Source of the DNA: Bryoerythrophyllum caledonicum
Lineage: Eukaryota > Streptophyta > Bryopsida > Pottiales > Pottiaceae
Reading direction: 5' to 3'
Assembly (NCBI GenBank): GCA_963971425.1
Contig: OZ020518.1
Span: 12,220,190 to 12,284,189 of the forward strand
DNA length: 64,000 nucleotides
Shown here: positions 1-64,000 of the stretch, in pieces
Position numbering within the stretch: the stretch's first letter is position 1
Layout of the letters: each line of letters starts with the position of its first letter
Notes under the pieces: model-generated
Database searches by the model: none
Told to the model about the DNA's origin: nothing
Seen by the model: the letters and a program-made list of their open reading frames with translations, nothing else
Program-made: the position numbers and the translations under genes

Positions 1-1438
1 GGATAATCTGTGTCTTGGTCAGGGCTGATTTCGTTTCCAAGCCCTGATCAAACAGCAGTGCCCGGCTCACCGTGTCCGCCGGAAAGGTCAATGCAGCCCG
101 TACGTCTTTCAATGACCGGACCGCTTTGTCGTACTCTTCCTTGGCATTCTTCCGGAGATCCATCGAATGCCGGTGGTCCTCGCGAGTCACCCGGAGCTCC
201 TTCTGTAGCTTGAGGTTGAGGGTGGTCACCTTCTTGAGATTTATCTCGATGGTCATGGCCGTGTCGTCCTCAGTCATCAGCCGCTTGATTTGGGCCAATA
301 CCTCCTGCAGGTTCTTCGCTTGAAGTCCCTCCCGGAGCTGCTCCACCTCCTCCGTCAGGCCGATGTTGATTTCATCGATTGCTTCAACCCTTCGTAAGAG
401 ATGGTTGCTTAGCTCCTGGACGTCTGCACGAGGGTGGCCGGAGATTTGCGGTACTGCCGTCAGGGGTATGCAGGAATAGGAGATAGTCGAAGGTTGGTTC
501 GTCCGGTCCCCGGTTAATTCCTCCATTGGTGCCTTCTTCTTGCTTGGAGGCTGAGTTCCGGCCGGCTCCTTGGTTGGCTCCTTCTCGTGCGGGATGGAAC
601 GGCTCCGTTTCCGGGACGGGGGAGTGACGAGGTGCGTCTCCTCCTCCGACTCGTCTTCGTCCAACAGCCGGCCACCATCCGTCGGATCCTCTTCTTCATC
701 CCCTCCGAGATCATGAACTACCTCCAGAACCTGGTAATCCACCGCCTCTTCTTCCGTTAGTGCCCTAAAGTGGTGATAGAAGTGGCCTGTAAAGGTCGAA
801 AGGGCGGAGGATGACTTCTTCAGCTGCCGGATGTTGGTGGCCATTTTGTTGACCTGGTCCCGAACCAGAGCTGCCCAATTCACCTGTATCCAACCTTTCA
901 GCGATCCGATGAAAAGGCTGGCCACCTTCGCCACCACCCTCTTTGGCTTCTCCGGGTGAAAGATAGGGTTGAGGAAGCGGAAGACCATCTCCGCGTCCGG
1001 GTTGATGAGGTCCTCATACTTGTAGCCGTCGTGGCCATGGATTAGCATACCAGTACATGATATCAGGATCTGTCCAAGTCCAGCGGTGGCCTTGGTTATC
1101 CTTTGCATTCTTGGGATGGCCGTCTTTGAGGTATTCATCTTATCGTATATTATACAAAGGAACTCTGATGGGTACTGTATGGACTGGGCTGTCCATCCAG
1201 AATACACGTTTTTACATGCACTTTGATAGTTAAGATGGCAGTTTCTGTCATCCGTAAGAGCTTGCCACTCGTCAGACCCGCATGGATATTTTGCAATGAC
1301 CTCCACAAGGAAGTTACACCCAGTGCACCTGGAGAAGTTGCTCCCCACAGCCTTCACCTTGACATTCCTAAAGAAACTCTTCTTCATCCGACTGACCGCT
1401 GACTGTAAAATCGGAGAAGCGGAGCATTTATCATTAAC
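1..1438 (-). CDS. Chimeric transposon ORF: transposase fragment fused to family-2 protein (left copy, C-terminus off the window)
   Basis: This is the mirror copy of the ORF at 33823-35493 and is cut by the window start before its stop codon. Reading leftward, 1438 to about 1031 encodes the transposase part with the DKMxTSKTAIPRMQ motif. From about 1030 to 1 it encodes the family-2 part, with the IFHPEKP motif, an LYHHF-like motif (here FYHHF) and then the acidic, lysine-rich and coiled-coil segments. The probable splice acceptor at 1438/1439 follows a pyrimidine-rich stretch ending in CAG. Function is discussed under the right-arm copy. Confidence 0.6.
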
Positions 1439-2648
1439 CTGAAACAGTCGGTGAACATACAATCAAATTATGCCACAAGCAACATCGTCGGCGGCCAACC
1501 GACGACTCAACAAAGTCCTGGCTGAAATGTGACACCACTAAAGTGGATACAGCACGATACGGCGGCGGTCTCAACTGGAATGACCAATAGTTGGACAGTG
1601 AATGACGAGAGCATACCATGTTTGCCATGTCGCGGAGATGATTCCAATTCATTGAAGCCGGAAGCACTTTCAATGGCGCTACCCTTTTGTTTCCGATTTG
1701 ACGAAACTCGTTTGGCATCTGATCTGCACTATCGTTGATAATGCTCGAGATGGTTCCTTGAGCTTGAATTGTTTGTGGCCTCGGGCGGACAGTGCTAGCG
1801 TTACCGTGGCAGCCATTCAAGCGACCGCTTATGGAATCAGCTTTGTACTTGTGGTAGGCGGATCGCGACACCCCGTGAATAAGGTACCATGCAACTTCAC
1901 AGACATCGACTCCCGAGACAGTGATATACTTCTTCTTGAATCCAGGAACATGATGTAGCTGGCCCTGAACAGCGTACGCCGTTCGCCGCTGCTCTTCAAA
2001 GGAAGAAGTGTAAAGCTTCTGTCGAATCCTGCGGGTCTCCTCCCATTGGTAGAGCTGACAGCATCTTCTCTTACAACAGCTCTTGGAGCTAACGAGACGA
2101 CATTGCTGTGGATCCGTAAGGTGGTCCGACTTCGAGACCGGCTTAACGTCCTTGGAGTTTAGTTCTCGACGAACACCTCGATATCGATCCTTAGGAACAC
2201 CGTCAAGGCCATCATCTTCACTTCGCGACTGATTATGCTCAGAGCAGTATAATACGCATTCGGAAAGAAGTGGACCACCTTCGAGGCGTGTGTGCGTCAG
2301 CGGCCACCGCATAGTGATCATTTGAAGATTAGTATTCTCCGAAACAAAGATGACCCCGACATCGGTATCGCCAAGAATGTTCGTGTCGCATGCTTCATGA
2401 GGCAAACACACTTGGATCATCGCTCGCCCGATATTGGCGAAGCTGCCATCGAGAAGAAGGCAGTATCTATTTCTCCAAAGAGGTCGATCCGGGTATAAGT
2501 TAGATTCACCTGAACCACTTCTCCCATCGTTGACTTCATCATCGTCGTGGCCTCTCCCATCGTTTTCATCATCATCGTCGTGACCTCGACATATATACTG
2601 CAAAGCTGGTTTCACTGTCTGAGTCTGAGCATTCGGGTGAAAGTCCAC
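1434..2648 (-). CDS. Transposon-encoded protein, N-terminal exon (left copy)
   Basis: This is the mirror of 32613-33827, with the same 404-codon open frame and no visible difference in the translation. It is read on the minus strand, immediately upstream of the chimeric ORF at 1-1438, and the two are probably exons of one gene. It holds a CCxxRCC cysteine cluster, an FEEQRR segment, an IHGVSRSAYHKYK motif and an ADQMPNEFRQIGNKRV segment. The frame opens without an ATG for its first 76 codons, so upstream exons or decay are likely. See the right-arm entry for the reasoning. Confidence 0.5.
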   Translation of the reverse strand: MDFHPNAQTQTVKPALQYICRGHDDDDENDGRGHDDDEVNDGRSGSGESNLYPDRPLWRNRYCLLLDGSFANIGRAMIQVCLPHEACDTNILGDTDVGVIFVSENTNLQMITMRWPLTHTRLEGGPLLSECVLYCSEHNQSRSEDDGLDGVPKDRYRGVRRELNSKDVKPVSKSDHLTDPQQCRLVSSKSCCKRRCCQLYQWEETRRIRQKLYTSSFEEQRRTAYAVQGQLHHVPGFKKKYITVSGVDVCEVAWYLIHGVSRSAYHKYKADSISGRLNGCHGNASTVRPRPQTIQAQGTISSIINDSADQMPNEFRQIGNKRVAPLKVLPASMNWNHLRDMANMVCSRHSLSNYWSFQLRPPPYRAVSTLVVSHFSQDFVESSVGRRRCCLWHNLIVCSPTVSG

Positions 2649-3217
2649 TAAGGTGGTATATATTTAGTGTCACAAATGGTTTTGGAATTAGTTACAAACC
2701 TTCTACTGCCGAAAAGTGAAAATGTAGGACCAACCTTTGAGTTCTACTGATGGAATGTAGAAGGTAACTTGAATAAAAGGGTGGACACATAGGCAAGTTT
2801 AGTTTTGACTAACGGTTTGGCCAATCTAGGTATATCTTTCAGATATACATACTTGTCACAGGTATACAAACAAACAACAAATATACTGATTTTGAGAGAT
2901 CTAAAAGGTAAATTACTTTGAAACTTCTAGGACGCATCCACGCCACAATGTGTTCATATATTTTGATTGGAACTTTTAGATTGGCAACTTATTTTTACTT
3001 TTATTGCCAAAAAACATGCTAAGCATTCAAGGCTCATTAATTAGGGATCACTGTTGTTTCTTGCTTCAATTTTTATTGAATTAGATACATCACATACAGT
3101 AATCCATCTAACATAAATTTTTCTTCCAAAAAAAGTTTTTTTTCCCATAAATTTGGGTCAAAAACGGTTTTTTGGTATACTTGGAGGTATATTTTTTTTG
3201 CCCAAAAGTGAGTAACC
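2649..3217. other. AT-rich intergenic stretch, left arm
   Basis: No credible gene. The stretch is AT-rich with runs of A and T near 3125-3200. It separates the 242-codon ORF from the transposase exon, both on the minus strand. The mirror is 32044-32612. Confidence 0.6.
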
Positions 3218-3946
3218 CTAGCTGACTTTCACCCATTCCGGATATGTATCACGCAAAGCGCTTGTTGAGTTCTCCGGAACTGCGTTGTTCCGTTTGTGGT
3301 TGTCAGATGCTCCAGGATGAATTCCGATAGCGCCTTCGTCAGCATCTCCAGCATTGCTTCCAGTACCAGATGGTAACAGAAGAATTTGATAGCCACTCCA
3401 GAGGACGAGATGACCAATAGATTTTCCGAGTTCATTGTTTCCTGGAACCTCACTGTATGCTGCATGGTGGACAAACTTTGGATTCACCGAAGAAACCCGA
3501 ACGACAAGGAAAAAGCTGTGAGGAACTAGAAAGCCCTCCCAAGTTCCCTTCGAAGAGCATTCGTCGATGATTCCGATTGCCGTGCACTGTCTCCGACTTT
3601 CAGTGTCATCAAGGAGGGCGACCTCCATGCCAGCTTGCAGATCGAGGAACTCCTGAACCAGCTTGACATCCTCAGCCTCCACAGACTTGGTCAACGAGGT
3701 CTGCTCTTCGACTTTAGCGTATGGTCTCAAGTCAGCAACTTCCCATAATATTGATTGGCCTAGACAATCACGAAGCATTTTAACGCCAGCAGCTGGGAAT
3801 GGAATTGGCATTTCCATTGCATCAGACAATTCCACAATCCTCAGTCGAACCATCAAAGGGTCTCTGAGAATAATTCGTTCAATCATAGCCCGACCAGCAA
3901 AGTAAAGTCCAGAATGGGTTAGGGCAACCACAACACCTCTACGCAC
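3218..3946 (-). CDS. Putative transposon accessory protein with two DUF8039-like segments (left copy)
   Basis: This is the mirror of 31315-32043, differing by two amino acids. Here the middle reads QCTAIGIIDE, while the right arm reads QCAAIGIIVE. The frame opens without ATG and the first methionine is about 20 codons in, so a spliced upstream exon or a broken start is likely. See the right-arm entry for domain reasoning. Confidence 0.45.
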   Translation of the reverse strand: MRRGVVVALTHSGLYFAGRAMIERIILRDPLMVRLRIVELSDAMEMPIPFPAAGVKMLRDCLGQSILWEVADLRPYAKVEEQTSLTKSVEAEDVKLVQEFLDLQAGMEVALLDDTESRRQCTAIGIIDECSSKGTWEGFLVPHSFFLVVRVSSVNPKFVHHAAYSEVPGNNELGKSIGHLVLWSGYQILLLPSGTGSNAGDADEGAIGIHPGASDNHKRNNAVPENSTSALRDTYPEWVKVS

Positions 3947-5290
3947 GGTCCATCGACCTCACCGTCCATTTCTGATAAAGGACTGAATTGGTTCAATATC
4001 CATTTCGTAGTTCTGATTCCGTCTTAGAATCTAATGATTCGAATTGTTGATCAACTTCAAGGCGAGCCACTATAGACCGGAGGTTGAACTGATTAATTCA
4101 CGAAGAGACTGAATTGCCCAACGCCCAGTAAGAAATCATGCCAGATGAATGCACTGGCATCAACGGCTGCTGCCGTCGGCTGGCAGCCGAGGACTCCGCC
4201 TCCAATGATCTCCGCTGCCCCGAGTGGTCGCCAGCTTCATCCGCCGACAGAGTATTGGCACCCGCCAGTGGAATTGTTATCCAGCATTCCAAGTGCTAGG
4301 AATCATTGCCCTCTAACCCGAAGCATGATGATCAACTCGTGCGTGCATCAATCAGTGAACTCAGTCAGATCTGCAGAATCTAGGTGGTCCAGCGCCATAT
4401 ATATCCTCTAGACAAATCTTAAGAATTTCAGCAGGTGCGAAGCGAATGATGTCCTTCCTGTCATTGGATATCACACAAGCCAAACATGATAAGGTCTCCT
4501 CAACAGACAGTCTGATTGTACATCCTAAAAATGTGTATTCTTCCTACTGGAATAGAACAAAACACCTGAGAGGAAGAGCTCCAGAATCCTTAAACCTAGG
4601 ATCATCTCAAGTACAGAATCCTGCAGACCTAGCAAGATCCTACAATCAATGACCAAAGGTATTAAAGATAAAATGAAGCGGACAACTGTGAGAGAGTAAG
4701 CGCATTGAAGGAAGGAAATGATAGTCCGTGAATGACAACTGAATGGGACGAAGATGAGGATGTAACCAAAGGCCGCACCCTGCAGGGCGCGGGAAATTCA
4801 AATTGAATATCGCCCGCCAAAATCGAAAACAAATTGTAGCCACGGTATCGCGCCAAATTTTAAAATGCTGAAATCTGTGCGAAATCACCGAAGTTTTGCT
4901 GTTAATAATCTGAGCGACATTCGAGCATGCTTCAAGATTGGTCGAATTAGCAGCACATGATATTAATCTCAAAAATGCATTTCTCATTCAACAACATCTT
5001 CTTTCAAGGATTAAAAATCACATGTCCCATGGACATGTCATGTGACATGGAACATCACATGTCACATGGAACATCACATGTCACATGGCACATGTCACAT
5101 CCCCCATCCTGGCTCTTGATTACCCTCAGATGCTTGATCGAACGGTTGCGTCGATTCCTACGAACAAGGTATAAAAATCGAGGTGCGTTCATGTTTTGGC
5201 ACATTTGTGTTCTTACGCATTGTTAAGATTTAGTTTAGCGCAAGAGTTAAGGTTTAAGGTAGTTTAAGGAGCGACGCGGCGCGCAATATT
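3947..5290. other. Non-coding stretch with CACATG palindromic repeats, left arm
   Basis: No convincing ORF. A dyad of the form GTCGGCTG-GCAGCCGA lies near 4175-4195. Around 5018-5101 there is a run of overlapping palindromic ACATGT/CACATG words in 17-19 bp steps. The mirror is about 29970-31314. Confidence 0.5.
5018..5101. repeat. ACATGT/CACATG palindromic simple repeat (left copy)
   Basis: Alternating CATGTCAC and ACATGG words occur in 17-19 bp units and give many overlapping 6-bp dyads. Mirrored at 30160-30243. Confidence 0.7.
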
Positions 5291-5295
5291 GCTGC

Positions 5296-5536
5296 CAGCC
5301 GACGGACGTTCGGCGCCTACGCGACGGGTGCATTGTAATTGAGCAGCCGACGTCCATCGATCACCAGCCGACAGACGTTCAGCGCGAACTCGACGGGTGC
5401 ACAGGGATTGAGCAGCCGACGTTCACCGATTAGCAGTGGACGTCTACCGTTCACCAGCCGACGTCCCGGGGTCACCAGCTGACGGAATGGATAGCAACAG
5501 GTACGATTTCAAAACAACGTTGGCGGCCAGCCGACG
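5296..5536 (+). repeat. CAGCCGACG motif cluster, mostly 21-bp phased (left copy)
   Basis: CAGCCGACG or one- to two-base variants start at 5296, 5344, 5364, 5412, 5433, 5454, 5475 and 5528. Spacings are 48, 20, 48, 21, 21, 21 and 53 bp. The first four form two copies of a 68-bp composite that also carries CGACGGGTGCA. Each unit contains CCGAC, the core of plant DRE/CRT elements, but no function is shown. Mirrored at 29725-29965. Confidence 0.75.
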
Positions 5537-5769
5537 GGACGCTGTTTGCATTGCTGTAACAGATCAGCTTCTCGTTGTGGGTCTGTTGTTATTTAGTTAC
5601 TGTTTTCAGAGTTGTCTAAATGATCGTGACGGCGGAAAAATCTGGCAGGATGTCACATTTACCTACACAGAGCCACGTCGGATACGGAAGCAAATCTACA
5701 TGCCAACTGTGCAGACATGTCATCACGTTGGGTAATTTGGTGCGTGGAAATTCAAAGAAATGTGGGCCC

Positions 5770-6545
5770 GACCGTGTGCGCCCATCCGCGCCCTATCCGC
5801 GTCCATCCGCGGCCTGTCCGCGCCCAGTTCCGGACTAAACATCCCAGTGTCCGCGACCCAGCTTCGCGCAATCCGCGACCTGTCCGCGGCCTGTCCGAGA
5901 TCCTTCCGCGGCCAGACCGGGGCTAATCCGCGCCCATTCCGCGCCCCATCCGCGCCCCATCCGCGCCCCATTCGCCCCACCCGCGCCCCTTCCGCAGCCC
6001 ATCCGCGGCCAGTCCGCGCCCCTTTCGCGCCCCATCCGCTGCCAGTCCGCGCCCCATCCGCGGCCTGTCCGCGCCCCTTTCGCGCCCCATCCGATGTCAG
6101 TCCGCGCCCCATCCGCGGCCATGGTCCCAACATCTCTCAGTCCGCGATCCACCCTCGCCCCATCCTCGCCCAGTCCGCGGCCTGTCCGCGGCCCGTCCGC
6201 GCCCCTTCCGCGGTCCATCCGCGGCTCGTCCGCGTCCCACCCGCGGCCAGTGAAGTGCCCCTCCGCGCGTAGTACGGGACCCAACATCTCTCAGTCCGCG
6301 ACCCACCCTCACTTAGTCCGTGGCCTGTCCGCGCCCCGTCCGCGGCCTGTCCGCTGGTCCATACTCCACTTGTGCGCGGCTCATCCTCGCTCAGTCCGCG
6401 GCCGTCCCGCGGTCTATCCGCGGAAGTAATACGCTTCCACCCGCGCGCACCATCCGCGACTAATCCGCGGCACAACTGCTACCCCACCCGCGTACCTTGT
6501 CCGCGCGCTGTCCGCGACTATTCCGCTCCCAGTTCGCGGGCCACC
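5770..6545 (+). repeat. 11-bp CpG-rich tandem array 1 (left copy)
   Basis: This is a degenerate array of 11-bp units with consensus close to RTCCGCGNCCM, about 70 units long, with TCCGCG recurring at 11-bp steps. The ORFs on both strands here are repeat translations rich in Pro, Arg, Ala and Gly, not genes. The array is one unit longer than its mirror (28727-29491): three ATCCGCGCCCC units near 5940-5975 against two in the mirror. Confidence 0.9.
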
Positions 6546-7350
6546 CTGCTAGTTGAAGGCCATTTTGAAAATGTTTCTAAGAAAGAGCTTTCAATAATTT
6601 TGTAACTGAAACAAAGTTCTTTAAATAATTTAGCTACTTTTATTCTATACGTGCCAAACTAGTTTTTTTTGTTTCGTGTGATTTCTCTCAAATTGATGAC
6701 CAAATGTTGTGGATTTTGCAGACGTATATGATTCATGATGAGAATGTTTGACATTTCCATGCTTTAAACAAGTAGATAGGTGATACATTGTTTCCCTGCC
6801 ACTTGTTTTATACTTGGGATTTTTTTGTTTTTTGACTTTTTTGCTTTGACTGTATTGGTATTTGATTGAATGAGTTATTTATTTTGTTTGTTAACATTGT
6901 TGGATTTTGATGTTTTGAATAGTTGACCTCTTATCGCTATAGGTGCATGGTGTGGTGCTTGTGAATTCATACTTCCAATCCGCGCCTCCCATCCAAAAAC
7001 AAAAGGCACTCCTCTCAAGTATTGCTTGTAACTTAGAAAAAAAATTGCCCAATGGAACCGTTGAACGTGGGATTTTTAAAGACAACGAAAAGAGCATAAC
7101 AAGGAAGGGAACACGAAGATGAAGGGTTTTGAAGTGCTTTTGGAACAAATGTTAAGAAATATAGACTTGCAAAAGCCCACTTGTTGCTCAAAAAATAACG
7201 GCAGTGGTCGAGCCAGTTGACTATATTAAATTATAATCACAAGATGTTCATACATATCAAATATTTAGAACTTGCACATAAAAAGTGAAAACTATCTGTC
7301 CGATTCTGAGAACTGCATATTTAGAGCAACTTCTACTATCTAGTTCTCTA
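6546..7350. other. AT-rich intergenic stretch, left arm
   Basis: AT-rich sequence with T-runs at 6663-6672 and 6820-6845. No supported gene. It lies between array 1 and the 3' end of gene B. Mirror about 27922-28726. Confidence 0.6.
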
Positions 7351-7357
7351 GTGCGGT

Positions 7358-7690
7358 TCAAATATAATCTTGGATTGCTTGCTGAATTAATTCAGCAACT
7401 TCGGTGCTGATTTCCACGTTCTGCGTGCTCCGCACCCGATCAAGTAGTTCCCCAACGTCATCACTCATTAAGTCCAAGAGATTTTCAGCTGTAATGCCGT
7501 AACTATTGATGGCATCAATAATATTCGTGGGGACGTTTTGGTAACAGAATATGTCATATATACGTTTCCATTCCAACCAATACTCTTCCTCCATCCTTTC
7601 TTGTTCAAGTGTGCGAGGTGCAACCACTTGCCCCGGTAGCGACGACACGGGCACTGATTCATCATTCCAAGTTAGATACAAACGTCCCAT
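7358..7690 (-). CDS. Gene B: small acidic protein with a SAM-like helical domain (left copy)
   Basis: Mirror of 27582-27914 with identical translation. The start is the ATG at 7688-7690, giving 110 residues. It is read away from array 2 (7925-8370), with the conserved dyad module (7747-7859) in its upstream region. Full description is under the right-arm copy. Confidence 0.5.
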   Translation of the reverse strand: MGRLYLTWNDESVPVSSLPGQVVAPRTLEQERMEEEYWLEWKRIYDIFCYQNVPTNIIDAINSYGITAENLLDLMSDDVGELLDRVRSTQNVEISTEVAELIQQAIQDYI

Positions 7691-7746
7691 CGCCTTTCTT
7701 CTGTATCGTAAATCCTGAATCAGATGATGACAAAAAAACTGATAAA

Positions 7747-7859
7747 AGTGAGTACAAATATTTCCACTTACGGTCCTCAAAGGGACCACTTTCCCACTTG
7801 AATACCCCGCACACCGCCGTCAACGTGGAGGCAAGTGAGTCAAGGCATCCTAGAATTGG
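7747..7859 (-). promoter_or_regulatory. Conserved dyad-bearing upstream module (left copy)
   Basis: Mirror of 27413-27525 and related to 14334-14456. It contains the CCTCCACGTTGAC word, GTGCGGGG, GGGAAAGTGG and a GGTCC-N6-GGACC dyad. It lies between array 2 and the ATG of gene B. A role as promoter or leader is inferred from position and conservation. Confidence 0.5.
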
Positions 7860-7924
7860 AAAAGTGAATTTCCACACTGACCCGAAATGACTTATTAGCA
7901 TTCCACGCCCCGTTGTCCGAGACC

Positions 7925-8370
7925 CATCGCATACACATCCGCGCCCGATGATTGCCCTATCCGCGGCTCGTCCGCGTTCCGTCCGCGTTCTGTCCGCGGC
8001 CTCATCCGCGACCTGTCCGAGGCCAGTCTGCGCCCTGTTCGTGGCCAGTCCGCGCCCTGTCCGCGGCTCGACCGCGTTCTGTCCGCGGTCTCATCCGCGC
8101 CCTGCCCCCGCCCTGACCGCTCCTCGTTCGCGGCCAGTCTTCGCCCTGTCCGCGGCTCGTCCGCGATTCAACCGGGGCCAAATCCGCGCCCTGTCCGCTG
8201 CCAACGTCTTCCCGTCCGCGCCACTGTCCGCGCCAATCCGCCGCCCATCCGCGGCCAGTCCGCGGTATGTCCGCGGAAGTCGGTCCACGCTTTCACCCGC
8301 GCACCCCATCCGTGACAAGTCCGCGGCCCACCCGCTCGCCCCACCCGCGACCTGTCCGCGCCCATCCGCC
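7925..8370 (+). repeat. 11-bp CpG-rich tandem array 2 (left copy)
   Basis: About 40 degenerate 11-bp units of the same TCCGCGGCC type as array 1. It lies between gene C (8496-8971) and gene B (7358-7690). The mirror (26902-27347) has the same length. Confidence 0.9.
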
Positions 8371-8495
8371 AAATTATTGTGATATGCATTCTAAAAGGAA
8401 ATAGCTTGTGGCCGGGGCTTGTTTTACTGATGCATATTTTTTCATGCGCAAATGGAGCAAACCTAGTAGTAATACAACAAACACCGAATTATCTT

Positions 8496-8971
8496 TACAT
8501 ATTCTCCTTCCGGGCTCGATCTATTTGCCTCTTAAGCTTTTCATACCGCGTTGGCCATGTTGACTTCAACTCATTAGCATATGAACTACGTTTCGACGTG
8601 CTAGATGTACTATCTCCATCGAGTGAATATGGTTTGTATTGCTGATGGAACATTGTCCTAGTACTTCCTTGTTGTTGTCATGTCCTAGGATTACGGGTGG
8701 ATCCATGGATTTGCACGCTTGAAGTGCTTGAACGTGCATTAAGTCCTTTGTCCATGGTATTCCTCATATCCAGCTCCTCGCTCCCGCCGAGTAGCATTGC
8801 CCCTTCCTCTAGCATTGCTTTGTCCCCATCAACAAACTCCCCTTGCACCTCGTGATTGGCCTCCAATGGAAGATGTTCACTACCCTCACACTCGTTACTC
8901 TTGACATCGGACCACATAAGTAAGAACTCAAGAACCTCATCCTCCAAACTTATGATGCTATCATTCTCCAT
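8496..8971 (-). CDS. Gene C: acidic protein of unknown function with one in-frame stop (left copy)
   Basis: Mirror of 26301-26776. The minus-strand frame starts at the ATG ending at 8971 and is broken by an in-frame TGA at 8678-8680, after which the same frame stays open to 8496. The same stop is present in both arms. See the right-arm copy for composition and context. Confidence 0.4.
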
Positions 8972-9026
8972 GTCTAGGCGCACACACTAACTCACTAGAA
9001 ACCCACAAAAAGGGCTTGAGCGTTCA

Positions 9027-9070
9027 GTTGGGGTGCTATATATTCCTAGTTGGGGTGCTATATATTCCTA
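9027..9070. repeat. 22-bp direct duplication containing TATATA (left copy)
   Basis: Two perfect head-to-tail copies of a 22-bp unit beginning GTTGGGGTGCTATATATTCC, at 9027-9048 and 9049-9070. It lies between gene C and array 3. The TATATA words could act as a core promoter for gene C, which starts about 60 bp away; this is inference. Mirrored at 26202-26245. Confidence 0.75.
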
Positions 9071-9600
9071 GCTGCTTATCCGCACCACTGTCCGCGGCTC
9101 ATCAGCGGCCTGTCCGCGGACCCGTCGCGACATGTTCCAGGCCTGTCCGCAGTCCGTCCGCGGTTAGTCCGCGGATTGGATGATGCATTTCCGTCGAAGG
9201 CAGTCCGCGTAGAGCGAGGCACGTCCAGCCCGCGGTCTATCCGCGTCCATTTTAAGGGCTGTCCGCGTCCAATTCGCGGGCACTCCCTGGCATTTCGCCA
9301 CCCGCAATCCGCGGCCAATCCGCGGCCAGTCCGCGACCAATCCGCGGCCAATCCGCGGCCAGTCCGCGACCAATCCGCGGCCAGTCCGCGACCAGTCCGC
9401 GGCCAGTTAGCGACCAGTCCGCGGTCTGTCTTCGGCGAGCCCGCACGTTGTCCGCGCCCCATTTGCTGCCCGTCCGCGACCCGTCCGCGCCCTATCCGCG
9501 ACATTTGTGCGCCCGATCTTGTTCGTCGCGTACTGCATCCGCGCCCCACCCGCGGCTCATCCGCGCTCCCTATTCGCCCCGTCCGCACCCAAGCGCACGG
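9068..9600 (+). repeat. 11-bp CpG-rich tandem array 3 (left copy, five units longer)
   Basis: Array of the 11-bp TCCGCGGCC unit between divergently read gene C and the hAT transposase gene. The most regular part (9306-9420) shows about nine clean units alternating AATCCGCGGCC and AGTCCGCGACC types before the AGTTAGCG landmark. The mirror array shows four there, a difference of 55 bp. Confidence 0.92.
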
Positions 9601-9775
9601 CCTCTCCATATGAATCGTAGTATAATTACTGTCGTAACAACTCACAAGGGCGCTTTCCCTTCCCCCTTACTGGTTTCAAGACCTTGGGTTCTTTACACGA
9701 GAACGCATTGCATGAGACCGCCTTGTCAAGGGTGGATGGAGGTTCCCTCCGTTTGAGGTCAACTCAATCTACAAC

Positions 9776-12307
9776 ATGCCTCCTCGGAATGTTGTGTGGG
9801 ATCTATGGTATGAAGACTTGGGTAACACTCTCTCAAGATCCGCGCGACAGGTGAAATGCCGGTTTTGCTCCGACGTGATGAGCTATAGAGCAGACAAGAT
9901 GTTTTCGCATATGGGGTACCATCCTGGTACCAATAGAGGACGTGATGTTCAAGTGTGTAGGGCGGTGCCTCCACATGTTCGTGTCTTGTTTCGAAGATGT
10001 AATGGAGATGTTCCAAATCATCCTAGTGTTGCTGATGATATCCCCCTTCGGCCAAACGGCGATGATGAAATTCAAGTGGAGCCCATGTTGTCTCAACCTT
10101 TGAATGATGACGTGGAGCAACGTCCGACCTCCCAAACCACACGTGATCAGGAATCGACACAAGTACATACAGAACCTCGAGATTTGCGCCAACTCTCTTT
10201 GTCCGAAGGTTTCAACGCCTCCGCTAAGCAACTCTTGGACAGGGTTTGGTCTAGTGCTTTTTATGAAGCCAACATCCCATTTAATATCACTAGACACCCC
10301 TCGTTTGTTAAGGCGGTTCGCGAAACTGCACGCATTCGAATGCCGGCGTACAACCCGCCGTCCTATAATGCCATACGTACAAAGTTGTTGACCAACCGGA
10401 AAGCTGATTTAGAAAGGGAGATCACTACGGCTATGGGTAACTCCGTGTCAAAATATGGTGTTACGGTATGTAGTGATGGATGGGACAATGTTCAAAACCG
10501 GCCTTTGCTCAATGTTGTTCAGTCTGGCACGAAAGGGGATGTTTTCCTTGGCACCATTGATACATCGGGGAATTATAAGGACCACCACTATATTGCTTCT
10601 CAAACCCGACCGTTCTTGCAACAAAATGTTGTCCAAGTATGCACCGACAATGCCCCGGTTATGGCGCTTGCATGTCGTGACATCATGGAGGCTATTCCCC
10701 ATCTCTACGTCCAAGGATGTGCTGCTCATTGTTTGGATCTTCTCCTAGAGGATTGGGGGAAACAAAATTGGATAAGCAGGACCACGAAGAAAGCAAGGAA
10801 AATTTGTTTGTTCGTCAAGAACCACCACGCTCCACAGGGTGTCTTTCGAAGGTTATCACCAAATCTTGCTCTTCGCGCGCCCGGTGAAACAAGATTTGCA
10901 ACAAACTTTCTCATGATAGAACGCCTCCTCGAAGTACGCCAAGCACTAGAGAGAATGGTTGTTGATGATGACTGGTATGCTTACATTGCGGAGTTGCGGA
11001 CCAAGGCCCCGGCTGCACATGCGATGGGCATGTATGTGCGGCAGGTGATACGTTCTGATGGATTTTGGTATTTATGTGCAAATTTTGTGTACATGGTGTT
11101 GCCGGTGGTACGTACTCTTCATGTGTTTAACGGCAGTGCTCCGGTGATGGGACTTGCTTGGAAGATTATGCATGATTTAGAAATCCATGTTCGAGGGTTT
11201 GTGAATGCCCCGTTCCGCATGGAGGAAGAATATGCGGCTCTGGCAATGGAGGCCTTCCAAGCGAGGTGGACTCTGATGCTTACAGATCTTCATTGGGCTG
11301 GGGCTATGTTAAATCCTTCTTTGCAAGCATGGGCGCCTTTACATGAAAATGAACATTCCAGACCAATCTTAAATCGTGTACTTCGTAAACTTGTCACGGG
11401 CGATGAAGATCTTGGAAGGGTCCTCAACCAATACCAAGATTTTATTGAAAACAGGGGAACATTTGCAGATTCGATGGACCCAGGCGTGCTCAATGTGTTG
11501 CCGCACGAATGGTGGGACGCAATGGGAGGCGCGGCAAGGGCACTACAGATCATAGCAAGACGCATACTTGCTCAAGTGTGTTCGTCTTCGGCATGCAAAC
11601 GAAGTTGGAGCATGTACTCCTATGTTCACAACAAGTCCCGCAATCGCCTAAAACATAGCCTAGCAGAGGACCTAGTTTACATTTATACAAATTCTAGGCT
11701 TCTAAGGCATCGAAGGGGAACGAGGGTTGGCCAGTGGCTTGAGCTAAACGGTGTGCATTCCGATGATGAAAGCAATGGAGAAGACATGGACAATGCAAAT
11801 GAGGGAGGACCTTATCCTATTGGCAGTGATGAATTCGGGAACTCTGATATGGACGTCGACAATCATGATTCTGATACTGAAGATTCGGATGGTGGTAGAG
11901 GTGGAGGTGGCAATGGGGGGGCTCGTCATGACGTCGACGACATGTGGGATTCAGAAAATCAGGATCCTAACCGTGGAGGTGGAGGTGGAGATATAGGGGT
12001 TTTTGATTTCAACGAGGTCGAGCCACCGCAACAACGTGTTATGGCGCCACCCAACCGTGACGGAGTTGATGAAGGGCCGACCTTTGGACAACTTTCTGCT
12101 GGTCAAGGACTTTGGCGTAGTCAGAAAGGGCCCCCGGCGGGCCATGCAAATATTGACTCGCCTTTCCAATCTCAAAGTGATTCGCTATCATTTCACGAAG
12201 AAGGCCGATGCGTCATGGATCACATGGATGAGGAGGTTACTACACAAGCGGGGTGTACATCTCAAGAGCTGTTAAGGTCCGCCTACAATTGTGCTTCAAA
12301 TCCATAG
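9776..12307 (+). CDS. hAT-superfamily transposase (BED finger, DUF659, hAT dimerisation), left copy
   Basis: An uninterrupted 843-codon ORF starts at the ATG at 9776. Residues ~20-60 form a BED-type zinc finger (C28, C31, H45, H49). Residues ~189-335 look like the DUF659 transposase core, with a CSDGWDN motif near 232 and VCTDNAP near 289 supplying candidate catalytic aspartates. Residues ~598-642 match the hAT C-terminal dimerisation region (SSSACKRSWS, then NRLKHSLAEDLVYI). The last ~190 residues are a Gly/Asp-rich acidic tail. By family knowledge such enzymes act in the nucleus, cutting and pasting hAT elements with 8-bp target duplications. I could not identify terminal repeats or a target duplication here. 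The arm copy at 23020-25551 has the same translation. The ORF ends in TAG with the same frame open afterwards. Confidence 0.9.
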   Translation: MPPRNVVWDLWYEDLGNTLSRSARQVKCRFCSDVMSYRADKMFSHMGYHPGTNRGRDVQVCRAVPPHVRVLFRRCNGDVPNHPSVADDIPLRPNGDDEIQVEPMLSQPLNDDVEQRPTSQTTRDQESTQVHTEPRDLRQLSLSEGFNASAKQLLDRVWSSAFYEANIPFNITRHPSFVKAVRETARIRMPAYNPPSYNAIRTKLLTNRKADLEREITTAMGNSVSKYGVTVCSDGWDNVQNRPLLNVVQSGTKGDVFLGTIDTSGNYKDHHYIASQTRPFLQQNVVQVCTDNAPVMALACRDIMEAIPHLYVQGCAAHCLDLLLEDWGKQNWISRTTKKARKICLFVKNHHAPQGVFRRLSPNLALRAPGETRFATNFLMIERLLEVRQALERMVVDDDWYAYIAELRTKAPAAHAMGMYVRQVIRSDGFWYLCANFVYMVLPVVRTLHVFNGSAPVMGLAWKIMHDLEIHVRGFVNAPFRMEEEYAALAMEAFQARWTLMLTDLHWAGAMLNPSLQAWAPLHENEHSRPILNRVLRKLVTGDEDLGRVLNQYQDFIENRGTFADSMDPGVLNVLPHEWWDAMGGAARALQIIARRILAQVCSSSACKRSWSMYSYVHNKSRNRLKHSLAEDLVYIYTNSRLLRHRRGTRVGQWLELNGVHSDDESNGEDMDNANEGGPYPIGSDEFGNSDMDVDNHDSDTEDSDGGRGGGGNGGARHDVDDMWDSENQDPNRGGGGGDIGVFDFNEVEPPQQRVMAPPNRDGVDEGPTFGQLSAGQGLWRSQKGPPAGHANIDSPFQSQSDSLSFHEEGRCVMDHMDEEVTTQAGCTSQELLRSAYNCASNP

Positions 12308-12829
12308 TGTATTCCGACCATAATTGTGGGAATTGTATCCACGTCTGCTGTAGAAGTTGCTGTGAATGCAGTAGCCACTGAGAATGAAGTACCTTCCGAA
12401 GTTGGAACCCAAAATCGGCCGTTGACTTGTAGTAATGCAGAGGCGGGTAGAACCGTTGGAGTACTCACTCGTGGGATTGGTGCTTCATTTGTAGCACTTC
12501 AAAATGATCGTCCAATTAATGTACAAGGAACAAGCCGTCGTCAATCCAGTCTACAAAGTAGCGTTCAAACCCGTCGTGCTGGAAGACAAACTCTTGCTTC
12601 TACAGGCGGGAGAGGCCGCATTGTACAAAGGGGTGGAAGGAGGTTGGGAAACGCAGGAAGAGGAACATCTTTCTTGATAAATGTACGCCACAATGCAATT
12701 GTAGACGTATCTATAGCGATCCCTCACCGCGGAGAAGCTTCTACTAGCACGCCTAGTGCTAGTGGCCGGAGGAGGACTACACGAGGGACGAAGAGGCGTC
12801 GAAGAATAAAGGAACGATATTGCCATTGA
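12308..12829 (+). CDS. In-frame extension after the hAT TAG (left copy)
   Basis: Directly after the TAG at 12305-12307 the same frame stays open for 173 codons to TGA at 12827-12829. The product would be Ser/Thr/Arg-rich and basic, ending in an RRRTTRGTKRRRR-like stretch that resembles a nuclear-localisation signal. There is no ATG near its start. It could be a 3' exon, a readthrough extension, or a tail cut off by a nonsense change. The arms differ here by three residues (S/P, R/C, S/P). Confidence 0.4.
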   Translation, partial: CIPTIIVGIVSTSAVEVAVNAVATENEVPSEVGTQNRPLTCSNAEAGRTVGVLTRGIGASFVALQNDRPINVQGTSRRQSSLQSSVQTRRAGRQTLASTGGRGRIVQRGGRRLGNAGRGTSFLINVRHNAIVDVSIAIPHRGEASTSTPSASGRRRTTRGTKRRRRIKERYCH

Positions 12830-13056
12830 GTGGTGACAACTACGATCCATCCGAAGGAAGACCCAATTTGGATGACAATGGAATACGTGACGTTGAGGGT
12901 TCTCGTCCAACGAGGAGGTTGGTCATCACTCGAAATGAAAACTTGCAACTTAGAAGCGGTGCTCCTCAAACTGACGACGAAAAGAGCACGGATGACTCCG
13001 ACGTGGATTCACGATGCATAGAAGAAAATGACCCAACGGTTCGAGTGCGGACTTAA
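12830..13056 (+). CDS. Possible 3' exon downstream of the hAT ORF (left copy)
   Basis: In a different frame from the preceding segment, this stretch encodes about 75 residues rich in Asp, Glu, Arg and Ser, ending at TAA. Its composition resembles the acidic hAT tail, so it may be a last exon. No ATG starts it and I recognise no domain. Mirrored at 22271-22497. Confidence 0.25.
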
Positions 13057-13932
13057 ATGTAGTGGAACGTCTTTGTTGTCCCCATTATACGTGTTGAGCG
13101 GTTTAGGGATACGTACTATGTCTTTTACATGATTTAGAAATGCTTTTGTATTTCTATTTAAAGTTTCTTAATCCTTTAGATACATATATCTTTTGCCGCC
13201 ATTGCCCCTTTACATTATGTTGTCCTTCATTTTATTGTATTGCTTTTGGAAAAATATTCATGACCATTTCTTGAATTTGGCCACTTCAAAGTGTGGTTTA
13301 GTATTTCACTTTTTTCCATGTCTTTGTATGATTTTTGGAGATAACCACCGGACTCTTTGTGAAAAATTGTTGTGCGTTGTGGATGTGGCATAATCTTACG
13401 GCTAAAGAATTTGTGCCTTCCTACTTAATGGATTAGGACTGCTTTAGTAATTAGTGCTTAGGTTTAGGGGCAAGACGGGGCGGACAGTAATATGCTACAT
13501 CACAAAAATGAACGGCCAGTTTTGAAGCCATACAGTTTTCATCAAAAAACCATATGGTGTCTAAAGCTCTAGGGTACGTTATCGTTATTAGATGCAAACA
13601 ATACCATAGATAGTAAAAGGGTTTAGGGTTCAAACACTTTGGATGGTAGGATGGTTTTAGGGTTTAAGAATGATGTTTTTGTTGTTATAGGGACTACTAT
13701 AGTTGCTGAAGGGTTCTGCAAAAAATGTACACACATCGGTGGCAATGTTTTAGACTTCCTATGATGCAAACTCTAGATATTGAAGTCCTATCTAATTTAA
13801 TAGTGATCATTGGGAATGTGGTACAAAATGTTACCAAATATGTAACTACTGGTCGAATAGATGTTGGCAAAAGATTAGCTTAGCCCGATCAATAACCGAG
13901 CAATTATGCACGAGACTATTGTGCATCGTTGG
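13057..13932. other. AT-rich non-coding inner end of the left arm with telobox-like motifs
   Basis: No supported gene. Telobox-like GTTTAGGG words occur at about 13461-13470, 13619-13630 and 13653-13665. These are isolated motifs, not a telomere array. Sequence continues to the N gap at 13933. Mirror 21395-22270. Confidence 0.6.
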
Positions 13933-14132
13933 NNNNNNNNNNNNNNNNNNNNNNNNNNNNNNNNNNNNNNNNNNNNNNNNNNNNNNNNNNNNNNNNNNNN
14001 NNNNNNNNNNNNNNNNNNNNNNNNNNNNNNNNNNNNNNNNNNNNNNNNNNNNNNNNNNNNNNNNNNNNNNNNNNNNNNNNNNNNNNNNNNNNNNNNNNNN
14101 NNNNNNNNNNNNNNNNNNNNNNNNNNNNNNNN
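13933..14132. other. Assembly gap (200 N)
   Basis: Exactly 200 N, which looks like a placeholder of unknown size. The left arm of the inverted repeat ends at its left edge, and an 11-bp CpG-rich array starts at its right edge. The gap therefore probably hides both the arm/spacer junction and part of that array. Confidence 0.98.
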
Positions 14133-14312
14133 GGACAGGTCGTGGACGGGCCGCGGACTTGGCGCAGACAGGAGAGGCGGACGGGTGCGGACGATTGGTT
14201 AACTGGTGCCATCGGGAAACGACCGGGCGCGGGCAGGCCCCCCATTGGCCGCGGACGACGAGTCGCGGGCAGCCTCGGTTGGAGTCTGCGGACTAGTATA
14301 AAGAGCGGATGG
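14133..14312 (-). repeat. 11-bp CpG-rich tandem array 4 (partial, upstream of gene A)
   Basis: Units such as GGACGGGCCGC follow each other at 11-bp steps at the gap edge and become more degenerate toward 14312. Orientation is GGAC-forward relative to gene A. The array is cut by the N gap, so its full length is unknown. Confidence 0.8.
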
Positions 14313-14333
14313 GGTTTGTAAAATGTACTCTTT

Positions 14334-14456
14334 CCCACGATCTCGGGACGCCTTGTCGCATATGCCTCCACGTTGACAGCATTTGTGCGGGGTTTTCTGG
14401 GTGGGAAAGTGGTCCTTTTGAGGACCAAGATTTTCCCTAGGGAGAATATTTGTCCT
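14334..14456 (+). promoter_or_regulatory. Conserved dyad-bearing upstream module of gene A
   Basis: This aligns with the module in front of gene B (27413-27525) over about 115 bp at roughly three-quarters identity by eye. Shared words include GCCTCCACGTTGAC, GTGCGGGG and GGGAAAGTGGTCC, then a dyad which here is a perfect GGTCCT-TTTG-AGGACC, then AATATTTGT. It sits between array 4 and the ATG of gene A at 14698. Promoter or 5' leader function is inferred. Confidence 0.55.
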
Positions 14457-14697
14457 CAAAGGCAACTGAGCAGGTATCGAAGATGTCCAAGTTCCCGTGA
14501 AGACCGCATTTAGATCAGTTTTTAGCATTCTCAGGCAACACTATTATGAAGTGCATGCCTAGGATTTAGTTTAGCACTATTTTGAAGTGCATTTAGACCG
14601 GGAATATGTTTTAGATTTTATTATACTGAATTGAGATAGTGGACTAGTATTTGGATAGCCATTTAGTCGGACTAGACCAATTAAAGACTTCGTAACC

Positions 14698-16533
14698 ATG
14701 AATAACGACGGTGGTGGAGATGGAGGGCGGAGGAGGCCAGATGTGCCAGAGATAGCGGTGGGTCCCCTGAAAAGAGCAAAGAAGGTGCTTGATTCGCAGT
14801 GGGATCTTTACCGCGACAACAGCATTTTGGCAAATGATGGATGGGAACATATTCGTGAGCCATGGACATGCCAGCAGGCCTACGATCATGTTGGCTTTCC
14901 GCACCTCGATCGGTGGTATCCTGAAGAATTACACAAGCAGCATTGTCGTACCAGACAACTCTCTTATAATTCCATTCCAGACGTGGAATTGAAGTGGAGG
15001 TTCTTGGAGGTTTTACGAGCCATCTCTTTCCAAATGCGGTGGCCAAAGAACGAGATTCCGAAGAGAATAGGTGCGATGGTGTACGTGGAGCGGGTGTTGC
15101 GGAAGCGAGTTGACTGGTCAACGCTCCATGAACCATTGATTTTGACCGGCCACGTTGGAAAGAGCTTAGGCGCCCATCTGTTAGCAATACAACCCGGTGA
15201 TATTCCCTCAACCGCGGTGCCGGATTGGTTCCGTAGAGATCCGAGATTGGTTGATCCGCCGGGCGTACCATTACCTGCAGGTCGAGTGGTGCCGAAGAAG
15301 CGAGAACGGGCAAGAGCTAGAGAGGTGGCCAATGTGGAGGGGCCCAATGTGGAGGTGGCCAATGTGGAGGTGCCCAATCGTGGAATGGATGATGTTAACT
15401 ATATGTTCCATAGCATTCAAAACGACGGAGGTGCTGGAACGTCTACCGCGGGGGCGGTCCATAATCCATCAAGCTCGCATATGCTTATCGAATATGATGT
15501 GGCAATCACGCTAGCGAGTGTAGGACTTGGCAATATTGGGATCGGACAGAACGAAGCAATTCAACGTAGAGTGGCGGATCCCGGTACTTCAGCTGAGACA
15601 GAGCATCAATACCAACAATTGCGTGCTGAATTTCACCAGTACAAGTTGCAGATGCAAGAACGCGAAAATCAAGTCTCGTTGCAAGCATCCAAATTCAAAG
15701 AGGAGAAACAGAAGCTTTATACCCAGATCGGCGAGTTGCAATTTAATGTACGGACAGCCTCCAAAAAGATTTCCAAACACGAGGCGGATGTTACTGCCTT
15801 GCGACAGGAAGTATACAATCTTCACAAGGAGCGGGAAACCATGATGTTGGGCACGGTATTATCGACGGCAACGGCGAAGCAATACGAGGCAGAGATTTCA
15901 AAGATTGCCGTTGAGTGGACATCCAGCCGTCGGTTGAGAACGTTGTTACTAACATCTTGGCCGACGGATGAATGTATGTATCCATCCGGTTGGGAGGACA
16001 TGGATCCGTCGATAGTTACACGAGACGGTAGCATTGACTAGGCGCGAGTCCCTGAACCGGATCATAAATGGAATATTGACAAGAGGGATGGCGGCACCGA
16101 GGAAGTTCACAAGATATGGCGATTTGCGAATGTCATGACACAAGATGGATCTAAGTGTGCGGTTTGCCAAAGTCCTTGGGGCCCAAAAGGCTGCTTCACG
16201 CTCGGAACATGTGGGCATTCGTTTCACCCTCAATGTCTAATTGGAAATATGATACGGACGCGTACATGCATCGTCTGCAAATCGCCTTACCATGCCCGCC
16301 TATATCTCCAGTTTGGGCTCAGGGACTTCATGCCAGTCCATTGGGTGTATCGCCAAGAAGATCATCCAAATTTCGAAGTTGGAGCCTCTGCTGGGCTACC
16401 CGTCGAGTGGAATTGGAGATACAACGTCTCAGTCGCAGAACTTGTTGCTGCAAACGAGCAAGCCGGAACCCTGAATGATCCGGACAAACTCATGGAGGCG
16501 GCCCATTCCACAACTCATCCGCAGAGCAAGTAG
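14698..16533 (+). CDS. Gene A: coiled-coil/RING protein with one in-frame TAG
   Basis: The frame opens at the ATG at 14698 and runs 447 codons to TAG (16039-16041), then stays open in the same frame for 163 more codons to TAG at 16531-16533. The first part has a basic, Trp-rich N-terminal half of unknown fold, repeats of a VANVE/PNVE type near residue 220, and a long Gln/Glu/Lys-rich coiled coil at about residues 300-400. The second part is a RING-H2-like finger (CxxC, CGHSFHPQC, CIVC), then an LYLQFGLRDFMP segment shared with the fragment at 19696-20285. By family knowledge RING fingers usually recruit E2 enzymes for ubiquitination; activity here is inference. Upstream lie a dyad module and an 11-bp array. 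An ATG at 16135, just before the RING, could start a separate protein. Confidence 0.55.
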
Positions 16534-16568
16534 CTACTCCTCTACAATTCAACCGTCTCTATCTGGAT

Positions 16569-16817
16569 TTGGATGGGATCGATGGTGTTCGCACTGCTGA
16601 TATAGATTTAATTGCGGAGCGCACATATCATCATTCAAGGCTGCAGAGTGCAGCCTTTCTGGTCCTTTTGAACGAGTTATCGCCGGAAGTCAAGGCTTTC
16701 CTTGATGATCTACGTAACAATCATAGCCAAGTAACTGAGGTGCCACGTGCTTCTTACAGGTTTCAAACGCGTGGTAATGACGGTGCTTCCACGTCGCGGG
16801 CAAACCAACCGCAATAA
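16569..16817 (+). CDS. C-terminal piece of the gene A RING protein (other frame)
   Basis: This frame differs from the RING part but encodes a segment (LLNELSPEVKAFLDDL) that resembles the C-terminus of the minus-strand copy (LEDVAPEVKEWL). It is therefore probably a last exon or a frameshifted tail of gene A. The middle block of the minus-strand copy, around KMFFFQTMGW, is missing between the two parts here, so an internal deletion or an intron is likely. Confidence 0.4.
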   Translation: MDGIDGVRTADIDLIAERTYHHSRLQSAAFLVLLNELSPEVKAFLDDLRNNHSQVTEVPRASYRFQTRGNDGASTSRANQPQ

Positions 16818-16829
16818 ATAATTAATAGA

Positions 16830-19640
16830 TATGTGGCGGATGTACATGGCTTATAGTAGAAGCTCTTAGAGTCATAGAAACGATTAAATACGTAGAGAAA
16901 ATGGTAGATGTGTGATATGCGTGTGCAAACTCTATGTTGTTGAAAGAAAAATATATATAGAGCTTCCATTTTCTATAAGCACGATTTTCACATCTCCCCC
17001 ATGTTTTCATTCCAAAAGATCGCTCTCTTCCTTTGTGATATAACTTTGCAAAGAAACTGTAGTTCAAATATAGGTATCGGTACAAAGGCTGCACTAGGTA
17101 TAATCATCTTCCTCGCCTTCAAGTTTCATTGAAGATCTTCATTTCTGATTGTGCCTACATCTCTCGGTCAGATTTAACCCCTAAATGCCGTTGACAATGA
17201 TAAACCAAACCCATTTTGACTCTTGAGATTGTTGATACTAGTGCAGTAGATAAATAAGAAAGGAAACATAAACCTTTATTTCAAAAAATTTACATGTATG
17301 ATCTCAATTGTGACTTACTAAATAACAAGCTTACAAAAGTTCATTGACTTTGGCCTCATGGATTGAAAGATTGTAAACCTTAACCCCTAAAAGCCCAAGC
17401 CATTTTACCTTAAAAAATCTCTCCAAGCCTGCCACTACCAAGGAGTACCCTAAACATTTAACCTTGAGTTAATATTTTGGACATTTAACCTTAGGATCTC
17501 AAACCAAACATTTGTATAATTCTACCGTATTTTTGAGGCTGCAATCTATCGAACGGATTGAAAGATTTTAGTGTTTGAAATTTTAAAAATGTTCATATTC
17601 TTTCGTATATCGATTGGATCAGCAAACTTTGACCTCATTTGGCATCAAATTATTGCACTACTCAAGGTCTAAAGCTTTTACAATTGTATTTAGCATGATG
17701 TTAGTTGCCTACACACCAATGTTTAGGCATATGACTGTAGCATATTCAAAACAATTGTGCAAGAAGCGGAGTTTGAAAACTTTTGAGATTTTTCTATTTC
17801 ACATTTGGTTTTCTTGTGAACTCAACATTCTATAGAATGAAAATCCAAACGGTCCATAAGAAGGTTTTTATCACATATTGTAGTTTCAAACAAAAACAGT
17901 AGAAAATTTGAAGATCTATAGATTTTATGAAGAAAATAATGTATTTTTCTCCCGTTGCCCTATATGTGTGAAAATGCTTGACTTCGGTTAAAATGTTCTC
18001 TTACCCTAAAGAGAATAATGTTTTTTTGGAATCATAAAAGAAGATATTATTCTTTATATCTACAAAAAATCTCAACGTCGATAGAAACTTTTTGCAAAAT
18101 GCCCGAACTTCCCATGACTCTCCATTTTGACCTTTAAATGGTAATACTTTTTGAATAGTGAATCCAAAAAGTGTTATAAAATTATCCCCACAAAGCTCTT
18201 ACTAGGGACAATCTACTTTGAAAATTTCATAAGACAATGATTTTTTCCCGAATTTTAGTTACCTAAACCCAATATCCGATATGTACTAATTTGGTACACT
18301 TGGGCTTTTAGGGGCTAAAGTGGTTGAAGTCACGAGAATGGTTCACTTTATTCTTTTTGTTCAATGGATCTGTTGACTTTGTCTTCACCCTAGTTATCAA
18401 ATTCTTGCACTATACAAGGTCTAAAACGTATATCGTTCTCTTAAGCATGATGTAAAATATATATGTTACTTCGGTTACTATTGTATGCAAATTCTTTGTA
18501 AAGCATGTATACATCCCTAGAAGACAAGGCCTTATGCTATACCAAAATCACCCCAAAACTCGCAATTCGAGATGAGATGTTATTTGACTTAGTCAACCAA
18601 GCATTTGATATTATCAACCGTGGTGTGTTCAAGCAAACTACTACCAAAGGACTATTTGCAGACTGTAGATTGAAAGATATGAGCAATTGAAGAGTGCAAA
18701 ATTGTAATCTTTATTGTGCCAAGGCATATTCAACATACTATGACTTCAGACCCTGCCGGACGTCCCTCTCTTCACCCCTTCCATTCCATTTTGGTTGAGG
18801 GTTCCATTTCTAGAAAATTAAAAAAAAAACAAAGTTCTCAACATATATAAGTTATATCTATTCTCCTTTAGGGTGGATCCAATATGGCCATTTCACGTTT
18901 TCTTTTTTGGTGAATGTTTGACTAGGTTTAAAATAATTTTAAACACGAAAGACAAGGTTTTTTTTTTTTAACATCTTCAAAGAAGGCAATACTCTTTACA
19001 CGTATAAAAAATCACAATGTCAATACAGACGTCTAAGCTAAATTTTGGAGTTGCCCGGTGTCTTCACATTTGACTTTGAGTGGTATTTGCTTTTAAAAAA
19101 TGATTTGGAAAAAAATAATAATAATACATCCACATAGCTCTAATCATGGACAATCTTGTATAAAAATTAAAAATAATTAAAAATTTGAATTTTAGAAGCT
19201 TCCCCAAAATTGAAAACGTCCCCCCAATGGGATTTGGTCCTTTAGGGATTTACGGGCAGATTGAGCGTTACTAGAAATGTTTATTGCAGATATACCGTGA
19301 ATAAGAGGAGATTATGGGGATGGGTAGTTCATGCAAGGGGGTTAATATCATCTTGGATATTTCTTGGAATGCGATATGTACATAAAAAGTGCCAATGGAT
19401 ATACATACTTTGAACCTCAATATCAGTAATTTTAAACCGGAGAAAAACGTCCCCAAAAGTACAAGCATGCATTAGACATGAGTCCATAATATCAACGGGA
19501 TGTACATGGGATTGCAATTATATCAATCCAAGGGAAAAGTTTTGCCAAACATACCACCTATGTATGTACTATGTTTGTTTCTTCTCCAAATCACTAAGGC
19601 AGACTTGCATGGTTGGGGGGTGCACCGTTAAGTAAACGGG
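16830..19640. repeat. AT-rich intergenic region with two diverged tandem units of about 0.95-1.1 kb
   Basis: No supported gene. Two diverged copies are visible: about 17200-18330 and 18330-19260. Matching blocks include a caaggtctaaa block at 17671 and 18416, and the blocks at 17940-18230 and 18890-19160. A perfect 16-bp inverted repeat (CCCCTAAAAGCCCAAG) occurs at about 17384 and in reverse complement at about 18300. These may be decayed non-autonomous elements. Confidence 0.5.
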
Positions 19641-19695
19641 CATTACTACGTGTCTGATACCCATGGCGTCCATGGCGATGCGCTGAATGCGAGTA

Positions 19696-20285
19696 TCAAG
19701 GTATGCTCCCACAATTTAGCCATTCCTTCACCTCCGGGGCAACATCTTCCAATATGGCATCGAGCGCCGTCACCAATAGCCGTCTCCGATGGTACCCTTC
19801 CTCCCAATGAAGCTCTTCAGTCCCGGTGTGCCCAGTTAGCGTGGTTCCATGATAAGCTCTTCGTAGTTCTTCATTGCCCAATGCTCGCTCACCCGAGGAG
19901 CTGTAATACGGTGGCGGTCCTAAGCCGTGCACCAATTCCTTCTTTTGGCGATTCCAATGCCACCCCATGGTTTGGAAAAAAAACATCTTCATACCGTACT
20001 CGATAGGTTTGTTAGGGTACATCTCGCTTGCAACATGCATTATTTGGTCAGGATCATCTAACAAGGCTGCCCCTCCAAAGGTATGCCACAATTGTGCCTT
20101 TGACATATTATGCCTCCAGCTCCACTCAACGGGGTGCCCATCAAACTCAGAAAGTGTAAAGTCATAATCATCTTGACGATACACCCAATGGCTTGGCATA
20201 AAATCCCTCAGGCCAAATTGCAAATACAAACGGGGATGTAATGGTGCTCTACACATACTACATTGACGAGACTTTAGCAAATTCT
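19696..20285 (-). pseudogene. Truncated RING-protein copy related to gene A
   Basis: On the minus strand this encodes the last RING cysteine pair (CSMC, at 20251-20262) followed by LYLQFGLRDFMPSHWVYRQ, closely matching gene A, then a block with FFFQTMGWHW and a C-terminal APEVKEWL segment, ending at a stop near 19696. The coiled coil and most of the RING finger are missing. Upstream of about 20285 the frame stays open to 20355 but no longer matches gene A well; that sequence reads as a kinase on the other strand. A 5'-truncated gene fragment is the simplest reading. It retains a middle block that gene A lacks. Confidence 0.6.
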
Positions 20286-20900
20286 GGAATTGACTTAGAC
20301 ACCCGTCTCGAATTGTGCATTTATCGCAAAAACCGCGCATATTTGGCATGGGCACTCATGTGCATCATGGATGTCGTTCATTCACAGGGGATTTTGCACA
20401 ATGATCTTACTCTCAACAATGTTATGGTTCATTTCCCAAAAGACAAAGACGGCGGGGTGTACATTGGGGTGTGCGATTGGGGAATGACATCGTGGGACGG
20501 CGAAGAGGCAATGTCAAACTATGGTCGGGGATCTATTCCTGAGCTAGATGCCTACAAGCGTAGATATCGACATGCCGCCCCAGAGCTATTCCATCTGTAC
20601 GGCAAGCCCGGAACGCCAACGTCGCCAAGGAGAATGGGAATTAAGCATAAGCATAACTCTCTAACAGAGGCATATGCGGTGGGGTATCTGGTGCGGAAAA
20701 TCTATGACCACGATAGTTCTTCAAGCTTATTCCAGAAGAACAATGATCCACGTTCATTGTGCCGTCGGTTCGAGCAGTGTATCGACGAAATGCTCAAGCC
20801 TGATCCACAAAAAAGATGCAGCGTCAGACGTGCTGTGGAAGTCTTGAAGGCTCCGCCGTTCTACATGGAAACCCCGTGGGACTACTTCCGCAATGAGTAG
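20241..20900 (+). pseudogene. Protein kinase fragment lacking the N-lobe
   Basis: The ORF encodes a kinase C-lobe. An alpha-E helix region (LAWALMCIMDVVHSQG) is followed by the catalytic loop ILHNDLTLNNV, where HND replaces the usual HRD and the asparagine is kept. DWG follows in place of DFG, then AAPELF as the APE motif, and a C-terminal DPQKRCS segment. There is no glycine-rich loop or VAIK lysine, and no ATG precedes the homology (the frame opens with GTG). It abuts the RING fragment head to head near 20260-20290. It ends at 20898-20900 with TAG followed by TAA. Without the N-lobe it cannot be an active kinase unless spliced to exons I did not find. Confidence 0.7.
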
Positions 20901-21394
20901 TAAATAGTGATTTGGTAGACATCATACTTTGCATAGTATGTAGAATATTTTTCAACCGTGTGAAGTATTTTGTACTTTTGTAATTCATTATTTTCAATCA
21001 AGGAAAAGCCTTATTTGATTTCATTGTTGTTTTGAATGAAGGCTAAGTATTTGTGGTACGGTTTATTGTCAACCAATCATGCCATCTAGAATATGAGGAA
21101 TAAAACATGTAATTGCTTAGCTATGTATAATACAAACAATTTCATGAATTACATAGTATAACATACACAAAGGAGTTTATTTATCATTAAACATGTACCT
21201 CTACAAATTGATTTTGGTATTTGCTTTTGAACATGTGAACACATGTAGCACCATTGTCTTGATTTGGAATAGTACAACGGGATACAACTTCCACACCTTG
21301 GATCCCGCCATTTATGTATGGATTTCTAAAAGGAATATAACATTCTAATGGAACATTGTGTCTCAAATCACTTCATTTTCTATGTGTGCATACT
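20901..21394. other. AT-rich non-coding stretch before the right arm
   Basis: No supported gene. The equivalent of this stretch on the left side, if any, would fall in the N gap, so the true inner end of the inverted repeat could lie in here. Confidence 0.5.
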
Positions 21395-22270
21395 CCAACG
21401 ATGCACAATAGTCTCGTGCATAATTGCTCGGTTATTGATCGGGCTAAGCTAATCTTTTGCCAACATCTATTCGACCAGTAGTTACATATTTGGTAACATT
21501 TTGTACCACATTCCCAATGATCACTATTAAATTAGATAGGACTTCAATATCTAGAGTTTGCATCATAGGAAGTCTAAAACATTGCCACCGATGTGTGTAC
21601 ATTTTTTGCAGAACCCTTCAGCAACTATAGTAGTCCCTATAACAACAAAAACATCATTCTTAAACCCTAAAACCATCCTACCATCCAAAGTGTTTGAACC
21701 CTAAACCCTTTTACTATCTATGGTATTGTTTGCATCTAATAACGATAACGTACCCTAGAGCTTTAGACACCATATGGTTTTTTGATGAAAACTGTATGGC
21801 TTCAAAACTGGCCGTTCATTTTTGTGATGTAGCATATTACTGTCCGCCCCGTCTTGCCCCTAAACCTAAGCACTAATTACTAAAGCAGTCCTAATCCATT
21901 AAGTAGGAAGGCACAAATTCTTTAGCCGTAAGATTATGCCACATCCACAACGCACAACAATTTTTCACAAAGAGTCCGGTGGTTATCTCCAAAAATCATA
22001 CAAAGACATGGAAAAAAGTGAAATACTAAACCACACTTTGAAGTGGCCAAATTCAAGAAATGGTCATGAATATTTTTCCAAAAGCAATACAATAAAATGA
22101 AGGACAACATAATGTAAAGGGGCAATGGCGGCAAAAGATATATGTATCTAAAGGATTAAGAAACTTTAAATAGAAATACAAAAGCATTTCTAAATCATGT
22201 AAAAGACATAGTACGTATCCCTAAACCGCTCAACACGTATAATGGGGACAACAAAGACGTTCCACTACAT

Positions 22271-22497
22271 TTAAGTCCGCACTCGAACCGTTGGGTCATT
22301 TTCTTCTATGCATCGTGAATCCACGTCGGAGTCATCCGTGCTCTTTTCGTCGTCAGTTTGAGGAGCACCGCTTCTAAGTTGCAAGTTTTCATTTCGAGTG
22401 ATGACCAACCTCCTCGTTGGACGAGAACCCTCAACGTCACGTATTCCATTGTCATCCAAATTGGGTCTTCCTTCGGATGGATCGTAGTTGTCACCAC
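22271..22497 (-). CDS. Possible 3' exon downstream of the hAT ORF (right copy)
   Basis: Mirror of 12830-13056 with the same acidic translation. No start codon and no recognised domain. Confidence 0.25.
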
Positions 22498-23019
22498 TCA
22501 ATGGCAATATCGTTCCTTTATTCTTCGACGCCTCTTCGTCCCTCGTGTAGTCCTCCTCCGGCCACTAGCACTAGGCGTGCTAGTAGAAGCTTCTCCGCGG
22601 TGAGGGATCGCTATAGGTACGTCTACAATTGCATTGTGGCATACATTTATCAAGAAAGATGTTCCTCTTCCTGCGTTTCCCAACCTCCTTCCACCCCTTT
22701 GTACAATGCGGCCTCTCCCGCCTGTAGAAGCAAGAGTTTGTCTTCCAGCACGACGGGTTTGAACGCTACTTTGTAGACTGGATTGACGACGGCTTGTTCC
22801 TTGTACATTAATTGGACGATCATTTTGAAGTGCTACAAATGAAGCACCAATCCCACGAGTGAGTACTCCAACGGTTCTACCCGCCTCTGCATTACTACAA
22901 GTCAACGGCCGATTTTGGGTTCCAACTTCGGAAGGTACTTCATTCTCAGTGGCTACTGCATTCACAGCAACTTCTACAGCAGGCGTGGATACAATTCCCA
23001 CAATTATGGTCGGAATACA
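22498..23019 (-). CDS. In-frame extension after the hAT TAG (right copy)
   Basis: Mirror of 12308-12829. The same TAG and the same open frame are kept in this arm. Three residues differ from the left copy. That the frame is still open in both arms while substitutions accumulate is weak support for use as protein, but the duplication may simply be too young to tell. Confidence 0.4.
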   Translation of the reverse strand, partial: CIPTIIVGIVSTPAVEVAVNAVATENEVPSEVGTQNRPLTCSNAEAGRTVGVLTRGIGASFVALQNDRPINVQGTSRRQSSLQSSVQTRRAGRQTLASTGGRGRIVQRGGRRLGNAGRGTSFLINVCHNAIVDVPIAIPHRGEASTSTPSASGRRRTTRGTKRRRRIKERYCH

Positions 23020-25551
23020 CTATGGATTTGAAGCACAATTGTAGGCGGACCTTAACAGCTCTTGAGATGTACACCCCGCTTGTGTAGTAACCTCCTCATC
23101 CATGTGATCCATGACGCATCGGCCTTCTTCGTGAAATGATAGCGAATCACTTTGAGATTGGAAAGGCGAGTCAATATTTGCATGGCCCGCCGGGGGCCCT
23201 TTCTGACTACGCCAAAGTCCTTGACCAGCAGAAAGTTGTCCAAAGGTCGGCCCTTCATCAACTCCGTCACGGTTGGGTGGCGCCATAACACGTTGTTGCG
23301 GTGGCTCGACCTCGTTGAAATCAAAAACCCCTATATCTCCACCTCCACCTCCACGGTTAGGATCCTGATTTTCTGAATCCCACATGTCGTCGACGTCATG
23401 ACGAGCCCCCCCATTGCCACCTCCACCTCTACCACCATCCGAATCTTCAGTATCAGAATCATGATTGTCGACGTCCATATCAGAGTTCCCGAATTCATCA
23501 CTGCCAATAGGATAAGGTCCTCCCTCATTTGCATTGTCCATGTCTTCTCCATTGCTTTCATCATCGGAATGCACACCGTTTAGCTCAAGCCACTGGCCAA
23601 CCCTCGTTCCCCTTCGATGCCTTAGAAGCCTAGAATTTGTATAAATGTAAACTAGGTCCTCTGCTAGGCTATGTTTTAGGCGATTGCGGGACTTGTTGTG
23701 AACATAGGAGTACATGCTCCAACTTCGTTTGCATGCCGAAGACGAACACACTTGAGCAAGTATGCGTCTTGCTATGATCTGTAGTGCCCTTGCCGCGCCT
23801 CCCATTGCGTCCCACCATTCGTGCGGCAACACATTGAGCACGCCTGGGTCCATCGAATCTGCAAATGTTCCCCTGTTTTCAATAAAATCTTGGTATTGGT
23901 TGAGGACCCTTCCAAGATCTTCATCGCCCGTGACAAGTTTACGAAGTACACGATTTAAGATTGGTCTGGAATGTTCATTTTCATGTAAAGGCGCCCATGC
24001 TTGCAAAGAAGGATTTAACATAGCCCCAGCCCAATGAAGATCTGTAAGCATCAGAGTCCACCTCGCTTGGAAGGCCTCCATTGCCAGAGCCGCATATTCT
24101 TCCTCCATGCGGAACGGGGCATTCACAAACCCTCGAACATGGATTTCTAAATCATGCATAATCTTCCAAGCAAGTCCCATCACCGGAGCACTGCCGTTAA
24201 ACACATGAAGAGTACGTACCACCGGCAACACCATGTACACAAAATTTGCACATAAATACCAAAATCCATCAGAACGTATCACCTGCCGCACATACATGCC
24301 CATCGCATGTGCAGCCGGGGCCTTGGTCCGCAACTCCGCAATGTAAGCATACCAGTCATCATCAACAACCATTCTCTCTAGTGCTTGGCGTACTTCGAGG
24401 AGGCGTTCTATCATGAGAAAGTTTGTTGCAAATCTTGTTTCACCGGGCGCGCGAAGAGCAAGATTTGGTGATAACCTTCGAAAGACACCCTGTGGAGCGT
24501 GGTGGTTCTTGACGAACAAACAAATTTTCCTTGCTTTCTTCGTGGTCCTGCTTATCCAATTTTGTTTCCCCCAATCCTCTAGGAGAAGATCCAAACAATG
24601 AGCAGCACATCCTTGGACGTAGAGATGGGGAATAGCCTCCATGATGTCACGACATGCAAGCGCCATAACCGGGGCATTGTCGGTGCATACTTGGACAACA
24701 TTTTGTTGCAAGAACGGTCGGGTTTGAGAAGCAATATAGTGGTGGTCCTTATAATTCCCCGATGTATCAATGGTGCCAAGGAAAACATCCCCTTTCGTGC
24801 CAGACTGAACAACATTGAGCAAAGGCCGGTTTTGAACATTGTCCCATCCATCACTACATACCGTAACACCATATTTTGACACGGAGTTACCCATAGCCGT
24901 AGTGATCTCCCTTTCTAAATCAGCTTTCCGGTTGGTCAACAACTTTGTACGTATGGCATTATAGGACGGCGGGTTGTACGCCGGCATTCGAATGCGTGCA
25001 GTTTCGCGAACCGCCTTAACAAACGAGGGGTGTCTAGTGATATTAAATGGGATGTTGGCTTCATAAAAAGCACTAGACCAAACCCTGTCCAAGAGTTGCT
25101 TAGCGGAGGCGTTGAAACCTTCGGACAAAGAGAGTTGGCGCAAATCTCGAGGTTCTGTATGTACTTGTGTCGATTCCTGATCACGTGTGGTTTGGGAGGT
25201 CGGACGTTGCTCCACGTCATCATTCAAAGGTTGAGACAACATGGGCTCCACTTGAATTTCATCATCGCCGTTTGGCCGAAGGGGGATATCATCAGCAACA
25301 CTAGGATGATTTGGAACATCTCCATTACATCTTCGAAACAAGACACGAACATGTGGAGGCACCGCCCTACACACTTGAACATCACGTCCTCTATTGGTAC
25401 CAGGATGGTACCCCATATGCGAAAACATCTTGTCTGCTCTATAGCTCATCACGTCGGAGCAAAACCGGCATTTCACCTGTCGCGCGGATCTTGAGAGAGT
25501 GTTACCCAAGTCTTCATACCATAGATCCCACACAACATTCCGAGGAGGCAT
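23020..25551 (-). CDS. hAT-superfamily transposase (BED finger, DUF659, hAT dimerisation), right copy
   Basis: The 843-codon ORF starts at the ATG ending at 25551, and its translation is identical to the left-arm copy at 9776-12307. Domains are the same: BED finger at residues ~20-60, DUF659 core at ~189-335 with CSDGWDN and VCTDNAP, hAT dimerisation region at ~598-642, and an acidic tail. It is transcribed away from array 3 (25727-26204), which it shares with the divergent gene C. An intact ORF of this length in both arms suggests a transposase that was recently active, with the two copies in opposite orientation about 10.7 kb apart. Confidence 0.9.
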   Translation of the reverse strand: MPPRNVVWDLWYEDLGNTLSRSARQVKCRFCSDVMSYRADKMFSHMGYHPGTNRGRDVQVCRAVPPHVRVLFRRCNGDVPNHPSVADDIPLRPNGDDEIQVEPMLSQPLNDDVEQRPTSQTTRDQESTQVHTEPRDLRQLSLSEGFNASAKQLLDRVWSSAFYEANIPFNITRHPSFVKAVRETARIRMPAYNPPSYNAIRTKLLTNRKADLEREITTAMGNSVSKYGVTVCSDGWDNVQNRPLLNVVQSGTKGDVFLGTIDTSGNYKDHHYIASQTRPFLQQNVVQVCTDNAPVMALACRDIMEAIPHLYVQGCAAHCLDLLLEDWGKQNWISRTTKKARKICLFVKNHHAPQGVFRRLSPNLALRAPGETRFATNFLMIERLLEVRQALERMVVDDDWYAYIAELRTKAPAAHAMGMYVRQVIRSDGFWYLCANFVYMVLPVVRTLHVFNGSAPVMGLAWKIMHDLEIHVRGFVNAPFRMEEEYAALAMEAFQARWTLMLTDLHWAGAMLNPSLQAWAPLHENEHSRPILNRVLRKLVTGDEDLGRVLNQYQDFIENRGTFADSMDPGVLNVLPHEWWDAMGGAARALQIIARRILAQVCSSSACKRSWSMYSYVHNKSRNRLKHSLAEDLVYIYTNSRLLRHRRGTRVGQWLELNGVHSDDESNGEDMDNANEGGPYPIGSDEFGNSDMDVDNHDSDTEDSDGGRGGGGNGGARHDVDDMWDSENQDPNRGGGGGDIGVFDFNEVEPPQQRVMAPPNRDGVDEGPTFGQLSAGQGLWRSQKGPPAGHANIDSPFQSQSDSLSFHEEGRCVMDHMDEEVTTQAGCTSQELLRSAYNCASNP

Positions 25552-25726
25552 GTTGTAGATTGAGTTGACCTCAAACGGAGGGAACCTCCATCCACCCTTG
25601 ACAAGGCGGTCTCATGCAATGCGTTCTCGTGTAAAGAACCCAAGGTCTTGAAACCAGTAAGGGGGAAGGGAAAGCGCCCTTGTGAGTTGTTACGACAGTA
25701 ATTATACTACGATTCATATGGAGAGG

Positions 25727-26204
25727 CCGTGCGCTTGGGTGCGGACGGGGCGAATAGGGAGCGCGGATGAGCCGCGGGTGGGGCGCGGATGCAGTACGCG
25801 ACGAACAAGATCGGGCGCACAAATGTCGCGGATAGGGCGCGGACGGGTCGCGGACGGGCAGCAAATGGGGCGCGGACAACGTGCGGGCTCGCCGAAGACA
25901 GACCGCGGACTGGTCGCTAACTGGCCGCGGACTGGCCGCGGATTGGCCGCGGACTGGCCGCGGATTGCGGGTGGCGGAATGCCAGGGAGTGCCCGCGAAT
26001 TGGACGCGGACAGCCCTTAAAATGGACGCGGATAGGCCGCGGGCTGGACGTGCCTCGCTCTACGCGGACTGCCTTCGACGGAAATGCATCATCCAATCCG
26101 CGGACTAACCGCGGACGGACTGCGGACAGGCCTGGGACATGTCGCGACGGGTCCGCGGACAGGCCGCTGATGAGCCGCGGACAGTGGTGCGGATAAGCAG
26201 CTAG
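25727..26204 (-). repeat. 11-bp CpG-rich tandem array 3 (right copy)
   Basis: Same array as 9068-9600 in reverse complement, five units shorter. It lies between divergently read hAT transposase (minus) and gene C (plus), a position fitting a shared bidirectional upstream region. Confidence 0.9.
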
Positions 26205-26245
26205 GAATATATAGCACCCCAACTAGGAATATATAGCACCCCAAC
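26202..26245. repeat. 22-bp direct duplication containing TATATA (right copy)
   Basis: Mirror of 9027-9070. Two perfect 22-bp copies end about 55 bp before the gene C ATG at 26301, so the TATATA words are in a plausible core-promoter position. Confidence 0.7.
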
Positions 26246-26300
26246 TGAACGCTCAAGCCCTTTTTGTGGGTTTCTAGTGAGTTAGTGTGTGCGCCTAGAC

Positions 26301-26776
26301 ATGGAGAATGATAGCATCATAAGTTTGGAGGATGAGGTTCTTGAGTTCTTACTTATGTGGTCCGATGTCAAGAGTAACGAGTGTGAGGGTAGTGAACATC
26401 TTCCATTGGAGGCCAATCACGAGGTGCAAGGGGAGTTTGTTGATGGGGACAAAGCAATGCTAGAGGAAGGGGCAATGCTACTCGGCGGGAGCGAGGAGCT
26501 GGATATGAGGAATACCATGGACAAAGGACTTAATGCACGTTCAAGCACTTCAAGCGTGCAAATCCATGGATCCACCCGTAATCCTAGGACATGACAACAA
26601 CAAGGAAGTACTAAGACAATGTTCCATCAGCAATACAAACCATATTCACTCGATGGAGATAGTACATCTAGCACGTCGAAGCGTAGTTCATATGCTAATG
26701 AGTTGAAGTCAACATGGCCAACGCGGTATGAAAAGCTTAAGAGGCAAATAGATCGAGCCCGGAAGGAGAATATGTA
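26301..26776 (+). CDS. Gene C: acidic protein of unknown function with one in-frame TGA (right copy)
   Basis: From the ATG at 26301 the frame encodes 97 residues, Glu/Asp-rich at first and Ser-rich later, to a TGA at 26592-26594. It then stays open in the same frame for 60 codons (QQQGSTKTMFHQ and so on) to TAA at 26774-26776, ending in a basic segment with RYEKLKRQIDRARKE. I recognise no domain. It follows array 3 and the TATATA duplication directly. The stop is present in both arms. TGA is followed by C, a context known to favour readthrough in some eukaryotic genes, but an intron or plain decay is equally possible. Confidence 0.4.
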
Positions 26777-26901
26777 AAGATAATTCGGTGTTTGTTGTAT
26801 TACTACTAGGTTTGCTCCATTTGCGCATGAAAAAATATGCATCAGTAAAACAAGCCCCGGCCACAAGCTATTTCCTTTTAGAATGCATATCACAATAATT
26901 T

Positions 26902-27347
26902 GGCGGATGGGCGCGGACAGGTCGCGGGTGGGGCGAGCGGGTGGGCCGCGGACTTGTCACGGATGGGGTGCGCGGGTGAAAGCGTGGACCGACTTCCGCG
27001 GACATACCGCGGACTGGCCGCGGATGGGCGGCGGATTGGCGCGGACAGTGGCGCGGACGGGAAGACGTTGGCAGCGGACAGGGCGCGGATTTGGCCCCGG
27101 TTGAATCGCGGACGAGCCGCGGACAGGGCGAAGACTGGCCGCGAACGAGGAGCGGTCAGGGCGGGGGCAGGGCGCGGATGAGACCGCGGACAGAACGCGG
27201 TCGAGCCGCGGACAGGGCGCGGACTGGCCACGAACAGGGCGCAGACTGGCCTCGGACAGGTCGCGGATGAGGCCGCGGACAGAACGCGGACGGAACGCGG
27301 ACGAGCCGCGGATAGGGCAATCATCGGGCGCGGATGTGTATGCGATG
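26902..27347 (-). repeat. 11-bp CpG-rich tandem array 2 (right copy)
   Basis: Same length as the left copy. GGAC-forward relative to gene B, the same orientation as array 4 relative to gene A. Confidence 0.9.
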
Positions 27348-27412
27348 GGTCTCGGACAACGGGGCGTGGAATGCTAATAAGTCATTTCGGGTCAGTGTGG
27401 AAATTCACTTTT

Positions 27413-27525
27413 CCAATTCTAGGATGCCTTGACTCACTTGCCTCCACGTTGACGGCGGTGTGCGGGGTATTCAAGTGGGAAAGTGGTCCCTTTGAGGACC
27501 GTAAGTGGAAATATTTGTACTCACT
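27413..27525 (+). promoter_or_regulatory. Conserved dyad-bearing upstream module of gene B (right copy)
   Basis: Located between array 2 and the gene B ATG (27582). It shares ordered words with the gene A module: TGCCTCCACGTTGAC, GTGCGGGG, GGGAAAGTGGTCC, a GGTCC-CTTTGA-GGACC dyad, and AATATTTGT. Confidence 0.55.
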
Positions 27526-27581
27526 TTTATCAGTTTTTTTGTCATCATCTGATTCAGGATTTACGATACAGAAGAAAGGCG

Positions 27582-27914
27582 ATGGGACGTTTGTATCTAA
27601 CTTGGAATGATGAATCAGTGCCCGTGTCGTCGCTACCGGGGCAAGTGGTTGCACCTCGCACACTTGAACAAGAAAGGATGGAGGAAGAGTATTGGTTGGA
27701 ATGGAAACGTATATATGACATATTCTGTTACCAAAACGTCCCCACGAATATTATTGATGCCATCAATAGTTACGGCATTACAGCTGAAAATCTCTTGGAC
27801 TTAATGAGTGATGACGTTGGGGAACTACTTGATCGGGTGCGGAGCACGCAGAACGTGGAAATCAGCACCGAAGTTGCTGAATTAATTCAGCAAGCAATCC
27901 AAGATTATATTTGA
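27582..27914 (+). CDS. Gene B: small acidic protein with a SAM-like helical domain (right copy)
   Basis: The start chosen is the ATG at 27582 (110 residues). The frame extends upstream to a GTG at 27483, but that falls inside the conserved non-coding module. The N-terminal 35 residues are polar. The rest, from about WKRIYDIFCYQNVP through YGITAENLLDLMSDDVGELL to EVAELIQQAI, has the spacing of a SAM-type five-helix domain (IYD..., GIT.E.LL.L...D...L..., AIQ), which in other proteins mediates protein-protein contacts. This is a pattern judgement only. The gene follows array 2 and the dyad module, as gene A follows array 4 and its module. Confidence 0.5.
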   Translation: MGRLYLTWNDESVPVSSLPGQVVAPRTLEQERMEEEYWLEWKRIYDIFCYQNVPTNIIDAINSYGITAENLLDLMSDDVGELLDRVRSTQNVEISTEVAELIQQAIQDYI

Positions 27915-28726
27915 ACCGCACTAGAGAACTAGATAGTAGAAGTTGCTCTAAATATGCAGTTCTCAGAATCGGACAGATAGTTTTCACTTTTTATGTGCAA
28001 GTTCTAAATATTTGATATGTATGAACATCTTGTGATTATAATTTAATATAGTCAACTGGCTCGACCACTGCCGTTATTTTTTGAGCAACAAGTGGGCTTT
28101 TGCAAGTCTATATTTCTTAACATTTGTTCCAAAAGCACTTCAAAACCCTTCATCTTCGTGTTCCCTTCCTTGTTATGCTCTTTTCGTTGTCTTTAAAAAT
28201 CCCACGTTCAACGGTTCCATTGGGCAATTTTTTTTCTAAGTTACAAGCAATACTTGAGAGGAGTGCCTTTTGTTTTTGGATGGGAGGCGCGGATTGGAAG
28301 TATGAATTCACAAGCACCACACCATGCACCTATAGCGATAAGAGGTCAACTATTCAAAACATCAAAATCCAACAATGTTAACAAACAAAATAAATAACTC
28401 ATTCAATCAAATACCAATACAGTCAAAGCAAAAAAGTCAAAAAACAAAAAAATCCCAAGTATAAAACAAGTGGCAGGGAAACAATGTATCACCTATCTAC
28501 TTGTTTAAAGCATGGAAATGTCAAACATTCTCATCATGAATCATATACGTCTGCAAAATCCACAACATTTGGTCATCAATTTGAGAGAAATCACACGAAA
28601 CAAAAAAAACTAGTTTGGCACGTATAGAATAAAAGTAGCTAAATTATTTAAAGAACTTTGTTTCAGTTACAAAATTATTGAAAGCTCTTTCTTAGAAACA
28701 TTTTCAAAATGGCCTTCAACTAGCAG
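27915..28726. other. AT-rich intergenic stretch, right arm
   Basis: Mirror of about 6546-7357. No supported gene. Confidence 0.6.
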
Positions 28727-29491
28727 GGTGGCCCGCGAACTGGGAGCGGAATAGTCGCGGACAGCGCGCGGACAAGGTACGCGGGTGGGGTAGCAGTTGT
28801 GCCGCGGATTAGTCGCGGATGGTGCGCGCGGGTGGAAGCGTATTACTTCCGCGGATAGACCGCGGGACGGCCGCGGACTGAGCGAGGATGAGCCGCGCAC
28901 AAGTGGAGTATGGACCAGCGGATAGGCCGCGGACGGGGCGCGGACAGGCCACGGACTAAGTGAGGGTGGGTCGCGGACTGAGAGATGTTGGGTCCCGTAC
29001 TACGCGCGGAGGGGCACTTCACTGGCCGCGGGTGGGACGCGGACGAGCCGCGGATGGACCGCGGAAGGGGCGCGGACGGGCCGCGGACAGGCCGCGGACT
29101 GGGCGAGGATGGGGCGAGGGTGGATCGCGGACTGAGAGATGTTGGGACCAGGGCCGCGGATGGGGCGCGGACTGACATCGGATGGGGCGCGAAAGGGGCG
29201 CGGACAGGCCGCGGATGGGGCGCGGACTGGCAGCGGATGGGGCGCGAAAGGGGCGCGGACTGGCCGCGGATGGGCTGCGGAAGGGGCGCGGGTGGGGCGA
29301 ATGGGGCGCGGATGGGGCGCGGAATGGGCGCGGATTAGCCCCGGTCTGGCCGCGGAAGGATCTCGGACAGGCCGCGGACAGGTCGCGGATTGCGCGAAGC
29401 TGGGTCGCGGACACTGGGATGTTTAGTCCGGAACTGGGCGCGGACAGGCTGCGGATGGACGCGGATAGGGCGCGGATGGGCGCACACGGTC
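28727..29491 (-). repeat. 11-bp CpG-rich tandem array 1 (right copy)
   Basis: Reverse complement of 5770-6545, one 11-bp unit shorter and with a few base differences. Confidence 0.9.
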
Positions 29492-29724
29492 GGGCCCACA
29501 TTTCTTTGAATTTCCACGCACCAAATTACCCAACGTGATGACATGTCTGCACAGTTGGCATGTAGATTTGCTTCCGTATCCGACGTGGCTCTGTGTAGGT
29601 AAATGTGACATCCTGCCAGATTTTTCCGCCGTCACGATCATTTAGACAACTCTGAAAACAGTAACTAAATAACAACAGACCCACAACGAGAAGCTGATCT
29701 GTTACAGCAATGCAAACAGCGTCC

Positions 29725-29965
29725 CGTCGGCTGGCCGCCAACGTTGTTTTGAAATCGTACCTGTTGCTATCCATTCCGTCAGCTGGTGACCCCGGGACGT
29801 CGGCTGGTGAACGGTAGACGTCCACTGCTAATCGGTGAACGTCGGCTGCTCAATCCCTGTGCACCCGTCGAGTTCGCGCTGAACGTCTGTCGGCTGGTGA
29901 TCGATGGACGTCGGCTGCTCAATTACAATGCACCCGTCGCGTAGGCGCCGAACGTCCGTCGGCTG
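29725..29965 (-). repeat. CAGCCGACG motif cluster, mostly 21-bp phased (right copy)
   Basis: Mirror of 5296-5536 with the same spacing. Confidence 0.75.
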
Positions 29966-29969
29966 GCAG

Positions 29970-31314
29970 CAATATTGCGCGCCGCGTCGCTCCTTAAACT
30001 ACCTTAAACCTTAACTCTTGCGCTAAACTAAATCTTAACAATGCGTAAGAACACAAATGTGCCAAAACATGAACGCACCTCGATTTTTATACCTTGTTCG
30101 TAGGAATCGACGCAACCGTTCGATCAAGCATCTGAGGGTAATCAAGAGCCAGGATGGGGGATGTGACATGTGCCATGTGACATGTGATGTTCCATGTGAC
30201 ATGTGATGTTCCATGTCACATGACATGTCCATGGGACATGTGATTTTTAATCCTTGAAAGAAGATGTTGTTGAATGAGAAATGCATTTTTGAGATTAATA
30301 TCATGTGCTGCTAATTCGACCAATCTTGAAGCATGCTCGAATGTCGCTCAGATTATTAACAGCAAAACTTCGGTGATTTCGCACAGATTTCAGCATTTTA
30401 AAATTTGGCGCGATACCGTGGCTACAATTTGTTTTCGATTTTGGCGGGCGATATTCAATTTGAATTTCCCGCGCCCTGCAGGGTGCGGCCTTTGGTTACA
30501 TCCTCATCTTCGTCCCATTCAGTTGTCATTCACGGACTATCATTTCCTTCCTTCAATGCGCTTACTCTCTCACAGTTGTCCGCTTCATTTTATCTTTAAT
30601 ACCTTTGGTCATTGATTGTAGGATCTTGCTAGGTCTGCAGGATTCTGTACTTGAGATGATCCTAGGTTTAAGGATTCTGGAGCTCTTCCTCTCAGGTGTT
30701 TTGTTCTATTCCAGTAGGAAGAATACACATTTTTAGGATGTACAATCAGACTGTCTGTTGAGGAGACCTTATCATGTTTGGCTTGTGTGATATCCAATGA
30801 CAGGAAGGACATCATTCGCTTCGCACCTGCTGAAATTCTTAAGATTTGTCTAGAGGATATATATGGCGCTGGACCACCTAGATTCTGCAGATCTGACTGA
30901 GTTCACTGATTGATGCACGCACGAGTTGATCATCATGCTTCGGGTTAGAGGGCAATGATTCCTAGCACTTGGAATGCTGGATAACAATTCCACTGGCGGG
31001 TGCCAATACTCTGTCGGCGGATGAAGCTGGCGACCACTCGGGGCAGCGGAGATCATTGGAGGCGGAGTCCTCGGCTGCCAGCCGACGGCAGCAGCCGTTG
31101 ATGCCAGTGCATTCATCTGGCATGATTTCTTACTGGGCGTTGGGCAATTCAGTCTCTTCGTGAATTAATCAGTTCAACCTCCGGTCTATAGTGGCTCGCC
31201 TTGAAGTTGATCAACAATTCGAATCATTAGATTCTAAGACGGAATCAGAACTACGAAATGGATATTGAACCAATTCAGTCCTTTATCAGAAATGGACGGT
31301 GAGGTCGATGGACC
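29970..31314. other. Non-coding stretch upstream of the 242-codon ORF, right arm
   Basis: Contains the CACATG palindromic repeat at 30160-30243 and the GTCGGCTG-type dyad near 31065-31090. No convincing ORF. It could include promoter and leader sequence for the plus-strand ORFs that follow. Confidence 0.5.
30160..30243. repeat. ACATGT/CACATG palindromic simple repeat (right copy)
   Basis: Mirror of 5018-5101. Confidence 0.7.
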
Positions 31315-32043
31315 GTGCGTAGAGGTGTTGTGGTTGCCCTAACCCATTCTGGACTTTACTTTGCTGGTCGGGCTATGATTGAACGAATTATTCTCAGAGA
31401 CCCTTTGATGGTTCGACTGAGGATTGTGGAATTGTCTGATGCAATGGAAATGCCAATTCCATTCCCAGCTGCTGGCGTTAAAATGCTTCGTGATTGTCTA
31501 GGCCAATCAATATTATGGGAAGTTGCTGACTTGAGACCATACGCTAAAGTCGAAGAGCAGACCTCGTTGACCAAGTCTGTGGAGGCTGAGGATGTCAAGC
31601 TGGTTCAGGAGTTCCTCGATCTGCAAGCTGGCATGGAGGTCGCCCTCCTTGATGACACTGAAAGTCGGAGACAGTGCGCGGCAATCGGAATCATCGTCGA
31701 ATGCTCTTCGAAGGGAACTTGGGAGGGCTTTCTAGTTCCTCACAGCTTTTTCCTTGTCGTTCGGGTTTCTTCGGTGAATCCAAAGTTTGTCCACCATGCA
31801 GCGTACAGTGAGGTTCCAGGAAACAATGAACTCGGAAAATCTATTGGTCATCTCGTCCTCTGGAGTGGCTATCAAATTCTTCTGTTACCATCTGGTACTG
31901 GAAGCAATGCTGGAGATGCTGACGAAGGCGCTATCGGAATTCATCCTGGAGCATCTGACAACCACAAACGGAACAACGCAGTTCCGGAGAACTCAACAAG
32001 CGCTTTGCGTGATACATATCCGGAATGGGTGAAAGTCAGCTAG
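31315..32043 (+). CDS. Putative transposon accessory protein with two DUF8039-like segments (right copy)
   Basis: The frame is open from 31303 without an ATG. The first methionine is at 31375, and a possible splice acceptor (GTGCGTAG) lies just before 31323, so an upstream exon is likely. Two segments share a layout: a small hydrophobic stretch, a V.V..V strand pattern, IP/VP followed by a LG-x(2,3)-IG/QS-x-LW ending (DCLGQSILWEV near residue 65; LGKSIGHLVLWSGYQILLL near 175). That layout recalls DUF8039-type repeats carried by plant transposon proteins, but this is a pattern judgement. It is the first of three plus-strand ORFs in a row, ending 570 bp before the transposase exon, so it may belong to the same element. 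Terminates at TAG 32041-32043. Confidence 0.45.
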   Translation: MRRGVVVALTHSGLYFAGRAMIERIILRDPLMVRLRIVELSDAMEMPIPFPAAGVKMLRDCLGQSILWEVADLRPYAKVEEQTSLTKSVEAEDVKLVQEFLDLQAGMEVALLDDTESRRQCAAIGIIVECSSKGTWEGFLVPHSFFLVVRVSSVNPKFVHHAAYSEVPGNNELGKSIGHLVLWSGYQILLLPSGTGSNAGDADEGAIGIHPGASDNHKRNNAVPENSTSALRDTYPEWVKVS

Positions 32044-32612
32044 GGTTACTCACTTTTGGGCAAAAAAAATATACCTCCAAGTATACCAAAAAACCGTTTT
32101 TGACCCAAATTTATGGGAAAAAAAACTTTTTTTGGAAGAAAAATTTATGTTAGATGGATTACTGTATGTGATGTATCTAATTCAATAAAAATTGAAGCAA
32201 GAAACAACAGTGATCCCTAATTAATGAGCCTTGAATGCTTAGCATGTTTTTTGGCAATAAAAGTAAAAATAAGTTGCCAATCTAAAAGTTCCAATCAAAA
32301 TATATGAACACATTGTGGCGTGGATGCGTCCTAGAAGTTTCAAAGTAATTTACTTTTTAGATCTCTCAAAATCAGTATATTTGTTGTTTGTTTGTATACC
32401 TGTGACAAGTATGTATATCTGAAAGATATACCTAGATTGGCCAAACCGTTAGTCAAAACTAAACTTGCCTATGTGTCCACCCTTTTATTCAAGTTACCTT
32501 CTACATTCCATCAGTAGAACTCAAAGGTTGGTCCTACATTTTCACTTTTCGGCAGTAGAAGGTTTGTAACTAATTCCAAAACCATTTGTGACACTAAATA
32601 TATACCACCTTA
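32044..32612. other. AT-rich intergenic stretch, right arm
   Basis: Mirror of 2649-3217. Poly-A/T runs near 32065-32140 and no ORF of note. Confidence 0.6.
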
Positions 32613-33827
32613 GTGGACTTTCACCCGAATGCTCAGACTCAGACAGTGAAACCAGCTTTGCAGTATATATGTCGAGGTCACGACGATGATGATGAAAACG
32701 ATGGGAGAGGCCACGACGATGATGAAGTCAACGATGGGAGAAGTGGTTCAGGTGAATCTAACTTATACCCGGATCGACCTCTTTGGAGAAATAGATACTG
32801 CCTTCTTCTCGATGGCAGCTTCGCCAATATCGGGCGAGCGATGATCCAAGTGTGTTTGCCTCATGAAGCATGCGACACGAACATTCTTGGCGATACCGAT
32901 GTCGGGGTCATCTTTGTTTCGGAGAATACTAATCTTCAAATGATCACTATGCGGTGGCCGCTGACGCACACACGCCTCGAAGGTGGTCCACTTCTTTCCG
33001 AATGCGTATTATACTGCTCTGAGCATAATCAGTCGCGAAGTGAAGATGATGGCCTTGACGGTGTTCCTAAGGATCGATATCGAGGTGTTCGTCGAGAACT
33101 AAACTCCAAGGACGTTAAGCCGGTCTCGAAGTCGGACCACCTTACGGATCCACAGCAATGTCGTCTCGTTAGCTCCAAGAGCTGTTGTAAGAGAAGATGC
33201 TGTCAGCTCTACCAATGGGAGGAGACCCGCAGGATTCGACAGAAGCTTTACACTTCTTCCTTTGAAGAGCAGCGGCGAACGGCGTACGCTGTTCAGGGCC
33301 AGCTACATCATGTTCCTGGATTCAAGAAGAAGTATATCACTGTCTCGGGAGTCGATGTCTGTGAAGTTGCATGGTACCTTATTCACGGGGTGTCGCGATC
33401 CGCCTACCACAAGTACAAAGCTGATTCCATAAGCGGTCGCTTGAATGGCTGCCACGGTAACGCTAGCACTGTCCGCCCGAGGCCACAAACAATTCAAGCT
33501 CAAGGAACCATCTCGAGCATTATCAACGATAGTGCAGATCAGATGCCAAACGAGTTTCGTCAAATCGGAAACAAAAGGGTAGCGCCATTGAAAGTGCTTC
33601 CGGCTTCAATGAATTGGAATCATCTCCGCGACATGGCAAACATGGTATGCTCTCGTCATTCACTGTCCAACTATTGGTCATTCCAGTTGAGACCGCCGCC
33701 GTATCGTGCTGTATCCACTTTAGTGGTGTCACATTTCAGCCAGGACTTTGTTGAGTCGTCGGTTGGCCGCCGACGATGTTGCTTGTGGCATAATTTGATT
33801 GTATGTTCACCGACTGTTTCAGGTTAA
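32613..33827 (+). CDS. Transposon-encoded protein, N-terminal exon (right copy)
   Basis: This 404-codon frame starts with a run of Asp-rich repeats (GHDDDDENDGR-like) and has no ATG before residue 77. Around residues 195-300 it carries CCKRRCCQLY, a helical FEEQRRTAYAV segment, VCEVAWYLIHGVSRSAYHKYK and HGN, then ADQMPNEFRQIGNKRV and VLPASMNWNH. From memory this order is typical of the N-terminal region of a large transposase-like family in algae, mosses and oomycetes, ahead of a DDE core starting at a hydrophobic-D-KM motif. That motif is found just downstream (33823 onward). The last ~50 codons after about 33640 look non-coding, so a splice donor probably lies there, with the acceptor at 33822/33823. 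Confidence 0.55.
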   Translation: MDFHPNAQTQTVKPALQYICRGHDDDDENDGRGHDDDEVNDGRSGSGESNLYPDRPLWRNRYCLLLDGSFANIGRAMIQVCLPHEACDTNILGDTDVGVIFVSENTNLQMITMRWPLTHTRLEGGPLLSECVLYCSEHNQSRSEDDGLDGVPKDRYRGVRRELNSKDVKPVSKSDHLTDPQQCRLVSSKSCCKRRCCQLYQWEETRRIRQKLYTSSFEEQRRTAYAVQGQLHHVPGFKKKYITVSGVDVCEVAWYLIHGVSRSAYHKYKADSISGRLNGCHGNASTVRPRPQTIQAQGTISSIINDSADQMPNEFRQIGNKRVAPLKVLPASMNWNHLRDMANMVCSRHSLSNYWSFQLRPPPYRAVSTLVVSHFSQDFVESSVGRRRCCLWHNLIVCSPTVSG

Positions 33828-35493
33828 TGATAAATGCTCCGCTTCTCCGATTTTACAGTCAGCGGTCAGTCGGATGAAGAAGAGTTTCTTTAGGAATGTC
33901 AAGGTGAAGGCTGTGGGGAGCAACTTCTCCAGGTGCACTGGGTGTAACTTCCTTGTGGAGGTCATTGCAAAATATCCATGCGGGTCTGACGAGTGGCAAG
34001 CTCTTACGGATGACAGAAACTGCCATCTTAACTATCAAAGTGCATGTAAAAACGTGTATTCTGGATGGACAGCCCAGTCCATACAGTACCCATCAGAGTT
34101 CCTTTGTATAATATACGATAAGATGAATACCTCAAAGACGGCCATCCCAAGAATGCAAAGGATAACCAAGGCCACCGCTGGACTTGGACAGATCCTGATA
34201 TCATGTACTGGTATGCTAATCCATGGCCACGACGGCTACAAGTATGAGGACCTCATCAACCCGGACGTGGAGATGGTCTTCCGCTTCCTCAACCCTATCT
34301 TTCACCCGGAGAAGCCAAAGAGGGTGGTGGCGAAGGTGGCCAGCCTTTTCATCGGATCGCTGAAAGGTTGGATACAGGTGAATTGGGCAGCTCTGGTCCG
34401 GGACCAGGTCAACAAAATGGCCACCAACATCCGGCAGCTGAAGAAGTCATCCTCCGCCCTTTCGACCTTTACAGGCCACTTCTATCACCACTTTAGGGCA
34501 CTAACGGAAGAAGAGGCGGTGGATTACCAGGTTCTGGAGGTAGTTCATGATCTCGGAGGGGATGAAGAAGAGGATCCGACGGATGGTGGCCGGCTGTTGG
34601 ACGAAGACGAGTCGGAGGAGGAGACGCACCTCGTCACTCCCCCGTCCCGGAAACGGAGCCGTTCCATCCCGCACGAGAAGGAGCCAACCAAGGAGCCGGC
34701 CGGAACTCAGCCTCCAAGCAAGAAGAAGGCACCAATGGAGGAATTAACCGGGGACCGGACGAACCAACCTTCGACTATCTCCTATTCCTGCATACCCCTG
34801 ACGGCAGTACCGCAAATCTCCGGCCACCCTCGTGCAGACGTCCAGGAGCTAAGCAACCATCTCTTACGAAGGGTTGAAGCAATCGATGAAATCAACATCG
34901 GCCTGACGGAGGAGGTGGAGCAGCTCCGGGAGGGACTTCAAGCGAAGAACCTGCAGGAGGTATTGGCCCAAATCAAGCGGCTGATGACTGAGGACGACAC
35001 GGCCATGACCATCGAGATAAATCTCAAGAAGGTGACCACCCTCAACCTCAAGCTACAGAAGGAGCTCCGGGTGACTCGCGAGGACCACCGGCATTCGATG
35101 GATCTCCGGAAGAATGCCAAGGAAGAGTACGACAAAGCGGTCCGGTCATTGAAAGACGTACGGGCTGCATTGACCTTTCCGGCGGACACGGTGAGCCGGG
35201 CACTGCTGTTTGATCAGGGCTTGGAAACGAAATCAGCCCTGACCAAGACACAGATTATCCTGTTCTTGCTCCAGCATGGTCTCAAGATGGAGAAGACTTG
35301 GGGGCAGATGCGGGAGCTAGTAGCCCGATTGGCAACCGTTTCACTAGCAATAGGACGACCCCCACCATCTGCCGGCACTGGTAGGTCATCGATAAACCTC
35401 TCTCCCGACAGGAAACGGTCACCGGGTACCGCAACGGCGACTACCCCGACCATTTCGCGAAGCACCCGGAAGGCACCTCAAAAACTCAAGTAG
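33823..35493 (+). CDS. Chimeric ORF: transposase core fragment fused in frame to family-2 coiled-coil protein
   Basis: The frame opens at 33799, but a pyrimidine tract ending in CAG makes 33823 the likely exon start. Residues up to about 34230 continue the transposase: a cysteine-rich segment (CTGC, CGSDEW), HLNYQSAC, then EFLCIIYDKM with a candidate catalytic Asp, KTAIPRMQ, and GMLIHGH. After HGH the frame switches to family 2: IFHPEKPKRV, VNWAALV, FYHHF, an acidic segment, a KKKAP-rich basic stretch, then coiled coil and an FPADTV-LLFDQGL segment shared with 43084-44157. Stop TAG at 35491-35493. The family-2 middle domain weakly recalls the putative plant transposon protein domain (PF20167). 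The DDE core is truncated, so transposase activity is not expected. Confidence 0.6.
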   Translation, partial: VNDKCSASPILQSAVSRMKKSFFRNVKVKAVGSNFSRCTGCNFLVEVIAKYPCGSDEWQALTDDRNCHLNYQSACKNVYSGWTAQSIQYPSEFLCIIYDKMNTSKTAIPRMQRITKATAGLGQILISCTGMLIHGHDGYKYEDLINPDVEMVFRFLNPIFHPEKPKRVVAKVASLFIGSLKGWIQVNWAALVRDQVNKMATNIRQLKKSSSALSTFTGHFYHHFRALTEEEAVDYQVLEVVHDLGGDEEEDPTDGGRLLDEDESEEETHLVTPPSRKRSRSIPHEKEPTKEPAGTQPPSKKKAPMEELTGDRTNQPSTISYSCIPLTAVPQISGHPRADVQELSNHLLRRVEAIDEINIGLTEEVEQLREGLQAKNLQEVLAQIKRLMTEDDTAMTIEINLKKVTTLNLKLQKELRVTREDHRHSMDLRKNAKEEYDKAVRSLKDVRAALTFPADTVSRALLFDQGLETKSALTKTQIILFLLQHGLKMEKTWGQMRELVARLATVSLAIGRPPPSAGTGRSSINLSPDRKRSPGTATATTPTISRSTRKAPQKLK

Positions 35494-35514
35494 GACTTTT
35501 AAGAGTAGGGGTGT

Positions 35515-36226
35515 TGCAGGTTGTAGGGAAGGATTCCTTCGGATAGCACTAAACTACGTCTAAATGCTTCCAAAGTGTCTGCCCAGAGTTCGTTCCCATA
35601 GAGACCTATCGTTTCTGAATGATTCTAACTTAAACCTTCCAATTATATGTATCCAATTTCCGGATTCTGCACTTTCACCTACTAGCTCTTTCCGGAATGT
35701 TCCGGACAAGGTTCTATTGCGGGAGCCGGTTTGTTTCCGGACTGCAGACACGAAGGGGTTGGACACTTTTACCCCGTTATACTAGATAGCTCCGGCCTTT
35801 TTAATCGAGTGGCCGGAAGCCCACTGATCCTGTCGGTTTAAGTGGCTGGATTCCCCACTATCCAGTGACTTAGAGTGGCCGGACTGCCCACTGTTCCTAC
35901 CCCGTTTTCCTCCGCCGGTAGTTGATTGTATAGCCGGATTCTCCCTCACATCACCCAGACGTCCGGTCCGGGTGCGGTCACGCAGGGTTTCACCAACTAC
36001 AACGACATTCCAGTGTTTGCAATCTGGTCTCGTTCGGCTCGCGGTATCTACTTGAGCTAAGGTTCCTTCTAGATCGCTAGCTACAGGCTTTTTCCTCAGT
36101 CTACAGGGGAGACTCCGGCTTCAAACGTAATCCGGGTTGCAACACTCAGTCCGTACCCAAGAGATCACCAGCTCTGCGCTCGCAATGCCTCTCTATCCCC
36201 CTCGTGGCTACCTCCGGATCCCAGAG
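35515..36226 (+). repeat. Dispersed ~700-bp non-coding repeat, copy 1
   Basis: Begins TGTTGCAGGTTGTAGGGAAG and ends around CTACCTCCGGATCCCAGA. Matches 37083-37797 at high identity throughout and 49940-50870 more loosely. It follows the chimeric ORF by about 20 bp. No ORF. The TG start would fit an LTR-like end, but I see no matching CA end with a target duplication. Confidence 0.7.
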
Positions 36227-36245
36227 AGTACTGTCGCGGTACAGG

Positions 36246-37082
36246 TTGACAACTATTCACATCTTAACATAAAAGATACCCTAAGGTAATCGATCCCACA
36301 GGGACCCTCCGAAAACAACCAAAACAACAAATATGTCTCATAATACTATGTAATACTATACATACCAACCATGGCAAACAACAAGACAAGAAGAGAAAGT
36401 TAGACTATCGTCCTATGGTTATACACAAGGTAAAAGGAGAGATTGAGGGAAAACTTTGCGGACCACTAGTTCCCGGACATACACTTTCCGGACATACACT
36501 TCCCGGACGTACATCTCTCGGACGACACTTCCCGGACGTACACTTCCCGGACGTACACTTCCCGGACGTACCCCTCGCAAACAACACTTCCCGGCCATAC
36601 ACTTCCCGGACGTACCCGTCGCGGACAACACTTCCCAGGCATACACTTCCCGGACGTACACGTCCCGGACGTACCCCTCGCTCCTACGTGGGTTAGTTCT
36701 GTTTACAGTTATTTACCATATTTACCTCCAAGATACTTACGTATCCGGAGAAGGTGTTTAACCACGGACAAAGCCATGGGGGGGTTGTTTAACCACGGAC
36801 AAAGCAAATACACATAACAAGCAGTCCAGAGAGGGCCCAAGGACTTTCCTCTTATACTGCTGCACACACACTAAAATCCAAACACAAGTAGGTGTCTACC
36901 TAACTAAAAACGATGCCATATCTGCAGCTGCAAGCGGTGGCCGCCATTCCTCACCTACCACACCGAAAAAGAGCGGTGCCCACTAAGATGGCGACATTCA
37001 CTACCCATGACGGTGCAAACACCGCCCCACTAACCCACGTGCCAAGTCAGCAAGGCCTACACCACTAATATGGCAACACAAA
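36246..37082 (+). repeat. Dispersed repeat B, copy 1, with internal minisatellite
   Basis: Starts at the ATTCACATCTTAACA block and runs to ATGGCAACACAAAGT just before the next repeat. The same ends occur at 53485-55072 around a longer interior. The block 36803-37082 matches 54805-55072 closely. No gene. Confidence 0.65.
36465..36690 (+). repeat. 15-bp minisatellite (CACTTCCCGGACGTA)
   Basis: About 14 imperfect units of 15 bp at 36465-36690, with some units reading CCCCTCGCAAACAA. It occupies the same place in repeat B as the unrelated minisatellite at 53726-53945. Confidence 0.85.
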
Positions 37083-37797
37083 GTGTTGCAAGTCGTAGGG
37101 AAGGATTCCTCCGGATAGCACTAAATTACGCCTAAATGCTCCCAAAGTGTCCGCCCAAAGTTTGTTCCCACAGAGACCTATCGTTTTTGAATGATTCTAC
37201 CCTAAACCTTGAAGTTTCACGTGTCCTATTTCCGGGTTCTGCACTTTCTCACCCCAGCTCCTTCCGGATTATTCCGGAAGGTTTACGATAGCGAGATCCG
37301 GCGTATTTCCGGACTGCAGACACGAAGAGGTTAGACACTTTTACCCCTTTATACTAGATAGCTCCGGCCTTTTTAATCGAGTGGCCGGAAGCCCACTGAT
37401 CCTGTCGGTTTAAGTGGCTGGATTCCCCACTGTCCTATACTTAGAGTGGCCGGACGGCCCACCGTTCCTACCCCGTTTTCTCCGCTGGTAGTTGATTTTG
37501 CAACCGGATTCTCCCTCACATCACCCAGACGTCCGATCCGGATGCGGTCACGCAGGGATTCGCCAACTACAACGACATTCCGGTGATTGTAATCCGGTCT
37601 CGTTCGGCTCGTGGTATTTACTTAAGCTAAGGTTCCTTCTAGACCGCTAGCTACAGGCTTTTTCCTCAATCTACAGGGGGGACTTCCGGTTCAATCCGTA
37701 GTCCGGGTTTTGGCGATCAGCCCGTACCCTCGAGATCACCAGCTCCTCGCTCGCAATGCCTCTCTATCCCCCTCGTGGCTACCTCCGGATCCCAGAA
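37083..37797 (+). repeat. Dispersed ~700-bp non-coding repeat, copy 2
   Basis: Direct repeat of 35515-36226, from TGTTGCAAGTCGTAGGGAAG to CTCCGGATCCCAGA, after which the two diverge. Followed at 38130-38340 by a block also found near 51080-51400. Confidence 0.7.
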
Positions 37798-38600
37798 ATT
37801 ACCAGGCCTTGCCCTGGATTCGTCTCCAGCGCCTCCAGGTGATCTCCTGCAGCAAATCCCAACCGGACACCTCCAACGCTTCACCCTCGCTTGTTAAACC
37901 AAAAGATACACGACTACGTAGACCAGAAAGGATCTGTTCTCTCATGCAAAGACCGCACACTCAAGTTCACACACAGAACTTTCTTTACTCAAGCGGTAGT
38001 GTCCGCAGCAAAAAAAAGTTAGATAAGAAAGAGGGGGCCTTGAGCACCTCCCTCTTAAATACTACCTACCTTTCTAAACTAATCCTATCCTAAAGGAACA
38101 AAGATCAAATCCCCCCCAGCCACGCGTCACTATTTGACTGCAGTCCGAGATTCCCGGATCTCAGATCCGAAATTCGCGGAAGATATTTCTTCCGGACAGA
38201 TCAGAGATTTCTGGAGGCTTTGCCCTTCCGGAGATATCTACATCTGAAGTTTCGGTTAGATAGCCGGGTGCAACTGTGAGCCCCATCGTTAATCGCTATC
38301 TTAACCGCTTACCTAGAAGGTTCTATTCTACGGAGTGGGTTTACTTTTCTTCCGGGCGCTCCGCCGAGGGCTGACCTTTGCCGTTGTTACGGCCGGTCGG
38401 GGTGTAGATGGTGGCGTGCCTGCTCCCTGGTCGGCGGCCGGTGTCAGGGCAGGGACGGTCGGTGGCGGAACTTCTCGACCTTGGGCTCCCCCGGTGGCCG
38501 GTTCGGTCGGAACGGCTGGTGGAGGGGTCCGGACCTTGGTAGTCCGCTTCTTCTTACTTCCGGACGGACTGGCGGTTGGCTCCTTAGAAACAGGTGGGCT
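37798..38600. other. Non-coding repeat-derived stretch
   Basis: No supported gene. It contains the 38130-38340 block (GGTGCAACTGTGAGCCCCATCGTTAATCGC region) shared with about 51080-51370. It leads into the 3' end of the minus-strand family-2 copy. Confidence 0.5.
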
Positions 38601-38621
38601 CGGTGCTTGAGTGGGGGCTGT

Positions 38622-39969
38622 TCAGGGCGGTGACGGAGACCCGAAGAGGATCTGGACAGGCTCCACTTGTACAACCTTGCCGGACCTAAGAGATAGGCCA
38701 CTTTGCCATTTACAGACTAGATTGGGGCTTGGAGTACCGTCAACCGACGGATGTCGCGGTGCCCTGCCTGCTTCAGGCCCGGTCTGAGTTCCGGACGTCC
38801 CTGTCGCTTCAGTTGACGGCAACTCCGGCTCTTTCTCTTTGCTCGCTTTGGAACCCATCGGTGTCATATTCCGGACCAGCAACCGCATGTTTTCCCAAGT
38901 ATCCCTCATGGTCTTCTCCTGGTCCATGAGGAAATGGATGATTTGCCCCCGGGTCATCTTTTCCTCGGCCTCCAAGCCCAAGGTGTAGATTATTGCCCGA
39001 TGCACTGTGTCCAGGGGGAAGTCCAGAGCCATTCGGACCTGTTCCAGAGCCTTCCCGGACGCGGACGCCCTTGCTTCGGCTTCTCCTATCGCGAGGTTGG
39101 CTGCCTCGAGTTTTGCATCCTTCTTCAGCACTTGGGACCACAGCCGAGAACTGTTGTCGATAATTTCCCTCTGCTGTTTCCGTTCTGCATGCAGCCGTTT
39201 TTCCATCTCCTTTAGCTCCTTCATCCGCTCCGTCTACGCCTCGGGCTCCTTGGTTCCGACCTCCTCTATTAGAGACAACAACAAGGTATTGCGCTCCCGG
39301 AGTTTGTCATCCAGGACCCGGGCACGCCATACTATTTGTTAGCAAAGTTCCGTCACGTCATCGGTAACCCGCCCGGTTAACTTGATAGGAGTGGGCATCA
39401 CTTCTCATAGTTCGCGAACTTCCGGAGCCCTGGGGGACGGAGGCGCGGCCGGTAGTTCTTCCGGTGGTGTTGGGACTTGGGTGGACCGGTTTTCCCGAGG
39501 GAGGCTCACGGATGGCTGTTTCAATTCCGTGCCCGGTTCCGGTTCTGGCACTTCCTCTGTCTCCGGCTCCGACTCAGATCCGGAGGACACGGTCCTCTTT
39601 CGTTTCGTCCTTAGGATTAGCGTCCTTGACAAAGCAAGACCTCAAGAACTCTTCGTTCTTCTCTGCCACCTTACGACCTTCCTTCCGGAACTTGTAAGTT
39701 TCCTGCTAGGATTGTACTAACCATTCGTCCGAGTGGGCTCGAAGGCTCTTCGCGTACTGGTTCGGTGGCTTCCCCACTAATTCGGTCAGGAGTGCCTCAC
39801 TCTGATATGCCCAGGATACTCCCAGCAGTCCTTCACACTCCATGATCTTGAGGTAGCTTTCAAAAACTCTCTGGTCCTTAGGGTTAGTGTGAAACTCCGG
39901 CAGTACCTTCTGTGGCGCGATGGTGCCCACGGCCGGTTCCTTCCCCTTGTTTACCTTCCTTCCCGCCAT
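38622..39969 (-). pseudogene. Family-2 coiled-coil protein, internally deleted copy
   Basis: Pieces in order on the minus strand are as follows. From the ATG ending at 39969, 87 codons (MAGRKVNKGKEPAV..., with VSWAYQSEALLTEL resembling the N-terminal LLEFCWSFSIESTVQEL of the intact copies). Then an acidic segment at 39632-39405 in another frame (SGSESEPETEEVPEPEP). Then 39224-38622, which holds the coiled coil and the FPLDTVHRAIIYTLGL segment matching the other copies. The central IFHPEKP/LYHHF domain is absent, and stops and frame changes separate the pieces. A decayed, internally deleted relative of 43084-44994 is the best reading. Confidence 0.6.
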
Positions 39970-39989
39970 CCTTCTCGACCGGTCTGTTA

Positions 39990-41100
39990 GCTTCCGCTTC
40001 GCAATGGCTCCGGTTGACCTGCACGCACTGTCCTTACCACAAACCCTCTCGTTCTACTAATAACCTACAGCAGTGCGATAGAAAAGGAAGGAGGGAAGAC
40101 GGGGCGGTGGTAGAGAAAAGAGCGAAGAATACAATACGTGCGAAGGGGGGTAAAACAAAAGGAGAGGAGTGTGAGCCGCAAAAACGGCTTATGATGACGA
40201 ATAGACCGCACATCGATTGTGTTAGGTCTAACTAGTAGTTAAAGTGGGTAATCTAAGTAGATTAACCCATGATTTTTGATCAAAATGGCTAAGTAGCCTT
40301 TCCATTCACTAACTCCTCAAATGGGAGCCTTTTATGGCAACCACGGATTTTATTAAGTTAACAAAAAAATAATTAGGAAGGAAAAAATGAGGAGAAGATT
40401 AGAAAAAAACAAAAACAATAGAAGAAGAAAAATAAATAGTAGTGGTGGAGAAGATTTTACCTCTTACCGAATCGAGGACCGCCATTAGCCTCGGTGAGGA
40501 AATCACGGAAAAAAATTAGAAGAAGAAGAATGATGGTGAGGAGAAAAAGAAAAGAGTGAGGCTTTAAAAGCCCACTAAAAAAAATAGTCAAAATGGGTCA
40601 AAATGACTTGGGTTTTACCCCCACCAATTACTAATTAAATTAGACATAACCCCACGCAACGGGAATTTAAGTTAGGTGGAGTAAGTAGATTTAGCATCCT
40701 TGAAATAGTTAGATTGTTCACTTATTGTCGATCATGCACACATCATGTGGCATGATGTTAAATTATTAGTAAAGGATTCTTATGTTAGTGAATGCGCCCC
40801 CCTTGTGTTGCAAGGGTGGCTAGTGAACTATTAGCTTGTTAGTTATCATTTGTTTAGTGTGCCCACCCAAAAATGGGTTGTGAACGTCGAAAGGAACGAC
40901 CATGGGAACGAAGTAGGGAGCAAGGGCCTTGGGGTTACCCCCTTGGAGGTCGTTCATTCGAACCGTGGGAGTTAGGAAATTGGTAGAGAGAGAGCTAGGA
41001 AATGAAGGTTGTGTGAGAGTTAGGAACCGAGAGGTGTGTGGAGAGAGAGAAGAGGTAGGCCTCGGTGTTTCCCCTCGTGTGGGCTAGAGTTTTGAATCAA
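39990..41100. other. Non-coding stretch with purine-rich tract
   Basis: No supported gene. A strongly A/G-rich segment lies at about 40375-40560. The rest is AT-rich without repeats I can follow. Confidence 0.5.
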
Positions 41101-41110
41101 TGATCACGAA

Positions 41111-41930
41111 AATTTGAGCGTAGATAGATCAGAGCGTCGGCTTCCCAACGAGCCCAAGAGCGTGCGATTAGGAGCTGTGACGACAAAGATACGAGCCGTG
41201 GAGCGAGGGCGACCAGCTGGAAGATCGGCGGCGGATCTCACACGGACTCGGTAATTCCCTTCTCAGTCACGCAGTATTGCTCCAATCAAGATAAGATTTT
41301 AGGTGTACATAGATCGAAGCGTTGGCTTTCCAACAAGCCCAAGAGCGTGCGGTTTGGAGCTGCGAAGACGAAGATACAAGCCGCGGAGCAAGGGCAACCA
41401 GCGGATCTCAAACGGCCTCGGTTTTTTCCTTGTCAGTCACGGAGTTTTGCTCCAATCGAGTTGAGCTTTAAGGTGTAGATAGATTAGAGCGTTGGCTTTC
41501 CAACAAGATCAAGAACGTGCGATTTAAGACTGCGACGACGAAGATACAAGCCGTGGAGCGAGGGCGACCAGCTGGAAGATCGGCGGCGGATCCCATAGGT
41601 CCTCGGTCTTTCCCTCGTCAGTCACGGAGTATTGCTCCAATCAAGTTGATTTTTCGGGTGGAGAGAGATCAGAGCGTTGGCTTTCCAACAAGCCCAAGAG
41701 CGTGCGGATTGGAGCTGCGAAGACGAAGATACGAGCCGCGGAGCAAGGACGACCAGCTGGAGCAACCGGCGGCGGATCCCACGCGGCCTCGGTTTTTCCC
41801 TCGTCAGTCACGGAGTTCTAGTTGTATTAAGCTAAGATTTTAGGAATAGATAGATTAGAAAGTTGGCTTTCCAACAAGATCAAGAACGTGCGGATCGGAG
41901 TTGTGACGACGAAGATATCGGCTGCAGAGT
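41111..41930 (+). repeat. Tandem repeat, about five units of 168-186 bp
   Basis: Unit landmarks (GATCAGAGCG-like followed by TTGGCTTTCCAACAAG and GAAGACGAAGATAC) recur near 41124, 41310, 41478, 41663 and 41845. Units carry substitutions and small deletions; the third lacks the GCTGGAAGATCGGCGG block. A short ORF through units 3-4 (41517-41843) is repeat translation. Confidence 0.8.
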
Positions 41931-42911
41931 GAAGAGCACCAAGAAGAGGAAGACGACCACAATCACAAGAACGAACACAAACACGGCAGAGGGTGAATTG
42001 AGCGGGATCAGGGAGCCTTCTTCCTTTCCCAATTGATTCATTATTCTCTTGATTGCATGTGGAGAAGGAACCCTAAATTGTCTAGTTAAAAACACTACGC
42101 GGAAGCGCTGCCAAATTTTCACTAGGATTAGGGTTTTGTTATAAATTCAACCAATTGGTGGTTTAATTGTCATTAGTAAGGTTGGAATGGGATTACTTGC
42201 GTGAATGCATGTGAATGTGTAGTGCATGATATTAAATGAATGCATATGTTAAGTGAACACTGCTGGTCGTTGGCTGTGGGTCTAGGATTGAATCAAATGG
42301 TTAATTGAAGGCTGCCATCGTGTTAAGCAAGAAAAACTAATAAGAATACAAAAAAAAACATAGAAAACGGAGCCATAAGGCAAAAGATAAAGAGGTTCAA
42401 AGTCCGGCAATAAGTCAAAGATATAATTCATCCCTAATGCACTCATGATAGATAAAACATTGCGTTAAACACATCATCAACCGCTGCGATCTAAATGGGA
42501 GGTATGCATGTATGTCTTGATTGTTGATTGAACAAGGGGCTGAATCCCTCAAAGTAGGATCTTGTGTTCAAGATAAGCTTCCCACTAGGGGGGGTTTATT
42601 TGGCTCACAAGGAGAGAAGGAGAAAGAGACGCGCGACGCGTGCAGTTATCATAACTGTCCGGCTTGCGACGCTAAACGCGTACGGGCCATCATAACTTGT
42701 CCATACCCGTGTCAGAATTCGGGTCCCGGCAGATTCCGGGTGGACACCCGGTTACCCGTTTTAAAGGATAAGTCTCCGGGCATCTACTGCTATTTCTAAA
42801 TCACTTATTTATTCCCTATATACCCAATACAAATCCCATCTTTTTAAAAAAATTCTACATTATGTTGGACCGGCCCACAAAGAGCCGGAATCCTATGGGA
42901 ACGGATCCCCA
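41931..42911. other. Non-coding stretch before family-2 element copy 1
   Basis: No supported gene. It lies between the 182-bp tandem repeats and the left edge of the element at 42912. Confidence 0.5.
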
Positions 42912-43083
42912 CACAAAGTCAAAACAAAAGTCCACCCGGGGGCAAATTCTCGGAATGAACAGTGACCTACAAACCAACACCTTGACCCCACAGGCGTAGG
43001 TGCTATTACTTCGCTCGGACATCTCACTACGAGGTACTCCTCCCGGCCTAGCGTCCTAGGCCACTTCTCTTTTCCTCCCTCCT

Positions 43084-44994
43084 CTAGCGCTTCTTGTGAC
43101 TCCGGCTCGAGGTCGGGGTAGCCTCCGCCGAGGCAAGGATCACCAAGGGAGCCAAGGTGACGGTCGTGGATGGTGGCGGTGCTACCACCGTGCGAGGAAC
43201 GGCTCTCCATGCCGCCATGGTGTCCACCGCACCGGTAGAGGCCATGGTGACAACGGTTGGAGCCGGAAGGGGTATGTCACGAGGGGGAAGGACCGGCTCC
43301 AGTCGCGGGGTACTCATGATGAGGTCCGGCCCAGAGGTACTTACCGGGAAGTGAACATGGGAGGACCCCTCACTCGCGGACTGCCCTCGAAGGCGCTCGC
43401 TCATCAAGAGGTGTACCACCACGGTGGGAAGCTCGGTGGCGCTATGCGGTGGCGGAGGAGGGAGTACCACCGGTGGAGGTATCACCACTACCTCCCGGCT
43501 CTCCAACCTTCCACTTGGTACTTGGGTGGTGATCACGGAGGGAGAAGGACCGGTGGATGTGCTTGGAGGCGGCATGGGAGAAGAGGGGTCACCGAGGTCT
43601 ACCACGACCTTCCCCTTCATGTCCTTGGTGCCACGCTCCGCCGTCTCGACGTCCGAACGTGCTTCTCCTTCCTCACTTGAACTGTCGGAGTCCTCGAACT
43701 TGGGGAGGATATGGGTGAGGTTGCTTACCAACACCTTCATGTTAGCGTAAGCCTCCTCCAACTTCACGATTTGCTCCATCATGAAGGCAATCACCCTCTT
43801 GCTCGAAACGTAACCATCTCTCTTCAACTTCGCGTGAAACATCTTGGCCTTTGCTACTGCATCCGCCGGGACGTACAAGGCCTCCCGCACCTGCTGCAAC
43901 GCCGCCGCTGAGGTGTTGGCCTGAAGAAGAGCATCCCTACAACTCTTCTCTGCCTCTAACGCCTTGCCCTTCATCTTGGCCATGTCCAAGGTGAGGCGGT
44001 GGACCTTCTGCTCCATACTACGGAGGTCACCTGCTCCTCCTACCTTGTCCTTAACTGCTGCCACTAACCCCTCACGCGGTGGGTTTCCTACCAAATTGCT
44101 TACCTGTCCCAGCGTCCTATCCGACTCATCCACATATATGCGGAGGGCTTCAACCAACTCGGAGGCCGGGTAAGTCCTACCTCCGAATTGAGCTGGGCCG
44201 GCGGTGGCGGCACGGATGGCTGCGCGGGTCCGGGTGGAAGGTGCCCCTCCGAATCTTGGTCATTGGCATTTAGGAGGTGCGGAAACCTCCTCAGCCGACT
44301 GTGAACCGCTGCTTACTCCATCCGATGCCGGCTCTGGTTCGGAGTCGGTACCTTCAAACTTCTTGAGCATGAGCTGCGTTCCATACATAATGTCCTCCTC
44401 CGGGGTGGTCACCTTGAAGTGATGGTAGAGGTGGATAAGGAATGGACATAGGGTGGAGCGCCGGGTGCTGTTGACACTCTTGGTCAACCGAAGCACCACC
44501 TCCTTCATATTAATGGCCCAGTTCACAGGTCTCTCCCCAAGATAGGATCCATAGATGGTGTTTGCTAGAGTGACGGTGACTCGGGTGGGCTTTTCAGGGT
44601 GAAAGATGGGTATCATGAAGGAGAAGACTCTCTTGGCTTGGGGATCCGCACAGTCCTGCACCGCATACCCGTTTTTGGAGTCCTTGGCGCCAAATCGCCC
44701 TTGGGCGTACTCCTTCTTCAAACTCGTCCATCCTGCCCCCTGTCGTGGAAACCCGTACACTTCTTGCCATATCCCCATCATCCATCTATCCGGACAAGCC
44801 CGGATGCTACTTCCTTCTGGTTCCGGTAAGGGAACCTGTCGGAGCTCTTGCACGGTGGATTCTATGCTAAAGCTCCAGCAGAACTCAAGAAGAGAGTGGC
44901 ATCCCATGCGCAAGAGATCTTTCTTGAGCTCCGTGAGCTGATGGGGATCCTTGGTTATGAGAGGTGCGATTTCTTTGGCCAAAAGAAGAGCCAT
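43084..44994 (-). CDS. Family-2 coiled-coil transposon protein with one in-frame TGA (copy 1)
   Basis: From the ATG ending at 44994 the frame runs 244 codons to TGA at 44260-44262. The same frame is then open for 34 more codons before joining the 357-codon ORF ending at TAG 43084-43086, making 636 codons with a single internal stop. The first part has a helical N-terminus (LLRMGCHSLLEFCWSF), a GFPRQGAGW segment, IFHPEKPTRV, RPVNWA and LIHLYHHF. The second has coiled coil, a VPADAVAKAKMFHAKL segment, a Ser/Glu acidic stretch and a long Pro-rich tail ending SSRSHKKR. The middle domain weakly recalls the plant transposon protein domain PF20167. No enzyme motif is visible. It may be a structural or accessory transposon protein. 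Confidence 0.55.
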
Positions 44995-45129
44995 GAAGGA
45001 GGTGAGTGTTTGTTTAATCCTTATGGAAGTGGCTTATCTTCAAAATCTTTGATTCGGCCTTAACCAGTTTTAAGGTTGTTGCACTTCCTTCTAATCATCC
45101 TCCCTTCCTGGTGCTCCTTGGTTCTCGCC

Positions 45130-45860
45130 CACTATCTGCTCCGGATCCGCTTCGGCCTGCACTTGCTCGCTGCCGGCTGTGTACTCGCTACCGGCTGTGT
45201 ACTCGCTCGCTCAGGCTCCAGCTGTGCACTTGCTCCGCTCTTGTTGTGTACCCGCTGCCAGCTGTGCACTTGCTGCGCCCGGCTGTGCACTTGCTCTATC
45301 CAGGCTCCAGTTGTGCACTCGCTCATCCGGCTCCGCTCAAACTCCGCTCAGCCGTGTGCTCGCTCACTCGGGCTCCGCTCCAGCTGTGTGCTTACTCACT
45401 CGGCTCAGGCTGTGTGCTTGCTCACTTAGGCTCCGCTCAGGCTCCGCTCAGCTGTGTGCTTGCTCACTCGGGCTCCGCTCCAGCTGTGTGCTCACTTACT
45501 CGGCTCAGGATCAGGTTGCGCTTAGCTGTGTGTTCGCTCACTCGGGCTCTGCTCAGGCTCCACTCCAGCTGTGTGTTCGCTCACTCGGGCTCCGCTCAGG
45601 CTTCGCTCAGGCTTCGCTCAGGCTCCGCTCAGGCTCCGCTCCAGCTGTGTGCTCGCTCACTCGGCTCCGCTCCAGCTATGTGCTCACTCAGTTGTGTGCT
45701 CGCTCAGCTGTGTGCTTGCTCACTTGGCTCAGGATCAGGTTGCGCTCAGCTGTATGTTCGCTCACTCGGGCTCCGCTCAGGCTCCGCTCCTGCTGTGTGC
45801 TCGCTCACTCAGGCTCCGCTTAGGCTCCGCTCAGCTGTGTGCTTGCTCGCGGTTTACCTG
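45130..45860 (+). repeat. GGCTCCGCTCA minisatellite (11-bp based)
   Basis: Units GGCTCCGCTCA and AGCTGTGTGCTCGCTCACTC alternate, with runs of exact 11-bp repeats near 45590-45640. Long ORFs on both strands here (Leu/Ser/Arg/Ala repeats) are translations of the array. It is positioned upstream of the family-2 gene in copy 1. Confidence 0.85.
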
Positions 45861-45939
45861 TTCTTAAGCACCTGCTCGAGGTCTGCTTAGTGGCCGCCGT
45901 AATTCGGGCCCCTCCAATCCAATTTTGCCTTATCCTATC

Positions 45940-46185
45940 CGCTGTGGATCGGCCTTTGCCTTATCCTACCCGGTCTATCCTATCCGGCCCGGCCTTTGCC
46001 TTATCCTACCCGGTCTATCCTATCCGGCCCGGCCTATCCTATTCGGCCCAACCTATCTTATCCGGCCCGGCCTATCTTATCCGGCCCAGAGAGTCCGCTT
46101 CAAAGAGTTCGCTCCGAGAGTCCGCTCCGGGAGTCCGCTCCAGGAGTCCGCTCCAGGAGTCCGCTCCGAGAGTCCGCTCCGGGAT
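45940..46185 (+). repeat. CTATCCTATCCGGCC and 13-bp GAGTCCGCTCC minisatellites
   Basis: Two adjoining arrays: pyrimidine-rich CCTATCCTATCCGGCCCGG units at about 45940-46085, then 13-bp units of AGGAGTCCGCTCC type at about 46088-46180. The 13-bp type also occurs at 58070-58130 in copy 2. Confidence 0.8.
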
Positions 46186-46450
46186 TAACTTCGGCCCGGG
46201 ATAACTTGGTCACCTCCGGTTGAGGTGACTCGGTGGTTCCGGGCTCAAGTTGAGGTTCTAGGTCTTGAGGTATAAAAGGGACCGCCTAACCTCTATTAAG
46301 GATTTTATTATAGTCCTTAAATATTCCTACGGTAATTCTACTTAAGCGCCAATCCAAACCTTAATTACTTTTCTAACTTAACTATTTTGTGAATCACTAA
46401 CCATCCTAATTAATCAACTTGAAATTTTTGAAAATTCAGCGTGCGACTGA

Positions 46451-47182
46451 GACCTTGGAGCACGGGTTTTACGCTATTTTAGCGCATTGGAGAGAATACA
46501 AGCCGATCGGAGAAGAAGGGAGGACGCCTATGGGGAGATGAGGAGGAAGCCGCAGTGTGACAAATTTTCAAAGGTGGTAATATTGGATTTGCAGCAGAAT
46601 TGGGATTCCTTACTTAAGGAATCGTGGAGACAGGAGTTGAAGCAGCTGGAGGATGTTTACCAATCGGAGAAGTGGGTGTTGGAAATGATCAGGCAGAATC
46701 AGGAGAGGCTCACACAAACAAAGGTGTCCGATGTGCATCCATCGCAATACTTTTACACCTATCGGGCGATACACGTTAGGTTGACGCAGCTGAGGGTAGC
46801 TAAGGATGCGTATATGCTTCTCCCATGGGATTTCAATGAGGACGCCACGATGAAGAACAAGTATAATTTTACCAATTGGCCTAAAGGACTGCTGGGAGTT
46901 CTCGCAGAGTTGGATACATGGCAGCCTATGGTAGTATCTACTGATACTGATGAGAGATTTTTAGGACGATGGGGTAATCTCTTTGTGCAGCAGGGTGACA
47001 AGCCGGAGTTATTGAGTTGGGAGGCGGTACAGTGGATTGGCAAGGATCATACCAACGTTCAAGAGCCGTTGATTTCTATAGAGGCTCAGATCAAGCAGGA
47101 GGATCACATTCGTATATTTGGTATTCCCTATATGGTGGAACAAGACCCCAGAGCTTGTAGGTGCCATAGACGTTATCGTTGA
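46451..47182 (+). CDS. Unrecognised ORF, 5' end cut by the repeat terminus
   Basis: The frame opens at 46451, directly after the family-2 element terminus (CAGCGTGCGAC at 46447), and has no ATG until about 46538. The product is about 240 residues, charged and helical in its first 100 residues (RRRREDAYGEMRRK, ESWRQELKQLED), then Trp-rich (LPWDFNED, NWPKGLLG, ELLSWEAVQWIGKD). I do not recognise a family. Fragments in other frames continue to about 47608 (VDQCVAAYTRFYALH; TKLLYMGTRKQRLLEL), suggesting a longer gene broken by frameshifts or introns. The position suggests the element inserted into, or captured, its 5' part. Confidence 0.4.
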   Translation, partial: DLGARVLRYFSALERIQADRRRREDAYGEMRRKPQCDKFSKVVILDLQQNWDSLLKESWRQELKQLEDVYQSEKWVLEMIRQNQERLTQTKVSDVHPSQYFYTYRAIHVRLTQLRVAKDAYMLLPWDFNEDATMKNKYNFTNWPKGLLGVLAELDTWQPMVVSTDTDERFLGRWGNLFVQQGDKPELLSWEAVQWIGKDHTNVQEPLISIEAQIKQEDHIRIFGIPYMVEQDPRACRCHRRYR

Positions 47183-49377
47183 AGAGGAGATGCGAGGCTG
47201 GACACTGTTTGGTACAATTGGCCAATAGTGGAGGGGGACATGTTTACGGTGGACCAATGTGTTGCCGCTTATACCCGATTCTACGCCCTTCACCAATCTC
47301 ACAAGGATTCAGTTTGTTTTCGAGCAGCCATTTTCTGTCGTATACTCGCCTATTGGTGCAAACAGTTCAACATGGTGATCGATATCAAGCTGGGAGCGCG
47401 TAACTCTTAAGATATGCAGATTTACACCAAATTGTTATATATGGGCACGAGGAAGCAGCGCCTATTGGAGTTGATGCTGATAATGCAGATTTTGCCAGGA
47501 GGTCATCGGGTGATGCTGGATGACAAGAATGGACATTGTTCTTCTGCAATGAAGAAGTTCTTGGATGATGACCAATCCGGAAGAAATTTAGAGACCCGAA
47601 CCAATTGAAATCGATTGGTACGTGAATGCAATTTGGCTAACCAACAAGCGGCATCTAAGGGGATAGGACCAGGCCGTGGAGGTTGCCACTGATGTGGACC
47701 GATGGTGCAACGATCAAGAAAGCGAATACAGGAGGAAACACTGGCACTATTGGGCAGTCTTCCACCAATCTAGCAAAACCATATGCAACCACAAGTGGAG
47801 CGAGGCCAATTGGTGACGCCAAGAAGATCAACAAGAAGTGAACATGTTTGCGGGGACGCAAACAGCTGAGAGGGAGGCTATGTAGTAAGCCAATAGGACT
47901 TTCAATTTTCATTTTTGGTTTTGTTTGGTTGAAAACCGACTAATCACCAATTGGTAAGGACTTATTAGTGTAAAGCAGCCATTGGGGTATGGTAAACACC
48001 AATAGGCAGTGAGTTAATCAAGTTTAGAAACCAATAGGTGCTGTCGAACCAGGTGGCTTGCAGTTTAAAACCAATTGGAGAAGTAGTAACTCAAACTCAG
48101 ATTCTAGAGGTAGAATTCGGAAATAGTAAATAAGTGGTTAGTGGCAGTTGACTAGGCGGTTGATCAGTAGTAACTGATGGAGCCAAATCGGTAATATATA
48201 TCAAAAAAATCCCAATAGGAAATCAGTCTTCATGCCCGTTTGCAGGAGCTCCTTCCACCGCCGATTGGAAGTATTTTTAGTTAATAGTTTTTAGCTTATC
48301 TTGTGTGATTGAAATGTGAAAGATACTATTGGAGTAATAGAAGTTTGTTTATGGAAATTTGTGTGTTTTGATGAAGTAACTGTGAGAAAAGTATTATGTA
48401 TGGAGAATGTTTACTGCAGTTATTTGAGCACCCATGGGATGTGTTATTCCCCATTGGTTTGCTGTGAATTTGGAAAGAATAAAATAATTGGAGATTTGTA
48501 CTTGGAGTGTGTGCAATTAATTGAGAAAATAAAATAAAAAGCCAATGGGCTGTGTGACTGTGGAAAACTTATGTGTGAGAGACAATTGGAAAAATTGAAT
48601 GTGATTGTGTTAAGAGGAGAAGTTTAACCAATTGGTACTTTTGTGCATGCATGGATTCATCCCATGACATGTAACCAATTGGTGTGCAGTGTACTGGATT
48701 GATTGAGAGAATTTGATCCCATTGGTTTCAAGACCAATTGAGGAAATTCCCATGGGTATATTAACAGTTCTCTGACTGTTTAGAAGAAAATTGAGAAATC
48801 AGAAAACAAAACGGAAAATCAAAAGAAGAAAATAGAAAATCAAATAAAATAAAAGATGGAAAATGAAAATTAAAAAGAAAGAAAAATAACAACAAGTTGT
48901 AAAAAAATTCAGAAAACTATAAAAAGAAATTATAATGCAAATTAAATAATTGCAGATATTGTGAAGTTGAAGAAAAGTTATTGCTGAAATCAAATTTGTG
49001 TATTATCAAATGGGAATATTCTGAAAATATGATTATGAGATATGAGAATTCAAAACCAATGGTAGGAGAAATTATTTATTCAACAAAGAATCTGCAACCA
49101 ATGGGAGTTTGTGATCCAGCTTGAGAGGTAACAATAACCAATGGGATGTGTGGGAACAAACCAATGGGAGTACATGCTTGGTGAATGGTTGACCACTGGG
49201 AAATGGACTGATTGTATCATGTGGAAGAAGCCCCATTGAGTGATGAGTGGTGAGAAAGTAACCCATTGGCAAAAACCAGGAAGTCTGATGACTCAACTGA
49301 TTGGGATTATTGTATACATGTGCTTTTTGGTACATAAACCAATTGGTGTTGTACTGATTGAAGAACTTCCCATTGGT
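46872..49377. repeat. Region strongly enriched in CCAATNGG words
   Basis: CCAATNGG or its complement CCNATTGG occurs about 19 times, for example at 46872, 47461, 47806, 47890, 47947, 47999, 48031, 48071, 48212, 48542, 48628, 48674, 49098, 49138, 49161, 49262, 49339 and 49369. Random expectation is well below one. Spacing is irregular and the flanks are unrelated, so this is not a simple tandem repeat. Confidence 0.75.
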
Positions 49378-49510
49378 GAGCATGCCTGGATTAAGATTGG
49401 CTGATGAAGAATTGGTGTAGAAACTGAGAAGGCTATTAAACGAAAAATATAGACGTTCACCATATATTAGAAGACCAAGTAGAGTGGTAAGCAAAAAAGA
49501 GAAAAGAATA
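47610..49510. other. Long AT-rich stretch without a supported gene
   Basis: No credible ORF. An A-rich segment spans 48780-48950. The notable content is the CCAATNGG motif excess. Confidence 0.5.
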
Positions 49511-49511
49511 G

Positions 49512-49742
49512 ATCTGTGAAGAAATATATATATTATTAAAAAGTAATCAAACATTCCCAAGTGGAGCGGTATTAAGAGAGGAAGATTATCAATGGCTACT
49601 ACAGTATGAACCAGAAGATAATGAAAGAGAGGAAATAAAAGAACCTGTTAATTTGGAAGCAGCCGTTTATTGGATCCTAGGGGAATATTATGAAAATCAA
49701 GAATGGAATTTGAACTTAGATGGAATGATAATAAATCATTAA
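49512..49742 (+). CDS. Short acidic ORF fragment
   Basis: This open frame of 76 codons has no ATG at its start. Its later part is coding-like and acidic (LLQYEPEDNEREEIKEP, then AAVYWILGEYYENQEW), ending at TAA 49740-49742. Probably an exon or remnant of a transposon gene; family not recognised. Confidence 0.25.
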   Translation: MCEEIYILLKSNQTFPSGAVLREEDYQWLLQYEPEDNEREEIKEPVNLEAAVYWILGEYYENQEWNLNLDGMIINH

Positions 49743-49939
49743 ATTGTAAAATGTGGAATTGTTTATTAAGTACAATGGTTGAAGTATTATAAAAACAATA
49801 ATACCATCTAATTGTGAATACCAAAAAGAGTTCTAAAATATATATGGTAATTCTTATTAAATTATTCAAATCCCACCTCCCTAGTGAACGAACTTAAACC
49901 AATTATATTAATTTAAATAAATTGGCAATATACTATTTC

Positions 49940-50900
49940 TACATGCTCCCAAAGTACACTGCTCCTAATATATTCCTACAGAGACTTGCCGTTTCTTCTT
50001 AAAAATACTAAGTACTACACACACCCCAAACAAAAATCCACCAGATACTCACTTGCATTTGTTCTTCAACTTTTGTCTAGATCCTTTCGGATTCCAGATT
50101 GTTACACAAATTTCTGGAACCAATTTCCGGACAACTATAAAAAGAAGTTTAATTTAGTCTCTATATACTCCTCACAGATTGCTCCAGACTATTTAAACAA
50201 GTGGCCAGAAGAACATTGATCCTATTAGTATAAATGGTCGGATTCCCCATTGCCTTGTAAACTAGAGTGGCTAGACACCTACTATCTTTATTCCGCAAAT
50301 GGGTGGACGATTATTGCTGCTAGACTTACACTCTCACAACATCTGGTCAGAAATCCGGACGAGGTTACGCAGGGATAAGTCCGGACTACAATAACATTTT
50401 GGCAAGTGTTGTCGTGATTCTATCTAATGAGTATCATAGTTTGCAAACAAGGTTCCTTCTAAATATACACATCAGGCTTTTTTCCAGTCATCATGGTTGT
50501 TCACTTCCCCTGCGGACGTGTCCGTCCGTCCGGTCCGCGTGTCCGCTTGTCCGTCCGTTAAGCTTCACGTCCATCCAATAAGAGAATATTCAAGCATATT
50601 CGAGCATGTTTTACAAATATTCATAGAATATTCATAGAAATGTCCGTTATTTGCCCGATCCGACCGGTCCGTCCGTCCGTCCGGTCCGCCAATTTTGGGC
50701 CATGTCCGTTCTTATTGACAACCTTGCCAGTCGTAGGGGTAGATTCCGGCCTCAATTGGAATTCGGGTTTACACGGAACTTTTGTGCCCTAGAGACCACC
50801 AGGACCATTTTTGCAATATGTCTTTTTCCTTCCTAGCTTCTTCCGGACTCTAGGGAGTATCAGGCCTCACCCTAAACCCGTCTCTAGCTCTTCCAAGCGG
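49940..50900 (+). repeat. Dispersed non-coding repeat, copy 3 (degenerate)
   Basis: Shares the order of blocks with 35515-36226 and 37083-37797: GCTCCCAAAGT, CAGAGACTTGCCGTTTC, GCTCCAGACTATTTAAACAAGTGGCC, TCCGGACGAGGTTACGCAGGG, GGTTCCTTCTA. It is interrupted at about 50505-50700 by TCCG-rich clusters. Confidence 0.55.
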
Positions 50901-51079
50901 TCTCCTAATGCAAGCCCCAACCCGTTTCCTCAAATATAAACACACTAACATTTACCATGGAAGAACTAATCCACCACAAATATAAGCCACAATGGATCCG
51001 TTCCTTCCAAAACTCTCAACACTAGAATATAAGAAGGACAATATATTGCAAGACTAAAACGTTTTCAGCGAGAGAAAAC

Positions 51080-51420
51080 CTCGAATATCTGAAAAGTCCT
51101 ATCCTGAAATCCAAAAAGTTTTGGAAACTCCAGCTGTAAAAGTTCAATGCTTCCAAGGAAAGTCAAGTAATTCTAAGGAAGATCTGGTATTTCCGAGGAA
51201 CACCCGATAAATTCAGAACCAAATCGGATAATTCCATAAAAGTTTCTAGACTCATATTCTTCCGAAATTTGGCCTTTTGGATAACAAAATTTCCTTAAGT
51301 CTTTTTTGTTAGTAGTCAGGTGCAATTATGAGCTCCATCATTAATCGCTACTAAATCAAAGAGACTACGGATTTCCTAGATCTAAATCAATCTATGGTTT
51401 TTTTGAACACCCTTATTTCT
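51080..51420 (+). repeat. Non-coding block shared with 38130-38340
   Basis: The AGTCAGGTGCAATTATGAGC and CATCATTAATCGCTA words and the surrounding order match the region just before the internally deleted family-2 copy, in the same orientation. Confidence 0.45.
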
Positions 51421-51427
51421 AATACTC

Positions 51428-51763
51428 CTACGCCAAGGTGACTGCTCTACCTCTGTCCTGGCGTCCTTGGTATTGCCCGGAGTTGATTCTGGCTCCTATC
51501 CTTGCTTTCAAAAGGTATTGCCGGAGGATTGTTTGTCTTTCGCTCTGCTGGTGGTGTTGGTGTCCCTGCTGCCTGAATTGTAGTGTCAATGAAGTCAATG
51601 GGGCTTCAGAAAGGACTAGTTTTGCCTCCTTTTGGATAGGTCTACTCATTTTTTGGATCCTTGGTGGAAGAGAGGATGGGAATCTGGACATGTCGGAATC
51701 CTCTTTAAAACCTACATTTAGTAATAACAATCCTATATGGAAGCCTGGAGATTCAAATGACAT
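51428..51763 (-). pseudogene. Possible family-2 C-terminal remnant
   Basis: It lies where a minus-strand family-2 gene would end, judging by the shared block before it (51080-51420 against 38130-38340). The minus-strand frame is open for 111 codons but similarity to other copies is not convincing by eye. Low confidence. Confidence 0.2.
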
Positions 51764-52029
51764 AATTTCATTTACTGCTAGATTGCTATGTCAGCTCCAA
51801 GAACCACCCATTTGTGTTATAGGCTGTCTGTTTCATAATGAGCCGACAAACTTGTTTTTTGATGCAATGTTACGTGGGAAGTCTTGATGTATTGTCATTT
51901 TACCTAGGATAATACTTAGCTCCAAAAGTGCTTGTGTCTGCTTCCAAGGCAGTTGTTCTAGCAACAAGAGGACTATGCAAAGGACAACAATAACCAATTT
52001 TTCATGGCATTCTTATCTATGCTTACTTA

Positions 52030-53154
52030 TTGAACAGTGTTCAAGGAATTCCAAGCTGGTTTCTTATAAGTTGGGGCGCTCACATATGGATATTTTATGC
52101 TTACTTGAGCCACATGTCCAAGACCTTGAAGAACTGCAATATGTTTGTAGTCGCTGACTTGATGAAGTCTTTCATGAAATTGCAAGTGATGAGTTTTGTT
52201 CCAGAGTTTGTTTACGTTGTTGCAGATTTTAAATCTTTCATTGATGGCTATATATGTGATGGTGCACAAAAACTTATTGTCCTTGGAGAGATGCACATCT
52301 TCAAATTCTACTTTGATAAAGAAGGTTGGCCCGTCATTCGCTATAAAGGTTTTGCAGTTGATCCGCATCTGCTACCTCAAAATAAACCCGCTATACGCCT
52401 TTGGAAGGTGGATGCTGCCAGACGTTCCATGATTCTTTCAAGCATTCCAAACCTTGTACCTTTTAAATGATTGTGGAGAGACAAGGATCCATTTGAAGCT
52501 GGTGAATATGTGAAAGCAAGGGTCAAGGCTTCCAAAGTGCTTGAAAAGAGGTCGTACATTACGTTTGGAACTTGAGGTTATAATGATTTTTGGGAACAAA
52601 GAATGAAAAATTTCGAGGGCTTTCAAAGAGATTTTCTATCATATATTGCCTTTTGGAGTGCAATATTTGTAGAACTTGATAAACCTCTTCTTCTCATTCC
52701 TTTGGCCTTGGTAGAAGACTTTTGGCCAAATCATGATTAGAGTGCAATAGTTCCAGATTCCTTATATCTCATTATTGCAAAAGATGTCACATCGGAAGAC
52801 GAGTAGCCTGAACAATATTGCGGCCCATGGACATCCAAGCCAAAGGAGTCTTTGAATCCATGGCGAGATGTGATATCAGGATAACAATTCCTACTTTGTC
52901 CTTCAGACCCTGAAATATATCATGTATGTTTAGGAAGAGCGCATCCTATAGTCAATAGAGAAGTTGGACATGACAACTATAGAAAGTTTGTGATTCAATT
53001 TTAGAAGCCAAGAAATGCGTTCAAAGACCACTCAAAGTAATACGAGGAATGTTGGACAGCGATGTGGAATCCGAAGCAACGCCGTCTAGAGCAAATGCAT
53101 GTAGATGCTATCTTGTTTTCCTCCTGGTCAAAGAAAATGAATACAAAAACTTGA
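52030..53154 (+). pseudogene. Transposon-like gene with seven in-frame stops and no frameshift
   Basis: One frame carries 375 codons of protein-like sequence (for example FKSFIDGYICDGAQKL, FAVDPHLLPQNKPAIRLWKV, YNDFWEQRMKNFEGFQRDF, PWTSKPKESLNPWRD, CWTAMWNPKQRRLEQM). It is broken by stops at 52468 (TGA), 52573 (TGA), 52738 (TAG), 52804 (TAG), 52882 (TAA), 53002 (TAG) and 53038 (TAA), before a TGA at 53152. No frameshift is needed until about 53140, where a coiled-coil-like stretch continues in another frame. Each stop is one C-to-T step from CGA, CAG or CAA. I do not recognise the family with certainty. Such a stop-only pattern fits methylation-driven decay of a silenced transposon. Confidence 0.6.
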
Positions 53155-53335
53155 ACAACTTAGAGAGGGATCAAAGAGCAGCTCTGGCTAACCAAGCAGC
53201 TGCAAACAAAGCGGACCCTTGACCATGTTGTCTTATTTGAGATTCTCTTTGATGGAAGCGTCAATCGAGCTTTTTCTTGTCATTCGATTCTACCAAAGGA
53301 TCTGCCAATCTCCTTCCTTATCTATCCAACCGAAG

Positions 53336-53455
53336 GATCCGCCGGTCTTCTTCCTGCTTATCAGTCCAATTGAAAGATCCGCCGGTCTTCTTCCTACTTA
53401 TCAGTCCAATTGAAAGATCCGCCGGTCTTCTTCCTGCGTTTGTACAAATCCACAT
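53336..53455 (+). repeat. 40-bp tandem repeat, about three units
   Basis: GATCCGCCGGTCTTCTTCCT recurs at 53336, 53376 and 53416 with a 40-bp period, plus a degenerate unit near 53298. Confidence 0.8.
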
Positions 53456-53484
53456 GCCTCCTGTCGTAGCATGCGTTGGCAAGT

Positions 53485-55072
53485 ATTCACATCTTAACAC
53501 AAAAGATACCCTAAGGTATTCGTTCCCACAGAGAGTCACTGTAAACAACAAAACTAACAAAGATCTAACTCTATACAATACTACACATACTCCACCAATT
53601 ACATTGAAAGAAAGAAAAGAAGGTTCTAAACCATAAAGGTCAAGTTTATGTACAATAACCCCTTCTTCCTCCCATGGAGGGACAACCAACCCCAAAGTGG
53701 GTACCGGGTAGGTGCCTACTTTGCTCGGACGGGAAAGACCCTCTCGGGTAGGTGCCTACTTCGCTCGGACGGGAAGGTCCCTCTCGGGTAGGTGCCTGCT
53801 TCGCTCGGACGGGAAGGACCCTCTCGGGTAGGTGCCTCGCTCGGACGGGAAGGACCCTCTCGGGTAGGTGCCTCGCTCGGACGGCAAGGACCCTCTCGGG
53901 TACGTGTCTACTTTGCTGGGACGGGAAGGACCCTCTCGGGACACTCTCTACATCCGGAATACATAGTATGCCGGAGGGGGGGGTTTATAACCACAACGAT
54001 AGTTGCGGACTCAAAGAGGTTTTGGGGGGGGGGTGTGTTTCTCAATCGTACGTCCTTACTTATATAGCTACTACATCCTACTTCCTTGAATGTTGGTGGT
54101 GAAATCCGGGATCCCCCTTGAGGAGATCCTTTAGGCCCTTTCCGATCCAGAGACTAAGGAGGTACGTCTAGTTTAGTGGGGAGGGGGCCTGCCGCTCCAC
54201 CTTCCGGACCCACCTAGCCTCTTCTATACTTGTAGAGACTCCGTAAGGGAAGTCCCGTAGGTCCTTATGTTTCCGGGAACTAGGAGACGCGTAATTTGTA
54301 TGAGGGAAGGGGACCATCCACCCCCCCGTCCGGGTCTATCTAGTCCCCCCACCCCACGTTGGGTACAACGTGGAGGTTGGGATTGCTTCCGGGTTTCTAC
54401 CTAGCCTTCACATCCAAAGCCGGTTAACGCTTAACCAACAAATAGAAGGTCACTAAAGACTAGCTAGACACCCTTCCACCCCTTTGCTCCCCCCTCGTCC
54501 TCCCCTAGACCTAGCGCTCTTAACCCTCCTCTACCTCCACACAGACTATTCTACCTGAGGAACCCGGGTATAATCACACTAGTCCTAAGGTAGAAGTCAC
54601 GCCCCTTTAACACCTCTAGTTGGCTCAACCCCAAAGTCCTACCTACACGGACTAATCTACTTGGTGGACCAAGGGACAACAACAAAGAAAGGTTAGAGTG
54701 AACTGAGGAGCGGACTACTTGAGATGGCACTTACAGTCTTTAACCGAATCCGAGCTCCCCAACCACGAAGGGCTTTGAGAGCGTAGGTTCTGAGTTTAAT
54801 TGAAAGCAAATACACATAACAAGCAGTCCAGAGAGGGCCCAAGGACTCCCCCCTTATACTGCTGCACACACACTAAAATCCAAACACGTCTACCTAACTA
54901 AAAACGGTGCCATAACTGCAGTTGCAAGCGGTGGCCGCCATTCCCCACCTACTTCACCAAAAAAGAGCGGTGCCCACTAAGTTGGCGACATTCACTACCC
55001 ATGACGGTGCATACACCGCCCCACTAACCCACGTGCCAAGTCAGCAAGGTCTATACCACTAATATGGCAACA
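53485..55072 (+). repeat. Dispersed repeat B, copy 2, with a longer interior
   Basis: Begins with the same ATTCACATCTTAACA block as 36246 and ends with ATGGCAACACAAAGT as at 37082. It holds a minisatellite at 53726-53945 and about 700 bp (54100-54800) absent from copy 1. It runs directly into family-2 element copy 2. No gene. Confidence 0.6.
53726..53945 (+). repeat. 36-41 bp minisatellite (CGGACGGGAAGGACCCTCTC)
   Basis: Six imperfect units at about 53726, 53767, 53807, 53844, 53880 and 53920, each ending in a GGTAGGTGCCT-type segment. ORFs on both strands here are repeat translations. Confidence 0.85.
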
Positions 55073-55243
55073 CAAAGTCAAAACAAAAAGTCCACCCGTG
55101 GGCCAATTCCCGGAATGAATAGTGACCTACAAACCAACACCTTGACCCCACAGGCGTAGGTGCTATTACTTCGCTCGGACATCTCACTACGAGGTACTCC
55201 TCCCGGCCTAGCGTCCTAGGCCACTTCTCTTTTCCTCCCTCCT

Positions 55244-57154
55244 CTAGCGCTTCTTGTGACTCCGGCTCGAGGTCGGGGTAGCCTCCGCCGAGGCAAGGAT
55301 CACCAAGGGAGCCAAGGTGACGGTCGTGGATGGTGGCGGTGCTACCACCGTGCGAGGAACGGCTCTCCATGCCGCCATGGTGTCCACCGCACCGGTAGAG
55401 GCCATGGTGACAACGGTTGGAGCCGGAAGGGGTATGTCACGAGGGGGAAGGACCGGCTCCAGTCGCGGGGTACTCATGATGAGGTCCGGCCCAGAGGTAC
55501 TTACCGGGAAGTGAACATGGGAGGACCCCTCACTCGCGGACTGCCCTCGAAGGCGCTCGCTCATCAAGAGGTGTACCACCACGGTGGGAAGCTCGGTGGC
55601 GCTATGCGGTGGCGGAGGAGGGAGTACCACCGGTGGAGGTATCACCACTACCTCCCGGCTCTCCAACCTTCCACTTGGTACTTGGGTGGTGATCACGGAG
55701 GGAGAAGGACCGGTGGATGTGCTTGGAGGCGGCATGGGAGAAGAGGGGTCACCGAGGTCTACCACGACCTTCCCCTTCATGTCCTTGGTGCCACGCTCCG
55801 CCGTCTCGACGTCCGAACGTGCTTCTCCTTCCTCACTTGAACTGTCGGAGTCCTCGAACTTGGGGAGGATATGGGTGAGGTTGCTTACCAACACCTTCAT
55901 GTTAGCGTAAGCCTCCTCCAACTTCACGATTTGCTCCATCATGAAGGCAATCACCCTCTTGCTCGAAACGTAACCATCTCTCTTCAACTTCGCGTGAAAC
56001 ATCTTGGCCTTTGCTACTGCATCCGCCGGGACGTACAAGGCCTCCCGCACCTGCTGCAACGCCGCCGCTGAGGTGTTGGCCTGAAGAAGAGCATCCCTAC
56101 AACTCTTCTCTGCCTCTAACGCCTTGCCCTTCATCTTGGCCATGTCCAAGGTGAGGCGGTGGACCTTCTGCTCCATACTACGGAGGTCACCTGCTCCTCC
56201 TACCTTGTCCTTAACTGCTGCCACTAACCCCTCACGCGGTGGGTTTCCTACCAAATTGCTTACCTGTCCCAGCGTCCTATCCGACTCATCCACATATATG
56301 CGGAGGGCTTCAACCAACTCGGAGGCCGGGTAAGTCCTACCTCCGAATTGAGCTGGGCCGGCGGTGGCGGCACGGATGGCTGCGCGGGTCCGGGTGGAAG
56401 GTGCCCCTCCGAATCTTGGTCATTGGCATTTAGGAGGTGCGGAAACCTCCTCAGCCGACTGTGAACCGCTGCTTACTCCATCCGATGCCGGCTCTGGTTC
56501 GGAGTCGGTACCTTCAAACTTCTTGAGCATGAGCTGCGTTCCATACATAATGTCCTCCTCCGGGGTGGTCACCTTGAAGTGATGGTAGAGGTGGATAAGG
56601 AATGGACATAGGGTGGAGCGCCGGGTGCTGTTGACACTCTTGGTCAACCGAAGCACCACCTCCTTCATATTAATGGCCCAGTTCACAGGTCTCTCCCCAA
56701 GATAGGATCCATAGATGGTGTTTGCTAGAGTGACGGTGACTCGGGTGGGCTTTTCAGGGTGAAAGATGGGTATCATGAAGGAGAAGACTCTCTTGGCTTG
56801 GGGATCCGCACAGTCCTGCACCGCATACCCGTTTTTGGAGTCCTTGGCGCCAAATCGCCCTTGGGCGTACTCCTTCTTCAAACTCGTCCATCCTGCCCCC
56901 TGTCGTGGAAACCCGTACACTTCTTGCCATATCCCCATCGTCCATCTATCCGGACAAGCCCGGATGCTACTTCCTTCTGGTTCCGGTAAGGGAACCTGTC
57001 GGAGCTCTTGCACGGTGGATTCTATGCTAAAGCTCCAGCAGAACTCAAGAAGAGGGTGGCATCCCATGCGCAAGAGATCTTTCTTGAGCTCGGTGAGCTC
57101 AAGGGGATCCTTGGGTAGGAGCGAGGAGATATCCTTGGCCAAAGGGAGAGCCAT
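55244..57154 (-). CDS. Family-2 coiled-coil transposon protein with one in-frame TGA (copy 2)
   Basis: Same 636-codon frame as copy 1, with the identical internal TGA (56420-56422). The 357-codon second part is identical in translation to copy 1. The first part differs almost only within its first 35 residues (LPLAKDISSLLPKDPLEL against LLLAKEIAPLITKDPHQL) and by one later M/T change. That concentration of differences at the 5' end marks the edge of a converted or recombined tract. Domain content is as for copy 1. Confidence 0.55.
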
Positions 57155-57369
57155 GGTAAGAGGAAGGGTAAGGCGTGTTGGTTAATTCTTATGGAAGTAG
57201 CTTACCTTCGATTGTTGGTCTAGCTTTAACCGGATTGTTTTAAGTGTGTTGGTCTTCCTTCAAGTCGTCTTGCCTTCCTCGTGCTGCCCGGTACTCCGCT
57301 CTGAGCCTTCTTTCCAAGTGTCCACTGCTCGCTTTGACCCTCACAGCCTCTACCGCTCTGTTGCCCTTG

Positions 57370-57800
57370 GGCCTCTCGGCTCTCGGCTTCCGCTCTGGAC
57401 TGCTGCCTCTCGGCTTCCGCTATGGACTGCTGCCTCTCGGCTCTCGGCTACTGCCTCTCGGCTCTCGGTCTCGACTATTGCCTCTCTTGCTCGAGGTCCG
57501 CCCCAGAGGTCCGCCCCAGGGATTTGCTCCAGGGATCCAGTTACACAGCTGCAGTCGCTCCAGTTGCACTTTCACAGCTGCAGTCGCTCCTCGTCTGCTC
57601 CTATTGCACACTCACAGCTGCATTCGCTCCTCGTCCGCTCCGATTGCACACTCACAGCTGCATTCGCTCCTCGTCCGCTCCGATTGCACACTCACAGCCG
57701 CAGTCGCTCCTCGTCCGCTCCGATTGCACACTCACAGCCGCAGTCGCTCCTCGTCCGCTCTGATTGCATACTCATAGCCGCAATCGCTCCTCGTCCGCTC
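57370..57800 (+). repeat. Minisatellites upstream of family-2 copy 2, including a 40-bp unit
   Basis: CTCTCGGCTTCCGCT-type units occur at about 57370-57480. Then come 40-bp units starting CACAGCTGCATTCGCTCCTC at 57613, 57653, 57693 and 57733. They sit where copy 1 carries the GGCTCCGCTCA array. ORFs here are repeat translations. Confidence 0.8.
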
Positions 57801-58401
57801 CGTTTGCACATGAGCTCCTGCTCGGCACGGCTTTATCGCCACAGGGATCTGCTCCATGCTCCGAGTATTTTGCTTTGGGCTTCTAGTGGCTGGCCTAGAT
57901 TTGGCTCCTACTTTATCACATCCGTTCCGCTCAGCCGTATCCGGTCTAGTCAGCCGTATCCGTTCCAATCAGCCCTTGCCTTGACTTACCCGGCCCGGCT
58001 TTATCCGGCCCGGCCTGCTCGGTCCGGCCTGCTCCATCCGGCCATGTCCTTCCCCGGCCGGTCCTATCCGGGGATTCGCTCCGGGAATCTGCTCCGGGAG
58101 TCAGCTCCGGGAGTCCGCTCCGAGAGTGTGCTCCGGGATTGACTTCGGCCCGGGATAACTTGGTCACCTCCGGTTGAGGTGCCTCGGTGGTCCCGGGCTC
58201 AAGTTGGGGTTCTTGGTCTTGAGGTAAAAAAAAGGACCGCCTTACCTTTATTAAGGATTTTATTATAGTCCTTAAATATTCCTATGGTAATCCTACTTAA
58301 GCGCCAATCCAAACCTTAACTACTTCTCTAACTTACCTATTTTGTGAACCATTAACCATCCTAGTTAATCAACTTGAAATTTCTGAAAATTCAGCGTGCG
58401 A

Positions 58402-60091
58402 CACCTTCTAAATTAGAAGCACTTGCATTAGCAATTATTCCAATTTCCCCAATAATAGCCAAATTATGTCATCCCTCTTCAAATTCTTTTGTTTTGACTA
58501 GAACCATCTATATGCTAGAAATTTTGTTTTAAAAGCTTAATATGAAGTTTTTTACTCCCTTCCTCTACTTGCGTGTTTTTTTGACGCATCATCTTTGAAT
58601 AGCAACAAACTTTTGTATGTTATCATTTTGACGTTGCTTTGAAATATCCTCCGGTCGCAGATCATCATTCTTCTTCTCTTGATGCCATTTTTGTTGTTGT
58701 CATTCATTTCTATCTAGTAGCTAAAAGTAATTAATTTCTATTATACTTTTGCACTTTTACATGGAAAAAAAGTCAAATATTCAGCTAAATTTCAAAAGTC
58801 AAGATTGTTCAAAGTCCAAATTTAACCAAATTATGGCAAGGAAAGTAACTCATTGTTCCAACATAAGTATAGGAGATGGAGTATAAACTCTAAGTGTTAC
58901 ACAATAAATTAAAGTAAATTTACAAGAAATGGAAGGTTGTTGTAAAGCTCAACTGACAGAGGGATCCTTTAGTAATCCGAGCTCTAATAGCATATATTTA
59001 AGTAGTCGTAGTTAAGAAGCTTGTGGTTGGATATTGGGTCGGTAATCACAATTGCAAGAGCGTGTACTTAAGTTGTTGCAGTCAAGAAGGTCGTGATTGG
59101 ATGTTGGGTTGGAAGGAGCGGTCCGCTTGCTGTAGGTGTGTAATGGTCAGTCTGACCTTTCTGGTGGTGACGCGCTACATGGCTTTTGCTCATTGGACTG
59201 CAAAGTTGATGATGTTACTTTAAAAATAAATACAATACTCAAAGCAAGCATATGCTCTAAATACATGAGCAAGGAATTTTGTGATTGGATTGAAGTCTTT
59301 ATGTATTGGTCTTCAAGAATTGAGTAAAAATTAATAGGTATAGTTTGGCGCATTTGTAATTCATTGTCAGATGTGAAATCATTGAGTTGTAAGCAAAGGA
59401 AATTCTCCAAATTCCTTCGACCAAGCAAATGTTCATCAACCATGAACAAATATGGTTGATGAACAAGCTTGAAGTTGGCAAAGATTGCCTTCATCTCAAC
59501 CATAAACGATGCCGAACAAGAATTGCGGGAATTGATTTGATGCCTTTGGCAGCAACCCTGCGAGATTAAAGTCTTGTGATTCTTGGCAGGGTATGGTTGC
59601 AAGGGTGAAACTTAATTTAATTGGCTGAAAGTAAGCTCTCAAAGTGATGCTTGCAACATAATTTGACTCATGATGGGGAAACTTACCAGAACCAGACATA
59701 GTTAAGGATGGAGAGATTGGAAGCTTAACCTCGATCCAATGGGTGGTGGTGCATGACTGTAACATGTTTGGTGGAGTGATTTGTCTGGTCATTCCGATAA
59801 CAAATGAGACTTCAGCCATCCTAAAGGAAATAGACTTGGATAAAGCAGCAAGGAAAGAAGTCAATGTTTGAGATGTCTATTGACAATTTCTATAAAACAA
59901 GTGACAAGGTGTAGAATAAGTGGGAGCCCTGAACTCGCTTGAAAAACAACTATATTTCAAAAGTTAATTTACTTATTCAATAAGGTGGTTGCAGGGTTGA
60001 AGTCTGAATATGTGGGGTTACTGATTGCATTTATATTGATTCTATGTATGAATGATTAATGTCCTATTTGGTATGATTGTTATCAAGTAAA
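58402..60091. other. AT-rich stretch without a supported gene
   Basis: Several short ORFs on both strands, none coding-like. A loose local repeat of a TTGGATATTGGGTCGG / TTGGATGTTGGGTTGG segment is visible at about 59024 and 59095. Confidence 0.5.
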
Positions 60092-60729
60092 TATGGAGTT
60101 TCACAATGAAGATAACGATTCTGCTTGTGAGCAACCGACGCAGCAGGAGTCGGCATTCAAAGGTAATACAATGCATATATTTTGATGCTCTATATTCTCA
60201 TATATGCATTTCTACTATATGGTAACGGTTTTGCAAATTTGTAAAGATGTCCATGGATTTCCCGGCAAGCACGGGGTAGGAGATATGAGTAACGCTTTAA
60301 AACACCTTGGAACCCTAGAGCTAAAGCTAATGTTGCCAGTATACCCTGAGTAGGTGTTAAACAAGCTTGTCAAAAAGGAGGCAGTGAACACGCTGACACT
60401 GCTTGAGGCATTACGATCAAGCCTATTACGAAGTTGAGGATTGATATACTGTTGTGTTGAATGATATCTTCACCAATTGTGAGATTGTATTAGACTTGGG
60501 AGCCCACTTTGTTTTGAATGGATATATTGACGGAAGTGGCGTGTTCTACGTCGCCATTGATGACAATGAAGGCAAGACAACAGATGTTATAGATGACATT
60601 GTGATTTCCTCAAGTCCTCAATGGATTGAGGCCAATGCAAGATTCAAGGAGAAACTGCATAAAGATGGTAACTTAAAGAAGTTATCTGGAAAGATGTTTT
60701 GTGTGTGGCAGAGCAACCAGCGCCTCTAA
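60092..60729 (+). pseudogene. Degenerate transposon-like gene remnant
   Basis: Coding-like pieces in order: MEFHNEDNDSACEQP from the ATG at 60092 to a possible donor after 60161 (AAAG/GTAATA); DVHGFPGKHGVGDMSNAL at about 60247-60354, then an in-frame TAG; LVKKEAVNTLTLLEAL; and 60448-60729 with GAHFVLNGYIDG, DDIVISSSPQWIEANARFKE and KMFCVWQSNQRL before TAA. From memory the last block recalls a segment in the C-terminal half of streptophyte transposon proteins, but I cannot name the family. Stops in several places make it a relic. Confidence 0.4.
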
Positions 60730-61321
60730 ATGCAGTTGCCCATAACCAACGGTGATCACGCCATAGACCCCACGTGACATTACTGACGCATTTATCATCA
60801 TTGGCGTCCAGGGCTCCGTTATGACGCTACTGGCTATTCATCATCAAGGCAATTGATAAGTATTCCGAACCAAAGAAGTTGATGATGTCTTAAGTCCACT
60901 GGTGGAAAAGAATGAACAAATTTTATTATGCACATTTCAATTTTGTAGGAAGAATAAGACGTCTCATGTTAAGACCAATTTGATACATAAGTTGTACCAA
61001 TTTCAAAACATTGCAGGTTAGCCTCTCTTATATTTTGATAAGGTAGTACCTGCAAGCGTTGTCTATCGTGACATTGTGACAATGATGCATCATCATGACA
61101 AGTTGTGTTATAACACACCCTCAATAAAATCAACACAATAAAATCAACGTAGGATTAAAGACTGTCTTTACCCCTATGAAGGATAAGTTAGTTACCTCTT
61201 TGCCATCGTGGCCATCTGGTGGTATGGATATCTGAAGTTGCTATCCAAAACAACAATCATATCCTACGTGTGTACCACCATGTTATTGCGGTGGTTTAAC
61301 TCCCTATTCTTGTTTGCTTTA
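60730..61321. other. Degenerate stretch without a supported gene
   Basis: Possibly further decayed sequence of the preceding relic; stops in all frames. Confidence 0.4.
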
Positions 61322-61420
61322 GTACGCGCCTTGTCTGCAATTTGTCCACATCATGTCTGCGCCTTGTCCGCATTCTATTTGCGTCTTGTCTGCACCCTAT
61401 CTTCACCATGTCCGCGCCTT
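61322..61420 (+). repeat. Decayed 11-bp array (related to arrays 1-4)
   Basis: Nine consecutive 11-bp units (GTACGCGCCTT, GTCTGCAATTT, GTCCACATCAT, GTCTGCGCCTT, GTCCGCATTCT and so on) keep exact spacing while many CG positions have become TG or CA. Confidence 0.75.
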
Positions 61421-61794
61421 GCTTGGGACATCCGAAGCCCATCCTTGCGTCCGACCCCCGCATCTTTGAGCGGACAAGGCGGGCGGAATTCTTGCTAAAA
61501 TGTCATTTGTGAGACATTTTCAACATCCGCATATTGCAAGGATGTAAAACATGTGTTTGGAGGTGTGTTTTGATCTACTATTAGGGTATTTGTAGCCAAA
61601 ATATTTGTTCATGATCATGTCTAGGTCGAGCCAATTTCTTCTACTTCGTAAGGTTGTAGCAAAAAAATGATTCTTCAATTGTTCCTTGTGAAGACATTTT
61701 TGGCATCATCATTTCATAAAGATTTTGAAAACTTCTTTTTTAATGTCATTTGAATCAAATATGAGGCTACTAGAGCCTCTTAAATGTGGCCATA

Positions 61795-61985
61795 TGCTTC
61801 CACTCTACCTCTTCTATCTATCCAACTTTGAGACCCTCTCCCTCTCTTCACTCCTTCTCCTTCTCCATCCCTCTTATTCCCACTTCTTCTCTTGGCCTCT
61901 CCTTCCCTTCTACTTCCTTGTCCTCTCCTTCCTCCTCTCTCCTCCTTCCACTCCATTTCTTCTTTCTCCTTTGCTCTTTGCGGGA
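61795..61985 (+). repeat. Long polypyrimidine tract
   Basis: About 190 bp of mostly C and T on the plus strand, densest at 61835-61979. Short Leu/Ser/Pro/Phe-rich ORFs here are compositional. Confidence 0.75.
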
Positions 61986-63100
61986 AGTCGTCCCCACAAG
62001 GTTTGGAAAATTACCTTAAATCTGGAAGAAAGTAGACAAAAATGAAAAAAAATAGTAGTAAGACTAGGATAAAGTAGGCATAACAGGTAGGAATAGGAAT
62101 AAAGAAATCACCTTGTTGCTTAAATCCTTAAAAGGGGATATTCCTGCAAAAGTTCAAAAGTGACAAAACTGGTTCCGAAGCTGTCCAAATCCTAACAGTC
62201 ATCATTATGACCTTAACGACCATTTGTACGTCGAACCTAGTATAAAGCAGTTCTGACAGGAGGAAGAAGGGTTCGCCATTTTTTGTTTTTTCGTTCTCTC
62301 TCTCTCTCTCTCTCTCTCTACTTGTACATATGGATGTATTCATCAATACCTCTCGACTTACTGAAAATACATGATAAGTCTATTTAAACCTCACTACTAC
62401 TAAGGTAGCGACACCCATAAACGTCCTTGTCTCCATGGGCGTGACCTATAATTGTACCTATTGCTGACCTTTTCGGACCCATACTAGCTGATTGTTATGA
62501 AAAAGAGACGGTAATGGGTGACCATTGAAATGTAATTTATTGCCGATTGGTTGGAAATAGGTGTTGTATGTCATGGTGCAAAGTGCATAGTGTTTTAATG
62601 GAATAATATTGTAAGATGGTTGAGCGGTTGGTTTGGAGTGATTTGCATGGCAAATTAAGGGACTAATGGCTGGTTAAAGGTGCATTCTGAGGTGGATTTC
62701 TGTGTTCATAAAGTTGGATATGGGATTTGTGATGGCAGCTTAAGATAAATCAACTATCATAAATATGAGGGTTGCGTGGCGGTTATGAAGGTGGACGCTC
62801 TTAGTATAAGGTGCTAGCAAAATACAATAACTAATGCAGTGGTTTAAGTTAGGTCCTCTCCGTAATTAGCAGCTCTAATCTCCCATTTATCTTTGAATAT
62901 GTTTTGGATATTTGCTTCACTTTCAACGTCAAGATGTCCTCAAATGTCATAGAGAGTGAGGAATACATAGAGAGAAGCTTCAATGAGCCACAGTCATGGA
63001 CACCAGAGTTACAACAATATGGACATCTAAATTCTGGAATATGGTCCCCTTATTTTGATCCCCAGAGTGAAACAAAGCTTCCATGAGAGTCAAGAGCGGT
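61986..63100. other. AT-rich stretch without a supported gene
   Basis: Contains a (CT)13 microsatellite at 62294-62319. No ORF of coding character. Confidence 0.5.
62294..62319 (+). repeat. (CT)n microsatellite
   Basis: About 13 uninterrupted CT dinucleotides. Confidence 0.9.
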
Positions 63101-63370
63101 GTCACTAGTTTAGATTCTTTGTGCAGAAACCAATAGCGGCAAGAGCTCTCCAAGGGGAGTTCGATGGCTGGCGGAGCAGTGCACAGGAGGCTGCGACGCG
63201 AAGGCGGGGGGAGGCCAGCAAAGGCAGGAGCAGCGACATTTTTCGCAGCGCGGAGGGAGGTCGGGAGAGCCTACAGACTCGCCGTGGGCCACTGGCTGGG
63301 AATGTGGTCGTAGCAGTGACAGACTGCGTACTCACCAGCGTGGAGAGACTCAGAGGGTGCCATCGTTGGG

Positions 63371-63490
63371 GGAGGTGCACTATAATCAGCAGCGGAGGGA
63401 GGCTCGAGGGGTCGGATCGATGGAGGAGGTGCACTGTAATCAGCAGCAGCAAAGAGAAACTCGAGGGGTCGGATCAGTGGAAGAAGTGCG
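63371..63490 (+). repeat. About 54-bp tandem repeat, two and a half units
   Basis: GGAGGTGCACTATAATCAGC at 63371 recurs with small changes at 63425 and partly at 63479. The 129-codon ORF across it (63121-63510) starts at TTG and overlaps an opposite-strand ORF; I do not support it as a gene. Confidence 0.65.
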
Positions 63491-63577
63491 GGCTTCGCAG
63501 CCTGCGGTGACAGTAAGCAAAAAAGACGGACATGGACATGGACTAATTCACAGCTAGAGGCGGCAATTGCTGCCATC

Positions 63578-64000
63578 TGTTGGAGTATTGAGTTGCTCGT
63601 AGTAATTACGGCATTGTAAATAGTTGTAATGAGGTTAGATTAGTGGGGAAAGAAAAAGGGGAGAAAATGGAGAGAGGTAGATTGACATGTGGCATGGTCA
63701 AAGAGGTAGGACCAGCCCATGTGTCTTGCATGGGATAAGCAATGACACGTGGGTGGTTACATGTAGTTGATGTGCCATGTGTTCCATGCATTAGTTGGCA
63801 AGGGATACGTGGATGCACGCATGGTTTTGAACCGCCATGTGTTCCATGCTTTAGTTGGCAAGGGACACGTGGATGTATGCATGGTCTCGAACCGCCATGT
63901 GTCCAAATGTGTTGGCAACTAAGTTGTAGTATAAGTAAAGGCCTTCGAAAGAAGGCAACATCTCACTCCAAGCATTGTTTCTACTACCTTGTGTGTTTTA
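63578..64000 (+). mobile_element. Probable LTR (5' part), running off the window
   Basis: Starts TGTTGGAGTATTGAG, the usual opening of copia-type plant LTRs. It contains two and a half exact 60-bp tandem units (GCCATGTGT at 63774, 63834, 63894), several ACGTGG words and a TATA-like TATAAGTA at about 63930 before AAGGCC. The region just upstream is not purine-rich, which argues for a 5' or solo LTR rather than a 3' one. The end, primer-binding site and target duplication lie outside the window. Confidence 0.5.

Follow-up and report, generated by a model that had tools for sequence, protein, structure and literature searches.

The arrays of 11-bp units with the core TCCGCG in a 64,000-nucleotide stretch of Bryoerythrophyllum caledonicum DNA (hereafter, the window) belong to a large, multi-gene family of hAT transposons. 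The sequence data directly support their membership in these elements, their regular place at both element ends and the persistence of an array in a short derivative, as well as the sense orientation of the arrays at the transposase-side (R) end and their nearness to the transposase TATA box. From these sequence patterns we consider it probable, at roughly 0.65, that the arrays are subterminal and promoter repeats of the family, functioning both as candidate binding sites for the transposase and as the promoter of its gene.

Exact matches to TCCGCG and CGCGGA occur 90 and 91 times on the forward strand of the window, against a joint mean expectation of 22.8 in ten first-order Markov sequences, and 151 of these 181 seeds lie in six clusters. 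The three arrays per arm described in the sequence-only reading are thereby recovered, together with the following features:

5607..5784, plus strand: R end and subterminal stretch, starting CAGAGTTGTCTA, one mismatch to CAGGGTTGTC
5785..6517, plus strand: array 1 (seeds 5785-6511), 36 exact TCCGCG
7938..8361, plus strand: array 2 (seeds 7938-8355), 20 exact TCCGCG
9091..9566, plus strand: array 3 (seeds 9091-9560), 23 exact TCCGCG, directly upstream of the transposase gene
9621..9626, plus strand: TATAAT, a TATA-like box, 155 bp before the transposase ATG
9776..12307, plus strand: hAT transposase frame, with DUF659 and the hAT dimerisation region
14133..14300, minus strand (CGCGGA orientation): internal-array remnant, cut by a 200-N gap at 13933-14132
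14659..16533, plus strand: second element gene, with an in-frame stop at 16039-16041; a RING-type finger lies in its second part
23020..25611, minus strand: mirror copy of the transposase frame
25762..26181, minus strand: mirror copy of array 3 (seeds to 26176), 18 seeds, five units shorter
26912..27334, minus strand: mirror copy of array 2 (seeds to 27329), 20 seeds
28756..29476, minus strand: mirror copy of array 1 (seeds to 29471), 34 seeds, one unit shorter
29477..29654, minus strand: mirror copy of the R end
61054..61460, plus strand: decayed L end AAGCGTTGTCTATCGTGACATTGTGACA with a decayed array inside it

The most frequent seed spacing in the window is 11 bp (36 pairs on the plus strand, 29 on the minus strand), with further peaks at 22, 33, 44 and 55 and higher-order array periods of 22, 33, 55 and 89. 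Across the three arm A arrays, pairs 6-66 bp apart yield a period-11 cosine score of 0.856, compared to a mean of 0.008 and a maximum of 0.190 over 2000 random placements within the same arrays, which bears out the shared 11-bp phase claimed for them. Phase jumps occur inside the arrays, and array 1 comprises three main frames. The array previously reported in the spacer does present CGCGGA, but only as a remnant with two exact matches (14152-14250) adjoining the 200-N gap. Array 2 and its flank are related to the internal array of complete elements, and sequence comparison reveals similarity between the flank (7772-7850) and positions 14346-14426. In a control on the 36-60 kb section of the window, 2 of 29 chunks of 850 bp also contained at least 10 TCCGC on one strand, the source probably being arrays near 45-46 kb. 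Another repeated element of the window carries one-sided, TCCGCTC-rich arrays at 45100-46190 and 57270-58140 (TCCGC 23 and 12 times, GCGGA in neither), the first of which is followed by GGTATAAAAGGG, a TATA-like box.

The two arms differ by exactly 66 bp, the length of six 11-bp units, of which array 3 accounts for five and array 1 for one. The arms, with three arrays each, do not reflect the architecture of the element itself, since the duplication extends beyond the hAT end. We rejected a foldback element in which the arms would serve as long terminal repeats, because the inverted repeat takes in 5.6 kb outside the hAT end and runs approximately 6.5 kb to the left of the window, and because the sequences flanking the two ends (ACTGTTTT and AAAACAGT) are copies in inverted rather than direct orientation.

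Assignment to the hAT superfamily rests on ends, target duplications and protein. Both element ends bear short terminal inverted repeats, CAGGGTTGTCTAT[C/T]GTG, and we take a CAGGG end to be hAT-like. Bases 1-51 of the window R end align at 72-76% with the same bases of R ends in other copies, and bases 47-132 align at 77-80% with six other R ends. Perfect 8-bp target duplications flank six of the seven end pairs examined (L009, L020, L021, L026, E10 and E1), the duplication being absent from L028; the window's own element, in which a recognisable L end was not found, falls outside this test. DNA similarity to other transposase copies extends to position 13061, and Pfam identifies PF05699 (hAT dimerisation; 42.8 bits, cut-off 21.4) and DUF659 (105.6 bits) in the protein. 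An N-terminal BED-type zinc finger is common, if not universal, in the superfamily. Pfam did not call zf-BED in this transposase; a CX2CX13HX3-4H pattern can be read by eye at the N-terminus of three aligned copies. An AlphaFold2 prediction for the N-terminus could not be used (mean pLDDT 50.8), and a profile search of solved structures returned only two chance-level matches (E 0.056 and 0.82). Between E1 and E10 the transposases show a dN/dS of 0.71 at a dS of 0.03, with changes so few that recent selection cannot be judged from this pair.

Array placement at R ends was analyzed in 20 other transposase copies (rows 3-23 of one transposase match list, minus row 19), which are 68-75% identical to the window's transposase protein. 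In all 20, a distance of 609-1044 bp separates the R end from the transposase ATG downstream, and the array starts 228-390 bp inside the end, a range that widens to 178-390 bp in 21/21 when the window is included. At least three exact TCCGCG lie between R end and ATG in 19 of the 20 copies, and exact CGCGGA in none. Every copy has TATAAA at -152 to -159 and its last TCCGC at -177 to -210, that is, 25-58 bp before the TATA box. The R-end arrays are thus sense-oriented and lie in the stretch bounded by the element end and the transposase TATA box; with the array ahead of the second gene, this agrees with the earlier observation that the arrays adjoin genes.

At L ends, taken in listing order and leaving out those in loci already sampled, the array starts 269-348 bp inside the end in 8/8 cases, with variable orientation (mainly GCGGA in four, mainly TCCGC in four). 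A kinase stretch in L011 (3435 to 2674) is followed downstream by the L-end array (2564-2127). We also surveyed clusters and L ends among the places listed; in full, tandem pairs number 129 and exact L ends 128. Of the 62 listed clusters on C1-C10, four of which are the window's own, 27 are situated no more than 5 kb from an exact 20-bp L end and on its inner side; the outer side of an exact L end accounts for none of the 62 within that distance, and about 0.0015 per cluster would be expected near an exact L end by chance. The remaining 35 listed clusters have no exact L end within 5 kb, and only 25 of the 85 listed L ends have a strict-pattern cluster at this distance. An inward end was found for 39 of 51 array clusters, with L009 9277-9341 excluded because it lies beyond the element's far end. 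Ordinary satellite DNA is ruled out, as the sampled arrays sit inside hAT ends.

A complete element is ordered as R end, array, TATA box and transposase, second array and RING-type gene, third array and L end; in two full elements of 10.8 and 13.7 kb, the internal array again precedes the RING-type gene. A 954-bp element in L009 retains both ends, the 8-bp duplication and the array, and contains no transposase match. The subterminal motif is therefore found inside both ends, the non-autonomous copy included, and the agreement of ends, 8-bp duplications, transposase and position across separate copies sustains the initial suggestion that the arrays are subterminal repeats of an hAT-like element.

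To describe the unit without selecting for its match, we considered centre units, defined by exact neighbours at 11 bp on both sides. The window contains 29, with the core intact in 18, and they still fit RTCCGCGNCCM; spacing is hence kept where bases vary, as had been asserted. Across the window and 24 loci there are 176 centre units (74 with an intact core, 104 distinct), retaining T, C, C, G and C of the core, CpGs included, at 93, 88, 87, 81 and 80%. The last G of the core is retained in only 60%, and the C at linker position 9, at 82%, is as well kept as parts of the core, so that the contrast of core over linker is modest. Twenty loci were hand-picked among the places listed, with a bias to places with neighbouring matches. 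RTCCGC is common to the subfamilies, which differ in the rest of the unit. Only 411 of 775 nearest spacings, in all loci sampled up to that point, are multiples of 11, and other subfamilies mix steps of 10, 11 and 13. A DNA helical turn spans about 10.5 bp. Strict phasing at that value was rejected, the best period being 11.0 in the window and 10.8-10.9 in two subfamilies; given the longer period and the phase jumps, the proposed alignment of sites on one helix face holds locally but not overall.

Arrays of E1 and E10 are 93.4-95.7% identical, with extra gaps in two of three arrays, compared to 96.5-98.9% in other segments, which diverge more slowly. Whole-unit gain and loss, together with this faster divergence, indicate that single units are weakly constrained, and neither the centre units nor the E1/E10 comparison supports site-by-site conservation. 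The decayed array noted earlier at 61322 is confirmed by exact 11-bp steps from 61323 to 61411; in 16 of its units, chosen at up to three mismatches, CpG transitions make up 17 of the 31 core changes.

Among the roles proposed in the sequence-only reading, phased binding sites for a transposase or zinc-finger protein seem the likeliest function. Under our preferred reading, the TCCGC(G) core would be bound by the N-terminal zinc finger of the transposase, and the repeated sites would recruit numerous transposase molecules and flag the element as a substrate. Transposase bound just upstream of the TATA box would regulate, and probably repress, its own gene; the ~11-bp step would put neighbouring sites nearly on one face and favour cooperative binding, and the arrays may be renewed through gain and loss of whole units. 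Support comes from the duplications at six of seven end pairs, the uniform placement at 20 R and eight L ends, the 27 listed clusters inside L ends and none outside, the array kept by the 954-bp derivative, the RTCCGC shared among subfamilies, the core kept by unselected centre units and, within the published extracts available, the precedents of Ac binding to AAACGG and of hAT domains preferring CGG or CGC. The reading is weakened by the uncalled zf-BED and unusable N-terminal model, by the AT-rich preference of two hAT proteins in the same extracts, by the faster array divergence and modest core-over-linker contrast, by the variable L-end orientation and the TCCGCTC-rich arrays of another element, by the 35 listed clusters far from an exact L end and the mere 25 of 85 listed L ends with a cluster, and by L028 without a duplication and the window element without a recognisable L end.

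The same promoter-proximal geometry might arise if the arrays were promoter or enhancer arrays for a host transcription factor recognising TCCGC, their position at the end being a by-product of the promoter there. The sense R-end arrays just before the TATA box in 20/20 copies, the internal array ahead of the second gene and the one-sided arrays of the other element, the first leading into its TATA-like box, are in keeping with this explanation, which we deem unlikely given that all eight L ends carry an array too, that the L011 array lies downstream of its kinase stretch and that the 954-bp element keeps its array with no transposase match inside. Neutral minisatellites, expanded in an ancestral element and copied along, with the period as a record of tandem duplication, would account for the six-unit difference between arms, the higher-order periods, the faster divergence and the phase jumps. 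Similar array starts at 21/21 R and 8/8 L ends, an RTCCGC shared by subfamilies with differing remainders and the good retention of CpG-holding core positions 3 and 4 make this improbable, even though common descent could explain part of that evidence. A role as CpG-rich sites that the host methylates to silence the element would fit a CpG observed/expected ratio of 1.32-1.40 in the arrays versus 0.67-0.98 in other measured window stretches, as well as the transitions in the decayed array; we regard this account as very improbable, because prolonged, heavy methylation of live arrays is hard to reconcile with their high ratio and only 5 of 27 transitions between the arms fall in CpG context.

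Within a single genome there are numerous copies in which tens of similar, stepped sites accompany both ends and precede genes, in subfamilies that differ in unit and step. Such a system would allow tests of the effect of arrays on transposition (promotion or restraint), of the role of spacing, and of the joint change of a DNA-binding domain and its array. As a speculative extension that we hold to be doubtful, each gene of the element might stand behind its own helically stepped candidate transposase-binding array, so that one DNA-binding domain would control excision, transposase supply and the RING gene; the subfamily units (RTCCGCG with an 11-bp step versus ATCCGC with 10, 11 and 13) would have changed in step with the transposase, forming a self-titrating, CpG-switchable circuit.

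The specificity of hAT transposases is generally attributed to subterminal repeats, and those known to us consist of a few short motifs. The present arrays differ from the repeats of Tol2 and Tag1 in motif, length and phasing. The contention that no described element has this layout was too strong as regards the kind, inasmuch as the available portions of two reports (PMC3260210, PMC3143072) describe hAT subterminal sites. In the former, the maize Ac transposase binds cooperatively to the repeated subterminal motif AAACGG, which is present in most short derivative classes of Ac/Ds; the likeness lies in a short motif repeated subterminally. AAACGG was counted there within about 200 bp of the ends, whereas the Bryoerythrophyllum arrays start some 180-390 bp inside, are CpG-rich, advance in 10- to 13-bp steps, extend over hundreds of bp and also occur internally. 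Tol2, Tag1 and Herves have transposase sites repeated or shared in subterminal regions, according to the accessible part of PMC3143072 (Tol2 and Tag1 as cited there); the corresponding sites here are predicted, and Herves differs in motif, length and phasing. In the sections available of a domain survey (PMC8097297), CGG or CGC is the usual preference of hAT-type N-terminal domains (CGGBP-type), two hAT proteins prefer AT-rich motifs, and the motifs of the four hAT proteins tested match subterminal regions; for the present family, binding by the corresponding domain is predicted, and the putative finger is not called by Pfam. Galileo (P superfamily) and Muta1 (Mutator-like) carry tandem repeats near their ends, some of those in Galileo bound by a transposase domain (excerpts of PMC3688188 and PMC5225508); these belong to other superfamilies and, unlike the present hAT arrays, lie within long terminal inverted repeats. 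Repeated subterminal transposase sites are a known kind of feature in hAT elements (Ac, Tol2, Tag1), of which the candidate sites described here are a variant in scale, phasing and pre-gene placement.

The arrays belong to an hAT transposon, as the sequence-only reading had suspected in listing subterminal repeats of an hAT-like element among its candidates; the assignment is carried by element ends, 8-bp duplications, the transposase and the array positions. In the window, array 3 is followed by a transposase coding stretch with DUF659 and an hAT dimerisation region. Twenty array loci, picked by us from the listed places in the same genome, were compared, and six shared the boundary CAGGGTTGTCTATCGTGACATTGTGACAG, whose partner end is CAGGGTTGTCTATTGTGTCGTGACGGGGACA. 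Both ends were present in five loci, four of them with a perfect 8-bp duplication; L028 had two ends and no perfect duplication. Two complete elements, chosen for a transposase match near a listed L end (the end opposite the transposase-side, or R, end), measure 13,696 bp (E10, on C10) and 10,848 bp (E1, on C1), each with a perfect 8-bp duplication. No second end of the window element was recognised.

5607: transposase-side end of the window element; its first 51 bases align with the same positions in other copies' R ends
5785-6517, 7938-8361 and 9091-9566: arrays 1, 2 and 3
19696-20355: second RING-type relative, recognised by eye
20202-20900: frame resembling a protein kinase (31.5 bits in Pfam, just under the cut-off of 31.7)
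50726: CARGGTTGYC-type end, also at 6635 in locus L016 and 7305 in locus L013; minus strand in all three
61054: decayed L end; the decayed array near 61322 begins about 270 bp inside

Placement at the R end was assessed in 20 transposase copies taken in rank order (list rows 3-23 without row 19, which is E10). In all 20 the R end lies 609-1044 bp upstream of the ATG, exact over 17 bases in 18 copies and with one mismatch in two, and TATAAA occurs at -152 to -159. Between R end and ATG, at least three exact TCCGCG sites were found in 19 of the 20 copies and exact CGCGGA in none; with the window included, array starts fall 178-390 bp inside the R end in all 21 cases. The R ends define two groups of these 20 copies, one of 14 with ATCCGC-type units (steps 10, 11 and 13, best period 10.9) and one of six with units like GTCCGCGGCTA (best period 10.8); the window unit, RTCCGCGNCCM, has period 11.0, and RTCCGC is common to both groups and the window.

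At eight L ends, sampled in listing order and leaving out those in already sampled loci, the array invariably starts 269-348 bp inside, oriented mainly one way in four and mainly the other way in four. For 27 of the 62 clusters listed on C1-C10, an exact L end lies no more than 5 kb away with the cluster on its inner side; at that distance no cluster sits on the outer side of such an end, and the other 35 have no exact L end that close by this strict test. A cluster of the strict pattern lies within 5 kb of 25 of the 85 L ends listed. Across the 20 array loci, an inward end was found within 6 kb for 40 of 51 clusters, in 18 loci (39 once a cluster beyond the element of L009 is excluded), and the two remaining loci have an exact L end 340 bp beyond the sampled stretch (L025) and a degenerate L end (L023). 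In both E1 and E10 one array lies inside the R end, a second separates the transposase from the RING-type gene 2, and a third lies inside the L end; window array 2 with its flank resembles the internal array of these elements. The proposed proximity to genes is thus borne out, between R end and transposase ATG and again between transposase and gene 2.

TCCGCG occurs 90 times and CGCGGA 91 times in the window, against a combined expectation of 22.8; three clusters per arm take in 151 of these 181 sites, in agreement with the three arrays per arm described from the sequence. The even 11-bp spacing claimed for them stands in part: the phasing score is 0.856 (maximum 0.190 in 2000 random placements) and the phase continues across units that no longer match exactly, but several frame shifts inside the arrays make it local. 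Genome-wide (437 Mb), the stated unit forms 129 exact tandem pairs (63 forward, 66 reverse), and the pattern read backwards forms none.

The arms (1-13932 and 21395-35260, inverted, 99.4% identical) continue about 6.5 kb left of the window at 98.5% (L029, 1528-8000), a duplication of about 20 kb; they therefore form part of a larger duplicated segment or stem from the assembly, and are ruled out as ends of the element itself. The left arm runs exactly up to a 200-N gap, and the arms are either genuinely duplicated in inverted orientation or two copies of a single locus scaffolded tail to tail. In the sequences examined, at least four TCCGC/GCGGA lie within 200 bp on either side of 8 of 12 such gaps, versus 409 of 2829 control positions. 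Scaffold gaps adjoin GC-rich arrays in the window (13933-14132) and in L010, L011, L020, L021, L028, L030 and L033, so array lengths in the assembly may be underestimated.

Arm lengths differ by 66 bp, which corresponds to exactly six units: array 1 accounts for one and array 3 for five (the latter from aligned-piece offsets). The arms also differ at 30 bases (27 transitions, five in CpG context). In the comparison of E1 with E10, identity is 93.4-95.7% across the three arrays, two of which show extra gaps, and 96.5-98.9% across other segments. Whole-unit differences and lower array identity point to fast turnover of units, with position and core retained. Transposase dN/dS is 0.24 for the window against E10, and 0.71, resting on very few changes, for E1 against E10; in gene 2 (window versus E1) its two parts give 0.33 and 0.15, with synonymous sites near saturation. 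Window gene 2 has an in-frame stop at 16039-16041, where the frame of the C1 copy reads on.

DNA like the kinase/RING stretch (19696-20900) recurs in hAT loci L011, L013, L017, L018, L019, L025 and L027, which suggests a kinase gene in some subfamilies. A second hAT-like end type reads CARGGTTGYC, closely followed by ACGGAC or GCGGAC motifs. One-sided TCCGCTC-rich arrays (45100-46190, which precedes GGTATAAAAGGG, and 57270-58140; steps 11, 13 and 40) lie in another repeated element (42911-45115 versus 55070-57285, 97%; 46123-46447 versus 58077-58402, 92%), and no hAT end was seen at either.

Element membership, position, R-end orientation, TATA-box association and retention in a 954-bp derivative characterise the arrays. 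Most likely, a putative CX2CX13HX3-4H finger in the transposase N-terminus, recognised by eye and given no call in a Pfam search, would bind the array core; many transposase molecules could then load cooperatively, and the transposase may feed back on its own promoter. Among the titles and abstracts listed from an open-licence PubMed Central library, none dealt with long phased arrays in a hAT family. The proposal draws on the precedents of Ac (PMC3260210), Herves (PMC3143072), Galileo (PMC3688188) and the hAT domains that mostly favour CGG or CGC (PMC8097297); piggyBat, in which activity is restrained by a subterminal site (PMC11707139), counsels caution.
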